Positions 1 through 64,000 of a DNA stretch of 64,000 bases are shown here, piece by piece. Below the pieces are notes generated by a model that worked only from the letters and a program-made list of their open reading frames with translations, was not told where the DNA came from and did no database searches. The translations under genes and the position numbers were made by a program. Numbering within the stretch: the stretch's first letter is position 1; every line of letters begins with the position of its first letter. This DNA is from Mucidula mucida (Eukaryota > Basidiomycota > Agaricomycetes > Agaricales > Physalacriaceae): NCBI GenBank assembly GCA_015501055.1, contig JADNYV010000147.1:29766-93765 (forward strand), written 5' to 3'.

Positions 1-345
1 CCAAGCAGACGGTGGAGAGGTCACGAAAGTATGCCGCTTTTGCATCCCCGGACAGAGGATAGGTGTGGGGTGATAATTCACGGATTATGAGGGTTTTGAT
101 TTCGAGAGGGATGTCAATCTGTCACTCGTTATGAAGATGCGCAGCGGTATCAAGGGAACAGATGCGCACCATATTTGAGAGAAATGAGTGTCCTACGCCC
201 CCTCGGTAGGTTGCAGTGTGAGTGCAAGAAGGCAAAGAAGGTCTAGACGTGCTTAAGCGCCTCGGATCTGATGGTTCGGCATCGTCGCTGCCGTTGCTGT
301 GTCGCATTCGACATGTTTCCGACGCGTTAAACGCGCTTCTAAGAC
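1..345 (-). pseudogene. F-box-like gene fragment (left-arm copy, cut by window edge)
   Basis: Minus-strand translation gives DIPLEIKTLIIRELSP and later AAYFRDLSTVCL, the same protein start seen on the plus strand at about 6632-6790 in the right arm. Such openings (P-E-I...I-x-x-x-L) are typical of the very large agaricomycete F-box-like families. The sequence leaves the window before the repeat region, so nothing can be said about the C-terminus. No clean ATG-initiated frame covers the fragment. Confidence 0.4.
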
Positions 346-499
346 AGCGCAAGAGACAGGGAAATATGTCCGAGCACACTGAATCGTATCAGACCTTATA
401 AATTTGCCGCCCGTCAGTGTCGAGGGCGGCCATGATTTTCGCTGTTCAGCAAAGTATGCACATAAATAGAGAATAAATCAAGCAACTACAATCAGAACT

Positions 500-1756
500 T
501 TACAAGGTACGTTGCTGGCGCTGGCTACGACCCATCTTGATGGGCGGCAGACCTAGATCCATTTCCTCGATCAACTCCAATACATCGCCAGCACACCCAA
601 AGGAGAGCGAAAAGCCTGCGCCGCCTTGTCCGTAAGAGTGGACGATGCGGCTCATGGACCCGTCCGCTCTGGGACGTAGCTCGCGTTCAACGCGTACATT
701 GGAGCCGCGGAAAGGACGGAGACCCTGCACTAAAGGTGCATCTGGGTCGTATTCCGCGTTCTCCAGGCCGGGAACGAAGTTGTTGCATCGTTCTCGCATG
801 CGAACGATTTCGGGGCTGTCTAAGGTGAGGTTGAGCTCGTATTTGTGAGGTTGAGCCAAGCCTGAGGAACGTCATTTAGTATTGATTTCTTGTGTGCTGG
901 ATAACACGAACATACCGCCAAGTATAAGCGTGTTGTCGTTACGGGGAACGATAAAGACAATGTCCTCATCTTCGCCCCGTGTGTCGTCGTGAGTCACAGC
1001 AAGGGCCTCGGTGACCTTGGGGAACATCTTGCCGTCGTTGACAACTCGGATGAGAGCACCGCGAAGTGGGTACACGGATGCATCTCCAGCAAGTTCAAGA
1101 CCGGCGAGTCCTGTCGCGTTCACGATGGCGTCTGCGTTGTACTCGGCGAGGAGTTCCTCCTCCTGGCTAAGAAGGTCGCCGTTAATTCGGCGAGTCTCCA
1201 TCACTGCGCCTTTGCAGACGAGGACGAAGCGAAGCCAGTTCATGTATGCGTCGGTGTCTATGACGGGTGAAAGATGTTGGTACGTGTCGACAACGCCAGC
1301 CTTCTGGTTGACTTTGTGTTCTTTGACGATGCTGGCATCGCGACGGACGCCTTTGATCTGGCAACATTGTTAGTTTAGTAAAAGTCAAACAATTGAAAAA
1401 CTCACATCCTTCTGCGCACAGATTTCTTCGAATTTGTCGAGTTGACCGCGATCTGGCATGCTCTCCATCTTCTGGTCAAAGAAGAAGTTGGCCATCCGCA
1501 TCTGCACACCATGATCCAAGTAGTCGCGTCGGGGCATCGTCTCCTGAAGCTTGTCGAAAACGCGATAGGCGGTCATACACCATCGCTTCGAGTTGTGCAG
1601 AGAGATGACCTTCAATTCAAGGTAAGATGGCGAACTGCCTAAGGAGGGAGAAACTTACATCGGTGTGCTTTCCACAGACAGCAGGTGGGAATTCCCACAG
1701 AGCGCCGGCGATTTGAGAGGTGATGCGATTCTTGGGATCAGCCCATGTCCGAGCTC
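500..1756 (-). pseudogene. D-amino-acid oxidase, 5'-truncated copy
   Basis: This is an FAD-dependent D-amino-acid oxidase by its translation: RITSQIAGALWEFPP, NATGLAGLELAGD, YPLRGALIRVVNDG and the C-terminal HSYGQGGAGFSLSFGCA that binds FAD in this family. Four intact exons can be followed: about 1756-1659, 1618-1406, 1359-916 and 861-500, with GT..AG introns, and no frame lesion is seen. What is missing is the start. The sequence upstream of WADPKN jumps to what in the other copy is promoter sequence (GGTACCGCGGAGG...GGACATG), so exon 1 with the GxGxxG dinucleotide-binding motif is gone. The protein would normally oxidise D-amino acids to keto acids in peroxisomes; this copy ends QQRTL with no obvious SKL-type signal. 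It is very probably non-functional. Confidence 0.85.
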
Positions 1757-1791
1757 TCAACACAGGCCGTGTTGCATCCTCCGCGGTACCC

Positions 1792-2720
1792 TGACAAGCT
1801 GCAGTCGACGTGTTGATTATCATGCATGACGACAGCGCGGACCAACAAGCTAACCGGAGTGAAGATAGAGAGAATCCGCCTCGGATCGGCCTTGTCGAGT
1901 CCTTGTTGAAAACGAGCTGATAAAATTATTAGAAGTATGATGTGCGTGTTCGTACCTTCATTGTTTCAGATAAGCCTTGCTGGACGCTCCATAGCGTTAG
2001 TGTATCTGTAGAAGGTACGCATTAGACGGTGTGAAAGCCAGAAAGAGAAGCCTTCGTACCGGACGTGCTGATACTTCTTGCAGGGCAATCGTCGCACCTG
2101 ACGTGGAGACCCTACCAAGGACACTGGCCAGAGATTATCAGGACTGGTAACTACCGATTGCACCAAGTAGAAGCCTCATCTTTCCAGTGATATTTTGAAT
2201 GCGAACAACAGTTCCTCGGAGCACTGGTTCAGCATCATGTTTGAAAGTCAGAGCCAAAGTGTCGAGTTTCCTTCCGCCACAAAGGAGCCGCTGTAGCGTG
2301 AGTAATTGGCGCTTCTGTAAATTCGCGCACTTTGCACAACTGTCGAGCGAGGGCAAACTACAACTTGTTCAGGCCCCAGCGTCCGGAGATAGAGGTACAT
2401 CTGCCACAATCGAGGTAACCGTAAGTCAGAATCCAGATGCATTGCTGACCGATGGCGAAATTTGGGAGTGAGATCTCCAACCTCCGTAGATTTGATCGCC
2501 TTGGAATGTGAGCCCACACAAGGATACACCTCTCGACGCGTATTGCGGGTGGTACGATCCCGTGTTTGACGGTGCTACCGGGTGTCAACGTGGAGTACGC
2601 GTCAGAGAGAATGGTGTACGTCTCGTCATGACGATATCCAACGTGGCATCATCCGTGCTTGAAAGCAAAAGAAGTTACGCGCTGATAGTAGCCGGTTAGA
2701 GTCTCAGAGATGATTTTGAT
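1792..2720. other. Spacer between inverted arms, no supported gene
   Basis: Only short overlapping frames are present on both strands. Some minus-strand stretches (for example around 2140-2590) have the leucine-rich look of F-box protein tails, so this may hold remains of another such gene, but I cannot define exons. Confidence 0.4.
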
Positions 2721-3692
2721 TCAAGCACATAGATGGTCAATCCACCAGGCCAGCCACGGTGAGCTGAGGCTTGGAAAGACGATCCGAATGTTTTGAATCC
2801 GGTGCAGCCGAAAGAACGGCATCTCTGCCTTCAGTCGTTCTTGTGCTATTTCATCAACGAGTCAGTCCCCCTTAGGAATACAACAGTAATGCGAAAGCTC
2901 ACTAGATTTATGACCAATATCGCCGACAGGATTTCGAAGAGTCAAGGAGGTAAGCTCGGGGAGCCGACCCATAAGCCCTGAGATGGCTGGGAGTTCGCTA
3001 GCAAAGTAACTCTCCATGGTGAAAGTGTGAAGACACGCCAGCCAGCCATCGGCCGCGTGATTGAAGAGGGACAGGCCCAATGGAGAAGAGATCAATCCCG
3101 CCGAAATGGACAGTTCGGTGAGATGAGGTGTCTGAAAATCCAAAGGAGCAATGGCGCTCATTGCATGAACCTCAAGCAGTCGAAGGGATGTGACCGAGGG
3201 GAAGTAAGAGAGCACTTTGAACAAGGAACAGGAAGACTCCAGAAAAACGGTATTCAGAGTCAATTTCCTTACATTGGAGGAGGTGAGAATGGGGAGAAGA
3301 CTATTATGCCCGGTGAAGGCGTCCAATCTAACCATTTGCATCAACTCAATGTGATTGAGGTTGATCAGGGAGCGAAACACTCGACCAAGCGATCTGTCTT
3401 CGTAGACATACAGACGCTTGCGAGCACTTTGTGCACTGGGAAAGTCCCCGGCAGCAATACGTAGACGGCGCACGTATGGCAGGATGTGGGGCGACGTCTG
3501 AACGAGGGGTATATAGCTGGATGGGGGCTTTGTGGTTGGCGACAGCGCCAGTTCTCGAAACAGGTGCATTTACGAACGATGGCGAAGGCACTGCGCTGAG
3601 CAGCAGAGTGCCTTGAGAGACGAAGGATCATCACAAAGCCAGTTGACTATCTCGTCGAGGAGTTCTTGAGGGAATTCGGAAGTGCTGTGCAT
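2721..3692 (-). pseudogene. F-box/leucine-rich protein with an in-frame stop
   Basis: From an ATG at 3692 the frame reads MHSTSEFPQELLDEIVNWL..., a typical agaricomycete F-box opening (P-x-E-L-x-x-E-I), then meets a TAA at 3572-3570. It continues in the same frame with MHLFRELALSP and leucine-rich segments to about 2880. A probable intron follows, and a second exon (ERLKAEMPFFRLHRIQNIRIVFPSL) ends at a TGA at 2721-2723. The expected residue at the stop in relatives is the R of SRKHLF, so a nonsense change is the simplest reading. F-box proteins recruit substrates to SCF ubiquitin ligases, but these families are so expanded in mushrooms that no substrate can be guessed. An alternative is that translation starts at 3569 and the F-box is lost. 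Confidence 0.5.
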
Positions 3693-4618
3693 CGAGGGCG
3701 AGTTGAAGAGAGGAGTTGCAAGAGCGAGCTCTTTATAGGACGTCCAAGATTGTGAGAGCTACTGAAGAGGCCTAGCAGCTCCTGCAAGATAGCTGCAAGG
3801 ATCCATGGATCGTGTAACATCCAAGGAGCCGCGCCACAGAATTGGAATACCTAATCCCTCCAACTTCTAAGAAGAGGAATTGAACTTGTCCATAATGCCG
3901 AGGCAGATCTGAGTGGTTATGAAGCGCGAGGAGGTGCAGGGATGTAATCGCTTAAAGCCATGGAAGGGACACGATTGCCGACGGGTTTGAACACCGATAT
4001 CACCGTGTTCAACTTGCCGTCCAACTTTGATCCTGCTTTCATCATATCTTTTGGGATTCCTGTTTGGAGCGGGCATCTACACCGACTGCCGTGGACTTGA
4101 GAGACCTGTGATTTCCGATTCTTTCTCGCCAATGATGTTGTCATGGCTGTACTTTTCAAGGCAGACCAGCCACGGCGGTGCCTTGAACGATCGTCTCACA
4201 TTGTGCTGGTACCGCCAGTGTGATTTAACGCACTTTAGCTTTGTCGGATCACCTAAGAAAATATTTGACCTTCGGCGGCAATGGTATGCTAGTACATGCC
4301 TTCTCTGGTCCTCGGTAAGATCAGGTTCGAGATTGCAGATTCAACACCTCGCACTCCGGCAACTTGACAAAAGTGGGCTGTCCAAATCTCTAATGGTATT
4401 GTTCAAACCTATGGTCTGGCGATACAGCATCGTTGTTGATGAATGCACCTGTGAGTGTCTCCCGTAACAACCTCTCAGCAGATTAGTATATTGGCACACT
4501 AAATAGTATCAGACCAGGATGTCAAACGCTCCGAGGTCATTCATATCCTCATCATCACCCGGGGCCTATGCTTTCTCCGCGCAGAACCCTGCAAGTCCAC
4601 AACGACCAGCGAGACATC
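3693..4618. other. Spacer, no supported gene
   Basis: A 146-codon plus-strand frame (4027-4467) and overlapping minus-strand frames occur, but none shows a recognisable domain or plausible splice structure. I treat this as intergenic sequence between the F-box gene and the right arm of the inverted duplication. Confidence 0.4.
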
Positions 4619-4683
4619 TGGGTACCGCGGAGGATGCAGCACGACTTGTTTTGAGCGTTCGGACATGCAGCTGGTGGTATTGG

Positions 4684-4690
4684 TATATAA
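4684..4690 (+). promoter_or_regulatory. TATA-box-like element upstream of D-amino-acid oxidase copy 2
   Basis: TATATAA lies 77 bases upstream of the ATG at 4767, a spacing usual for a fungal TATA box with a short leader. The other oxidase copy has lost the equivalent segment. Confidence 0.45.
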
Positions 4691-4766
4691 CCTGAATGTG
4701 TCCAGGACGATTGGAGCATCACCAGCAATCAGTACCTGCTAGACTCAGCTTCATTTCGGAAACACC

Positions 4767-6260
4767 ATGTCTATCGCTTCCGCTCCCGACTTCTTCTTGA
4801 CTCGCGTTGGCGACGAACTCGTTTTTAACCACGGACAGCCTATTCAATCCAACACCGATGTGCCTAAGAAGCGCATCTTGGTTGTTGGTGGCGGTGTAAC
4901 TGGTTTCACTGTGGGTGGTTCAATGATGTGCTTTTTAACGCAGCTTGCTCACGAAACCTCCAGACTGCGTGGGCACTATTAGATGCCGGATACATGTCGC
5001 CATTGTGGCTGAGCGCTGGGCTGATCCCAAGAATCGCATCACCTCTCAAATCGCCGGCGCTCTGTGGGAATTCCCACCTGCTGTCTGTGGAAAGCACACC
5101 GATGTAAGTTTCTCCCTCCTTAGGCAGTTCGCCATCTTACCTTGAATTGAAGGTCATCTCTCTGCACAACTCGAAGCGATGGTGTATGACCGCCTATCGC
5201 GTTTTCGACAAGCTTCAGGAGACGATGCCCCGACGCGACTACTTGGATCATGGTGTGCAGATGCGGATGGCCAACTTCTTCTTTGACCAGAAGATGGAGA
5301 GCATGCCAGATCGCGGTCAACTCGACAAATTCGAAGAAATCTGTGCGCAGAAGGATGTGAGTTTTTCAATTGTTTGACTTTTACTAAACTAACAATGTTG
5401 CCAGATCAAAGGCGTCCGTCGCGATGCCAGCATCGTCAAAGAACACAAAGTCAACCAGAAGGCTGGCGTTGTCGACGCGTACCAACATCTTCACCCGTCA
5501 TTGACACCGACGCATACATGAACTGGCTTCGCTTCGTCCTCGTCTGCAAAGGCGCAGTGATGGAGACTCGCCGAATTAACGGCGACCTTCTTGGCCAGGA
5601 GGAGGAACTCCTCGCCGAGTACAACGCAGCCGCCATCGTGAACGCGACAGGACTCGCCGGTCTTGAACTTGCTGGAGATGCATCTGTGTACCCACTTCGT
5701 GGTGCTCTCATCCGAGTTGTCAACGACGGCAAGATGTTCCCCAAGGTAACCGAGGCCCTTGCTGTGACTCACGACGACACACGGGGGAAGATGAGGACAT
5801 TGTCTTTATCGTTCCCCGTAACAACAACACGCTTATACTTGGCGGTATGTTCGTGTTATCCAGCATGCAAGAAATCAATACTGAATGATATCTCTCAGGC
5901 TTGGCTCAACCCCACAAATACGAGCTCGACCTCACCTTAGACAGCCCCGAAATCGTTCGCATGCGAGAATGATGCAACAACTTCGTTCCCGGTCTGGAGA
6001 ATGCGGAATATGACCCAGATGCGCCTTTAGTGCAGGGTCTCCGTCCTTTCCGCGGCTCCAATGTACGCGTTGAACGCGAGCTACGTCACAGAGCGGACGG
6101 GTCCATGAGCCGCATCGTCCACTCTTACGGACAAGGCGGCGCAGGCTTTTCGCTCTCCTTTGGGTGTGCTGGCGATGTCTTGGAGTTGATCGAGGAAATG
6201 GAACTAGGTCTGCCTCCCATCAAGATGGGTTGTAGCCAACGCCATAAACGTACCTTGTAA
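4767..6260 (+). pseudogene. D-amino-acid oxidase, full-length copy with frame lesions
   Basis: Five exons are clear: 4767-4910, 4964-5103, 5153-5356, 5405-5844 and 5899-6260. Exon 1 has the FAD-binding RILVVGGGVTGFT motif and the last exon has the HSYGQGGAGFSLSFGCA motif. Compared with the left-arm copy or the expected frame, there are single-base deletions near 4993 (TACCAT became TACAT), near 5490 (CTTTCA became CTTCA) and near 5786 (GGGGCG became GGGGG), plus a CGA to TGA nonsense change at 5970-5972. The gene is therefore complete in outline but broken in at least four places. The family deaminates D-amino acids oxidatively in peroxisomes. Confidence 0.85.
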
Positions 6261-6631
6261 AGTTCTGATTGTAGTTGCTTGATTTATTCTCTATTTATGT
6301 TCATTTCACGTCGACCGGCGATCTTGTCCGCGCAGTTGGCACAGTCCAAATCCCTAGTACTATGATTCAGCGTATTTGGGCCTATCTTTTGATGCTCTTC
6401 TCTCTTTCGCTGTCTTAAAAAGCGCGTCTGACGCGTCGGAAACACGTATAGAAACGGCAGGAGCGCTGCCGACCTGTCGATCGGCGCACAAGTCACGTCA
6501 GATCTTCTCTGCCTTCTCGCCCCCATACTACGACCTACCATCGAGGGCGTAGCTCAGTCTTCAGAATCTTCCACGTCGGTCATGTTGCGCGGCTGTTGTC
6601 TCAATTTGTTTCTTTATACCAGGTGACCAAC

Positions 6632-8080
6632 GACTCAGCCTGACATCCCTCTCGAAATCAAGACCCTCGTAATCCGTGAATTATCACCATACGGCTCCAG
6701 TTCAAACACACGTTCCACACGAGTGTCTGCTGCCGAGAAAGCGGCATTTTTTCGTGACCTCTGCACCGTCTGCTTGGTCTGGCCGGACACGGTTGCCATC
6801 AATCGCAACATTTTATTCCACACGATTTCACTTCGCTCTATTGACCATCGAAAAAACGCATGCCTCCGCAATCTTCGCCAGGCCCTAGAAATCATACCGA
6901 TGTGTCCACGTTTGTCGGAAAGCTTGAACTCTTTGAGTTGACCGACGACTTGTTGTCTGAAAGCCCTCCTTCCATCCCACTTCCAGTCGTTCGCTTTTCC
7001 TCTCGTTCCTATCATTCATTCCCAAAATGCTCAACCTCAGACGTCTCTGCTCACCATGATGTGCTGTCGCGAGGACACTCCTACAACTTTTGCATTGATT
7101 TTACGTCCTGAAGAATCCTCGGTCACGCACTAACCCTCACCAATGTAATTTTCCATCTCAGCTTTGGCACGTTCCTTGGTTACTGGACGATACGGGGCTT
7201 ATAGAGTCTGCTTTGACGGTATATCCCTCATTCCGTATAACACCCGACGTCGCGTGTTCTCAAAGGAAACATAGACAACTGGTATGAGGAGGATACCGGG
7301 ACGGCATGGAATGTCGACAGGCCCTCCACGATGTTCATGGTACATGTCGCAGAGCTGAATCTCACACTCTCCAACTCCCTTGGGCACGGCATCTTTATGT
7401 TGATGGACATCTTAGCCAGCGAAGAGTCGTCGCCGTTTATTGATGTGGACTACTTGTGGATAGAGGCGGGCGAGTCAGAAGTGATAACCGCCACAACCGT
7501 GACTCGGATCAACAATATCATCCGCCGATATGAGCTCTGTTATTTGAGCTTGAAAGACGTCACAATGTGTATGTGGCGTGCTTTTTGTCTGATCTCGGGC
7601 CGTACCCCTGACATAGATCTCTACCAGTTACCGAGGACGCGATTCGGACACGGCGACGTAGAAAGTGTGACGATGGAGTTGGGTGTTTGGCACAACTTCA
7701 CCCTTCTCGAACCTAAGCTTTTTTTTGATTGGTATCTTGCCAGCCTGGCCGCCGTTCCACCCGATTCAAATCTCCGAGAGATCACATTGTCTCTGCAGCT
7801 ACTTGCTCGTTTGGAAGCCACGGACTTGGGATCACAAGGCGTTTGGGGAATATTAGATTCAGCGTTGTCTGGCGCCAACTTGCAGCTGGACGCGTTGATC
7901 ATTGGGGTTAATGTTTTGCCCCCGATTTCCCCGACCGACACCAAAACTCGTGGCCTAATGAAGGCGCTACAGACGTGGCTGATGGAAACTTGTTTCCCGA
8001 AGGTTACTGACAGATGCTTGGAGAAGGAGCGAGGACGAGCTCACGGTTCTGAACCGTTTGACGCAAAACCAGTAGTTTAG
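6632..8080 (+). pseudogene. F-box-like protein gene, degraded
   Basis: The N-terminal part reads DIPLEIKTLVIRELSPYG... then SAAEKAAFFRDLCTVCLVWPDTVAINRNILFHTISL. A shifted frame gives KLELFELTDDLLSESPPSIPLPVV, and a further shifted 3' frame (7331-8080) gives a 249-codon stretch ending FDAKPVV with WYLASLAAVPPDSNLREITLSLQ, a pattern common at the C-terminus of agaricomycete F-box-like proteins. At least one frame change near 6940 and probably another near 7120 separate these parts without obvious introns. The 5' part belongs to the inverted duplication with the oxidase gene. No function beyond a likely F-box/LRR type can be given. Confidence 0.5.
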
Positions 8081-9653
8081 ATCATAATATCATCGGAAAA
8101 TCGAGATGCGGCACCTGTACACATTTGGCCAATTACTGGTTTAACTTGTAGAGACGTCGGACCTGAATACTGAGTGCACGACTTTTTCAGCAGGTATATC
8201 TCGCGTCGTCTAGTACATAGCGTCTAACTAGATTTGGGTCGCTAACTGGAATGGGAGCTCCCGACTGGCATCGGCAACGACACATCCTCGCCACTCTCCA
8301 ATAGCTGGACTTGAAACTTACCGCCTCTGCCCTTCCGTTTGAGGAATGAAGGCTTCTCCCATGTCTTGCCGCCGCCATGGATGGTGACACTAGACGCGAA
8401 AAGCTCGTTCTCTCATGTCCTTTTACATCCCCAAGGCTGATGCAACACTGCAACCTCAGTCTGTAGCCCAGCACCAGCCGCCGCGAACAACTGGACCTAC
8501 ATCCCAAACCGTTCAACCCAGGAGTTCGTAGTGGTTGTAAATCGGCTCTAACATAGCCACCACCAAGATATACGATGATCCCGATCGAAGGGGCGGGATG
8601 TCTACTCCAATCGGTGGCGAGAGCGGGCAGACACGAACTCGAATTGGTCTGAAGAGAAATTCAATTGGTCCCTACAAAGTCATTACTTATTGTACATCAC
8701 CTGGCCTGGGCGCCGCCGTGCTGTCCACGTAAATGACGCCTCTTTGGATCCTCCGGTGTATCCTCTTGAGTAGCATGCATTGCAAAGTAACACGCCTCAA
8801 GTTGAGTCCCTAGATAATCCATCAGCTATTAATGTTATATATACATTCTAGACTTCATCCCTGTTGTCGCTTTGTACTTACTCGAATTGGCACGCAGCTT
8901 CGAATCCACGTACGAACTCCGCGATGACTGCGTGCGGCCGGCACATCTTTGTTTCGTTTTTGGAATACTGCATGCTTGTAGCGTTCTTCTCGAAGACACG
9001 GAGTGATATGGAAGTGCGCATAATTCCCAGTGTACTGAACGTAGGCAGGCAATCTCAGCTTCCTCGACTGAGCAAACAACACGAGCTTGTTCGAGTCTGA
9101 AATGAGATTGACGCACTTGGTGCTTCCTGGTTGCTTGATATACTCTCTGAGCACTCGATCGCCGTTGACGAAGAACCCGCATCAACGCAGCATCTCATCA
9201 TAAACAACATTGTCTGTGTCAGTCCAGACTGCAACGCGTCAATCTCAATGAATGATGGTTCCCATCGCTGCGACCTATGGAGAAAGACCGGCTCCAGAGT
9301 AGCATCCGGCAATGTGAGCATAACCGTACCATGTAAATGTCTCCGAATATCCTTGTCCTCGAACGCAGGCGTCCCAATATGTCGAGTTTCGAACATGAAA
9401 AGAATTGTCAGTCTCGAATCTCAGAAACAATAAGAGTGGGTGGGAGCCAGAGATATACATAATTAGACTAACACGATAATCTATAAGGAGTACAGGATGA
9501 TACGGTCATAATGGACAGCAAGAACTGCGGAGCAATGAGTACACAATAGAGGTAGAAGCCACTGAACCATACCGACATATATTACAATCGTGGCCGCCAG
9601 CGCACGATGGGCAGTACAACACTCAGCGCTGTGCCGCGGTGGTGACCTGTAGA
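8081..9653. other. Mostly non-coding; one possible degraded gene on the minus strand
   Basis: From 8081 to 8850 I see nothing convincing. On the minus strand an ATG at 9396 opens MFETRHIGTPAFEDKDIRRHL...IEIDALQSGLTQTMLFMM. A one-base frame change near 9160 joins it to FFVNGDRVLREYIKQPGSTKCVNLISDSNK...LRLPAYVQYTGNYAHFHI, running to about 8855. The composition is protein-like, but I do not recognise the family and the frame break argues for a pseudogene or an undetected intron. Confidence 0.3.
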
Positions 9654-10348
9654 TCATGGGTGTTTCCTATACAAAGGTCAGAGGAGAATGATCAATATGA
9701 TAGGTACAGACCAGACGTTGAGTCGTAGACGTGCCAAGTAAGGGAGTTCCGCTTCTCGTTTCTCGGAGTCGGACCAGACACGGCCTGTTCCCATCCATCG
9801 GGGAGGCCCTGTACGGAGTGTGAGCGAGGTCTGTACTGAGACTAGCATTGACGCGTACTGTAAAGCCGCTGGTCATCGGGTCGAAGCCGACATGGACGTG
9901 ATGTACAAAACCCGAGGGTGCACTCGTTTCGCCCCCGAGTGCACTGCGGTCGTACATGTCGTCGTGCCACTTGTATAGTTCCTGGTCACTTTCGAATGAC
10001 AGCAAGTAAGTCTTGGGTCTCGCGCCCGGACGTTCAGTGAACTTTAGCAGAACGCAGAAAGGCTTAATGTCGGTGCGCTCGACGGTAGTGAGGTCACGGA
10101 GCTGAAAGGTCTTTTGAGGGCGGGCAGACGACTGTTAACAGCCATTTAGTAGGCGTGACTGATATTCGGAATTTTGGCCTAACCTGTGCTGATGGTTGCC
10201 CTTTGTGCAAGGCCAGCGTCGTCTCCCCAAGGACGAGCCACTTGCGTTTCCAGATCCAGCCAGAGAATGTGCCCGTTGTCTTCACGGCAACAGCGCCGCT
10301 GCGCAGAACCTTTGTGGTTGTAGTCTTTGAGGTCTCCTTTGAAGGCAT
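9654..10348 (-). CDS. Small PH + CRIB domain protein without kinase domain (Cla4/PAK N-terminus-like)
   Basis: Four exons give a continuous frame of about 170 residues: 10348-10184, 10101-9859, 9808-9717 and 9666-9654 (TGA). Residues about 25-110 form a PH domain (KTTGTFSGWIWKRKWLVL, then LRDLTTVERTDIKPFCVLLKF and SFESDQELYKWHDDMY). The next part is a CRIB motif, APSGFVHHVHVGFDPMTSGFT then GLPDGW across an intron, matching the Cdc42/Rac-binding consensus (I-S-x-P-x-x-F-x-H-x-x-H-V-G-F-D). In Cla4-type PAK kinases these domains precede a large kinase domain; here the frame stops about 30 residues after CRIB. An upstream in-frame extension has no ATG, so 10348 is the chosen start. By inference it could bind phosphoinositides and Cdc42-GTP and compete with a real PAK, or it may be a truncated relic. 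Confidence 0.7.
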
Positions 10349-11660
10349 TGGCGGCGGCAACGGTGAAGTAGGGGGTGGTGGTGGTATTATAGAGATAGAG
10401 AAGGAGGGAGAGGCGGTCAACGACGGCTAGCGGTGAGGTGGCACAAAAGGGATGATGGTGGTTGAAAGACAAGGACTTTCCGCTTTGTTTTCGATCACAT
10501 CAGGGCAACAATTTCATTTCATCATTTCAACAAATCGTCTATATCGTCAACAAATTAGTTGTACAAGGCTCGTTAAATAAGGACAACTCTGATTACGGCA
10601 CGACGAACGCTAAGGAACCGTTGCATTAGCGCTACAGAGGGACGGCCCCATGTTTATTTCTGTGCGTATTTCCTTGCGGGCGCACGGAAGCTTTTTTGCA
10701 ACATAATCTAATCATTTCAGCACCATTCAACCTCATCAATCACGGCACGGTCCATAACGGAGAACAAACGCACAGAGATGTAGATACACATTTCTTTCTC
10801 TCGGTATCGCTGTCACCGTTAACATAAGGTTTAGACGTTGTAGAGTGAATGTTGCGCTTGTTTCCACGGATGAAATCCATCGACGGGCGGGATGCCGGAA
10901 CACCATTCGATTGGCCCACAAACCTCCCAAAGGAGGTGGGTTTACCGATCCACTGACTCCCCGAATGTAATCAATGAAACTTGGGAATCTAGCCTTGTAT
11001 GACTAAAGGCCGCCCAGACACAGCGAGCATAGATTTACGCGTTCTGTTCACGATTGACGGAAAGCGTCTTTGAGTAAGGTCGATCCTAATGTATAGGTTG
11101 AAGACCTAGACCATAGTCCAATGTGGCAACGGAAGATTAGTGGATACAGTTGGGATACAGCGTGCAAGACAGGCCCGGACTAGACGTCGCGACCAATATT
11201 ACTTCGTTGTTTAGGAACTGCGCATGCGGTATGTAATGATGGACGCTGGCATAACCTTCAGCAAAAGAGCCTCGATCGTCAGCTGAACTTGCCCAAATAC
11301 ACGATCGTTACTTACACGACTTCTGAGAAGAGCAGATTGTCCCCTTCTCCTCCTTGACAGGACGTGTCTTGGGAGAAGTCACCTCGTAGATCTACCATGT
11401 GTCCAAATACAAGTTTTACACAGAACTGCTGATAGCCCAAGAGGACAGAAAAGGCGGTCCTATGGGGAGGCATGCAGAGTTGAACAAAGCGCTCAGAGTA
11501 GTAAGAAAACGAGTAAGTTGACAGCAGCAGATTTGTTTGGAGAAGGGTTCAAAGCATGGTTAGTTGATGGCAGGTTGATGGGTAGACAAGATATGGCCCG
11601 GAAATTGCCGGGACGAGTTGCTTCCGTCCACGATCATTCTCATCTCGGTCGCGTACCAGA
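10349..11660. other. Intergenic stretch
   Basis: No frame longer than 64 codons outside the neighbouring gene has any recognisable content. It is the divergent upstream region shared by the PH-CRIB gene (minus) and the GHKL-methyltransferase gene (plus), so promoters of both should lie here. Confidence 0.5.
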
Positions 11661-14600
11661 ATGCCCAAACACGCGCGTGTGAGCACAAGCAGTATTCGCC
11701 TTTTGTCCTTTGAATTTTCATCAAGTTCAGGACTCGCATCATGACGCGAACTCCACTGCTGATTCGTCGGATTCCGAATCTACACGGCCTCCACCTCCCA
11801 GACGCAAACGCACACGAGCAGGCGGAGTGCCGGCGCCCAAGGCACCCGTCGGGCCCAAACGCAGTCTCCCAGAGGCTGGCAGTTTCAATTCCCACTACGC
11901 GGTCGCACCGCGTCGCGCAGGACGTGACAGGCTGGTCAAGGATCTCAACCTCCTTCAGAACTACGGCGACTACTGGCCTCGGAAGGCGGGATTACGCGAG
12001 CTCATCCAGAACATGTGGGATGGCTGCATGCATGCCATTCGTGGCTGTCCAGATGACATCCAGGTATCTGTTATCTACAAGGACAAGGTGGTGGACTGCC
12101 AGGACTTCGATTGGGGCATCTTGGATCCTTCCTGGTCGCAGAATCTCGAACTCGGCCAGACAGTCACTGTTGTATTTAGGTCGAGGAAAAATATCCCTAC
12201 GTCCCCGCAGGGTCTAGAGCGCAAAGGTGACAGTGGCATTTGGAGCGATGTGAAACTACTGGGATGGATAGGCTTACGCCCGACGGCCCAGAAAACATTC
12301 GAGATTGAGCTCTTCAATCTTGTACGGACGCCGCTAACGTTGGCAAAGATGCGGTTCGGGGCAACGTCGAAATCAAACTCAAACGTGTTTGTGGGGCAGC
12401 ACGGAGACGGTTTGAAGATGGTAAGTACAGTTTCATATAGTGCGTTGATATGGGTTTTCATTTTGAGTACTAAAGGGAATCAACGCGCTCATTCGGGACG
12501 ATTTAAGTGAAGAGGAATTGATTCCGAATCTTAACGTCTTCACTGGCACGAAGCAGTGGGAATTTGACTACAATAAGGCCCAGGATTCATCACTGGAGGT
12601 TATCGAGACCGTCGCCAATACTCCCTTTGTTCCCGGCTTCCTGGTTCGAATTGTTGACTTCCCTCGCGACGCTGTTGACCTGGGACATTTTCTCTTCATC
12701 CGACCCCCGAAGCAAAGTATCACCACAAAAGAGGGCTCCATTCTCATGGAGAAGCACCTGATGCACCGTATTTATGTCAGTATAAGTCATTGCCGATGTT
12801 CTGACTGACGCAAATCATTGCAGGTCAAGAATATCTACGTCTCGAGCGATCAATCCCTTGCCTATGGTGTTAATCTTCAAAACGCGTCTCTTGCGCGGGA
12901 CCGCAACCATATGCGCGGTGTTTTCGATCTTTCCACGGACGTATATAGTATTTGGTCATCTAGTTTTGTGTCCAATGTCAAGGCGCTCGACCTATATCTG
13001 GAGCTTCTTCTCGGAAGACTTCCGTACATCGATATCCTGCACGCGAATGATCTTGAGGAATCGATGATGAACGGCGACGATCTTGAGCTGCTCTGGGATC
13101 GGCTTCGGGAGACGAAGGGTGGCGGTGACATCTTCTTTTGTTCTACTCATTATGAAGACATTCGGATCACTAGAGATGTCTTGCGCAAGGTTCCCTTCCC
13201 CATCCACGAAAGGTTCTACTCCCATCTAGTCCATTACGGGCTGGTTCAGTCTCCCCAAGTCGTCCGCCGCCAGAAATTTGTCAATCTTGCCGAATCGCCG
13301 ATCATTGCGCAACCAACGTTGCAAGTTCGGTACACGCTCCATCTCATCGACAGCTTTCTCCAATCTGAAAGCGAGATGGCGCAGTATAGGGACAACTACA
13401 CCTTCAAAGCTGTCCCACAGGACCTGGACAGCATCGAGATGGACAGGGCTGAGGACAAGGTGATTAGGATCAACGACTGCACCCTGTCGTCCCAGTTTGT
13501 CCACCTGAAATGCGGGATGTGCCCATATTACAAGCGGCATCTACACGCTCGTGGCGAGACGCAACCGCAGGCTGAAGACGTCTCAGAACTCTTTGACGAT
13601 CACCGGTTTCCTGACGTTGGCGCGGACCATCTCTGCCACTGTTCGGCGCTCCATATTCTCTCTCTTATCTCTCAGGAAAAGTCTGGCGTAGGGTCACATT
13701 GGTTGCTGGAGGTGGAAAGGAGGCGATACGTGGCGCTCCAGACGCTTCCGCGGGACTTGCGCTTTCAAACGGTGCAGTCGAATGTCGGAGGCACGGATGC
13801 GCCGCTGGATATAACGCTATCGTGGTGTACTTGGGCCGGCAGTTTAGGCTTCGTTATGAAGCTCTACGATGACGCAGAACCACGACCACGTCTCTTGACC
13901 AACGCAACGCAGGTTCAGGGCCTCCCTCAAGGTATGCCAAACAGCAATTTGTTTCTTTCTTGAAATTGCACGTGCTTACTATACCGTAGAGCCGCCATAT
14001 TTACGAACGTTCGAGTGCGATGGGCCGACGCTTTGGCTTAACGACCAGCTTAGGCCAGGCCAGAAGTATGTGGCTCAAGTTTGCTGGAACGAGAAAGAGT
14101 CTCTTTTCAGCATGCCATATTCGTTCTTAGTCCCACCGTCGCCTCCGCGCTCTTCATCAGTCGTGGTCGAGGAATCTTCACCGAACACGCTGAGTGTAAG
14201 GTGGGCTTCCAGTCCAGCTGACGGCGCCGATGCCTGGATTGTCGCCATTCGGCTCAACATGCAAGAAGTGGTGCGACGGGAGGTGAACACGCCGATGCTA
14301 GAGGAGGGCATAGATGGGCTTTTCGAAACTCTCTCAGATGCTGACATCCTTTTGGAGATCCATGCCAAGTCGACCATTGGTGATGGCATTATAAGCAAGA
14401 ACTACGCATCGTGGTCATCTCATGCGACTATGTACCCGCCGTTCTCACCTCCTATGACGCCTCTACAGGAAACCTTTCATGATTTTGATGAAGCACAAGG
14501 TGGGTGTACTAACCCGAATTCCCCACCGGCGTTCCGCGACTCAAGTGAACTCGAATACGTGGACAATGAGCGCAGCCTTGCATTGATGGCCGCCATGAAG

Positions 14601-16515
14601 GATGATACCGGACACGACGAGCAGCAGATGGATGCAGAGGAGCGCGAAGTCGCGGACCAGGTTCAAGCAAATAAAGGGGGTGTGCCCATCCCTATATACG
14701 ACGAACTTGTGGCGAAACCTTCTCTTCCAGTGAGTCCCTTATTCGTCTGGCAGCCAAGTGTAGCTGACTCCATATGAACAGCTGGTCGATGACCGAGTTT
14801 ACGTTTGTGTCAAAGCGCGCTCCGTGGCAAAGAAGAATCTGGTTGTTGGCAATCACTATACCGTCACGCTCAAAGGCCCGCGCTGCGTCCACATCCAGCT
14901 CGATTCCATTGGTGTGCCAGATGAACCCGGTCCTGATGGACGTGCTTCGGAGGTTATCACTGTCTGCCAGTACATCCCCCGGGTTGCGCTTCACCCCTAC
15001 GCATCGGCTGACGAGTTCCTGTTGGTCTGCCACCCTCGACCTGGCGAAGAACCAATCGATAAGGCGAGGTTTGTTTTGTCCGACGTCCTGGACGTGCGCA
15101 CTGGCCCCTTCTCTATCTCCCATCGGGACGTGCTCGCCGGAAATGAAGCTGAAGGGACGCGCTTTTGCAAGTGGAAGATTGTTTTCGGGGGTACTCGACC
15201 GGAATTCATTCCAGTCGTTTCGCTGAGTGGTGATGCCCCCAGTGCTTTGACGAGTTTAGATTTTGCGGATATATCATGCGGGATTGGAGGCGCGTCGCTT
15301 GGCTTCCGCGAAGCTGGCTTCAAGACATGCTTTGGTGTTGAACCGGATGAGATTTCTTCGATGCTGTTTGAGGTGAGTTTCTTCAGATGCATTTACAGAT
15401 GCGATCTCAACAAACATTCAGAGGAACTGCTCCGTTGAGGTCTATAATGAGCCGGTGGACAGTTTCATAGGACGCGCTGAGTTTTCGGAATATCAGTTTG
15501 CGGCGGTATTCGTCGACTGTGATACGAGAGATGGCACACTCATACAGTCAATACGGGCACTCAAACCGGCATATGCGGTAGGTCCACTCTAGTGGTATGT
15601 ACACTGAGCTGGCTGATAACTTTCACTTCCTATTAGGTATGTGCTCTGTCGCCCGTAAGTCTTAGTTCTCCTCCTCTTCCGTCTTCTTTTCTAAAAGTAA
15701 TTGGTTCTTCATCAGGACGTGGACCCCAAACAGCTTGACGACAATGAACGCGAAGTTATGGAACTCGGATATCGCTTCCAGTCGCAGCTGCTCGATGCCG
15801 CGGACTTTGGCGTGGCCGTTCACCGGCGATATATGTTGGTAATTGCGGCTGCGCCTGGTCGAGAAATGCCCTCCTTCCCCGTACCCCATGAAAACATGGC
15901 GCGCCTGACGCTCAAGGATGCCATCGAGGACTTGACGTGGGATAACACAAAGTGTCGCCCTTCAGACCGAGGTCTTGCGACATCGTTCAGCCACAGTGTG
16001 AACCAACCGCACGGGGTTACGTGGCACTGCACCAGTTGTTATGCCCCCGATTTCTCGACTTGGAATCCGGCTACTACTATCGCTGACTGGGACGAAGCGC
16101 TACCTGGTAAGGTCTTTACTTCCCTTGTGTTTGTTCCGATGATTCAATTGGTGTAGATCTGTTTACATTGCCTTCTCAAAATGTCAAGTGTCGACACCCG
16201 CGTGCGTTCTTCAGTACCCTTTCTCTTGTCCCATACTAACGCGTTGGTTTCGACACTAGACCATCCGGAGCGTTTCCTCACTGTTCGCGAAATGGCGCGG
16301 ATCTTATCGTTTCCGGTACGGCAGATTTTCTTTCATCTTTTCACAGATGACCGGAACCATAATTTCAGGATAAATGCACCTTCTCGGGCTCGCTCGAGAA
16401 ACAGTATGGCCAATTGGCGAACTCGATTCCGCCTCAGTTTGCGTGCGCAATTGCGGAAGAAATTCTTAACGTTGTGTCTTTTACGAATCCTGATCCGCCA
16501 AAAGCGAGATCTTAG
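11661..16515 (+). CDS. Divergent GHKL ATPase - FN3-like - C5-cytosine-methyltransferase-like fusion protein
   Basis: Twelve exons with canonical splice sites keep one frame for a predicted 1419 residues: 11661-11678, 11731-12420, 12476-12775, 12824-13931, 13990-14729, 14782-15372, 15422-15577, 15637-15654, 15716-16106, 16157-16201, 16260-16315, 16369-16515. After a basic, Ser-rich leader comes a GHKL-type N-box LRELIQNMWDG (E96, N100, D103), a degenerate G1 region and a G2-like loop GQHGDGLKM (228-236). IYVSSDQSLAYGVNL with RDRN resembles the segment after the ATPase in Hsp90/MORC-like proteins. Residues about 750-850 look FN3-like (PPSPPRSSSVVV...LSVRW). A possible BAH-like part follows. Then DISCGIGGASLGF (from D1115) is methyltransferase motif I. 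LTVREMARILSFP is motif IX and QYGQLANSIPP is motif X. The PCQ and ENV motifs are not found. Substrate and activity are unknown. Confidence 0.8.
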
Positions 16516-16702
16516 GCTCAGCCAAGAGGTCTCCGAATTTATTGATTATCTACGATACCATTTGTATACCATGGATCTTGGGCTGGTTTGTATACTCTTT
16601 CACTACTAACACGGAACTTGTTGTTGTACCATTTGTATTCTTATTCCACACGAGTTTGTATCTGCTCTGTTCTACTAACACTTACTACACTATACCGAAT
16701 GC

Positions 16703-18603
16703 CTATACATCGGTAAATTCTTTTTCGTTAAGGCTATTCCCCCTTTCTGGGAGATCTTCCTTTTCTCTACTACTTCCCGTTTCTACATTATCCTTCTTTT
16801 CATCAATCGTCATCGGAGCACGGTCTCTAGAAATATCGACCACCGACTTTCTCGGCTCTATGCCACCTTGGTATCCAAACCATGTCTTGTTATCGCAATG
16901 CGGTCCCCGTAGGAGGAGGATGAAGAACATCCAGGCACAGAATGCCATTGAAAGTGCGCCGGATGCTCGCCAGCCATGCGCCACGAAGACTTGAGTCCCG
17001 ACAGACGTGCCCATGACTTGACCGATGAAAAGCTAATGCGACTTGTAAATCGCGGATACATAACCTGAGCATCAATTTAACATACCGATAGGATATACAC
17101 GGCGTTCAAGCGCGCGCGAGCTTCTGGTGCTATACTAAACGAACCATCAAACAAAGCCTATGAAACGTTTACAGTGAGAGTCACCCAAAAATGCGCGTCG
17201 CCATTGACACTTCGAGCATTTGTCTGAATGTGTCGATCCCGACTGTGGTGATGATGACCGCAGCAACTGAGAGGCCAGCGGCGCCGGTGTACACGGCGTG
17301 AGAGCATGCGAGCATGAATATGCTGAACAATGTCGCGTACCAGGGGACCAATCCGTCGATGGCGATGCCTAGTACTGGACCCATCGCAACAGCAGCTATA
17401 CCTATCAAACCAAAGAGACCAATAACCAATCTACATGAGGATCATGAGCATCGAGGAATAGGAAACACAAACGATTCGACAGACGTGGAATAATGATACG
17501 GATCGTCCCCAAGCAAGAACGTCAGCGTGACCCAAAAGTTGGTGAACGACGCCATCGATCCTATACTGATCAGACACGCCTGGATGAGGAGCGGCTCCGT
17601 CACCGCGTACTTTGCCATGGACCGCAGGATGTCAAGGTACGTTAGGTGTTGGTTCTTGGCCGGATAATCGGGGACGACCCAGTAGCACGCGGCCATCACG
17701 AAATACTGCACTCCGATGGCAAGGTAATAGACCGCGCGCCAGGAGGAGAATTCGCCTATGATGCCGGAGAGGACGCGAGCGAGGAGGATGCCTAGAAGGA
17801 GGCCGGCGAGGACGATGGACATGGCGGAGGCGCGGCGTGCAGGTGGGGCGAGGTCTGCGGCGAGGGGAATGAGGACTTGAGGTGTCACGGTGACTACACC
17901 AACGAGGTATGAGAGTGTGGAGAATGCGGCGAAGCTCCTGGTGACAGAGAGACCGATGGTGAGGGATGCGGCGACGAAGATGAGGATGAGGATTAGCTGG
18001 CGACGGCGGACAAGGTCTCCGAGAGGGGTTATGAACAACAAGCCAGTTGCATAGATGAGATCCAGTCAGTTGGAGACTGCGGAGAGGATATGACACGTAC
18101 CCGCCTTGTAGAAGAGTTGGAACTCTAAAAGGGATATGAGATTTATACAAACAGAGGTGATATTCCAACCAACCGGGATACTTCTTCATAACTGACATTG
18201 AAATCCTTCGATAGTTCGACTGTTCAACACATGAGTGGGACTCGCAGCAACCAGGAAAACACTCACTAAGTAGAGGCTGACACCAGTACAAGTTCATAAT
18301 CGCTAGAACACAATCAGCAGCCGCATGATTAGCATAGTCGTTTCAACCGCTCACCAAACGTGCTTGCAGCCCCAAAAGCAATGTTGAGCGGTAATCCAAA
18401 ATGCAAGGGTTTCTCTACATTGTACTGTAATCGTTTCGGCACCGGAATGAATCCAAAGTCTCTTCTGTAGGTCTCCTCCCTCATCTAAAAGCAGGACGTT
18501 GTCAATTCTGGCCTCGAAACTAGAAAGGGCATACCTCGTCGCTCATCGTTGGCAACGACACGACAGAATCGCCAAGTCGTAGCACACGACTAAGGCGTAT
18601 CAT
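16703..18603 (-). CDS. MFS transporter (DHA1/AraJ-like efflux type)
   Basis: The minus-strand product starts MIRLSRVLRLGDS... (ATG at 18603; an alternative ATG is at 18546). It continues NLYWCQPLL, LSKDFNVSYEEVSR and VPTLLQGGY, then LLFITPLGDLVRRRQ, the cytoplasmic loop motif (G-D-x-x-R-R-R) between TM2 and TM3 of the major facilitator superfamily. About twelve hydrophobic segments follow, with a hydrophilic tail ending at 16703. The closest pattern I know is the bacterial YnfM/AraJ-type drug or sugar efflux group, also present in fungi. Several short introns are needed. The junction near 18060-18100 lacks a clear AG acceptor in the expected place, so either my exon model or the gene itself is imperfect there. 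It runs convergent to the methyltransferase fusion gene, with 187 bases between their stop codons. Confidence 0.7.
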
Positions 18604-18912
18604 TATTTATCACTGATCATGCGGTGGACATTCGGTCCGCGCGATCCGTTCGGGATAAGGGCGGAGGACAGTTCCTCCGAGGTCGCTGTAGCAAAGGAGT
18701 GATACGCCACATCGAAGACAAGAGCGTTCGTCACTTCGCGCTTCGCCTGCTATTACTACATTTTGTAAGGATATGCTGTCCGTCGTGACAATTATCACAC
18801 CGATACATTGTGCGTCGCCATCGACAGTGACGAGCATGTAGTTCTAGTCTATTAGCACTAGACTTCACTGGTGTAACACCCTTGTGACCTTCTCCTTCTC
18901 CACACTTCCGTC
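18604..18912. other. Divergent intergenic region
   Basis: Lies between the start of the MFS gene (minus) and the P-loop gene (plus). No coding or repeat signal recognised. Confidence 0.4.
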
Positions 18913-21708
18913 ATGGACCAGGACCTGGATAGCATGAACGTCGACACCACCCAAGATCCGAACGAGCTGTACAAGCCCATAATTGACATGTTAACTAGTA
19001 ACGGTCTCATTTCAGCGCTGAAAAACGACCAGTTCCTCAACTGGGTGCTTTGGCGCCTGGCCCGCACAGTCCCGGACCGCACTTTCGACATTGATTCGCC
19101 AGACACCGTTGCAGCGTTGCGTATGAATGACCTCAGGGCTCTCCTTAGTTTGGGGCACTACGACGAGGTCGCGCGGGAAGTACTGCGGCGTTGCATTACA
19201 GGTGAGACTCTGAGTGGGATTGCGCATTAAGAGTGACCATATCTGGCCAATAGAACAACAAAAGCCGACTCCTTTACTAGGTGGTTGTGAGTAGTGCTGT
19301 GATTATCCGTTCGCACTTCATATTTCTTTAAACCTTTTCAGGCGGTGGTCAGTGGATCTTGCGCAGTCGGAATCATCAGTACTGATGCATGTCGCCTTCG
19401 TGAAGCGGTTCGTGACGCGTTCGAGACCCCCTATATAGGTGATTCTGGCACTGTTCAAAAAGCTGTTGAACAAGTCATTGGCGACACGAACTTGTACGCC
19501 AATGCTATTCCATTCGTACAATCGTCCGGAACCGGAAAGTCGAGACTCATGGTAGAGCTGGCGCAGGACTTTTTGTTCTCATGTTGAACCTCAGAGAAGA
19601 TGATCCGAGAGGAAGCTTCTGTAAGCGGTGATTATAGTAGGCCTGCTCGGTGAAGAAACTGATGTTTTTTAGCATACCCACAACCCGACTGTGCTGTGCG
19701 AACATATTTGCAAGTGATGAATTGTGCATCCAGGAATATCATTACATCAAAAGAGTATTGGCGGCTGCGCTATGCTGCCTTTCTGTGTGCGATCTTTGAT
19801 GTTCTTTCCGCCATCGTCGCGGAGGGCGCCTTCACTCCTCCTCAATTTGCGAGGCACCTCGTGATTCGTCGGCGTGAACTCCTGGACGACATCATCAAGA
19901 GCTCTCGCGTGAGTCATCGGGTCTCTGTGATATCTTCCTGACGATATGCGAAAGATTACTGAGGCAACATTCATCGAGCGATATCGCAACCGTACTAACG
20001 AGACCTGTATGCACCATTGACAACAGTGGGATTCTATGCTTTAATCCAGAACAAACAGGTTCACGGGTTACATTGGACCATCTTTGCCGCAGCGCATCAA
20101 AGTTTTTTGAAGAGACGCGACGTCATCACCTCACCCAGCAGCCCGCCTACCCTCCACGTTCTCGCATTAGATGAGGCACATGTGATGCTGCAGCGTGCAC
20201 CTGAGTCTCGATTGGACATTCTCTGTAGTGTTATGGCCGACTTGAAGGCAGTTTACCCGGGATGGGAACAAGACACTCATTTCGCATGCATCCTCCTTTC
20301 GACAGATTCCGAATTGACTAACGTCGCTCCGACTGCCGGCCAGATTTCATCCAAGCGCTGGAGTTCCCTAAGCCTTCCTGGAGCGTTGACATGCATCCCA
20401 TTTGACGTGTTCGTTGAGCGGGACAGAAGCTGGACGGTCGCCGAAATCTCTACTTTGTATTTTCTTGGCTCATTCGGTCGTCCCCTGTGAGTTATGTGAT
20501 CCTTCACAAAATATCTTCTTAACCCTTTCTGCAGATTTGGTGCTTTGATGAGGAACCACGTAGGCGGTGAACGCGCTCTCAGCCTTGCAAAGGAGAAGCT
20601 TGCGCATGCAAAAGAACCCCTCACCCCCGACGTCTTGATGAAAACCCAAACCGCTTTTGCTCTACTTGCACGTCGAATCCTTCTTGATTTCCGGCCTCTC
20701 CAGAGATCCACAAAGACCATGGCATCGAACCTCGTTGCTTGTCACTTGCAAGTGGCATATGTTATTCCGACCCATCACAGATTTCTTGTCAGTGGATCTC
20801 CGAGCGAACCGTTTCTCGTCGAGGCCGCAGCGCAGATGATGGCGAGTCCTGAGTTTGATACTATCGAGTGTTTATTGCGATTCACAAAGGAGGAGCTTCT
20901 CGATTCCGGTGAGAGTGGTGAAATTGTGGGACGCACCCTCATGATCAATGCCTACGACGCCGCTTTGCGCGCTCGCGCGCCTGCGACGACTATGTATCAC
21001 TCTTGGGTCACCGTTTTGGACTTTTTGAAGGCGTTGTTTCCTGACGAGGTTTATGCAGGCGTCATCGCCAGCAGGCCTTTCAAGCACCCCGATGGCCCCA
21101 TTTTCGAAGCGGCATTCACAAATGCCGTCGTCCGCCTAACTCATTTCGTTCGGCTGTCGGAGCTCAACCTCATTACGGCGGCCAACGTTCGGAAGGCTTT
21201 TCTACGTGGCATGGGCATAGTCGGTGATCAGACTCAAGAGCTGATTGACACTCTTGTTCCAATTCTGTTCGTGGATCGGTCGAAGGCTCCTTCTGAATGG
21301 GTCGTCGAGGAGGGAGAGATGTCGCAGATCGCGGCGCATTGCAAGAATAAGGCGGCTGATGCGATGCCGCCTCACAGCGACCTTTATGACGCCAATCCAG
21401 AGCTCAACACGGAGAAGCCGATGATTCTCATGTGGCATTAATTCAGCTCCAAGAAGAACAAAGTTGATCTTCCCCAAGCGACAACAGTGCACCATCCCGG
21501 GCGGGCGGTGTATCTCATCAACGCGTATGGGATTACACCTGATGTTTACAAGAGCATCACAAAGGACAATGTGGCCAAGTATCAGCAGGTTGTTGGCTGT
21601 GGGGACATTTATCGGGATGCACCGTACACGTACCCTGAGTATGTGGCTGAAGTGGAGAGAACTTTGCCGAGGTGGTCAACCAAGTCGTTCGAGCAGACCG
21701 CCAGTTGA
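18913..21708 (+). pseudogene. P-loop NTPase of the agaricomycete Crinkler-like type, broken
   Basis: Starts MDQDLDSMNVDTTQDPNEL at an ATG, and several exons follow. The Walker A motif is SSGTGKSRLMVELA (about 19522-19563) and the Walker B motif is VLALDEAHVML (about 20158-20190). A long 3' exon (20545-21441) carries FGALMRNHVGGERALSLAKEKLAHAKEP and IPTHHRFLVSGSPSEPFLVEAAAQMM, a pattern I associate with multi-copy Crinkler/AAA-like NTPases of mushrooms and oomycetes. Two lesions are visible. After ELAQDF a frame change in a T-run near 19570 is needed to continue into VLMLNLREDDPRGSF. An in-frame TAA at 21439-21441 separates MILMWH from FSSKKNKVDLPQATT...YLINAYGITPDVYK, which runs to TGA at 21706-21708. 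The role of such NTPases in fungi is not settled. Confidence 0.65.
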
Positions 21709-21943
21709 TTGGTTCACCGTAGTTGCAATTTTCCTTACTGTTTTGTACCGATCTGCAGACTGCGAGAGAATGATGTATCTCAAATGCGTGAACGACCTCG
21801 GACAGTGGAACTATAAAAAACCAGCTGTCTATAGGAAGGTGTACTGGTATTGGTATGGTACTAATAAGTAGTATGGGCTAGGAATGTATCACGTGATTAG
21901 TGGCGCCGAATGGAAGCCACTCTTTCTTCATCATTGACCCGCG

Positions 21944-22361
21944 ATGAGCTCTCCAGATGCAGCCATGACGCTGCGCCAGGCCATCAAAGGGAAGCAGATA
22001 GTAACCTATCCTATCAACGACCAGCCGTGCTTGTCGCTATTGACGGCGACGCACCTCGTCATCCGCACTCGTTCCCAAAGTCGAAGGCAACGCGATTCCG
22101 TAGCTGGACGTAACGACACCGACACGCCCCAATAAATTTTAGTACTTGCTTAACCTCGCCTGGCATCTCAAGGACGCCTCTGTGGCCGAGTACACGCGAC
22201 AGGCGCGCGAGAACGGCGTTGGTGTCGGTTTACTGGTCAGCGTTACTTCTATAAAACGCGTTTTGGAGTGGCTTGAAGGCGACATCGAGGACGGCGGCAT
22301 GTGGATAAGGCCGTTGTTGCGAGCTTTTGGAAGGCGCTTGCTACTAGACGATGACGATTAA
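21944..22361 (+). CDS. Small hypothetical protein, two exons
   Basis: ATG at 21944 opens MSSPDAAMTLRQAIKGKQIVTYPINDQPCLSLLTATHLVIRT. A 43-base intron (22100-22142, GT..AG) joins in phase to YLLNLAWHLKDASVAEYTRQ...VLEWLEGDIEDGG, ending FGRRLLLDDDD. The product is about 124 residues, mixed alpha-helical in appearance, with an acidic tail and no signal peptide. I do not recognise the family. It sits between the P-loop NTPase and the decayed methyltransferase-fusion paralog, whose 3' end is 312 bases away in convergent orientation. Confidence 0.5.
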
Positions 22362-22672
22362 GCCGGGCTGATATGATAGCCAAATGATGGTGTATGTGGT
22401 GCTGTTTTTTTGTGAACATTTGTCGCCCATCAGTCTTTAACACCTGTCATGATTTAGTATTCAGCGACATGTTCTTCATTGCATGAGTTACAGAGCCTCT
22501 GTATAGATCCTCTGCGACGGTGCGTGTGTACACCATGATCTTAGCCAGCACATGGCATTGACAGATCCTGGCGCAGATCGCGTAGCACTTGAAAGAATTT
22601 ATATTGATGCAACATACTATACTACCTACCTACCACAGCATATAAACCCTAAATGATACGATTACACTACCC

Positions 22673-25600
22673 TCAAGCAAGCTGAGGATCACCGACAAGA
22701 AGTACCTTGCGCAGTTCTTCCGCAATTGCTTGAGAAAGCAAGGGCGGCATGGCACTCGCCAGTTGGCTATACTGTTCTCGAAGCGAACCAGTGAACTCCC
22801 ATTTATTCTAAATAAGTAAGGTGTTTCATCCAATCAACTCTTTCCACAGGAAAACAGGCAGCCTACCGATATCCCCAGAATCCGAGCCATCTCAGGGACA
22901 GATAGGAATCGCTCCGGGTGGTCTACGCCAACCATATATCAGTAAGGCAATGTCCATGTATACTGGAAAGCACCTACGTGGATGGCGACATTTGACGGTC
23001 TCCGAAGGCAGGAGAAACGCGTCTACACCTCCGTTTCATTGACAAGACAGGAGTGAATCGAAAAACAGAAAGCTTACCAGGCAAGGGTTCTTCCCATTTC
23101 GCTACGGTAACATCGGGATCCCAGGACGTCACATCAGGCAAGTAGCAGCCCGTACAGTGCCACGAAAGCGCCTGACGCTGGTCAACAGTGAGGTGCGGAA
23201 ACTCGGTCGCAAAGCCCTTGCCCGAGGGCCGGCACGTCGCATTACTCCATTCCAGATCCGAGATGGCGTCTTTGAGTGTACGCGGGACGCTCGTCTTTGG
23301 CGGAGGAAAATCAGGCATCTCTCGGCCGGGCGCACACGCGATTACGACGAAATACTTTTTGTGTGCCGCAACCCCGAAATCCGCGCAATCGAGGACCCGC
23401 CCTTTGAGACAGTAACCTAGCTTCATGGCTTTATATATCATGTCATAAAGCTTTCGGCGGTCCGTGTCCTATGAGGGTCAGATTACCAAACTGTAGGGTG
23501 GCAAGGGTGATCACTTACGGGTGAGTGAGCGCAGACCTAACACCATCCAAAGATCAATGTTCCGTTTTGCTAGGGAAGGAAGAACTCACCGCATATGCAG
23601 GCCTAAACTCTTCAATACACTTCACGAAAGTGTCCTTGGAAAGTGCTCGCCCATTTCTCGTATCGCAGTTGATCAACAAAGCTGCGAATGGGTATTGCAG
23701 TATCGGCTGCGCGGACCATGAGCGTGAGAAGAAACTTCCTGTCGATTCCTTGAGAATGGCTGTCCGAGAATTCATCTACGAAACGAGTTGGTAAGCGGGA
23801 AATATTCACAAAGTGACCTACACTGAAAGCAGAAGCAAGAGTCACATCGGGTTCAACAACAAAACGATGGTTGAAGCCCGCCTCGCGGAATCCCAGCGAG
23901 GCGCTACCCGTCCCAGATAATATTTCGCCAAACTCCAGTATTGGCAGGGCAGGCGGAGTATCACCGCAACCGAGGACAGGAGTAAATCGAGGTTTTTCAC
24001 CATCGCAGAATACAATGTTCCACTTGCAGAACCTACCGTCGCCCACCTCGGGGACCTCAGCAAGGCCATCAAGGTCCGCGACAGATATTGCTTCTGAATG
24101 CACGTCCACGATATCCGAAAGACGAAAATGCGCTGGATCGGGTCGTGGTCGACATATCCGCAGCAGCTCGTTGGGTGGCGCGTCTGGCTGGAGACGATCC
24201 CCGGCGATCCCGGGGTATATACTGACGTACAGCGACAATGTCCTCATCGTCTGGACCAGGATCGTTGGGGACGCGGATGGAGCGGATGGATATTATCGTA
24301 CGCTCGAATAGACGCCCATCGGCTCCTTGGAGACCGACGACGAACGACTTCCCAGCAGTAAGCTTCTTCTTGATGCCTTGTACGGTAATCCATCGGACGT
24401 TGACGTTTATGTAGGTTTCGTCACCGCTCGGCTAGTCATGACAGTTAGTGAAAGGCGCTCCTTGGATCAAGACTAGACATACCGAAATACTTGATTTTGC
24501 CACCAGTTCATCGTATGTTGGAATAACGAGTTCGGCGACATTCTCTGGGGTCTGCTCTCCACCTTCAACGTTCTGCCCAGCATTGCCGAGGTCGTTGGCA
24601 CCATGTACAGAGCGCTCATGATCAACATTCTCCATCTCTTGATCAACCTTGGGCGACGGCTTTGTTTTTTGACACGGCCATGAAGCGCATTTTGTACTCG
24701 TGAGGCCGTCAAGTTTAGTAGACTTTGTATATACATCCACAACTAATGCTAGTGCTCGCGATGTCGGCCGGCAGATTCTCAACCCTTGTGTCCAGCGTCG
24801 GCATGGAAGCCTCCTTTCGCAGGAGCTCCCTCTCACCGTGGCGAACGACGACAATCCAACTATCAGCGCCATCCGTTTCTGAGTTAGCGGTCCATGTAAT
24901 GAGAAGTTGATTAGGCAAATGCTGCACGACAGCAATCGAGGCTGAAGGCGGAGGCCAGGGCGGGACAGTGAAATGGTAGGGCAGGCTATAGAGGGATCCT
25001 TGCCCAACACACTTGCGCGGCGTATTTCTGTCCTCGAGGAACCAGATCGGTGAGGCGAAGGAGCCTTGTCCAGGTTGATACTACCAAGCTTGGTAGTCAG
25101 GCGTTTCGTTGGGGGAGTAAAGAATAGGAATTTCTGAAAGTCAATTCTCTCCGGTGGATAGTTTGTAATGCGAACGAGAACGCCAGGTACAAAGGGGATG
25201 TCAGACCGGGTTTCTCGAACCTCAAGAGACTTTTCGTCGTTGTATGCGAAATCCCATTGGACATTTCCGGTAACATAATGGACGTCCAATGCACAAGTCC
25301 CGTGACTTCGACGGCGACTTTTAAGACAGTCAATCCCCTTCATATTCAGGTTAGTTCGTTGTCTGACTTGCACATTCATTATCACTTGCCATCTTCATTC
25401 CATCTCTCCACTCACCGATGGTTACAACTTCGTTGGCTTTGGTACTTGAGCCGAATGTCATAGCGCCCAAGGTAGGAGGCACGTGCAAGTTGAACAACTT
25501 AATATTAACACACTGCTCCTTGCCCGATCGAAGACTGACCCAGCCAAGTAGTCGGTCGTCGCTCCATACTCCGCAATCACCTCTCCGCTCGAAACGCGAA

Positions 25601-26201
25601 ACGCGAGAACGGGGCCGTTTGCGTTCTTGGAGAGCATCCTCCCGTTGTCTAGCGGTGGCTGGAGGTCGGGGGAGGCTGGGAGGCTTGGGAAGTGTCTTCT
25701 TGACTCGAAAGAGAAACGTGAAGAGTATGCCATTTTTGAGGTCTCCAAGAGACTCTTCGACGGTCCAGAGAGGATCCGTACGCAAAACAGCGACACCATC
25801 CACCAGGAAGCACACTTCAATGTCCTCCGCCGTCATTTTACGCCGTTTGGAGCGCATGAACGCGACACATCCGTCCCAGGTGTTCTGCAATAATTCGCGT
25901 AGACCCGCTTCCACAGGCCAGAAGGATCGCGTGCCGTATTCCCGTTGAATGTTCAAATTGTTTGCGTCGGAATGCCATGTGTTTGGATGTTGTACTCCGG
26001 GTTGAACGCGCCAGCTTCGGGAAGCCTAGGTTTTAACGGAGGCCGTTTACTCGTCGTGCCATTCGCTACACCACTCGTTCGCGCACGTTTATGTTTTGGC
26101 ATGTCACTGTAATTAGATTCACTGTCCTCAGAGCTATATTGTGACGAGTCGGAGTCATCAGATCCAAGGGCTTCCGGGTCTTCGATGGCATGGCTGGGCA
26201 T
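22673..26201 (-). pseudogene. Decayed paralog of the GHKL-FN3-methyltransferase fusion gene
   Basis: From ATG 26201 the minus strand reads MPSHAIEDPEALGSDDSDSS... then GLRELLQNTWDGC (N-box), FNLHVPPTLGAMTFGSSTK and GEWRDGMKM (G2-like loop). Next come WDFAYNDEKSLEVRETRSDIPFVPG, an FN3-like part (LLITWTANSETDGADSWIVVV), motif I (EILSGTGSASLGFREAGF), the 18-base micro-exon (VCAHSP), and motif X (QYSQLASAMPP), ending at 22673. Nearly the whole region equal to exon 4 of the intact copy (about 370 residues) is missing near 25060. Frame changes are needed near 25955, at the deletion junction, near 25010 and near 24200. A roughly 30-residue basic, Pro-rich insertion lies inside the ATPase part. It is in inverted orientation to the intact copy, about 6 kb away. 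Confidence 0.8.
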
Positions 26202-26352
26202 GCGGCGATCACATGCCACGAAATCCTCTCTCAGAAATTAACTACGCGTCAAGAATACTTATGCGGCACCGAAATCTTGCAATGTTCGTGAACCTGTCTC
26301 ATTCTACGTTTTACAACATGAATATGTACATGTACCGTAGGTTTCCAATTAT

Positions 26353-27687
26353 TTACGAGAGAACTGGGTTGTTCTCAGCGAAGTACTCATGGCTGTCAGC
26401 ATTAAGGATGGCCCGGGCGGGGTTACTAGTAGCGAGAGAGGCAGCGGCGCTCTGGCCGTAAGCATAGTCGTCCGTTCCGCCGATAATAGTGAAATGGGAA
26501 GACTCGTGGATAAGCGTTCCAGCCTGTAAGCCGAAATCCGTTAGTAAATCACACAATAAGATGATAGAGGAGTACGAACGCGTGAATCCGTTCCAGTGGT
26601 TGTTGTGCTCCAAAAGACGCCACAAAGGTAGATGGTGCCGAACCTGACAGGTAACAAACAAACAAACATTGAGACCAAGTTTTAAGCGACACATGACTGC
26701 AGCACGTACTGGCTCGGGTAAACGTATGCGTAGACGTCGCTGTCAGTGCAAGTACAGTCGTACTCATAGTCGGCATAAGGGTGGTCAAGCATCTTAGAGT
26801 AGTGCGACGCGACAGTCGAGTGGCGAGCCGATGTGTAAGTTCCAAACCACTTCACATAGCGAGCAGTAGACGCGGTGTTAGCAGTAAGATAACTAAAGAC
26901 AACGTCAGTCAACCGTGATTCGATTGAGACGGGCAGCTCACGAATTAGCAGAGGACGTGTAGCTTTGAGCGGCGGCAGCGGCAGTGACGAGCGTGCTCTG
27001 GCGCGAAGTGCTGCATCCATTGTAAGAGATGCGCTTCTCCAGGTTCGAGCGGCGGGAAACCGCTAGGGCACCGGTGAGCTCGGCGGTGTGTGTATCGACC
27101 GATGCCTTGAGCGACTGGAGCGAACCAGTCGAATCGACAACGCTGAAGACATTATCGGCCGCGATGCTGTACGCCGCCTCACCAGAGTTGGTGAAGTTGT
27201 ACGCGGCACCCACTGCGATTTAAACAGTCAGAAATCGGTTGAACTTATGGCCAACAAGAAAAGCCTTACAATTGTGGGATACAGTCACCGAGTCGCCGGG
27301 AGCAAGGATAGTGAAAGAAGAATCGGCGCCTTTGGCTGCGACTTCTTCGGGTACATACTTGACCTTGACACCGGTGAACAATGGGGACGCGTTCGCGCCG
27401 AGGCTGTTAATGGCGAAGCTGTTGGTCGCGTACGAGTTGACGAGGATGGAAGATGGGTCGTTGAGAATCTTCAACGTTTCGTCTCCAGAGTTGGTGAGGG
27501 TCGTGGCAACATGAAGGTTGTCAACATCAACGACAGAATCAGCTCCTACAAAGCGACTTGAGCAATCATCAAATAGTACGGGCATGACCCTACCGGTTAC
27601 CGACAAAGACAGGGAAGGAACAGCCGAAGCCGTGATCGCCGACAAGCACAGAGCGGTCAAGAAGCTGCGAACGGAGGGAGCGAACAT
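26353..27687 (-). CDS. Peptidyl-Lys metalloendopeptidase (secreted, M35 family)
   Basis: ATG at 27687 begins a signal peptide (MFAPSVRSFLTALCLSAITASA), followed by a propeptide with a dibasic site NLEKR before ISYNGCSTSRQ. The catalytic region has the zinc motif AGTLIHESSHF (HExxH) and GGTDDYAYGQ, which supplies the third ligand Asp in aspzincins. CTCTDSDVYAYVYPSQ supplies disulfide cysteines. The protein ends ENNPVLS at 26353. About five exons: 27687-27270, 27212 to about 26942, then three shorter ones. Enzymes of this type (first known from Grifola frondosa) are extracellular and cut on the N-terminal side of lysine. The frame looks intact, and length and motifs fit the family. Confidence 0.9.
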
Positions 27688-28676
27688 TGTGTCGATGGAT
27701 ACCTAGCAAAGTATTGGTGGAGTATTTCCGTATGCTGCACCGACTTTTATAGTCGCTTAACGTCTTGCACGCGATAACTTATCGCTTCCAGACACAAACG
27801 CCATAAATGTGGCCATGCTGATCATACAGACCCAGTCGCACCTTCCATATGCACGCACAACGAGTCATAAGTCTCGAGAGGTGAGCGCATGTCTTGGAAG
27901 CTCAGCTGTATTGAAGAGAATTCCGAAGAGGCTCCTTCAACGTCTACTGCCAAGACCATCTGCACAACAGCAATGTCACATGGAGGCTAGGGGCAAGCGG
28001 TTCTCCAGCCTCGGGACCGACAGGATGCTCAAAACAGGTCGCCCGTATCAGCTGTTGCTCTGGTCAAGAGCGGCCGCGTTTAGGGAGTATTCGTGGTCAA
28101 CCTTCGGGCATCGAGGGAGAGGAAAGACCATCAATCATTTCCTTGGCGGCACGACACAAGAAGCATTTCCGTATGAACTAGAACCGGACCGCTAGGACCA
28201 AGTACACGTGCTGGAAAAGTTGGCATGGCCAATGTGCTGAGAGCCACACGAACAACTGAGCATCACGCGTGTCGTTGCTTTTGGCCAGTGCGGCTGTTGT
28301 CACGACTCGATATTACAGGAGATCAAAATGATGATGAAGATGGCGAATGCGGAGAGGCTGAGTCCGGGTCTTCGACTGCCCCATGTAACCGCAACGAATG
28401 CAATGTGTTCAAGCTGTTGTTCATCAGCACTGCAGACAATCGCCCAGAGGTCAACACCGCAAATGATTGATCGCCGTCTGACCTAGTTGTAGTGTCAAGA
28501 AACGTAAAAGCAAACTTATAAAGCTCAGGGCATTGAGGATATCCTATGGAAGACTGGAGTATCAGACTAGTCAGTGACAATCCGGACAACGCATATCAAA
28601 GAGAATTCTTCAACGAACCACGAAAGATGAACTGATGTAGTTACAGTCACGCTTCTCGCATCGTTCTTGTCGTCGT
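27688..28676. other. Intergenic stretch
   Basis: Short frames on both strands without recognisable content. It contains the promoter side of the metalloendopeptidase gene and the 3' flank of the phosphotransferase gene. Confidence 0.4.
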
Positions 28677-29579
28677 CTACTGGCTACTTTTCTCCTCCTT
28701 TGGCAGTAACATATCGCCTTTCCCAATTTTGGTGGCCATCGGGGCCGTGTGACAGGCTGTCACCAGACTGTATGCACGACGAGTTGCATCCCCTACATCC
28801 AACTCAGCCCAACCCCCGCTATAAGCCTTGCGCGAATAACATGCTCTCTTGCGAAGACAAGACCATTGCTCTGCCATTGGAAGCCATCCGGCGTTTTCCC
28901 AATCAATGATTCCGCTCAAATGCCCGTCATTGGCTACGAGAACGTTCGGCATAGTAAGATCAGTGTGCGCGAAGACCATGGGATCTGCTTCGAGTGTCGC
29001 TATTACGTCTCCAAAATGTGGCGACATTGCCTGAACAAGAACGTCTTGGCTCACGAATCCTGTCATGAGCCGATAATATGCGATTCTGGAGGGAAGTGGG
29101 CCCCATAGAGCATCAGAGTATTGATCCCTGTCGGTGAGCAGGCCGTGTCCGCTCGCACTGACCATGACTTTGCCAGTTAGATGCGGAGGCTGAGCCACAG
29201 ACCATATGCGCCGCATCACGGCTGTGATTTCGGAACGAATTTGGTGATGATACTCCGGAGTAGATGGCACCTTCTTCTGCTGTACTGCTTCCAGTAATGT
29301 ACTCCCAGGAAGTTTAGATATCAACTCATATGTGTGACCGTCCAGATAGAATGAGTCATACATGTAGGGGATGGGAAGGCAATTTTGGCCTTGAAAGCGG
29401 GAGTTTAGAAAGCGAAGCGCATCCGCCTCTGTGCTGTGCTCTCGGCAGGTGCATTTGAGAACGAAGGGAAGCGAGAATCGGAATATTCGAACGCGCTCCG
29501 GCGCCCAATCGGACTCTGTAGAAAGAAGTCGATACAGCCAGAGACGCAACCTGTTGAATATTACGGACACGACCGCCAT
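28677..29579 (-). CDS. APH-family phosphotransferase-like protein
   Basis: A single-exon frame of 300 codons from ATG 29579 (MAVVSVIFNRLRLW). The catalytic loop is VFAHTDLTMPNVLV (H-x-D-L-x-x-x-N), and SGIIDWENAGW supplies the metal-binding Asp, as in aminoglycoside/choline phosphotransferase-fold enzymes. An upstream lysine region (LPFVLKC) and YELISKLPGSTL match the N-lobe and hinge of fungal APH proteins. These are common in multi-copy in filamentous fungi, and their small-molecule or protein substrates are mostly unknown. The frame extends further upstream but without another ATG. Confidence 0.8.
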   Translation of the reverse strand: MAVVSVIFNRLRLWLYRLLSTESDWAPERVRIFRFSLPFVLKCTCREHSTEADALRFLNSRFQGQNCLPIPYMYDSFYLDGHTYELISKLPGSTLLEAVQQKKVPSTPEYHHQIRSEITAVMRRIWSVAQPPHLTGKVMVSASGHGLLTDRDQYSDALWGPLPSRIAYYRLMTGFVSQDVLVQAMSPHFGDVIATLEADPMVFAHTDLTMPNVLVANDGHLSGIIDWENAGWLPMAEQWSCLRKRACYSRKAYSGGWAELDVGDATRRAYSLVTACHTAPMATKIGKGDMLLPKEEKSSQ

Positions 29580-29809
29580 AATGATAGCAGGTCTGGAGCT
29601 CCTTCTGCGGGCAAGGAAAATTTTGAAGGCGATGATGAGGTCGTGATTCGAATTTGAAGTCCGACTGATGTTTGTTGTATTTATGTGACGGGCATCCAAA
29701 ACAAGAACGCCAACGAAGATATCTAGCGCGCATCATGGCCATGCGGAACAATAGAATCAACGAGAAAGGTAGGCATTCAATAACGCCTTTGGGAATGGGA
29801 AAAATGGCA

Positions 29810-29816
29810 TATATAA
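29810..29816 (+). promoter_or_regulatory. TATA-box-like element
   Basis: TATATAA 167 bases upstream of the ATG at 29983, followed by a pyrimidine-rich leader (CCCTCACTCAACCCTCAC). It probably drives the small gene downstream. Confidence 0.4.
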
Positions 29817-29982
29817 GAGGACTGCGCTATCCATCAATTATACCCTCACTCAACCCTCACTTCATCTGAATTGCCCCAAGTCTCAATCCAATATCGAACA
29901 CCATTCCAGCTTGACAGTCAATTATCCTTCTACCATCCTCCATCTCAGAGAATTTGATGCTGGTACAGGCACTGGTCCAGCT

Positions 29983-30252
29983 ATGGAGTCCATGTCATTT
30001 GCCCTTCAACTCAAGCCAAGTTCCCTCTACATCGTCACTCAGACCATCCCATCCGATGGTAGTACCTCTGACGGTCCATTCGAACGCACAGCCTGGCATT
30101 GGCCATTCTTCATCACCGACGCCGCTGGTTTCGCGACACAGCACCACTGGAGCATCGTTCCCGACACTGTTTCAAGTTTTGAGGGCTACCAGCACCGTAC
30201 TGTCAGAGGGCGCACCAACCACAGCTACTATCTAGTATTCAAAGAAAATTGA
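29983..30252 (+). CDS. Small agaricomycete hypothetical protein
   Basis: An 89-codon frame from ATG 29983: MESMSFALQLKPSSLYIVTQTIPSDG... then WHWPFFITDAAGFATQHHW and the tail HSYYLVFKEN. The pattern (x-Y-I-V-T-Q-T-I-P-S-D-G, W-H-W-x-x-F-I-T-D) recalls short, multi-copy mushroom proteins of unknown function. A TATA-like box lies upstream. The gene stops 49 bases before the outer edge of the retrotransposon LTR, so the element landed in its 3' flank. Confidence 0.55.
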   Translation: MESMSFALQLKPSSLYIVTQTIPSDGSTSDGPFERTAWHWPFFITDAAGFATQHHWSIVPDTVSSFEGYQHRTVRGRTNHSYYLVFKEN

Positions 30253-30301
30253 TGAATGGACTCCCCCGACTGACGATGCTGCTGTGTCGGCCGCCCCTAC
30301 G

Positions 30302-30830
30302 TGTTAGCGACTGACTAAGCCACGAGACTCAACCAGGTACCACAGCAAGAACTGAAAGAGAAAACGTTCGCGTTCGTAAGACTAGGCTAGGCCAGGTGTA
30401 TAAACGAGATCGGAACTAAAGTACAATGATACTACACTACTGCTTATATACTATTAAGTCTGTGTTTGAAGCTCCTTGTCCATACGCGTTTCCACTAGGG
30501 ATGCTCCACGCCCTTGACCCAGTGTTGTATGCTACTAGTCCGTGAAACCATTAAATACGAGTGGTGACTGCATGTAAGTAATAATACTGAAACGACCATG
30601 TGTACTACAAGTGTCGGCGGTGTGTATACAATAGGGAGTCCATGAGGTATCGGCATGTATGATGTCATCCATGTGTTGGGCGTGTGTCCGACATGAGTAC
30701 GGCTTCGGTAATGAAAAGGGGTATGATCGGTGACGAAACAGATGATGAAACGGTCCGTTGGTTGATAAGACAAGGCTCCCGATAAGATATGATAAGATGT
30801 GAAAATGTGAAAATATGGCGATTCATAACA
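30302..30830 (-). repeat. LTR (3' LTR of the minus-strand element)
   Basis: 529 bases. It differs from the other two LTR copies in the window at roughly eight to ten positions (for example ACTGAAAGAG against ACTAAGAAAG near 30350, and AAAAGGGGTATG against AAAAGGGATATG near 30715). Confidence 0.9.
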
Positions 30831-30843
30831 TCACCCCCTCCTT
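30831..30843 (-). other. Polypurine tract of the retrotransposon
   Basis: On the minus strand AAGGAGGGGGTGA lies directly before the 3' LTR start TGTTATG, the expected place for the plus-strand primer. Confidence 0.6.
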
Positions 30844-31049
30844 AAGGCGCAAGTTCCATTCTGCGCCAGAGTCGCTCCATGAGGGCTGCAGAGGGTAGCG
30901 TGACGTCGAGGGGTTCGGTATCGGGCGGTGGCATGGGTCGGAAAAGATGTGATGGAAATTGCGACATGGGGACTTCAATGCGAGCAAGCGCGGGTGGCTT
31001 TGGCTTGTTCGGATATTGTTGGTGGAAATCACTGATGGCTTCGTCGGCA

Positions 31050-34000
31050 TTTTTGAGATTGCATGCCGGTTCCCATGTCTGCTCGTGTGTGCCGTAACCC
31101 TTCCAGTGAACCTTGTATTGAAAACCCCCGCGGTACTTCCGGGAATTCACCACTTTCTCGACCTCCCATTCCGGTTCGGCTCCTTCCAGCACAGGTGGTG
31201 GACGCGTGTCTTGGGGTTGCGTCGGAAATTGCGGCTCGTGGTAAGGCGTCAGCAGGGCCTCATTGAACACGGGATGAATGCTTTTCCACGTGTGAGGAAT
31301 CTGGAGCTTGTAAGAGCTCGTCCCGACTTTCTTGATCACTTTGAACGGCCCGAATCGTTTGTCATCGAGCTTCTTCATTGGTCGATCCGTGCTGAGATTC
31401 GTCCCTTCCAGCCATACTTTGTCGCCTTCCTTGTACTCTACTGCTCTGTTCGCTTCCTGTCATAAAACCGTTTCATGTCCTCTTTTGCCATCTTCAATGC
31501 TGACCCACTTCATCCCATGTCTTCCTCATGCCATCGGCAAACTCCTGCGCAGTCTCATTTCTCGATGCCGTTTTCGGAGCGGTGCCTTTGTAGGGATGTC
31601 TGCCCATGTCTGCGAAGAACGGAGTGACTTTGGTCGCCGAGTGAACTCGATCGTTGTAAACGAATTCAGCAGAGGGTAGCCATTCATGCCAGTCGTTCTG
31701 ATGATAGTTGACGAATAACCGTAAGAAATGTTCTATCTCTTGGTTCAACCGTTCCGTCTGCCCATTTGCCTGTGGATGATACGCCGTTGTAAAGTTTCCT
31801 GTATGCCCAACAACCGATACAATTCCTTCATGAAACGCGAGTGATATTGTGGACCGCGATCATGTATCATCTGTCGTGGCATCCCATGTATGGGGAAAAT
31901 GCGATCACGGTAAATGCGGGCCATGCCTTCTGACGTCAGAGTGGTGTGTGTCGGTATGATACGTAATCGCTTGGTGAAATGGTCCACAAACGTGCTGATC
32001 GCGTTGTATCCTCCTGATTCCGGCAGCTCTCCAATCATGTCCGTCCCTACTATCTCCCATGGCTCGCTTGGCACATCAATAGGATGAAGAGGTGCAGCCG
32101 GCTTCGTGCGATGTGACTTTGTAACCTGGCATTTTTGACACCCTTCTACGTATTCCGGACGTCTCGGCTGATTCCTGGCCACCAATAGGTGCGTGTGATC
32201 AGCTCGAGGGTCTTGTATCGTCCAGGATGCCCTGCAAGCTGTGCATCATGTGCATTCCAATAACTCTTCCCCGCAATTCCTTGTCCTTTGGTATGTAAAT
32301 ACGATCCTTCCATATAATAAGTCCATTTTCCTTCTCTTCCCATCCTTTTTCTTTGTTTTCTAATGCTTTTTGTACGTATCTGTCTTTGTTTCCTTTTCTT
32401 TGTTTGATTTTGTTAAGTAATTCGTCCTCCGGTGTATCTACTGTATGTAAAGAAAATTGAATTTGTGAAATAAAAAACTCCGGTTGAGCAAAACAACGTT
32501 TTCGTTATCTTTTTCCCCCTTCTCAAGGCCTGTCATCCTTGACAAGGCATCAGCTTTCCCCATCGTCTTGCCCGGCTTGTGAATCATTTGTATGTCATAC
32601 TCCGCCAACTCCGTAACCCATCTCGCCTGCCTCCGGTTCAACTTCTGCGGTTTCCTGAAGTACTGAAGGTTTTGATGATCGGTAAAAACCTCCACTGTCT
32701 CCTTAGCGCCTAGGAGATATTGCCGCCAGTCGTCGATCGAGTCCATAATAGCCATCATCTCTTTGTCGTAGATCTCATAATTGCGCTCCACTTCGTTCAG
32801 CGCGCGAGATCGGAAAGCTACTGGTCTCCATTTTCCGTCAACAAACTGGGAAAGAACCGCCCCGTTCGCATAGTTCGAGGAGTCCGCCTCGACTCGAAAC
32901 TTGCCGTCGTCGCGTGGTACAATCAGAACGGGTTCTTCCGTCATCCTCCGTTTCAACTCCTCAAACGCCTCGTGCTGCTCCATCCCCAAACCCATCGCCC
33001 TTCCCGGTTAGCGATGTCAACGGCTTTGCTACTCCCGCAAATCCCCGAATGAAACGTCGGTAGAAGTTGCAGAAGCCCAGGAATGACTGCACTTCCTTCT
33101 TCTTCGTCGGCTCCTTCCATTCCTTCACTACGGCCACTTTTGCCGGATCCATCTTCACTTCTCCTCCTCCAACAATACTCCTAAGTATCTACAGTCTGTG
33201 CCTCAAAACTACATTTCTCGGGTTTTAAATACAGCTTATTTACTCGTAATATTCTAATACCTTCGTACAATCTGTCTATGCTCCTCGAGAGTGTTCGTAA
33301 AGATAAGTATATCATCCAGGTAAACTATAACATGTCCGCCATCAATCAACTCCTTCAAGATGTGATTCATGAACGATTGGAACGTTGCCGGCGAGTTTGT
33401 GAGTCCGAAGAACATTACTAATGGCTCAACAGCCCTCGGTTTGTTCTAAACGCCGCTTTCCACTCATCACCGTCTTTGATCCGGATGTTATTGTAACCCC
33501 ATCGGACATCCATCTTTGTGAAAACCTTTGCTCCCTTCAACTTGTCGATAAGCTCCTGAATCAACGGCAAGGGTATCGGTTCTTGATTGTCATGTCGTTC
33601 AACTTCCGATAATCCTGCACTGGCCGAAGGCTTCCGTCCTTCTTCTTGACAAAGAAGAATGGTGACGCCATGGGTGAGATTGATGGCCGTATGCGTCCCG
33701 TGCGTATGTTTTCCTCCAAGAACTCGTCTAATGCCTTCTGCTCGGATGGACTAAGAGGATAGACCTTGCAGTCAACCGGTTTGGAACCAGGCGTGAGTTC
33801 TATCGCGTGATCCCAGGGTCTTCGCTCCGGTAACTTATCAAAGTCCGCCTTGCTGAATACATCGGAAAATTCCTCGATGTAAGGTGCAGCAGCAGATGAA
33901 GGCTGTTGTGATCTCAGCTTTTCACCGCTTTTGCGATAGTTGTCCCAGTCCATCCAGAACAAGCGCTCTCCCTCTTCCAACTTCTCTTCTACATCTTCTC

Positions 34001-34546
34001 CTTCGTCTTCTGGCGAGTCGTACTCAGGTAGATATCCGCAGCGGTCTGGGCATCGATCAAAAGACAATGTGGATTCCGTCCAGTTGATCGTGGGGTTGTG
34101 ATATCGTAACCAATCTAGCCCCAAAAAGATGCTTGTTTTACCAAGATTGGTGACGGCCAACTCAATCTTTTCTGCGTGATCACCGATCTTCATCCGGACC
34201 TCCACAAAGCCTTCGATTGCTCCTCCCTGTTTAGGGTTCCATCCGCATTGTAGACAGGGAGCTTGACCGGTAACTCCTTGATCGGGAGTCCGTTCTTCTC
34301 GACGAATTCTTTATTGACACAAGAACCCGTTGCTCCACTGTCAAGAAGGGCACTCGTTTCCCATTCAGAGCCTGTGTGTACGCTCTCTATGGTTACTCGG
34401 AGTTTCATGTCCTGCCCCTTTGTTCCCCGGATGTACTTCCTCGACTTTTTCAACTCCGTCACAACTTCCACCGCGGCTTCCTTTGTCAACGCTCTGATCG
34501 CCATCACCTTCTCCTCCGTCGCTTCTCTCTCTCTCCGCTCCGGCAT
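31050..34546 (-). pseudogene. pol region: protease, RT, RNase H, integrase, chromodomain
   Basis: Protease: SALLDSGATGSCV near 34340. Reverse transcriptase: [21 protein letters not shown] near 33630 and the catalytic YLDD at 33322-33311. RNase H: RVEADSSNYANGAVLSQF, VFTDHQNLQYF and KADALSRM (32540-32995). Integrase: HDAQLAGHPGRYKTLELI, GTDMIGELPESGGYNAIS, HDRGPQYHSRFMKEL and a tail with NGQTERLNQEIEH (31700-32290). Chromodomain: EWEVEKVVNSRKYRGGFQYKVHWKGY (31080-31190), thought to steer integration to heterochromatin. At least six frame changes or stops break the polyprotein. Confidence 0.9.
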
Positions 34547-34812
34547 CCATGCTCTAGAATTCCCACTGCTCTCGACACGTCATCCTCTCTTAGCCGTTGT
34601 GCAATCCACTCGGGCGTATTTGGCTCAAATCTTTCTTTCGCAGGTTTTGTTGGTGAAGTCGTCGATGATATTTTAGATGTTTCAGTACCCGTACTGTAAA
34701 TAAATTCTCATCTGACGACCCTTCCCTTGATGACTGCTCCGGCAGGACTGCGTCTACTGCGGGAGCTTCGCAAAACCCAACTCTTCGGCCAACTTCTTCT
34801 TCTCCTCGTCGT

Positions 34813-35673
34813 TCATTTCGGTCCATAGACCCCGAATTGTCTGGGGTCGACCCTTCTTAGGACAGAACCTGCTGACATGGCCGTGCTCGCCACAGCTGAA
34901 GCAAAGTCCTCTTCGACGTGCGTTGTCGATGTCCATCGGTCTGCCGGCTCCTCCATAGGTAACGCCGGTGGCATCTCGTCGTGTGATTGGCGTCGGGGGT
35001 GGATTCGTAGGTTGACTCTCGATGTAGCCGCCTGCGGAGCTTGGGGCCGGACCTGCATGCCGGACCTCTTGCTCGCCGCCCGCCTTCTCCATAGCTGATC
35101 GATCTGAATGATCTGTGCCTTCCAATCCTTGTACTTCTTTGGCAACCCATCTCGGCTGCCATAGATCTGGTCGATGATCTTCTCGTTGACATTGGTCTCG
35201 AGAAGTCGCACGACAAATGCATCATCCTTCGAGTATTCCGCCTGAGTAAGCAGGACCTCGAACTTCTGAAAGAAATCTTGAGCGGTGTCTTGCCCCTGGC
35301 GCAACCGTTCGATCTGATCTTGCGCATCTCGCGCGAGGTTGGAGTCCACAAATCGCTCCTTCAAGTTCTCTTTGAACTCAGTCCAAGAGACTGTCCATTC
35401 CTCTTCTTCCTCATCGAAGTTCTGGTCCGAGTAGTTCTGGACCCATGCATCAACGTGATCTCCTCGGATGTAGGAGAGAACAACATCGATCCTTTCGGAG
35501 TCCGATGTGAGGTTGTTCTTCTTGTCACGGATGTATGTAAACATCGATCGCCACCAGCTCTTGTACTTGGACTTGTCCCCGTCATAGTCATAAGGCTTGT
35601 TGACCAGGGATCGGCCTTTGGTTTCGTCATTGGCGGGATGAGCGGGTGTGTGATGAGCGGCTTCGTTGGACAT
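34813..35673 (-). pseudogene. gag region of the retrotransposon
   Basis: From ATG 35673 (MSNEAAHHTPAHPANDETKG) the product carries KSWWRSMFTYIRDKK, FKENLKERFVD and DFFQKFEVLLTQA, the usual retrotransposon gag core. A frame change near 35090 moves the zinc knuckle CFSCGEHGHVSRFC (about 34865-34905) into another frame (34754-35125). Confidence 0.88.
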
Positions 35674-36272
35674 GATGAATCGAGGTGATAAGATCGGAGA
35701 GTGAAAGGGTGAAAGTGGGGATATGGGTGATGCGGATTTGGATGAAACGGGTGAGGGAATAGAGGTTTGGATGAATAAGGAGGAATCGCCTAGATCTGAG
35801 ATAGAATCCAGGACTTGGTAGGGTGGGGAATGATGATGTGTATCGTAAGGTAAGTAAAGTAGGTAGGTATCGTAACTGTCTATGCTATTTTACCGACTAC
35901 TGACTACGTATCTACGGAGCCCAAGAGCTCGTCACAAGTTCGCAATTGCCCAGCCGACGTCCCTCTGGTGTGAGGTAAGCCGAAGTTTTCCTGGGAACGG
36001 GGGTTGACCCGTAAACAGCGCCCACTGAAGTGCAACTGCCAAAAGTTCGTTCTCGTGAGAGCGGCTACTTCCAGCACCCGAGGCAGTTATCTCTAACTGT
36101 TAGCCGGCGCTACTGGGACCAATACACACGTATGCGGACGTGCGCTGGGATTAGGAATCCGTCAATCTGTAAACAGGGAAAGGGAATAGGGGAATGTGCG
36201 ATGATCAAACAGCGAAGTGCTGATCGACGATCAGGGATGTGTGGTAGGTGGTAGAAAGTAGTTCCGATCTTC

Positions 36273-36808
36273 TGTTAGCGACTGACTAAGCCACGAGACT
36301 CAACCAGGTACCACAGCAAGAACTAAGAAAGAAAACGTTCGCGTTCGTAAGACTAGGCTAGGCCAGGTGTATAAACGAGATCGGAACTAAAGTACATTGT
36401 ACAATGATACTACACTACTGCTTATATACTAGTAAGTCTGTGTTTGAAGCTCCTTGTCCATACGCGTTTCCACTAGGGATGCTCCACGCCCTTGACCCAG
36501 TGTTGTATGCTACTAGTCCGTGAAACCATTAAATACGAGTGGTGACTGCATGTAAGTAATAATACTGAAACGTCCATGTGTGCTACGAGTGTCGGTGGTG
36601 TGTATACAATAGGGAGTCCATGAGGTATCGGCATGTATGATGTCATCCATGTGTTGGGCGTGTGTCCGACATGAGTACGGCTTCGGTAATGAAAAGGGAT
36701 ATGATCGGTGACGAAACAGATGATGAAACGGTCCGTTGGTTGATAAGACAAGGCTCCCGATAAGATATGATAAGATGTGAAAATGTGAAAATATGGCGAT
36801 TCATAACA
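36273..36808 (-). repeat. LTR (5' LTR of the minus-strand element)
   Basis: 536 bases: the 529-base form plus a 7-base duplication-like insertion near 36395 (AGTACATTGTACAATG against AGTACAATG). Apart from that it is nearly identical to the solo LTR at 58117-58645, closer than to its own partner at 30302. Confidence 0.9.
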
Positions 36809-39130
36809 GTATTGCGATCACCGTATCTGAAGTGGTTGTTCCTGGTACCATCATGAGCCAGCATCACAAACGCGCACTAAATAGCTTTGGCGAGGTACCC
36901 TTTGATGTGGTATGTCATCGCAGTCATGTTCACATCGTAGACGGTTACACCGCCGCCACCGCTTCCGCCACCATTGCTGCCACCGCCGCCATCTGCTCCA
37001 GCAGATCTTCCGGGCCCTATTGCTATTGACTCAACCCCAACTATAACCCAGACAACATTGTCTATTCCGATGATGGGTGTGCCGGATGATGATATTATCA
37101 GTCTTGGGGAACTTCTTCGTCAATGCGACCTCGATTCCGATCCAGGTCAACTACGCGATTTGGATCAGCACATACCGGCCTTGGTGGACCTGAACAGCAA
37201 AGAGATTGAAGCGTTGCTTGGATCTCGTGATGTACCATTGGAGGAATACGCTCACCTTGTGCGTAGTCGAGTTCTCAAGGATGTGTTTCATCTACTCGAC
37301 ATGATTTATATATCACGAGTCCACGGCCTATGTATCCCATTTGCCCAGGCGTTTCGTGATGCACTTTTTATTCCTAATATCAAGGATAAAGCTCGCATTG
37401 AAGTGTGGCTCCGGACGAAGAATCTGAAATGGGAGGATATGCTCCGCTACAAGTCCGCCTGGTTGTGGCGCCACTGTCGCCGTACCATTCCTCCCCCAGA
37501 AGTGCTCTATCCATTGGTGTACGATGTCTTGCATACTTGGGGGGCACTGAAAGATGCTAAAACGGGCCTGCCGCTCTTCAATGCATCTGCTTGGCAGACG
37601 GCAAAGAACATTCTTGACCTCGTACGGAATGGGTATGTCTCTGATCCTCCTGGAGTCACGCTGTACTACTGCATCGGACTTAATGCTGAGGCGAATGGTC
37701 TGCCTATCTATCGCTGTATTTGAGGAACCAACATGACTGAAGGTGGTGTTCATACACACCTCCGTTCTCGACTTCCAACAAGCGGGGTGTCAGTTTGTCA
37801 CATGCGAGCATGCTTACTTGACTTCGTGTTGCGGCATAATCTTCTTGTAAGTACAAACATGAACTTGCCTTCTTGAAGTGCTCTGATAATTCTATAATAG
37901 GTTGGTACCTACAACTCAACGGGAAAGAAGTACCATGGACACGATTCAATATGGCTTACGAACGAAATTCAAGAGCTGGAGATCACCCTTTCCGAACGCT
38001 TTTCTAATATGAAACCAAGCAATCCTTCCTGGGTAAACGGTAATCTCTATCAACAGACCACTGAGGAGGTGGGGATTCTCCGTATCCCAGAGTCTACACG
38101 GATAGAAGCATGCATACAGCCATTCAATACAACTCTCGATGGTAAACAAAAGCAGAGCTATCTCGCACGCCTACAGGGAACGAGCAAGGCGGTGCTACCT
38201 CTACATACTGCCGTCGAACGGAAGCTCTTCAGCGAACTCATGCAAACATGTTCTGACTTCACGTCAACAAGCGGCAACATTCATTCGAAGGCAGTCCAGG
38301 TCTGGAACCGACGTGCTCACAATGACCCGGACATATTCTATAAGGTATCTTTGTTTAATCTATGTAGTACCTATGCTTATACCTCATAAAGCTTTCGGAA
38401 CAGCTTACGGCTTACTTCAGTGGCGACTGGAAATCTAATGCGAATACTCGGTTATCACTCTCGCAGGCATTTAGCAAGACTCAGCCTCTCCAACAACGAC
38501 TACATGATCCAAAGCGATCCAAGAAGATTATCGCCACCAGTTCAGGTCCGCTGATTCCTCATCACGTCACCCAGGGCTATCAGAGTCTTGATGAGAACAT
38601 GGAAATCACACATGGAAATCAGCCGTACGTTTCTCACAGATGGACATCTTGTATCGTGTTAATTCATTGGTGATTTAGATCAACTTCTTCAGGATCTACA
38701 GAGTCTATATCAATGTCTACAACGTCTTTGCCAATTGCGCCACAAGTTCATAGTGCAGGGTATGTCGAGTCTCTGAATTCTCAGGGTTGATCTCCTTCTA
38801 ACTTACCGTGACCAGGAGCTTGTATCCGGCATCGACGTATCAACGCCAGCTCCGGTCAATCCAATGGTGGTCTTAAGCCGCAAGCGCGCGTTAGAAGCAC
38901 AACCCGATCAACCAAACAAAAAGGAGAGAAAGGAGCGAGCTTGTCAACGCTGTGGGCGTGAGAGTGGTTGTAACGGTAGACAGGCATGGTATCGATGCCA
39001 GTATGCATGCCGCGACTGTGGTGAGCGAAGTGTTCGCGCATGTGCGGGACGTCAAGCCAACAGTCCAAAAAAGAGAAGTTGTGGACCACGCGAAATACCT
39101 GCAGCCGCAGCTCGTCATGTTATTTCATAG
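36809..39130 (+). pseudogene. 3' part of the DDE/exonuclease element gene (copy A)
   Basis: Begins in mid-gene directly after the LTR (GTATTGCGATCACC...: AITVSEVVVPGTIMSQHHKRALNSFGEVPFD). It then carries the frame VPDDDIISLGELLRQCDL...YAHLVRSRVLKDVFHLLDMIYISR (to 37723), GTNMTEGGVHTHLRSRLPTSGVSV, GTYNSTGKKYHGHDSIWLTNEIQELEITL, and the cysteine cluster CQRCGRESGCNGRQAWYRCQ...CRDCG. It lacks the transposase-like and exonuclease parts, which exist only at 52.8-58.1 kb. A one-base deletion near 38833 breaks the frame before the cysteine cluster; copy B keeps that frame open. Confidence 0.75.
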
Positions 39131-41822
39131 CCTACCTTATTATCTTAGTCCGACTTCTACCAAATCCATTGTTCTGCCTCGCATGGTTTCGACGAGGCAA
39201 GGACCCTTTTGCCTTATTGAGACAGTAAATGGACTCGGCAATGCGGCAGACCGGTGACTTTCGGAAAACGCCATCCACTAGTGTTCTAAAAAGGCAATCT
39301 CTCACGAATTTCCCACTCCCAACAGCTATCAGCGTTTGCTAACGGCTGCTGGATGCTACTGACCCCGTAAAAATTCCCAAACGGAGCTTTGTGATGGTAT
39401 GGAACATATGGCTTGCAACGTAAATGTATCAGACTCTCAGTCGCTCTCTTTCTCCCTTTTTCTTCTTCCTCTCTTTCCTTTTTTGGTTTTCTTTATTTTT
39501 TTATTTTTTCACCCACAACATCGCTATCGAGCCCGAATTTCAACTCTAAATGATAGGGTACTTTGTGGTTTACAGGGTCCATATATCTAGAAACTTATAT
39601 ATATCACCACAAATACCAAGAGCGGAAACCCGGATGATGGGTTTGCATGGTGCGCGCGTGCCCTCCGCTTCGGAGGCTCTATGCGATTTCCGGACTGTAA
39701 AGGGGGAAATAAGCCGCGCCACGCTCAATCATAAATTTGTCTCCCAGCTGTGGAATGGTCGCACCTGAAAAGACAACCGCATAACTTTGTTGAGCTGCAA
39801 ATATATATGATGTTGCCTTGCATAAATGATGATGCATGCCACAGAGACATGAAGACATATCAAAGCTATTCGCAGAGAACACGGCTCTGAAGGTGTTGGA
39901 GGACTCGCGCGGCCTTGGAACGCTCACGATGCTCGCCCACATTGCCGCGTGAGCCAAGACGGTCGATTGCAAGGATGGAAGGCCGTTCAAGGAGAAAGCG
40001 GTCGAACCAGTTTGAGTTACAAGGTCTTCGCAATCCTATAAGAAGCGATACTTTGACTCCAACGATTCAACCTGGCTAGCCAGTCCATAGCAACAGAGGA
40101 TTGACGTCTTATGATGTGCTCCAAGTTGTCATAACACGCCGATATGTACCGTTGCCGAGACGTTCATGGTCTATTTTTGGCGAGATTACCTAGGCCTGCC
40201 GTCCGGACCCTAGGTAATGTGCATCCCCCGCCATCCCGCGCACGATAGTGGCAAGCTCAAAACTTCCGCCACTCTCCCATAACCCATTACCAGCGAGTTT
40301 CAGAGCCCTAAAGCGGGTCTTCAATGCCGAACTACGCAGAAAGGCATTGTCCTCATTGGATAAACACTAGACTCCTGATGATCGGTGCATTCTCTTCAAA
40401 GGAAGGACTTTGATTGGCTAGGCGTGCATTCAGATCTCCCATTACTACAACTTTCTTGCCCGCCAGCTCTGCTTTTACCAAGGACAAGTCAAGCATTGCA
40501 CAAATGTCCATCTAGTGTTGGCGCTTGGCAGTGCCGCCGCCGCCGCTTGCTAGTCTGAGTCTGTCCAACTCTGATGTCTCGATCCTTTCAGTAGTAAGTA
40601 TATCAACTTGCCACATACATAGTGACGTCCAAACCGCCTAATCGCAGCACTGAGGTGACCATGCCATGAATGACATGAACTGACCCGACGTGCTATTGGA
40701 TGTGACTTGAGATTTGTAAGATTCTTGCAATTATCCTTGCCTAGACTACTGACCTCGAGAGCCGCCTTCAAGCTCCAAAAACATTGGCAAAGGCACAGAA
40801 GTCTGTGGGACCAAACACACAGACATACTGGGGTGGTAGGGTGGAAGAGCTCCACAATGTATTGTCTTGCCTTCGCTAAGTTTTTGGTGGCGGCGGCACA
40901 GCACGACTCGGTGGGCCCCCAAAAGATGGCGGGGTCGGTGATTGGAAGGCTTGATGAGTACCAAACATTGGTGGTGCGAACCACAATGGCATTTAAGACT
41001 ATGCAGCAGGTCCCGCAAAGGTAGGCAGATACCATGGCACCGAGTGGCGGACCATGACATCTGCAACTAGACTCAGATTGCTGCGGGACAGGTGGTGATG
41101 GAGCAGATGGAAGAGTGCTAAACTCAAGAGATAGTCTCAGACAAACAACGAGGAGGCCACAGCATCGCACTATGCAAGGTTATGAAACACATGGCGGCTA
41201 CAAAGTAGTACCACGCTGGAGTGAAGAAGACACACTGAGGACATTGAGAGCACGATACACATTGCAGACGCGAAATGAAGAGAGCACAAAAAACTAGAAA
41301 AGACTTCTAAGGAGAGGGCGCGCCGTGGGCACTGCCTGAAATAAGGTGAGTGCCAAAGATGGAGGAGCAGCACTTACAGAAAGGGGGTCACGCAATGGTA
41401 GGCAACTTCAACATGTTAGAAAACACCTCAGCACGCCCTGTGTCCATTGGACTGGCAATTGATGATGAGGTTGGCGCTGGGTTGGCGGGAGAGTCGCTGA
41501 TCTGGGTCTCCGGACGGCAGGCCCAGGTAATCTTGCCAAAAAATAGACCATGAACTTCTCGGCAACGGTAGATATGTCGTCTCCGTGTCAAGCTATGTAT
41601 GACGCTGGTGACCCCGCTTCCAATCACCCAACGGACGAAATGGTACTCTGCTGTTTACTCCAAGATGCCGCAATGTTGAGGCTTTGCCTTGCTGAATAGT
41701 TCGTGCGTAGGCTCTCGTGCTAGTGCGGCAGGAAACGATCTGAAAACAAACAATGCTGAATTTCTCTGTTCTCCTTTTTATTACCCGTGAGCATTTTCGA
41801 TTTATCTACATTGACATCCACC
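39131..41822. other. Long stretch without supported gene (duplicated in copy B)
   Basis: Contains a pyrimidine-rich tract at about 39436-39512 and a 206-codon minus-strand frame (40550-41170) that is Cys/Leu/His rich, without recognisable domain or ATG. Its exact twin at 60969-63660 results from the duplication, not from selection. Confidence 0.5.
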
Positions 41823-43159
41823 TTATTTCTTCTTGTTTACATTCTCCAGGGTGTATGTCTCAACTTCCTTCAAGAACTCTGCCTTGCCTTTCACAGGTGC
41901 CCAACCCAGTCGTCTTGCTCGGGTACTGACACAGCGGCTGTTGCCGCCAAGGATATGCATAATGATTTCCTAAAACTAAACTCAACTTTGGCAAGCAGTT
42001 CAGCGCGTCGTATACTCACCGGGAGGCCCAAGTCGGTAAACTCTTTCACTGTAATTGGGCGTCCCTTGGAAACTGCTTTCCCAGTCATTGCCCGCGCAGC
42101 GGTTAGCGAAACCTCGCGAAGTTGGACAGAGCCATTTTCTATGAAAAAGTACCCTTCTTTACCGTGCGGGACTCGTTCCCACTCCGACGAAAGAAGCTCA
42201 GTGACCAGGAGTACGAGAAAATCAACGACTGCGTTCGGGTCAGTTGTCGGGTTAACGAGGCCAAAAAGACACTGACATTCGTGAAGTTCTACAATCGCCG
42301 AGTAATTAAGGCCTTCTCCAATCATGACAGGTTGCGGAGGGCAATCACATTCTGAGGCATACCGCTGGATAAGTATCGGTAGCCGTTGGGGTCTTGTATG
42401 CCTGCATCGACTAGTACTCCGCTAGACGGGCGAAGATTCCGCCAGGAATGACCAGATAGGAATAAATCACGCCTGGATTCTTGTGAGTGAGATGGTTTGT
42501 CCACCTGTGCTATGCGTACCGTCTTCATCTGCTTTGAGGAATTCTAGATCGACGTTACAATGAATGCGAGTAATCTCGAGCGACGCCATCTCTTCAATGT
42601 TCGCATCGTCCCAAACTTTGTTGGGTATATCGCGGCCTAGGGCATCATCCAAGAGTACACCTGCGCCGGACTGGGATACTATGTGTTAACTATCATCGAA
42701 ATGCAATAAGGCAACAAACGTACAACGTGAATTACACGGGTCTTCTTCTGCGATTTCTTCAGAGCGGCTGCGATGTTCTGAGCTCCAACAGATCGTCGCA
42801 GTCGTACTAAGAGGTTATACAAGTCAGTACGTCGTTAGGAATACTCAATTGCGAGGACACTAACAGAGTCGACGAGGAGATCAGTCTTTGAGCAGATCGA
42901 CCAAAGGAGCAGCATCAGTGGTCGGTGAACCTTCCACCACCTTGAGAGGGCCAAGGTTCAACTTCCGAAGCTTTTCCGCCTTATCGGCGCTGCGAACAAG
43001 TACTGTAATGGATACATGTGGGAGTTTGAGCAGGCGAAGAAGGAGGGTTCCAGCAACGTAGCCTATTGATTGGAGTATCTGAGTATGATTGGTACCAGTG
43101 TTCACAAGGAGATGTGACGTACCAGTTGCACCAAAGATGAGAATGTTGGTCTGCGACAT
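41823..43159 (-). CDS. NmrA-like NAD(P)-binding Rossmann-fold protein
   Basis: ATG 43159 opens MSQTNILIFGATG, where GATG is part of the dinucleotide-binding motif. After an intron comes YVAGTLLLRLLKLPHVSITVLVRSADKAEKLRKL. Later exons give DDALGRDIPNKVWDDANIEEMASL, DPNGYRYLSS, and EGLNYSAIVELHECQCLFGLV...GYFFIENGS. The end is ILGGNSRCVSTRARRLGWAPVKGKAEFLKEVETYTLENVNKKK, with TAA at 41823-41825. This fits atypical short-chain-dehydrogenase/NmrA-type proteins common in mushrooms; the substrate is unknown. The 3' portion lies inside segmental-duplication copy A. Frames appear intact across about five introns. Confidence 0.65.
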
Positions 43160-43239
43160 GGAGAGGAAAAGTGAAGTGCGATATGCACTGTACCACTCTT
43201 CAGCCTTTAAACGCCTGAAAATCTGCTCATAAACGATAT

Positions 43240-43910
43240 CCCGATTTCCGGTGGCGACCATTTTTGATCCAGCTTTGAGCCATACAAGTCAATAAGACAC
43301 CCTTTGAGTCCAGGAAGAAGTCGCTGTTCCTGCACCTGAACAGCACGCGATGATGACATTTCCTGCACTGGTATCATGGCGTACAACGCGGTTACGTAGA
43401 TATTCATGACCTGCAAGTCATCATTGTAGAGGGACGTCGTACCACGAAGCAATCATACCTTGTACTCCATTCAAGAACACCAAGAGAAGTTCTTTCAATT
43501 TTGCAAGATATGTCAGCGGCCAGCCATAGATCGACATAAGTGCGTGTGAACTCGAGAAACAGTCTCTCTTTCGGTGTGATGATTCGGTCAAGCTCGTCAT
43601 TGTCCGTCGATGCGACATGTAGGAAACGCTCTCCGCTCTCCGCCCGAGGACGCTGCGTTCCCGGTTCTTGCTTGTCATCTGGCGGCAAGCTGTCACAGAG
43701 ACCTGCATCCGATCCACCATATCGTCGATCATTGCGTCCTCGTACAGCGTTATTCGACCACAAAATTCGCAATGAGACCCCTTTGCCTTTCTGTAGAGTT
43801 TGCCTTCAGACTTGAAGGATTCGGGACGCCACGAGTGCTTGAGAACAAAGACGCGAGCTTGGTTCCGAATCAGCTTTTGATGTGTAGCGTCGCATTGACG
43901 ATGATATATT
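43240..43910 (-). pseudogene. Truncated tandem copy of the FunK1 kinase
   Basis: The minus strand repeats a piece of the kinase gene just upstream: SWRPESFKSEGKLY, CEFCGRITLYEDAMIDDMVDRM, ERFLHVASTDNDELDRI, SIYGWPLTYLAKLKELLLVFLNGVQG and HDTSAGNVIIA (a decayed catalytic loop). It ends shortly after that loop. Frame changes and stops are present (for example after TQRVSY). It lies between the intact-looking kinase gene and the NmrA-like gene. Confidence 0.75.
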
Positions 43911-44045
43911 CAAAATACGGTATCATACTGAAACTACTTATTCCTCTGTCGTTTAGGCGTCGGTGAACCGAGAGATACCTGTTGTTTTGAATGTGTTCGC
44001 GAAGTCGTTGCAGTCGGCGACGAGTCCAAGTGCGCAGGAATCGAC

Positions 44046-46945
44046 TCACGTATCAGAAGGCAGAAACATGTCATCGAGCTCCTTCTGTCGCTTGTCCAGT
44101 ATCTTTTCCACAATGTCTTCATCCTCCTCGGTAGGGACCGTTGCAATTGTTTTCTCCAACAGAGCAATGACCCTCCGGTGAAGGGTGTGATATTCATATA
44201 ACTCGCGATGAGTATATGCCAAGCGAAGAAGACCGAACCATTCACAAACGAGGGGCTTGATATGGTGGAAGTAGGGATGGAAATTGCCCACAACATCCTC
44301 TTCAAAGTCATTGGGGTTGGCGAATAGATGGTGTTTGTTCACAGCGAGGGTGGCGTCGTCACTGTCGAAGACGTGGTAGACAACATTGCGCAGCATCGCA
44401 TGACCAGTTCCTTCATCTGTGAGCTCGGCACGACGGGCACCACCAGGTCCACTGCGTATCAGGCAGATGTTGACCAAGATCCACAAGAATGACTCGATAT
44501 CATGGATTGCATCTTGATATGGTACTGCTGAGTGAGTTCCATATTTGGTCGGAACAGGTCCGAGGATTTCGGCGCTGGCATAAGGAGGTGTTCCCTACAA
44601 AGAATGAAATTAACGTGGATTTGAAGGTTGAGAAGATGGGACTGACCGTCCTTGATCCGTTATGAGTGTCCTGTTCCCCATCTTCTGGTTCAATCACGGC
44701 AGGATTGAAGTCGAAACTCCGTGAAACCTTTATATCTATGAGCGTGAATACCAAAATGTGCATTGAGACGTACTGCATGCCATCCTAATTGATCTGTAGT
44801 GACAATATAGGTTTTCTGGGGTGGGGAAAAGGCTAGATAATGTCTGATGGCTGCGGTAGTATAGCTGTCATGATCTCGCGTGACAGCATGGGCAGATGAG
44901 ATAACTTCCGCCTGCGCTGAAACTGACAACGGCACATCATCGGAGAAGAAGGCGTCTGAGACCGTAAACAAACGATTATCGATTTGTGCCTGTGTTATGG
45001 ATTTGCGACTTTGAATTTGAGGGAGCGTTCTGGGATTTCGAGCACCCAGCTTTGAGCGATCCAAGTCAATAAGACACCCTTTGGTGCCAAAAGGAGTCGT
45101 TGCTCCTTTATCTGGACACCGCGCGATGATGACATTCCCGGCACTGATATCACGGTGAAGAAGACCGTTGATGCAGAGATGTTCATGACCTGCAAGTCAT
45201 TATCGTCAAAGATATGTTGTACACATGAAACAATCATACCTTGCACTCCGTTCAAGAATACCACAAGAAGTTCTTCCAATGTTGCAAAATATTTCAGCGG
45301 CCAGCCGTAGGTCGACATAATGACGCGCGTGTGAACTCGAGAAACAAAAGCTCTCATTCGAGGAGTAGTAATTCGCTGAATCTCGTCATCGTCCGTCGAT
45401 GCGACATGCAGGAAACGCTCTTCGCTTTCCGCCCGAGGACGCATCGTTCCCGATTCTTGTTTCCCATCTGGCGGAGGGCTGTCGGAGAGACCCGCACGTA
45501 TGAATGCCCCAGTCCGATCCACCATATCGTCGATTATGGCGTCCTCATGAAGCATTATTCGACCAAGAAACTCGCAATCAGACCCATTTGCCTCGCTGTA
45601 GAGTTCGCCTTCAGACTTGATGGATTCGGGACGCCACGACTGCTTGAGAACAAAAATCTGAACAAGGACGTGAGCTTGGTTACAAGGTAACGGTTGGTAT
45701 GTACCTCTTTGCCGGGTTGACCATCTATGAAGCGTACCACTGCCCAGACTAGTGTTGCCCTACCACGCATCACCCTTGCACGAGCAACACTCATGACTTT
45801 GACGGTCAAGTACTGCGTACCGTCATTGAGTGTGATGACCCATCTCTTCTTGTACGAATCAGTCGCAAAGACGTCGAGCGCTGTCTCACTTGTCAATCGG
45901 TAAGACTCGACCACCTCATTAGGCTGAACATAAATTTTCATGGAGGGATCAAAGCCAAGTTTGTGTGGGGCAAGGACGGCAAACGAGGCAATGATACGTA
46001 TAAAATGTTTCGGAAACTAAGGCAAGAAATGTGAATCATAACGTGGTGCGTATCGTAGATGAAACTCACCTTGTGGATATCGATAGGCGTACTAGTAATG
46101 AGGACTCCGGATCGGTCGTGAAGGCATACTGACATGCATCGTGGTCCAAGAGTAAAACCGAAAACGAATCGACGATCGAGTTGCTCGCGCAATATTTGCC
46201 GCAGATAGCCAATGAGCTGCTTGACCACCTCCTCCCACTCTTCGTTGTCTCTGCGCTTCATCTCCAGCGCGGCGACGATTTGAAGCCACCAAATAACGCC
46301 CTATACACAAAGTCAGTCTTAAGCGATGCCGGAAAATCGATAAAATACGCACTTTGGCTTCATCCTACAAAGAAAGTCAGGAATATCCTCGGGAATAAAG
46401 AGTGTTTGACATACCGGAGACAGATTCTTGACACGGTCATGCAGGAGACTATGTGCAAGCAGACAATCCGGTCGTATGCGTGCAATAGTTTTATCGGCAG
46501 AGTGCGGAGCTTTTGAATGGTAATCGACCCATCTCGTCGATCCTCCAAGCCGAGCAGAATTTTCACCGGGATGCTGAGAGCATAGCTCTTCCGCGGCGCG
46601 GTGGATGACGTTGGCGACAGAGACAAATGCACCATACAATTCATGCTCTTTGCGGACTGATCGGGGAAATGCGCTCCATCGGGACTCTGGGTGATGCGCC
46701 CCTTTGACTTTGTCCCAAATCGCGTCAACAAGGGTTTCTTCGATCGGGAACATGGCTTTTACAAACTCCTCCGTGTCGGTGACACGACAGTGGACGGGGA
46801 AATCAGTGTTAACAGCCTCCTTCATGCTAGCTGCACTTTCTTGCTGGTGAGAGTAACTCAATGAAGGACGTCCTGCTGTGCGTATCGGTGTGTTGTTGCT
46901 CGCAGCAGGTTTCTTGTACGCCTGTGGTGGGATATGGACCCCCAT
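44046..46945 (-). CDS. FunK1-type fungal protein kinase
   Basis: From ATG 46945 (MGVHIPPQAYKKPAASNNTP) the gene has many short introns. The N-terminal part contains WVDYHSKAPHSADKTIARIRPDC and EWEEVVKQLIGYLRQILREQLDRRFVFGFTL, typical of the FunK1 family. The kinase core follows: FVLKQSWRPES, the catalytic loop HRDISAGNVIIARC (about 45120-45160), GCLIDLDRSK (DFG-equivalent D-L-D), then HDIESFLWILVNICL and the C-lobe to FLPSDT at 44046. A further exon with a basic PKRQRNK end may follow near 43950. FunK1 kinases are expanded in multicellular mushrooms; their substrates are not established. No obvious lesion was seen, but I did not verify every splice junction. Confidence 0.75.
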
Positions 46946-48863
46946 GATGAGAGAGAGGAAGACAAGAAGACCACAAGGACGCACCCAAAAACAGTGGCTG
47001 ATAAAGCTTTATCGATTATCACTTGAGAATCGCGGCAGCTTTTATGCCTCTGTGCCCCGCCGGGTGCACGAGTGTGACTTGTTGAAGTTGTTGAAGAAGG
47101 CAACCAGAGCCACGTGATCGATCTATGGCTGAGTCCTCCCACCATTGTCGAGTTCACGAGACAGTCCGCCACAATTCGAGCCTGCGCTTGCCAGGATATC
47201 CTACCATCGTCAGCTCTGTACACCTCGCTTCGCGTCGTAGCTGGACGCCAACAATTTGACTAAAACTCTTCTCTACCGTGTTGCCGAAGTTTGTGTTCCC
47301 GGACACTCGCTTCAAGTCCAACATCGAGATGCGACAGCGTTGGACTCCGCGACGTCACCAACGTCGCTCATAACCGTTACCCTCCAAGTGTCATTCACCG
47401 ACTCTGGTTCGTGCTGATGACAACCCGAATGCTATCACCGCTCAACACGTCGAACGAACAATGAGCGCAACATTCCGGTATCTAATTTAGTAGCAAGTTG
47501 ATCGCATATTTTCGTACCCTCTCTGCACGGACAACTTGGAAGTCATTGAACGTTCAAGGTGGGCACACCACCGGAATTGGAAGCTCCGCAATTGGTGGGG
47601 AGTCATCCATTTCGGACAGGCGTCTGACCGTCGAAGAAACCCATCGGTCGGCCAAGGCTTTGAGGTCGTGTGGTATCAGAACCTAACAAGTGAGTTTCAA
47701 TGTAACAAATGGTCGCGAAATTGATTGTAAGATTAACGCCGCACAGATCCTTGGTCTGGACGCTAATCTGCTCCTCAAATGGGCTGCGCTTTCTTGAAGG
47801 TCTGCGGTCATCACCTCGACCGTGGCATTCCGTGAAGCGTTGACGCCTGATTTCTAACGCGACACAGTTGGTGCCAAGATAATTGATACGTTCTCGTCAA
47901 TGTACCTTCTAGAACTTCCTTTTGCCTCTACCTACCGCTAGTTCGTGCCGCTTGTTCACGACGGCGAGTTTGAAAGAGATACGTGTATCACCGCCCCTCA
48001 CGTCATCGCGGTTTTCAAGGAGGTCTGCGGTGGAGAGGTACGTGGAAGGTTTGCAACAACTTGAAGAGACTGTTCACCGCTGCTGTGGAATTGACGGCTG
48101 TGACTTCTAGCGTGCTTTGAATCTCAACTTCCTGTTCAGAGCATCTCATTGAAAAGTCATCTAAGAACAGAAGGCATGTTACGCCTCCGATATGTAAGTA
48201 CGCCGCTTCAGATTCGGTGGCACCAACACTATGCCAAGCCGCTGCTACTACTCTGCTTCTGTTCGGGATTCATGGGGAGCCTTAAGGCCTGTCTCCTCGT
48301 TCTAAGGATCGTGTCATATGTCGACACTGAAGGCCGTGGGTATGACTGATTGTCCTACCGGAAAGAAACAAGCAAAAAACAAGCAGAGGAAGTCCTAATA
48401 TTGCCGTTCTAATACCGCATACTCATGGTCGAGAACAGGATTTCCACATGTCTCTCAGCTACTCGGATGCAATGCTTCAGCCCTGTACTATGTAGTACTG
48501 TCAACTTCACTTTGGGAGGGCGGGCTCTCATAGCGTCAGTTTAGTATCCTTGCCAAGCCCTGCTAATAGTACACTTAGTCGTCTCGAGGATCTTCAAAAT
48601 CGAGAAAAATACTCAGACAAAGTGCAAAGCCGGCGGCTGCGGCTTTCCGACCTAAACGCCTCCACAAAGTCGACGGAGTATCCAGTATTCGTTGGGCTTC
48701 TCGGATCCGCCGTTTCTCGATGTCTGATGAAAGATTGTTCCTGAATGGGACTGTCCCATACAGGTATCAAAGAGAGCATGGGTATCTGGAATTTTTCACC
48801 GTCCTAGTCTTAGAATTCCTCAACAGCCCCTCGTCGCCCCTCCTCAACTACAGCTCGTCTACC
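46946..48863. other. Long stretch without supported gene
   Basis: About 1.9 kb upstream of both the kinase gene (minus) and the PEP-mutase gene (plus). Only scattered frames of 60-65 codons occur, without recognisable content, and no repeat ends are seen. Confidence 0.4.
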
Positions 48864-49996
48864 ATGCCCGCTCCTAGCTACTCTGTCCCTCGCGAAGTCC
48901 AGGCTGCTCCAGTTGTTGCGTCTCCTGAGGCCACAAACTCGAGCGGCGCGTACTATAATGCTCGCCTCGATCCCAAGAACTTCCTCGAAGGGCCTCTGTC
49001 AGAGAACCCCGGGACACGGCTGCGCCAGATGCTAGCTCGCCCTGGCATTGTTGTAAGTCTTGGATGACAATACTTCTTCGTCATTTGCTCATCCAACGTA
49101 GGTTGCACCGGGTATCTGCGATGGTATCAGTGCTCGAAGCTGGATTCGACTGCCTGTATCAGAGGTACATATCAATAGGTTTTCGTTGTTCACCACTCTA
49201 ACAATACATGCAGCGGTGCTGCGACAACTGCTTCGCGCATGGGACAGCCAGATCTTGCTATCGCCACGCTGAATGATTTCGTCGAGGTCAGTGTCATCTT
49301 GTGTGGCGCACTTAATTCGTTGATCTCACGCAAAACCATTTTTAGGCCGGTCAAATGGTATCCAGTCTGAACCCCAGCGTTCCCGTCATTGCTGATGCCG
49401 ATGTGGGCTTCGGTGGGCCCGCTATGGTCGCTCGTACTGTTCGGCAATATGCGAGGGCCGGAATAGCTGCGCTGCACATTGAAGATCAAGTTCAGACTAA
49501 GCGATGTGGTCATCTGTTGGGAAAGCAGGTGGTCTCGCGGGAGGAGTTCCTCACGCGTATCCGTGCCGCTGTGATTGCTCGGGACACCATTCCGGGAGGA
49601 TCTGACTTTGTAAGAACATTCTATGAAATGGTGGAAATCTCTGAAGTCGAATGTGATTTACCCAGGTCATTATTGGACGCACCGACTCTGCTCAAGTCCT
49701 AGGGATGGAGGAAGCTATTACGCGCCTCAAGCTAGCGGCGGCTGCTGGGGCAGACGTCTGCTTCATTGAAGGCGTGCGAACGAAGGAGCTCCTTGAATCA
49801 ACCGTCGCAGCCCTGGCTCCCACGCCCGTACGTATTCATTTTGAACGTCAGAAGAGTGACCACATTGACGCGTCTTCTTACTTAGGTTCTTGTCAATGTT
49901 ATCTCCGGTGGTTTGACGCCCTCGTTCACATATCCCGAGGCGGAACAAATGGGTGCTAAGATCATTAGTAAGGAAGCACTCGATTCTGCCGAATAG
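48864..49996 (+). pseudogene. PEP mutase / isocitrate lyase family gene with frame lesion
   Basis: ATG 48864 starts MPAPSYSVPREVQAAP, and then come GTRLRQMLARPGIV, VAPGICDGISA and SGAATTASRMGQPDLAIATLNDFVE. Next are VPVIADADVGFGG (the D-x-D metal site of the superfamily) and IAALHIEDQVQTKRCGHLLGKQVVS (K-R-C-G-H active-site loop). It ends VIIGRTDSAQVLGMEEAITRLKLAAAAGADVCFIEG and VLVNVISGGLTPSF. In exon 2 the frame jumps between GISA and EAGFDCLYQS: about 10-11 bases seem lost where relatives have a few more residues, giving a frameshift near 49135. The C-terminus is also short (stop at 49996 after GAKIISKEALDSAE). The family cleaves or rearranges C-C and P-C bonds of carboxylic acids. Confidence 0.7.
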
Positions 49997-50205
49997 GACT
50001 GATCGTTGGTTAGTTTTCTCCTTGGTATAGGAGGCTCCTTAGACCCTTGCTTGGAACATGAACGCGTGAACACTACTCAAGAGTTTGAAAGGCATGTTCT
50101 TCCGGTATCCGGACCGGTGACGGTGATTTAGAACGGGCAGCCATCGGGCCTATTTGACTGGCTGATTCCCCACACATCTCCACACCTGTCCTTACTCCCC
50201 TCATC

Positions 50206-52310
50206 ATGTCTCAAACGATATCAGGCAAGGAAGTCGCTCTGCACAATACACGGCAGAGCTGCTGGATCATCGTTCATGGTTCGTTGCTTATGCACTCGCT
50301 TTCAACCTTGACTTTAACTTTGAACAGGTAAAGTTTACGATGTCACCGACTTTTTAGACGGTATGTGGTCGAGCTTAATTAAATCAGTACTTGGCTAACA
50401 ACTATTCAGATCATCCTGGTTAGTGTGCATGTAAACGCGTTGCGGTTGAACTCAACGTTCACATAGGCGGTAGCAAGATCATTTTGAAGTATGCGGGCAA
50501 GGATGCTACGTGAGTGTTGTCAACATAAGTGATAACTGTTCACTTATCCAATGAATAGTGCGGAATATGATCCCATCCATCTGCCGGATGCTATTACCAC
50601 AAATCTACCTCCAGAGAAACAGTGCGCGCGTTCAATAAACCTGCCCAGAAGAATCGCTTATCTCTTTGCAGCTTGGGCGTCGCGCAAATGGACACTGTCG
50701 AAAAAGTTGAAATCAAGATAACCGACGAAGAGAAGGCACGACTGGAACGCGTGTCGAACAGACCTTCACTCGACGAAGTCCTCAATTTGCACGACTTTGA
50801 ACATGTGGCGCGACTTGTTATGCCCGACAAGGCGTGGGCGTACTACTCCTCTGCTGCAGACGATGAAATAACGCATCGCGAAAATCATGCTGCATATCAT
50901 CGGTAATACATCCATCTGGAAATATATCCCAACTCTCATCCATCTTCTTCAGGATATGGTTCCGCCCTCGAGTGCTAAGAGACGTTACGAATGTTGATTG
51001 GTCCACCACTGTCCTCGGCCACAAGTCCAGCATGCCCGTATACATTGTATGTCTTTGGCTCTACCTGGTATACCATGTACTCACAACTAGGCCAGACCGC
51101 CACCGCTTTGGGTAAACTAGGTCATCCTGATGGCGAACTCAATTTAACGCGTGCCGCTGCTAAACATGGTATCATACAGATGGTAAGCGCTATCCTATTA
51201 CTGCTCGGCAACCTATCCTCTATAGATTCCAACTCTGGCTTCATGTTCATTCGATCAGATCATGGACGCTGCGCAACCTGGACAAGTGCAGTTCTTCCAG
51301 CTGTACGTGAACAAGGACCGGGAGATCACGAAGCGTATTTTGCAGCATGCTGAGAAGCGGGGTATCAAAGGACTGTTCATTACGGTTGACGCACCTCAGC
51401 TCGGGCGCAGGGAGAAGGATATGCGCATGAAATTCGAGGCGGAGGATCCATCCGAGGTTAGCAAAGCGGGTGCGTCTGGTGTTGATCGATCCCAAGGCGC
51501 GGCCAGAGCCATCAGCGTATGTACTCTATACTTATTGGTCCGCTAAACCGTGCTGACGTTCCGTCAAGTCGTTCATTGACCCCGGTCTCAATTGGAATGA
51601 TCTCAAATGGTTCAAGAGCATCACTTCAAGTGCGTAACGTCTTCCCGTTCACATCACATTGCTCATTTCGGAACCAGTGCCCCTTATATTGAAAGGAGTG
51701 CAATGCTGGGAAGACGCCATGGAAGCGTATGACCACGGGCTCGCCGGCGTGGTTCTCTCGAACCATGGTGGCCGACAGCTCGACTTTTCCCGCTCCGGTA
51801 TCGAAATCCTCGCCGAAGTCGTTGAGAACCTATCGAAGAAGCGCAACTTGACGTTCCCGAATGAGAAGTTCCAGCTCTTCATCGACGGCGGGGTACGGCG
51901 GGCGACGGACGTGCTGAAGGCTGTGGCGTTGGGCGCGACGGCTGTTGGTATCGGGCGGCCGTTCATATACGCGTACTCGGCGTATGGGCAGGAGGGTGTG
52001 GATAAGGCGCTGCAGATATTACATGTCAGTGTTTCTCTACATGGACGACGAAAAGGATACTCAATCTTGGAACAGGACGAGTTTGAGATGAACCTCCGGC
52101 TCCTTGGTGCGCCGACACTAAAGAACGTTGTGCCAGAGATGGTGGATACGTCCAACCTCAGCTCGCACATAGTTTCTGTTCCCGACGATAGATTATACGT
52201 GTCGAATTGTGAGTGCTCATTATTGCTATTTTTGCAGCTCAAACTCACTTTACTGTGTAGACGAGAGTCTGCGGGGTGCGCAGCTGAAGGTGTCGAAGCC
52301 GAAGTTGTAG
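50206..52310 (+). CDS. Flavocytochrome b2-type L-lactate dehydrogenase
   Basis: ATG 50206 opens [40 protein letters not shown], the cytochrome b5 domain with heme His in DHPGG and a second His in PIHLPDA. Introns then lead to the FMN domain: [70 protein letters not shown] and [17 protein letters not shown]. The active-site base lies in [21 protein letters not shown], and [14 protein letters not shown] with [14 protein letters not shown] binds the FMN phosphate. It ends [12 protein letters not shown] at TAG 52308-52310. The enzyme oxidises L-lactate to pyruvate, passing electrons to cytochrome c; in yeast it sits in the mitochondrial intermembrane space. No strong presequence is visible here, so location is uncertain. 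About ten introns; frames look intact. Confidence 0.85.
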
Positions 52311-52773
52311 AAGAGTGTAGATTGGTTCTTTATACCGCGCCACATACTATTTACCATGCTCCGATATTTGTAACCTTTCACCCGCTATCGATCTAAACTG
52401 AGAACGAAGCTTCATTCGAAATGATGTATATTCCGGAAATGCTATCATGAGAAAAGAAAGAACGTCAGAATGTCCAAGATTGGTGTGCATAAGTGGGAAT
52501 TAAAGTGCCTAGCGTACAGTCCGAATTTCCCGGGCTCGCTATCGGTGTTGGGGGCCATTACCGTTAGCGATTACCGATTAATTAGTAATATACCCTTTTC
52601 GGTTGAAGGCCCCTAACTTCTTTTCATCCCTGCTTACTACCACGACTGCCATCACCAGGCCATCACCAACAACGCGAGAACAACGCGTCGTTATTTTACG
52701 TTCTTCAACGCGCTTTGCTTGAACCTAATTAAAATCATTTTGCTGTCCTTTTTCGGTTGCGATTGTCCCCGGC
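52311..52773. other. Intergenic stretch
   Basis: Between the lactate dehydrogenase and the element gene. AT-rich with a segment GGGGGCCATTACCGTTAGCGATTACC near 52549. An 8-base core (CCGTTAGC) recurs inverted near 61180 and near 39340; this is weak as an element end. Confidence 0.35.
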
Positions 52774-53156
52774 ATGTCGTTCAAAATCCAGTTCTATCAA
52801 CCCCCTGTGCCGGAGCCTCTAGATGGCGAGCAAGGGCTTGAGCACTCTACGGCAGTATCACCAGAACCGGCTCGTCGCGGTCGTCCGAAGGGGTCGAAGA
52901 ATTGCCCCAGAGAGCCACCGACACCGTCAGCGACAGGCACATCATCGGATGCACCGAAACTTGGACGTCCGAAGGGTACAGGACACAGACAACGTGCACA
53001 GAGAGAGGCGCAGGCGGAGCGTGAAGCACGCGGGCCATCCGCGTATGCCATTTCAGGCCTGGTATATGCATACTTCTGTTTATTGATACCGTGTACAAGC
53101 TTGTTTACACATTTGGTACAGCATGTGCCTGGTATTGGCCCCGGAAGCGCACAATA

Positions 53157-53482
53157 GTGGTCCTCAATTAAGAATTTATTTCGCCAGTTTATTTTTGATA
53201 ACCCTTTCCAAACCCTGTCGGCACCAGGGCTTAACCAGGGTCTCGCGTCAACAGCAGGCTCTCAAGTGTGCAGAGCTCAGCGTTGAGAGCAGCTTTCCCG
53301 CCCGTTCAACCGGGGCTCCCGGACATTGAATGCAGGCAGTTGATCACCCCGCTTTCACGACAACGGCGGGAGGACGAGTTCAAAGTCAGTGACGTCGAGG
53401 ACGGGTCCCTGCGAATACCCTGCGAATACGCGCAGGGTTATCAAAAATAAACTGGCGAAATAAATTCTTAATTGAGGACCAC
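53157..53482. mobile_element. MITE with 49-bp perfect terminal inverted repeats
   Basis: 326 bases flanked by TA on both sides (53155-53156 and 53483-53484). The first 49 bases (53157-53205) are the exact inverse of the last 49 (53434-53482), beginning GTGGTCCTCAATTAAGAATT. TA duplication and small size suggest a Tc1/mariner-type non-autonomous element. It sits inside the first intron of the element-like gene, whose acceptor is probably the CCCTAG ending at 53516. The perfect ends suggest recent activity. Confidence 0.9.
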
Positions 53483-55255
53483 TAATGGGACCGACGACAC
53501 GCTAATGCAGCCCTAGATCAGCAAGATTTCCCTTCAAACTCTTCCTCTTCCTCTTCCCTTTCGAGGTCTCCTCCTCCACCAATATCAGCAATTCCTCCAC
53601 GTTGTCCTGGCTCTCCGGTATCCGCGTCGTTAGCTGCCCCTTCGCTATCGACTGAATGCGCGTCGTCCTCCCCGGCGCGCGCACCAATGCCGGCTCGTGA
53701 CATTGACCAAACGGCGGCAACGACATTGCGGTCGGTGCTTGCAAACGTGCGGCGAAGTGCTGGGACTGGGCCGAGCAGGACACTATCCAAGCATCCAATG
53801 CCAATATCGGAACCCTTGGAGGGTGATTCTCTGCAGTTCATTGGCGATACTTCTCGCGATGCACCTTCCATCGACTCGCTTGCCGCCGAGGGTATTGGGG
53901 AAGATGATGAGAGTGATGAGGAGGAGGAGGAAGGAGAAGAATCAACAAATAAGAGGCGCAAGCGTTGCCCATATCCGCGTTGGTTTCAAACCGCCCTCGA
54001 TAATGCCATTTCTTCAATTGAGAAGACACGTAAAGGACTCTCAGGGCGCTCAAATGTGTATACCGCCGAAACCTTCTGGGTGCCACAAAAGTCCCCATTC
54101 TTTCGTCTCGATAAACCAAACCTGCGACCAGGTGATCTCTTCTTGCCCAAATTCTTCTTGTGGGACCCCGACAACTTACTACCAACGGGAATTGCATGTC
54201 CTCTTTGCCACGTTAAGCTAAACCGAGGCGGCGTTGTGCGCCGTCCTCGACGTGTCGTCGAGACGGATCACACGTTTTGGATCATCGGATATAGCTATGA
54301 ATGCAGGGGAACGTGTCAGAAACGGTTTCGTAGCTGGGACTCTCGAATTATTGGACAACTACCACGTTCGCTCGCTGCTCAATTCCCGGCACATCTTACC
54401 TGGCGAAGCAGCCTCTCGTTACACGCACTTGGTGTCTTGCGATCATGTATTCAGAGCGGGATGGGTGCGCATCAGGTTGCAGACATGTTCCGGATGCAGC
54501 ACCTGAAGCGTTACAATGAGCTCCGCTTACAGTACCTTCATTCAAAGATTTTTTCCATGAATCTCCCGGGTAAGACGTATCTACCGTTCCCTGTGTTTGA
54601 GGATTGCTCGGATAATGGATTTCATGGCTTTGTACCTAGCGGCCAGTGGTTGCGTGATGTGTACGATGCCCTCATCGAACATTTCGAACACATCCTCAAT
54701 CAATACACTGCGATGCTCTCGGGACGTGTATGTGCGATAGACCACAGTCACAAGGTACGCGTTATATCATCTCTACATCAAAATTGAACTAAAGTCGAAT
54801 CCTAATAGCTCGCGAAGCACGTTTTCAAAGTGGATGGTGTAGCGATCTTCACGGCGTTGCTTACAGTTACGAACGAGAAAGGAGAGATACGCGTCTGCGT
54901 GTTTGTTGCGACTAAATTGCATTCGCAGTTCACTGACGCGCTGAAGAAGATGGCCGAGTCGTTGGAGTTGTATGGACATGAGCAGCCCGAGGTGTTCTAT
55001 ACCGATTAGAGTCGGACGCGAGTATAGAATAAAAAAAGTACTCACGAATAAACTCATACTCATCATGCAAGCCAAGAGTATACTCGCACGTGAGTAGAGT
55101 AGAGTCTAGAGTCTATGGTGAGTCTAGAGTTTCAGTTTGGGGCCACGAATACTCGATAGACTCATACTCATAAATATTCGTGAATACTCATGAGTATTCT
55201 TATATTCGTGAGTATTCGTGAGTATTCAGCTCCTAATATATATTTTTTGAACAAA

Positions 55256-55345
55256 ATGAACCCCGTGAGCATTGAACCCACGGAGCTCAGCCATTTCTGT
55301 GCATCAGCACAACAACGAGTATAACCACTGCGCCAAAAGGGCATA
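55256..55345 (-). other. tRNA-like relic with A and B boxes
   Basis: On the minus strand TGGCGCAGTGG is a good internal A box and GGTTCAATGC a fair B box, spaced as in a tRNA. A 5-bp T-arm-like stem (CCGTG/CACGG) is present. The acceptor stem does not pair and the anticodon arm is irregular, so this is probably a tRNA-derived or SINE-like remnant inside the hAT element rather than a working tRNA. Confidence 0.4.
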
Positions 55346-55560
55346 TTCATTATACAATTTCAGTCCAGATCACACATAATTAGGTAAAATGCCATTAGCA
55401 AAAAAAAGGACAAAGGCCATGAAGGCCATACAAAATGTTGTGCTACAAACAAACCTGATGCGAGTACTGTTGCGAAGCGACGCATACGACGCATCAGGTG
55501 AAGAGTATGATACATCTAATATACAAAAAAACTACAAAATCGTCCACAAAAACGAATACT

Positions 55561-56904
55561 CTACAGTCCGTGAGGAAGAAGGGGTGCGCGCCCGAAAACT
55601 GTAACGTAACAGTCCACATAGTACTCAGCTAATCCGTACTCAACAGTCCGCATTTCCCGTTCTGACATCAGAGAGCCACAGATCAACTTGTGAGCGGCCT
55701 GTGAAGTTCCCGCCGGCATTGGTGGAACACGACACCAGCGTCGCATCACCCGGTACAAAGCAGCCAGGACAGACGCGCGTCCCGTAAACGTTGCTGCCGC
55801 CAGCCCCATCCGACCCCAGTCAATGCTCTCCGGGACGACTCGGCCGTTGAAAAGTGCACCGAGAATCTGCATCTGGCGGTCACCGAAAGACGAGGCATCC
55901 AAATTGTCGTAAGGCACTGCTTGCCCAAGCTCCGTGTCAGGTTGCGGATCGTTGAAGCCCACGGGCTTGAGGTCGTAGCAAAGGCGGTCGAGCGCGAGGA
56001 ACTCGTAGCGGAAATTGGTCTCGAATAACTCCCAAAGAATTTCCCGGCAAACATGCTGAGCAGGTAAAACATTCGGTTGTAGCTGTTCTCCTTGCCAAGT
56101 CGCCGACGCAGTAGAAAGGTTGGACAGGTCGACAGAGCCCTAGAGCGACAGGGTTATTTCAAGTCAAATAGATAGAAGAGAAAAAATCCACACCTGCATT
56201 GAACCCGCTTCTATACACTTTGATAGCTCCTGTCGGACTTCTTCGTGAGCCTTTGCTGCCCATCCATCTCCTTTAGACCCGTGTAACTCGAGCCCCAACA
56301 CACGCCGCCAAACTGGTGCTGCCAACGGCTCGAATACCGACGACTGCAGACGATAATGAAGAATGGTGCGCAGTTTGAGATACGTTAGGAGCATGAAAGC
56401 CCTCGTCGTCTCGTTCTCGACATTGGCGATGACATTCGGATCAGGAAGGGCATAACCTCTGCGAACACCAGAGGGCAACGGGCCTGATGGTTGGCGGTTT
56501 CCACCGGCGCGCTTGAGCGCTGCCATCCAAGTAGGCAAGGCGCGGGGCATCAAGGGCGACTGCGTATCCTCGAACTTGTTACGGTCCCAAACCCGCTCCC
56601 AAAAAACCCGCCCCGGCAGCAGAGCCTCGCAAGCGTACCAGAGTGGCTTCAACCGGGAAGAAGAGACCCGCGGGAACGGATGAGTCTGTACCCCCCACTG
56701 GCACCGCCCAGCGCATCGTCCAGCGCAGACCACGCATAGACGACGTGGCGTCAGATAGTGATGCGGACGAGGCTCCTCCCATGAAGAAACGGAAACCCAA
56801 TTTGACGGCGAAGGCCAAGGCGGCGAAGGAGGCGCAAACCAAGGCGGCGAACCCCAAGGCGGCGAAACGCAAGGGACCGGGACGGCGCAAGCCTGCTTCT
56901 TCAC
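55561..56904 (-). CDS. Cargo-like hypothetical gene inside the hAT element
   Basis: Two frames join across a short intron (about 56160-56110). The first is ...RLKPLWYACEALLPGRVFWERVWDRNKFED, WMAALKRAGGNRQPSG and ALPDPNVIANVENETTRAFMLLTYLKLRTILHYRL. The second is GSVDLSNLSTASATWQGEQLQPN, then REILWELFETNFRYEFLALDRLCYDLKP and SFGDRQMQILGALF, to the stop near 55561. The first frame has no ATG at its left edge, so the true start is unclear. I do not recognise a function, but such W/L-rich proteins recur in mushroom genomes in the company of transposable elements. The conserved-looking frame inside a transposase-less element suggests captured cargo or an accessory protein. Confidence 0.4.
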
Positions 56905-58116
56905 CTCAGGATACTACTGATATGGATGCTACTGATATGGATATAACTTGATACACTTACGACCTACTTACTTTAATCTTCACTGTCTTTATGTTTGAAT
57001 TTGCTTGCTGATACGTGAGTATACTCGAGTATACTCGGATCGTACTCGAGTACTCGAATACTCGAGACTCATGAAGTACTCTCGAGTAGAGTAGATATTC
57101 GAGTAGAGTCTCGAGTGAAGACTCGAGTCTTGAGTATTGGGTTTGAGGTAAGAGTTACTCATACGATGAGTCCGAATATACTCGAGTATGGACTCGTGTC
57201 CATCTCTAATACCGATAACATCAGCGACAAGGCTATGCTTGAGGGCATCTTCAAGTCATTACTTGAAAGTGTCACCGCCGTCGAGAAACATTCTGATCTT
57301 CCTGTCTTTTCCATTGATGCGGAAGTGACAACTTCTGTGCTTGATTCCGTTCCTGCCATTGATAACACAATACATGCGATTATGGACGATGTACCAGATG
57401 ATGGTGGTTATATTGTTGTTGGATTCGACTCTGAGTGGAATGTTGAGACCGGCCCCGGCGGTCGAGTTACTGGCCGTGGCTCAACAGCGGTGGTACAGAT
57501 TGCATATGATAACCATATATACATTCTTCTTGTAGGTTACTTCTCTTGCTCAAGTCACGTTCTGTCAAACTGATTCTGCTCTTCTCAGATCGGTGAAATG
57601 CTTGCTGCTGGACGCTTGCCCCAGCAGCTTCTGAGCTTCCTCCGGAATGACCAAATACTCAAGGCAGGTCACCTTGTAAACAGAGATCTAAAGCAGCTCG
57701 AGACGGCGGCTAATCAGCCGCGTAACTCCTTCACGGGCGGCATTGACCTCGCCTCATTCGCCAAAGCACGCTTCCTTATCACAAATGCACGAATCTCACT
57801 GGCCGACCTCACCGCTCAGCTCTTACACCAATGTTTACCCAAGAATCGAGCAGAAAGGATCAGCAGCAACTGGACCGACCGGGATCTTACCACTGCTCAA
57901 ATTCAATATGCTGCTTGCGACGCGCAGGTTGCCTTACAGCTATTCAACAAGATTAACAAAACTCCTGTGCCCGTTCCTCTGTCCCCCACCACGCCTGCCG
58001 GCTCATTAGTCGTCATACTCAATGATACGAACTCTAAAATTGTTGCTCATGGTTCCATCCGAGCTCTCACTTCAAGCGAACATGTCGATGAAATCAATCT
58101 CACACCGACACGTATT

Positions 58117-58645
58117 TGTTAGCGACTGACTAAGCCACGAGACTCAACCAGGTACCACAGCAAGAACTAAGAAAGAAAACGTTCGCGTTCGTAAGACTAG
58201 GCTAGGCCAGGTGTATAAACGAGATCGGAACTAAAGTACAATGATACTACACTACTGCTTATATACTAGTAAGTCTGTGTTTGAAGCTCCTTGTCCATAC
58301 GCGTTTCCACTAGGGATGCTCCACGCCCTTGACCCAGTGTTGTATGCTACTAGTCCGTGAAACCATTAAATACGAGTGGTGACTGCATGTAAGTAATAAT
58401 ACTGAAACGTCCATGTGTGCTACGAGTGTCGGTGGTGTGTATACAATAGGGAGTCCATGAGGTATCGGCATGTATGATGTCATCCATGTGTTGGGCGTGT
58501 GTCCGACATGAGTACGGCTTCGGTAATGAAAAGGGATATGATCGGTGACGAAACAGATGATGAAACGGTCCGTTGGTTGATAAGACAAGGCTCCCGATAA
58601 GATATGATAAGATGTGAAAATGTGAAAATATGGCGATTCATAACA
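58117..58645 (-). repeat. Solo LTR with 5-bp target duplication GTATT
   Basis: 529 bases, the same family as the chromovirus at 30302-36808, with no internal region. It is flanked by GTATT at 58112-58116 and 58646-58650. Removing the LTR and one GTATT restores PTRIAITVSEV in frame, so it landed in the coding sequence of the element-like gene and then recombined to a solo LTR. Confidence 0.93.
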
Positions 58646-60968
58646 GTATTGCGATCACCGTATCTGAAGTGGTTGTTCCTGGTACCATCATGAGCCAGCA
58701 TCACAAACGCGCACTAAATAGCTTTGGTGAGGTACCCTTTGATGTGGTATGTCATCGCAGTCATGTTCACATCGTAGACGGTTACACCGCCGCCACCGCT
58801 TCCGCCACCATTGCTGCCACCGCCGCCATCTGCTCCAGCAGATCTTCCGGGCCCTATTGCTATTGACTCAACCCCAACTATAACCCAGACAACATTGTCT
58901 ATTCCGATGATGGGTGTGCCGGATGATGATATTATCAGTCTTGGGGAACTTCTTCGTCAATGCGACCTCGATTCCGATCCAGGTCAACTACGCGATTTGG
59001 ATCAGCACATACCGGCCTTGGTGGACCTGAACAGCAAAGAGATTGAAGCGTTGCTTGGATCTCGTGATGTACCATTGGAGGAATACGCTCACCTTGTGCG
59101 TAGTCGAGTTCTTAAGGATGTGTTTCATCTACTCGACATGATTTATATATCACGAGTCCACGGCCTATGTATCCCATTTGCCCAGGCGTTTCGTGATGCA
59201 CTTTTTATTCCTAATATCAAGGATAAAGCTCGCATTGAAGTGTGGCTCCGGACGAAGAATCTGAAATGGGAGGATATGCTCCGCTACAAGTCCGCCTGGT
59301 TGTGGCGCCACTGTCGCCGTACCATTCCTCCCCCAGAAGTGCTCTATCCATTGGTGTACGATGTCTTGCATACTTGGGGGGCACTGAAAGATGCTAAAAC
59401 GGGCCTGCCGCTCTTCAATGCATCTGCTTGGCAGACGGCAAAGAACATTCTTGACCTCGTACGGAATGGGTATGTCTCTGATCCTCCTGGAGTCACGCTG
59501 TACTACTGCATCGGACTTAATGCTGAGGCGAATGGTCTGCCTATCTATCGCTGTATTTGAGGAACCAACATGACTGAAGGTGGTGTTCATACACACCTCC
59601 GTTCTCGACTTCCAACAAGCGGGGTGTCAGTTTGTCACATGCGAGCATGCTTACTTGACTTCGTGTTGCGGCATAATCTTCTTGTAAGTACAAACATGAA
59701 CTTGCCTTCTTGAAGTGCTCTGATAATTCTATAATAGGTTGGTACCTACAACTCAACGGGAAAGAAGTACCATGGACACGATTCAATATGGCTTACGAAC
59801 GAAATTCAAGAGCTGGAGATCACCCTTTCCGAACGCTTTTCTAATATAAAACCAAGCAATCCTTCCTGGGTAAACGGTAATCTCTATCAACAGACCACTG
59901 AGGAGGTGGGGATTCTCCGTATCCCAGAGTCTACACGGATAGAAGCATGCATACAGCCATTCAATACAACTCTCGATGGTAAACAAAAGCAGAGCTATCT
60001 CGCACGCCTACAGGGAACGAGCAAGGCGGTGCTACCTCTACATACTGCCGTCGAACGGAAGCTCTTCAGCGAACTCATGCAAACATGTTCTGACTTCACG
60101 TCAACAAGCGGCAACATTCATTCGAAGGCAGTCCAGGTCTGGAACCGACGTGCTCACAATGACCCGGACATATTCTATAAGGTATCTTTGTTTAATCTAT
60201 GTAGTACCTATGCTTATACCTCATAAAGCTTTCGGAACAGCTTACGGCTTACTTCAGTGGCGACTGGAAATCTAATGCGAATACTCGGTTATCACTCTCG
60301 CAGGCATTTAGCAAGACTCAGCCTCTCCAACAACGACTACATGATCCAAAGCGATCCAAGAAGATTATCGCCACCAGTTCAGGTCCGCTGATTCCTCATC
60401 ACGTCACCCAGGGCTATCAGAGTCTTGATGAGAACATGGAAATCACACATGGAAATCAGCCGTACGTTTCTCACAGATGGACATCTTGTATCGTGTTAAT
60501 TCATTGGTGATTTAGATCAACTTCTTCAGGATCTACAGAGTCTATATCAATGTCTACAACGTCTTTGCCAATTGCGCCACAAGTTCATAGTGCAGGGTAT
60601 GTCGAGTCTCTGAATTCTCAGGGTTGATCTCCTTCTAACTTACCGTGACCAGGAGCTTGTATCCGGCATCGGACGTATCAACGCCAGCTCCGGTCAATCC
60701 AATGGTGGTCTTAAGCCGCAAGCGCGCGTTAGAAGCACAACCCGATCAACCAAACAAAAAGGAGAGAAAGGAGCGAGCTTGTCAACGCTGTGGGCGTGAG
60801 AGTGGTTGTAACGGTAGACAGGCATGGTATCGATGCCAGTATGCATGCCGCGACTGTGGTGAGCGAAGTGTTCGCGCATGTGCGGGACGTCAAGCCAACA
60901 GTCCAAAAAAGAGAAGTTGTGGACCACGCGAAATACCTGCAGCCGCAGCTCGTCATGTTATTTCATAG

Positions 60969-63660
60969 CCTACCTTATTATCTTAGTCCGACTTCTACCA
61001 AATCCATTGTTCTGCCTCGCATGGTTTCGACGAGGCAAGGACCCTTTTGCCTTATTGAGACAGTAAATGGACTCGGCAATGCGGCAGACCGGTGACTTTC
61101 GGAAAACGCCATCCACTAGTGTTCTAAAAAGGCAATCTCTCACGAATTTCCCACTCCCAACAGCTATCAGCGTTTGCTAACGGCTGCTGGATGCTACTGA
61201 CCCCGTAAAAATTCCCAAACGGAGCTTTGTGATGGTATGGAACATATGGCTTGCAACGTAAATGTATCAGACTCTCAGTCGCTCTCTTTCTCCCTTTTTC
61301 TTCTTCCTCTCTTTCCTTTTTTGGTTTTCTTTATTTTTTTATTTTTTCACCCACAACATCGCTATCGAGCCCGAATTTCAACTCTAAATGATAGGGTACT
61401 TTGTGGTTTACAGGGTCCATATATCTAGAAACTTATATATATCACCACAAATACCAAGAGCGGAAACCCGGATGATGGGTTTGCATGGTGCGCGCGTGCC
61501 CTCCGCTTCGGAGGCTCTATGCGATTTCCGGACTGTAAAGGGGGAAATAAGCCGCGCCACGCTCAATCATAAATTTGTCTCCCAGCTGTGGAATGGTCGC
61601 ACCTGAAAAGACAACCGCATAACTTTGTTGAGCTGCAAATATATATGATGTTGCCTTGCATAAATGATGATGCATGCCACAGAGACATGAAGACATATCA
61701 AAGCTATTCGCAGAGAACACGGCTCTGAAGGTGTTGGAGGACTCGCGCGGCCTTGGAACGCTCACGATGCTCGCCCACATTGCCGCGTGAGCCAAGACGG
61801 TCGATTGCAAGGATGGAAGGCCGTTCAAGGAGAAAGCGGTCGAACCAGTTTGAGTTACAAGGTCTTCGCAATCCTATAAGAAGCGATACTTTGACTCCAA
61901 CGATTCAACCTGGCTAGCCAGTCCATAGCAACAGAGGATTGACGTCTTATGATGTGCTCCAAGTTGTCATAACACGCCGATATGTACCGTTGCCGAGACG
62001 TTCATGGTCTATTTTTGGCGAGATTACCTAGGCCTGCCGTCCGGACCCTAGGTAATGTGCATCCCCCGCCATCCCGCGCACGATAGTGGCAAGCTCAAAA
62101 CTTCCGCCACTCTCCCATAACCCATTACCAGCGAGTTTCAGAGCCCTAAAGCGGGTCTTCAATGCCGAACTACGCAGAAAGGCATTGTCCTCATTGGATA
62201 AACACTAGACTCCTGATGATCGGTGCATTCTCTTCAAAGGAAGGACTTTGATTGGCTAGGCGTGCATTCAGATCTCCCATTACTACAACTTTCTTGCCCG
62301 CCAGCTCTGCTTTTACCAAGGACAAGTCAAGCATTGCACAAATGTCCATCTAGTGTTGGCGCTTGGCAGTGCCGCCGCCGCCGCTTGCTAGTCTGAGTCT
62401 GTCCAACTCTGATGTCTCGATCCTTTCAGTAGTAAGTATATCAACTTGCCACATACATAGTGACGTCCAAACCGCCTAATCGCAGCACTGAGGTGACCAT
62501 GCCATGAATGACATGAACTGACCCGACGTGCTATTGGATGTGACTTGAGATTTGTAAGATTCTTGCAATTATCCTTGCCTAGACTACTGACCTCGAGAGC
62601 CGCCTTCAAGCTCCAAAAACATTGGCAAAGGCACAGAAGTCTGTGGGACCAAACACACAGACATACTGGGGTGGTAGGGTGGAAGAGCTCCACAATGTAT
62701 TGTCTTGCCTTCGCTAAGTTTTTGGTGGCGGCGGCACAGCACGACTCGGTGGGCCCCCAAAAGATGGCGGGGTCGGTGATTGGAAGGCTTGATGAGTACC
62801 AAACATTGGTGGTGCGAACCACAATGGCATTTAAGACTATGCAGCAGGTCCCGCAAAGGTAGGCAGATACCATGGCACCGAGTGGCGGACCATGACATCT
62901 GCAACTAGACTCAGATTGCTGCGGGACAGGTGGTGATGGAGCAGATGGAAGAGTGCTAAACTCAAGAGATAGTCTCAGACAAACAACGAGGAGGCCACAG
63001 CATCGCACTATGCAAGGTTATGAAACACATGGCGGCTACAAAGTAGTACCACGCTGGAGTGAAGAAGACACACTGAGGACATTGAGAGCACGATACACAT
63101 TGCAGACGCGAAATGAAGAGAGCACAAAAAACTAGAAAAGACTTCTAAGGAGAGGGCGCGCCGTGGGCACTGCCTGAAATAAGGTGAGTGCCAAAGATGG
63201 AGGAGCAGCACTTACAGAAAGGGGGTCACGCAATGGTAGGCAACTTCAACATGTTAGAAAACACCTCAGCACGCCCTGTGTCCATTGGACTGGCAATTGA
63301 TGATGAGGTTGGCGCTGGGTTGGCGGGAGAGTCGCTGATCTGGGTCTCCGGACGGCAGGCCCAGGTAATCTTGCCAAAAAATAGACCATGAACTTCTCGG
63401 CAACGGTAGATATGTCGTCTCCGTGTCAAGCTATGTATGACGCTGGTGACCCCGCTTCCAATCACCCAACGGACGAAATGGTACTCTGCTGTTTACTCCA
63501 AGATGCCGCAATGTTGAGGCTTTGCCTTGCTGAATAGTTCGTGCGTAGGCTCTCGTGCTAGTGCGGCAGGAAACGATCTGAAAACAAACAATGCTGAATT
63601 TCTCTGTTCTCCTTTTTATTACCCGTGAGCATTTTCGATTTATCTACATTGACATCCACC
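60969..63660. other. Long stretch without supported gene (copy B)
   Basis: Twin of 39131-41822 with the same pyrimidine tract (about 61274-61350) and the same unconvincing 206-codon minus-strand frame (62388-63008). Confidence 0.5.
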
Positions 63661-64000
63661 TTATTTCTTCTTGTTTACATTCTCCAGGGTGTATGTCTCA
63701 ACTTCCTTCAAGAACTCTGCCTTGCCTTTCACAGGTGCCCAACCCAGTCGTCTTGCTCGGGTACTGACACAGCGGCTGTTGCCGCCAAGGATATGCATAA
63801 TGATTTCCTAAAACTAAACTCAACTTTGGCAAGCAGTTCAGCGCGTCGTATACTCACCGGGAGGCCCAAGTCGGTAAACTCTTTCACTGTAATTGGGCGT
63901 CCCTTGGAAACTGCTTTCCCAGTCATTGCCCGCAGCGGTTAGCGAAACCTCGCGAAGTTGGACAGAGCCATTTTCTATGAAAAAGTACCCTTCTTTACCG
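63661..64000 (-). pseudogene. NmrA-like gene, copy B 3' end with 2-bp deletion
   Basis: Same C-terminal exons as the gene ending at 41823. Two bases are missing near 63932 (CCCGCAGCGG against CCCGCGCAGCGG), which shifts the frame between SLTAA and MTGKAVS. Only the 3' end is inside the window. Confidence 0.75.

Follow-up and report, generated by a model that had tools for sequence, protein, structure and literature searches.

MORC proteins, which are GHKL-S5 ATPases, combine an ATPase-fold module with a transducer in a presumed chromatin factor, as does the protein described here, and PMC2292703 reports them to be absent from fungi. In DNMT5 an ATPase and a C5-methyltransferase domain are likewise found within one fungal protein, but according to PMC13297926 that ATPase is of the SNF2 helicase type and its methyltransferase is active, unlike here; the same paper describes DNMT3L as a catalytically inactive paralogue. 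DNMT3L has a dead DNMT-derived domain, as our protein appears to have, but no ATPase. Finally, DNMT1/Masc2 (DNMT1-RFD) resemble the mushroom domain in methyltransferase sequence, have motifs I, IX and X in common with it and provide its best PDB matches, whereas the mushroom domain lacks motifs IV and VI and has a shortened target-recognition region, and the mushroom protein carries GHKL and FN3 modules and no Pfam RFD or BAH match.

We report on a gene in a 64,000-nucleotide stretch of Mucidula mucida DNA (contig JADNYV010000147.1; "the window") whose product combines a GHKL-type module with a DNMT1-like domain that looks dead, and whose likely role is to bind or remodel chromatin and not to methylate DNA. 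The gene shows that in fungi a DNMT1 domain was joined to a GHKL-type module and that the methyltransferase was then retained without its chemistry.

Gene structure and protein architecture

The gene (11661-16515, + strand) was modelled with 12 exons, at 11661-11678, 11731-12420, 12476-12775, 12824-13931, 13990-14729, 14782-15372, 15422-15577, 15637-15654, 15716-16106, 16157-16201, 16260-16315 and 16369-16515. In this predicted splice model all introns are GT-AG and the frame stays open over 4.26 kb, giving 1419 residues with no internal stop. The same plan is present in two full-length relatives, each annotated as one continuous protein: P0001 from Hymenopellis radicata, which is stop-free and 43% identical over 98%, and P0002 from Artomyces pyxidatus (E 6.7e-69; 26% over 46% in the best local alignment). 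The splice model and the relatives bear out the claim of an earlier note on this DNA that a single intact 12-exon gene encodes a 1419-residue protein, and support its view that a GHKL fold, FN3 and a C5-methyltransferase-derived domain are joined within it. The note suggested a survey of Agaricomycetes; these two are further carriers, and only three fungal carriers were found. That two adjacent genes were wrongly merged in the predicted splice model is very improbable: two other fungi have the same continuous annotated protein and the alignment of the relatives runs across the domain junctions.

The architecture had also been placed outside the named fungal DNMT classes, and this agrees with the parts of the fungal DNMT literature examined, where it is absent from the classes given and where a keyword search found no mention of GHKL. 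Moreover, searches of open-licence papers for Agaricomycetes DNA methyltransferase with GHKL, for GHKL with a WLM domain, and for HATPase with DNA methylase and BAH domain in fungi found nothing.

The GHKL-type module and its relatives

The GHKL (Bergerat-fold) domain covers residues ~77-313 (11941-12706, + strand, with the intron 12421-12475 inside) and was identified from its motifs and an AlphaFold2 model of P0001. Residue conservation was counted in a 12-protein alignment, and motif counts were also made over 14 family proteins. Specifically, the N-box ELIQNMWD (residues 96-103; 11998-12021, + strand), which we take to have the same pattern as the Hsp90 N-box, has E96, Q99, N100 and D103 invariant in all 11 rows covering them, and the E..QN..D pattern is found in 13 of the 14 family proteins, the 14th, P0007, being without its N-terminus. 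N202, G216, K220, G228, G231 and G233 are invariant (12/12 rows); the last three lie together with K235 (11/12) in the G2 loop GQHGDGLK (12394-12417, + strand), as seen in the alignment. Both the N-box and the G2 loop noted earlier (GQHGDGLKM, 228-236) are hence present and conserved across relatives. A transducer-like part follows at residues ~314-434 (12707-13117, + strand, intron 12776-12823 inside), recognised through TRAP1 and topo VI-B alignments and including RDR at 361-363 (R363 in 12/12 rows, R361 and D362 in 11/12 each). His563, Cys569, Cys607 and Cys609 (13502-13642, + strand), each present in 12/12 rows, form a possible zinc site.

The protein folded was P0001, the closest relative, and not the window protein (pLDDT 69.9, pTM 0.60). 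All 50 structural matches listed for this model are GHKL ATPases (Hsp90/TRAP1, topo VI-B, GyrB), Hsp90 and TRAP1 being the best in Foldseek, with best TM-scores of ~0.3 and 9-14% identity to GHKL structures among the matches listed. The alignments to TRAP1 and topo VI-B reach model residues 393-400, and the model has a Bergerat fold followed by a transducer. The relative's model thereby gives the N-terminal module a predicted GHKL fold, and one had been expected within residues 80-240; the matches extend over the counterpart of 77-313 and beyond.

The DxGxG form of the G1 box is not found. At the position that the order of motifs and comparison with the GHKL consensus would assign to its Asp stands Asn202 (12316-12318, + strand), with Asn in 12/12 rows and in 14/14 family proteins. 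Since the G1 Asp in GHKL proteins normally contacts adenine, ATP may be bound differently or not at all, and because of this replacement we refer to a GHKL-fold domain and place it in no named GHKL family. Pfam scans of the window protein gave no match in its N-terminal module, HATPase families are absent among the 12 Pfam families matched by 14 family members, and NCBIfam had no match to the GHKL module; judged by sequence, the GHKL+HCCC module has no family in the Pfam copy searched. A MORC protein in the strict sense is not what we find: the N-terminal module has no Pfam match and the relatives found are GHKL-HExxH proteins. Compared with MORC, the mushroom protein has no Pfam HATPase or CW match (for the CW zinc finger, none at E 10) and its G1 Asp is replaced; the window contig is not listed in a PF13589 search of its own genome, and MORC and MutL are not among the structural matches listed for the P0001 model.

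An Hsp90-like chaperone or assembly factor, with the dead methyltransferase as a mere protein-binding surface and no chromatin role, would be in line with Hsp90 and TRAP1 as best structural matches and with an N-box pattern presumably identical to that of Hsp90. However, this likeness is structural only, with no Pfam HSP90 or HATPase match, and descent from DNMT1 points to the nucleus, so we regard such a chaperone as improbable.

Outside fungi, 11 apparently eukaryotic relatives of the GHKL+HCCC module were found. Ten carry a C-terminal HE[LI]xHN motif (WLM/Wss1-like HExxH), which none of the three fungal members has. These GHKL+HExxH proteins (P0004-P0013) resemble the mushroom protein in N-box, Asn at G1, G2, RDR and HCCC residues, but end in an HExxH peptidase-like part where the latter ends in FN3 and the pseudo-methyltransferase. 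The 29 columns around HExxH match Wss1-type proteases (4.8e-5), and the remaining relative, P0014, has a PARP domain (1.9e-14). These C-terminal parts would suit a conflict or repair factor with GHKL+HCCC as the sensor in a modular family that swaps WLM/Wss1-like peptidase, PARP and pseudo-DNMT1 parts, acting e.g. on DNA-protein crosslinks or foreign DNA. We find this unlikely, as the Pfam WLM cut-off is passed by P0005 only, PADLOC gave no match for any of the four non-fungal proteins scanned, and the peptidase motif is missing from the fungal members. For the fungal proteins PADLOC returned methyltransferase matches (best 25 of 38 and best 25 of 48). A prokaryotic or viral origin of the module was dropped after no relative was found in viral_contigs and genome_contigs, each scanned with two short peptide patterns that can miss distant kin, and a search of the Mucidula mucida genome, run without positive control, found no relative of P0006.

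The FN3-like and DNMT1-derived domains

Residues ~754-848 (14133-14417, + strand) form an FN3-like module, whose P0001 counterpart (pLDDT blocks 43-74) matches FN3 domains; the profile matches Neogenin FN3 with E 0.0051 and Pfam fn3 weakly (E 0.064). The FN3-like segment reported earlier is supported here, and a possible additional module precedes it at ~669-753 (13820-14132, + strand, intron 13932-13989 inside). Further on, a conserved stretch at residues 953-1100 (14782-15225, + strand), aligned in P0001 and P0002, has the position of a BAH domain. Such a domain had been suspected by eye but was not demonstrated: Pfam and the PDB profile gave nothing, and hhalign against plant DNMT1 BAH domains was negative, a weak test with single-sequence targets. 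Neither RFD nor BAH has a Pfam match in the window protein. AlphaFold on the C-terminal half of P0001 gave pLDDT 38.6 and pTM 0.26 and only its FN3 part was used; the structural check proposed in the earlier note, made on P0001, thus held for the GHKL fold and failed to recover the methyltransferase fold.

The DNMT1-derived pseudo-methyltransferase (15262-16467, + strand, residues ~1113-1404) was identified by Pfam, profile and motif comparison. The window protein matches PF00145 (7.6e-22) and a three-protein profile matches DNMT1 in the PDB (4.1e-28), which confirms the methyltransferase-like domain with motifs I, IX and X; in the window protein motif I (CGIGG), E1139 and motifs IX-X are retained. 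In the window protein and in Hymenopellis a deletion has removed the PPCQ loop of motif IV, whose Cys is Arg in P0002, while the motif VI ENV is absent from all three full-length fungal members, P0002 retaining Glu alone (EAT). With catalytic Cys and ENV missing in 3/3, DNA methylation is not expected, the domain looks catalytically dead from its motifs, and a single enzyme uniting ATPase and methylation, as implied earlier, is not supported. The earlier note had named neither the loss of motifs IV and VI nor the Asn at G1. A misread splice concealing PPCQ or ENV was ruled out, since the reading of exons 6-9 agrees with P0001. Retention of motifs I, IX and X would allow methyltransferase activity through a rearranged catalytic loop, yet the losses just described, including Arg at the catalytic position, make this hardly credible. 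Moreover, what we take to be the consensus Phe of motif I is Ser in the window protein, making SAM binding uncertain.

Because catalytic Cys and ENV are lost, we propose the domain as a binding platform. Our preferred reading, to which we give slightly less than an even chance, is a non-catalytic, nucleotide-driven factor of some Agaricomycetes in which a GHKL clamp would be targeted to chromatin or DNMT1 by the pseudo-methyltransferase. In this factor, probably nuclear, the GHKL+transducer module with its HCCC (possibly zinc) site is probably nucleotide-binding and may open and close as a dimeric clamp, like Hsp90, MutL and topo VI-B, and one or two FN3 modules would act as spacer or protein-contact arm. 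The pseudo-methyltransferase might be a platform for DNA, SAM/SAH or a DNMT, bringing the clamp to chromatin or controlling the active DNMT1 enzymes of the genome, with a possible role in silencing or defence. By analogy, the protein would combine the workings of a MORC-type ATPase with those of a DNMT3L-type pseudo-methyltransferase, the likeness to DNMT3L being one of working logic only.

A wider reading, which we consider rather unlikely, is that an undescribed eukaryotic ATPase-fold family swaps Wss1-like peptidase, PARP and dead DNMT1 parts, the mushroom form being a one-chain analogue of MORC plus DNMT3L that steers methylation or silencing. If true, the replacement of the purine-reading Asp by an invariant Asn could mean that the GHKL+HCCC family has a changed nucleotide preference, and the mushroom protein would load on DNA and steer methylation or silencing without methylating, in a kingdom reported to lack MORC. 

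The data point to a widespread GHKL module without a family in the Pfam copy searched and with testable residues (Asn202, HCCC), and the question whether DNMT folds serve as chromatin readers could be tested on this natural case.

Decayed copies and haplotype divergence

A decayed paralog of the same gene lies at 22680-26110 (- strand; tblastn and genome search) and is present also on C681; it contains stops and frame breaks, a portion of the ATPase module was not found, and the PC loop is missing from its readable part. The C937 ortholog looks decayed, with one stop and two or more frame breaks. Segmental duplication was discarded, as blastn and tblastn of window ORFs found no further similarity to the window in the ~29 kb surrounding the C937 copy. 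With two decayed copies and so few carriers the gene may be dispensable, and the intact frame could be the youngest or least decayed copy of a relic family that is dying out with no strongly selected function; the loss of catalytic motifs and the regional character of the low haplotype divergence (below) would fit. We judge this unlikely given the long open frame over 12 exons, the identity to stop-free P0001, the invariant ATPase motifs and a weak nonsynonymous deficit in the window copy, for which selection is weakly supported.

Between haplotypes the gene differs by 2.1 per kb (10 substitutions and no gaps in 4855 bp), and its flanks at 0/1153 bp upstream and 6/2211 bp downstream. As the flanks are equally little diverged, the low divergence of the gene shows no constraint by itself and was dropped as evidence of selection. 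The decayed copy diverges more (29 substitutions and 6 gaps in 3431 bp), yet its flanks do likewise, at 5.5-5.8 per kb.

Gene structure and fungal relatives

The chain of 12 exons proposed in the earlier note for the gene at 11661-16515 (plus strand) was borne out: it is open throughout, the joined exons comprise 4260 bases (1419 codons plus stop) and all 11 introns have GT-AG borders. The gene is also present on contig C681 (locus L009), a second haplotype or near-identical copy with 16 differences per 7154 aligned bases; eight of these are exonic in the gene, three being nonsynonymous, and all frames are intact. Directly upstream of the ATG the other haplotype carries approximately 441 extra bases (L009 1154-1594, relative to window position 11573), perhaps a small mobile element in the promoter region.

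The encoded protein was searched against 5.8 billion proteins, with scoring limited to the 8000 candidates sharing the most words, and three proteins matched at E 0.001: P0001 from Hymenopellis radicata (Agaricales, Physalacriaceae; 1456 aa, 43% identity over 98%), P0002 from Artomyces pyxidatus (Russulales; 1573 aa, E 6.7e-69; two aligned blocks, window residues 1-649 and 725-1408) and, third, a plant DNMT1 (P0003). P0001 and P0002 have the same order of parts as the window protein, which shows that the fusion does not stem from an error in one gene model. The fungal carriers number at least three, a lower bound since the search depends on shared exact words. The DNMT classes named across a survey of DNMTs in basidiomycetes (PMC5073141, 2016) and two reviews (PMC7862722, 2021; PMC13297926, 2026) are DNMT1/Masc2, Dim-2, RID, DNMT2, DNMT5/Rad8 and DNMTX, and the term GHKL is absent from the main text of all three.

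Loss of catalytic motifs in the methyltransferase part

Homology of this part was computed both with Pfam (PF00145, 7.6e-22) and with a three-protein profile against structures (DNMT1 4.1e-28; HaeIII 1.8e-18). The catalytic motifs are lost: PPCQ and ENV occur in none of the three full-length fungal members, the PPCQ loop of DNMT1 has no counterpart in the profile alignment, and in P0002, where CPSREYF aligns onto PPCQGF and EAT onto ENV, the catalytic Cys is replaced by Arg. The Cys loop is also missing from the readable portions of two decayed copies (22680-26110, minus strand, and contig C937). Among four further C5-methyltransferase loci of the same genome (C116/C818, a locus and its near copy; C172; C305; C1), ENV was read in all four and a Cys motif in three (SPACQ on C116, GTSCVD on C172, GPPCQ on C305), that of C1 being hidden by an exon break; C305 and C1 match plant DNMT1 (tblastn).

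The motif I glycines and Glu1139 are retained, so cofactor binding would be possible. Residues 953-1100, ahead of the methyltransferase, occupy the position of BAH in DNMT1, and none of three sequence-based tests (Pfam, PDB profile, hhalign) showed BAH there. The AlphaFold model of P0001 did not recover a methyltransferase fold in the C-terminal half.

The GHKL module and its putative role

By the AlphaFold model of its relative P0001, the N-terminal module has a GHKL fold. Its eleven non-fungal relatives comprise P0004, found via an alignment search, nine proteins found by searching with P0004 (P0006-P0014), and P0005, a weak match of the alignment search (E 5.8) whose motifs fit the family. 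Metagenome or transcriptome records without a species name account for most of them, EukProt supplied two, and one bears the name Eukaryota sp. TZLM3-RCL; a eukaryotic source is thus likely for all and directly established for few. Ten of the eleven end in HE[LI]xHN, and the 29 columns around it match Wss1-type proteases (profile, 4.8e-5). The Pfam WLM cut-off is passed by P0005 only (1.1e-8); P0006 (1.1e-4) and P0009 (1.2e-4) come near it, P0004, P0007, P0008, P0011 and P0012 are weak, and P0010 and P0013 have no Pfam WLM match. P0004-P0013 apparently constitute an undescribed family combining GHKL with HExxH (WLM/Wss1-like) and having Asn in the G1 box. The eleventh, P0014, a EukProt GHKL fragment, has a PARP catalytic domain (1.9e-14) and may be a chimera, perhaps of transcripts. 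Since the non-fungal relatives end in HE[LI]xHN or PARP, the C-terminal partner of the module has probably been swapped more than once.

Most likely the protein would be a nucleotide-driven clamp or switch, with its DNMT1-derived part serving as a targeting platform. In working logic the ATPase half would resemble a MORC ATPase and the half joined to it DNMT3L. According to PMC2292703 (2008) fungi are without MORC proteins, and in prokaryotic systems MORCs and paraMORCs are associated with methyltransferases. We infer that the protein may use nucleotide, be located in the nucleus, contact DNA and perhaps have a role in silencing or defence. Alternatively, it may take part in a crosslink- or conflict-related process or have a chaperone-like role.

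Decayed copies, selection and neighbouring repeats

The decayed paralog at 22680-26110 (minus), absent from the earlier note, lies tail-to-tail with the window gene. C937 carries an ortholog of P0001 (81% identity in the best exon) whose frame is interrupted by a stop codon and broken at least twice, unless these are assembly errors; the host is therefore probably a near relative of Hymenopellis. The window gene itself may be a relic. Between haplotypes it has 10 substitutions and no indels per 4855 bases versus 29 substitutions and six gaps per 3431 bases in the decayed copy, a contrast that is confounded because divergence is just as low on either side of the intact gene (upstream 0 differences per 1153 bases, the L009 insertion aside; downstream 6 per 2211) and is higher around the decayed copy too (5.5-5.8 per kb). 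The deficit of nonsynonymous changes (3 of the 8 exonic differences, where the fraction expected is 0.72; P 0.046, transitions weighted 4:1) weakly suggests selection on the intact copy; a better case for it comes from the long frame that has stayed open at 43% identity to P0001.

Elsewhere in the window, a long inverted repeat (456-1745 and 5017-6304, arms 95-100% complementary) holds two occurrences of a similar reading frame. ORFs at 30842-35889 (minus), judged by eye, resemble those of a Ty3/gypsy retrotransposon, comprising a zinc-knuckle gag, protease/RT, RNase H and a chromodomain-bearing integrase, and near-identical direct repeats spaced 21.8 kb apart lie at 36273-42164 and 58117-64000, portions of which also occur at 30302-30720.
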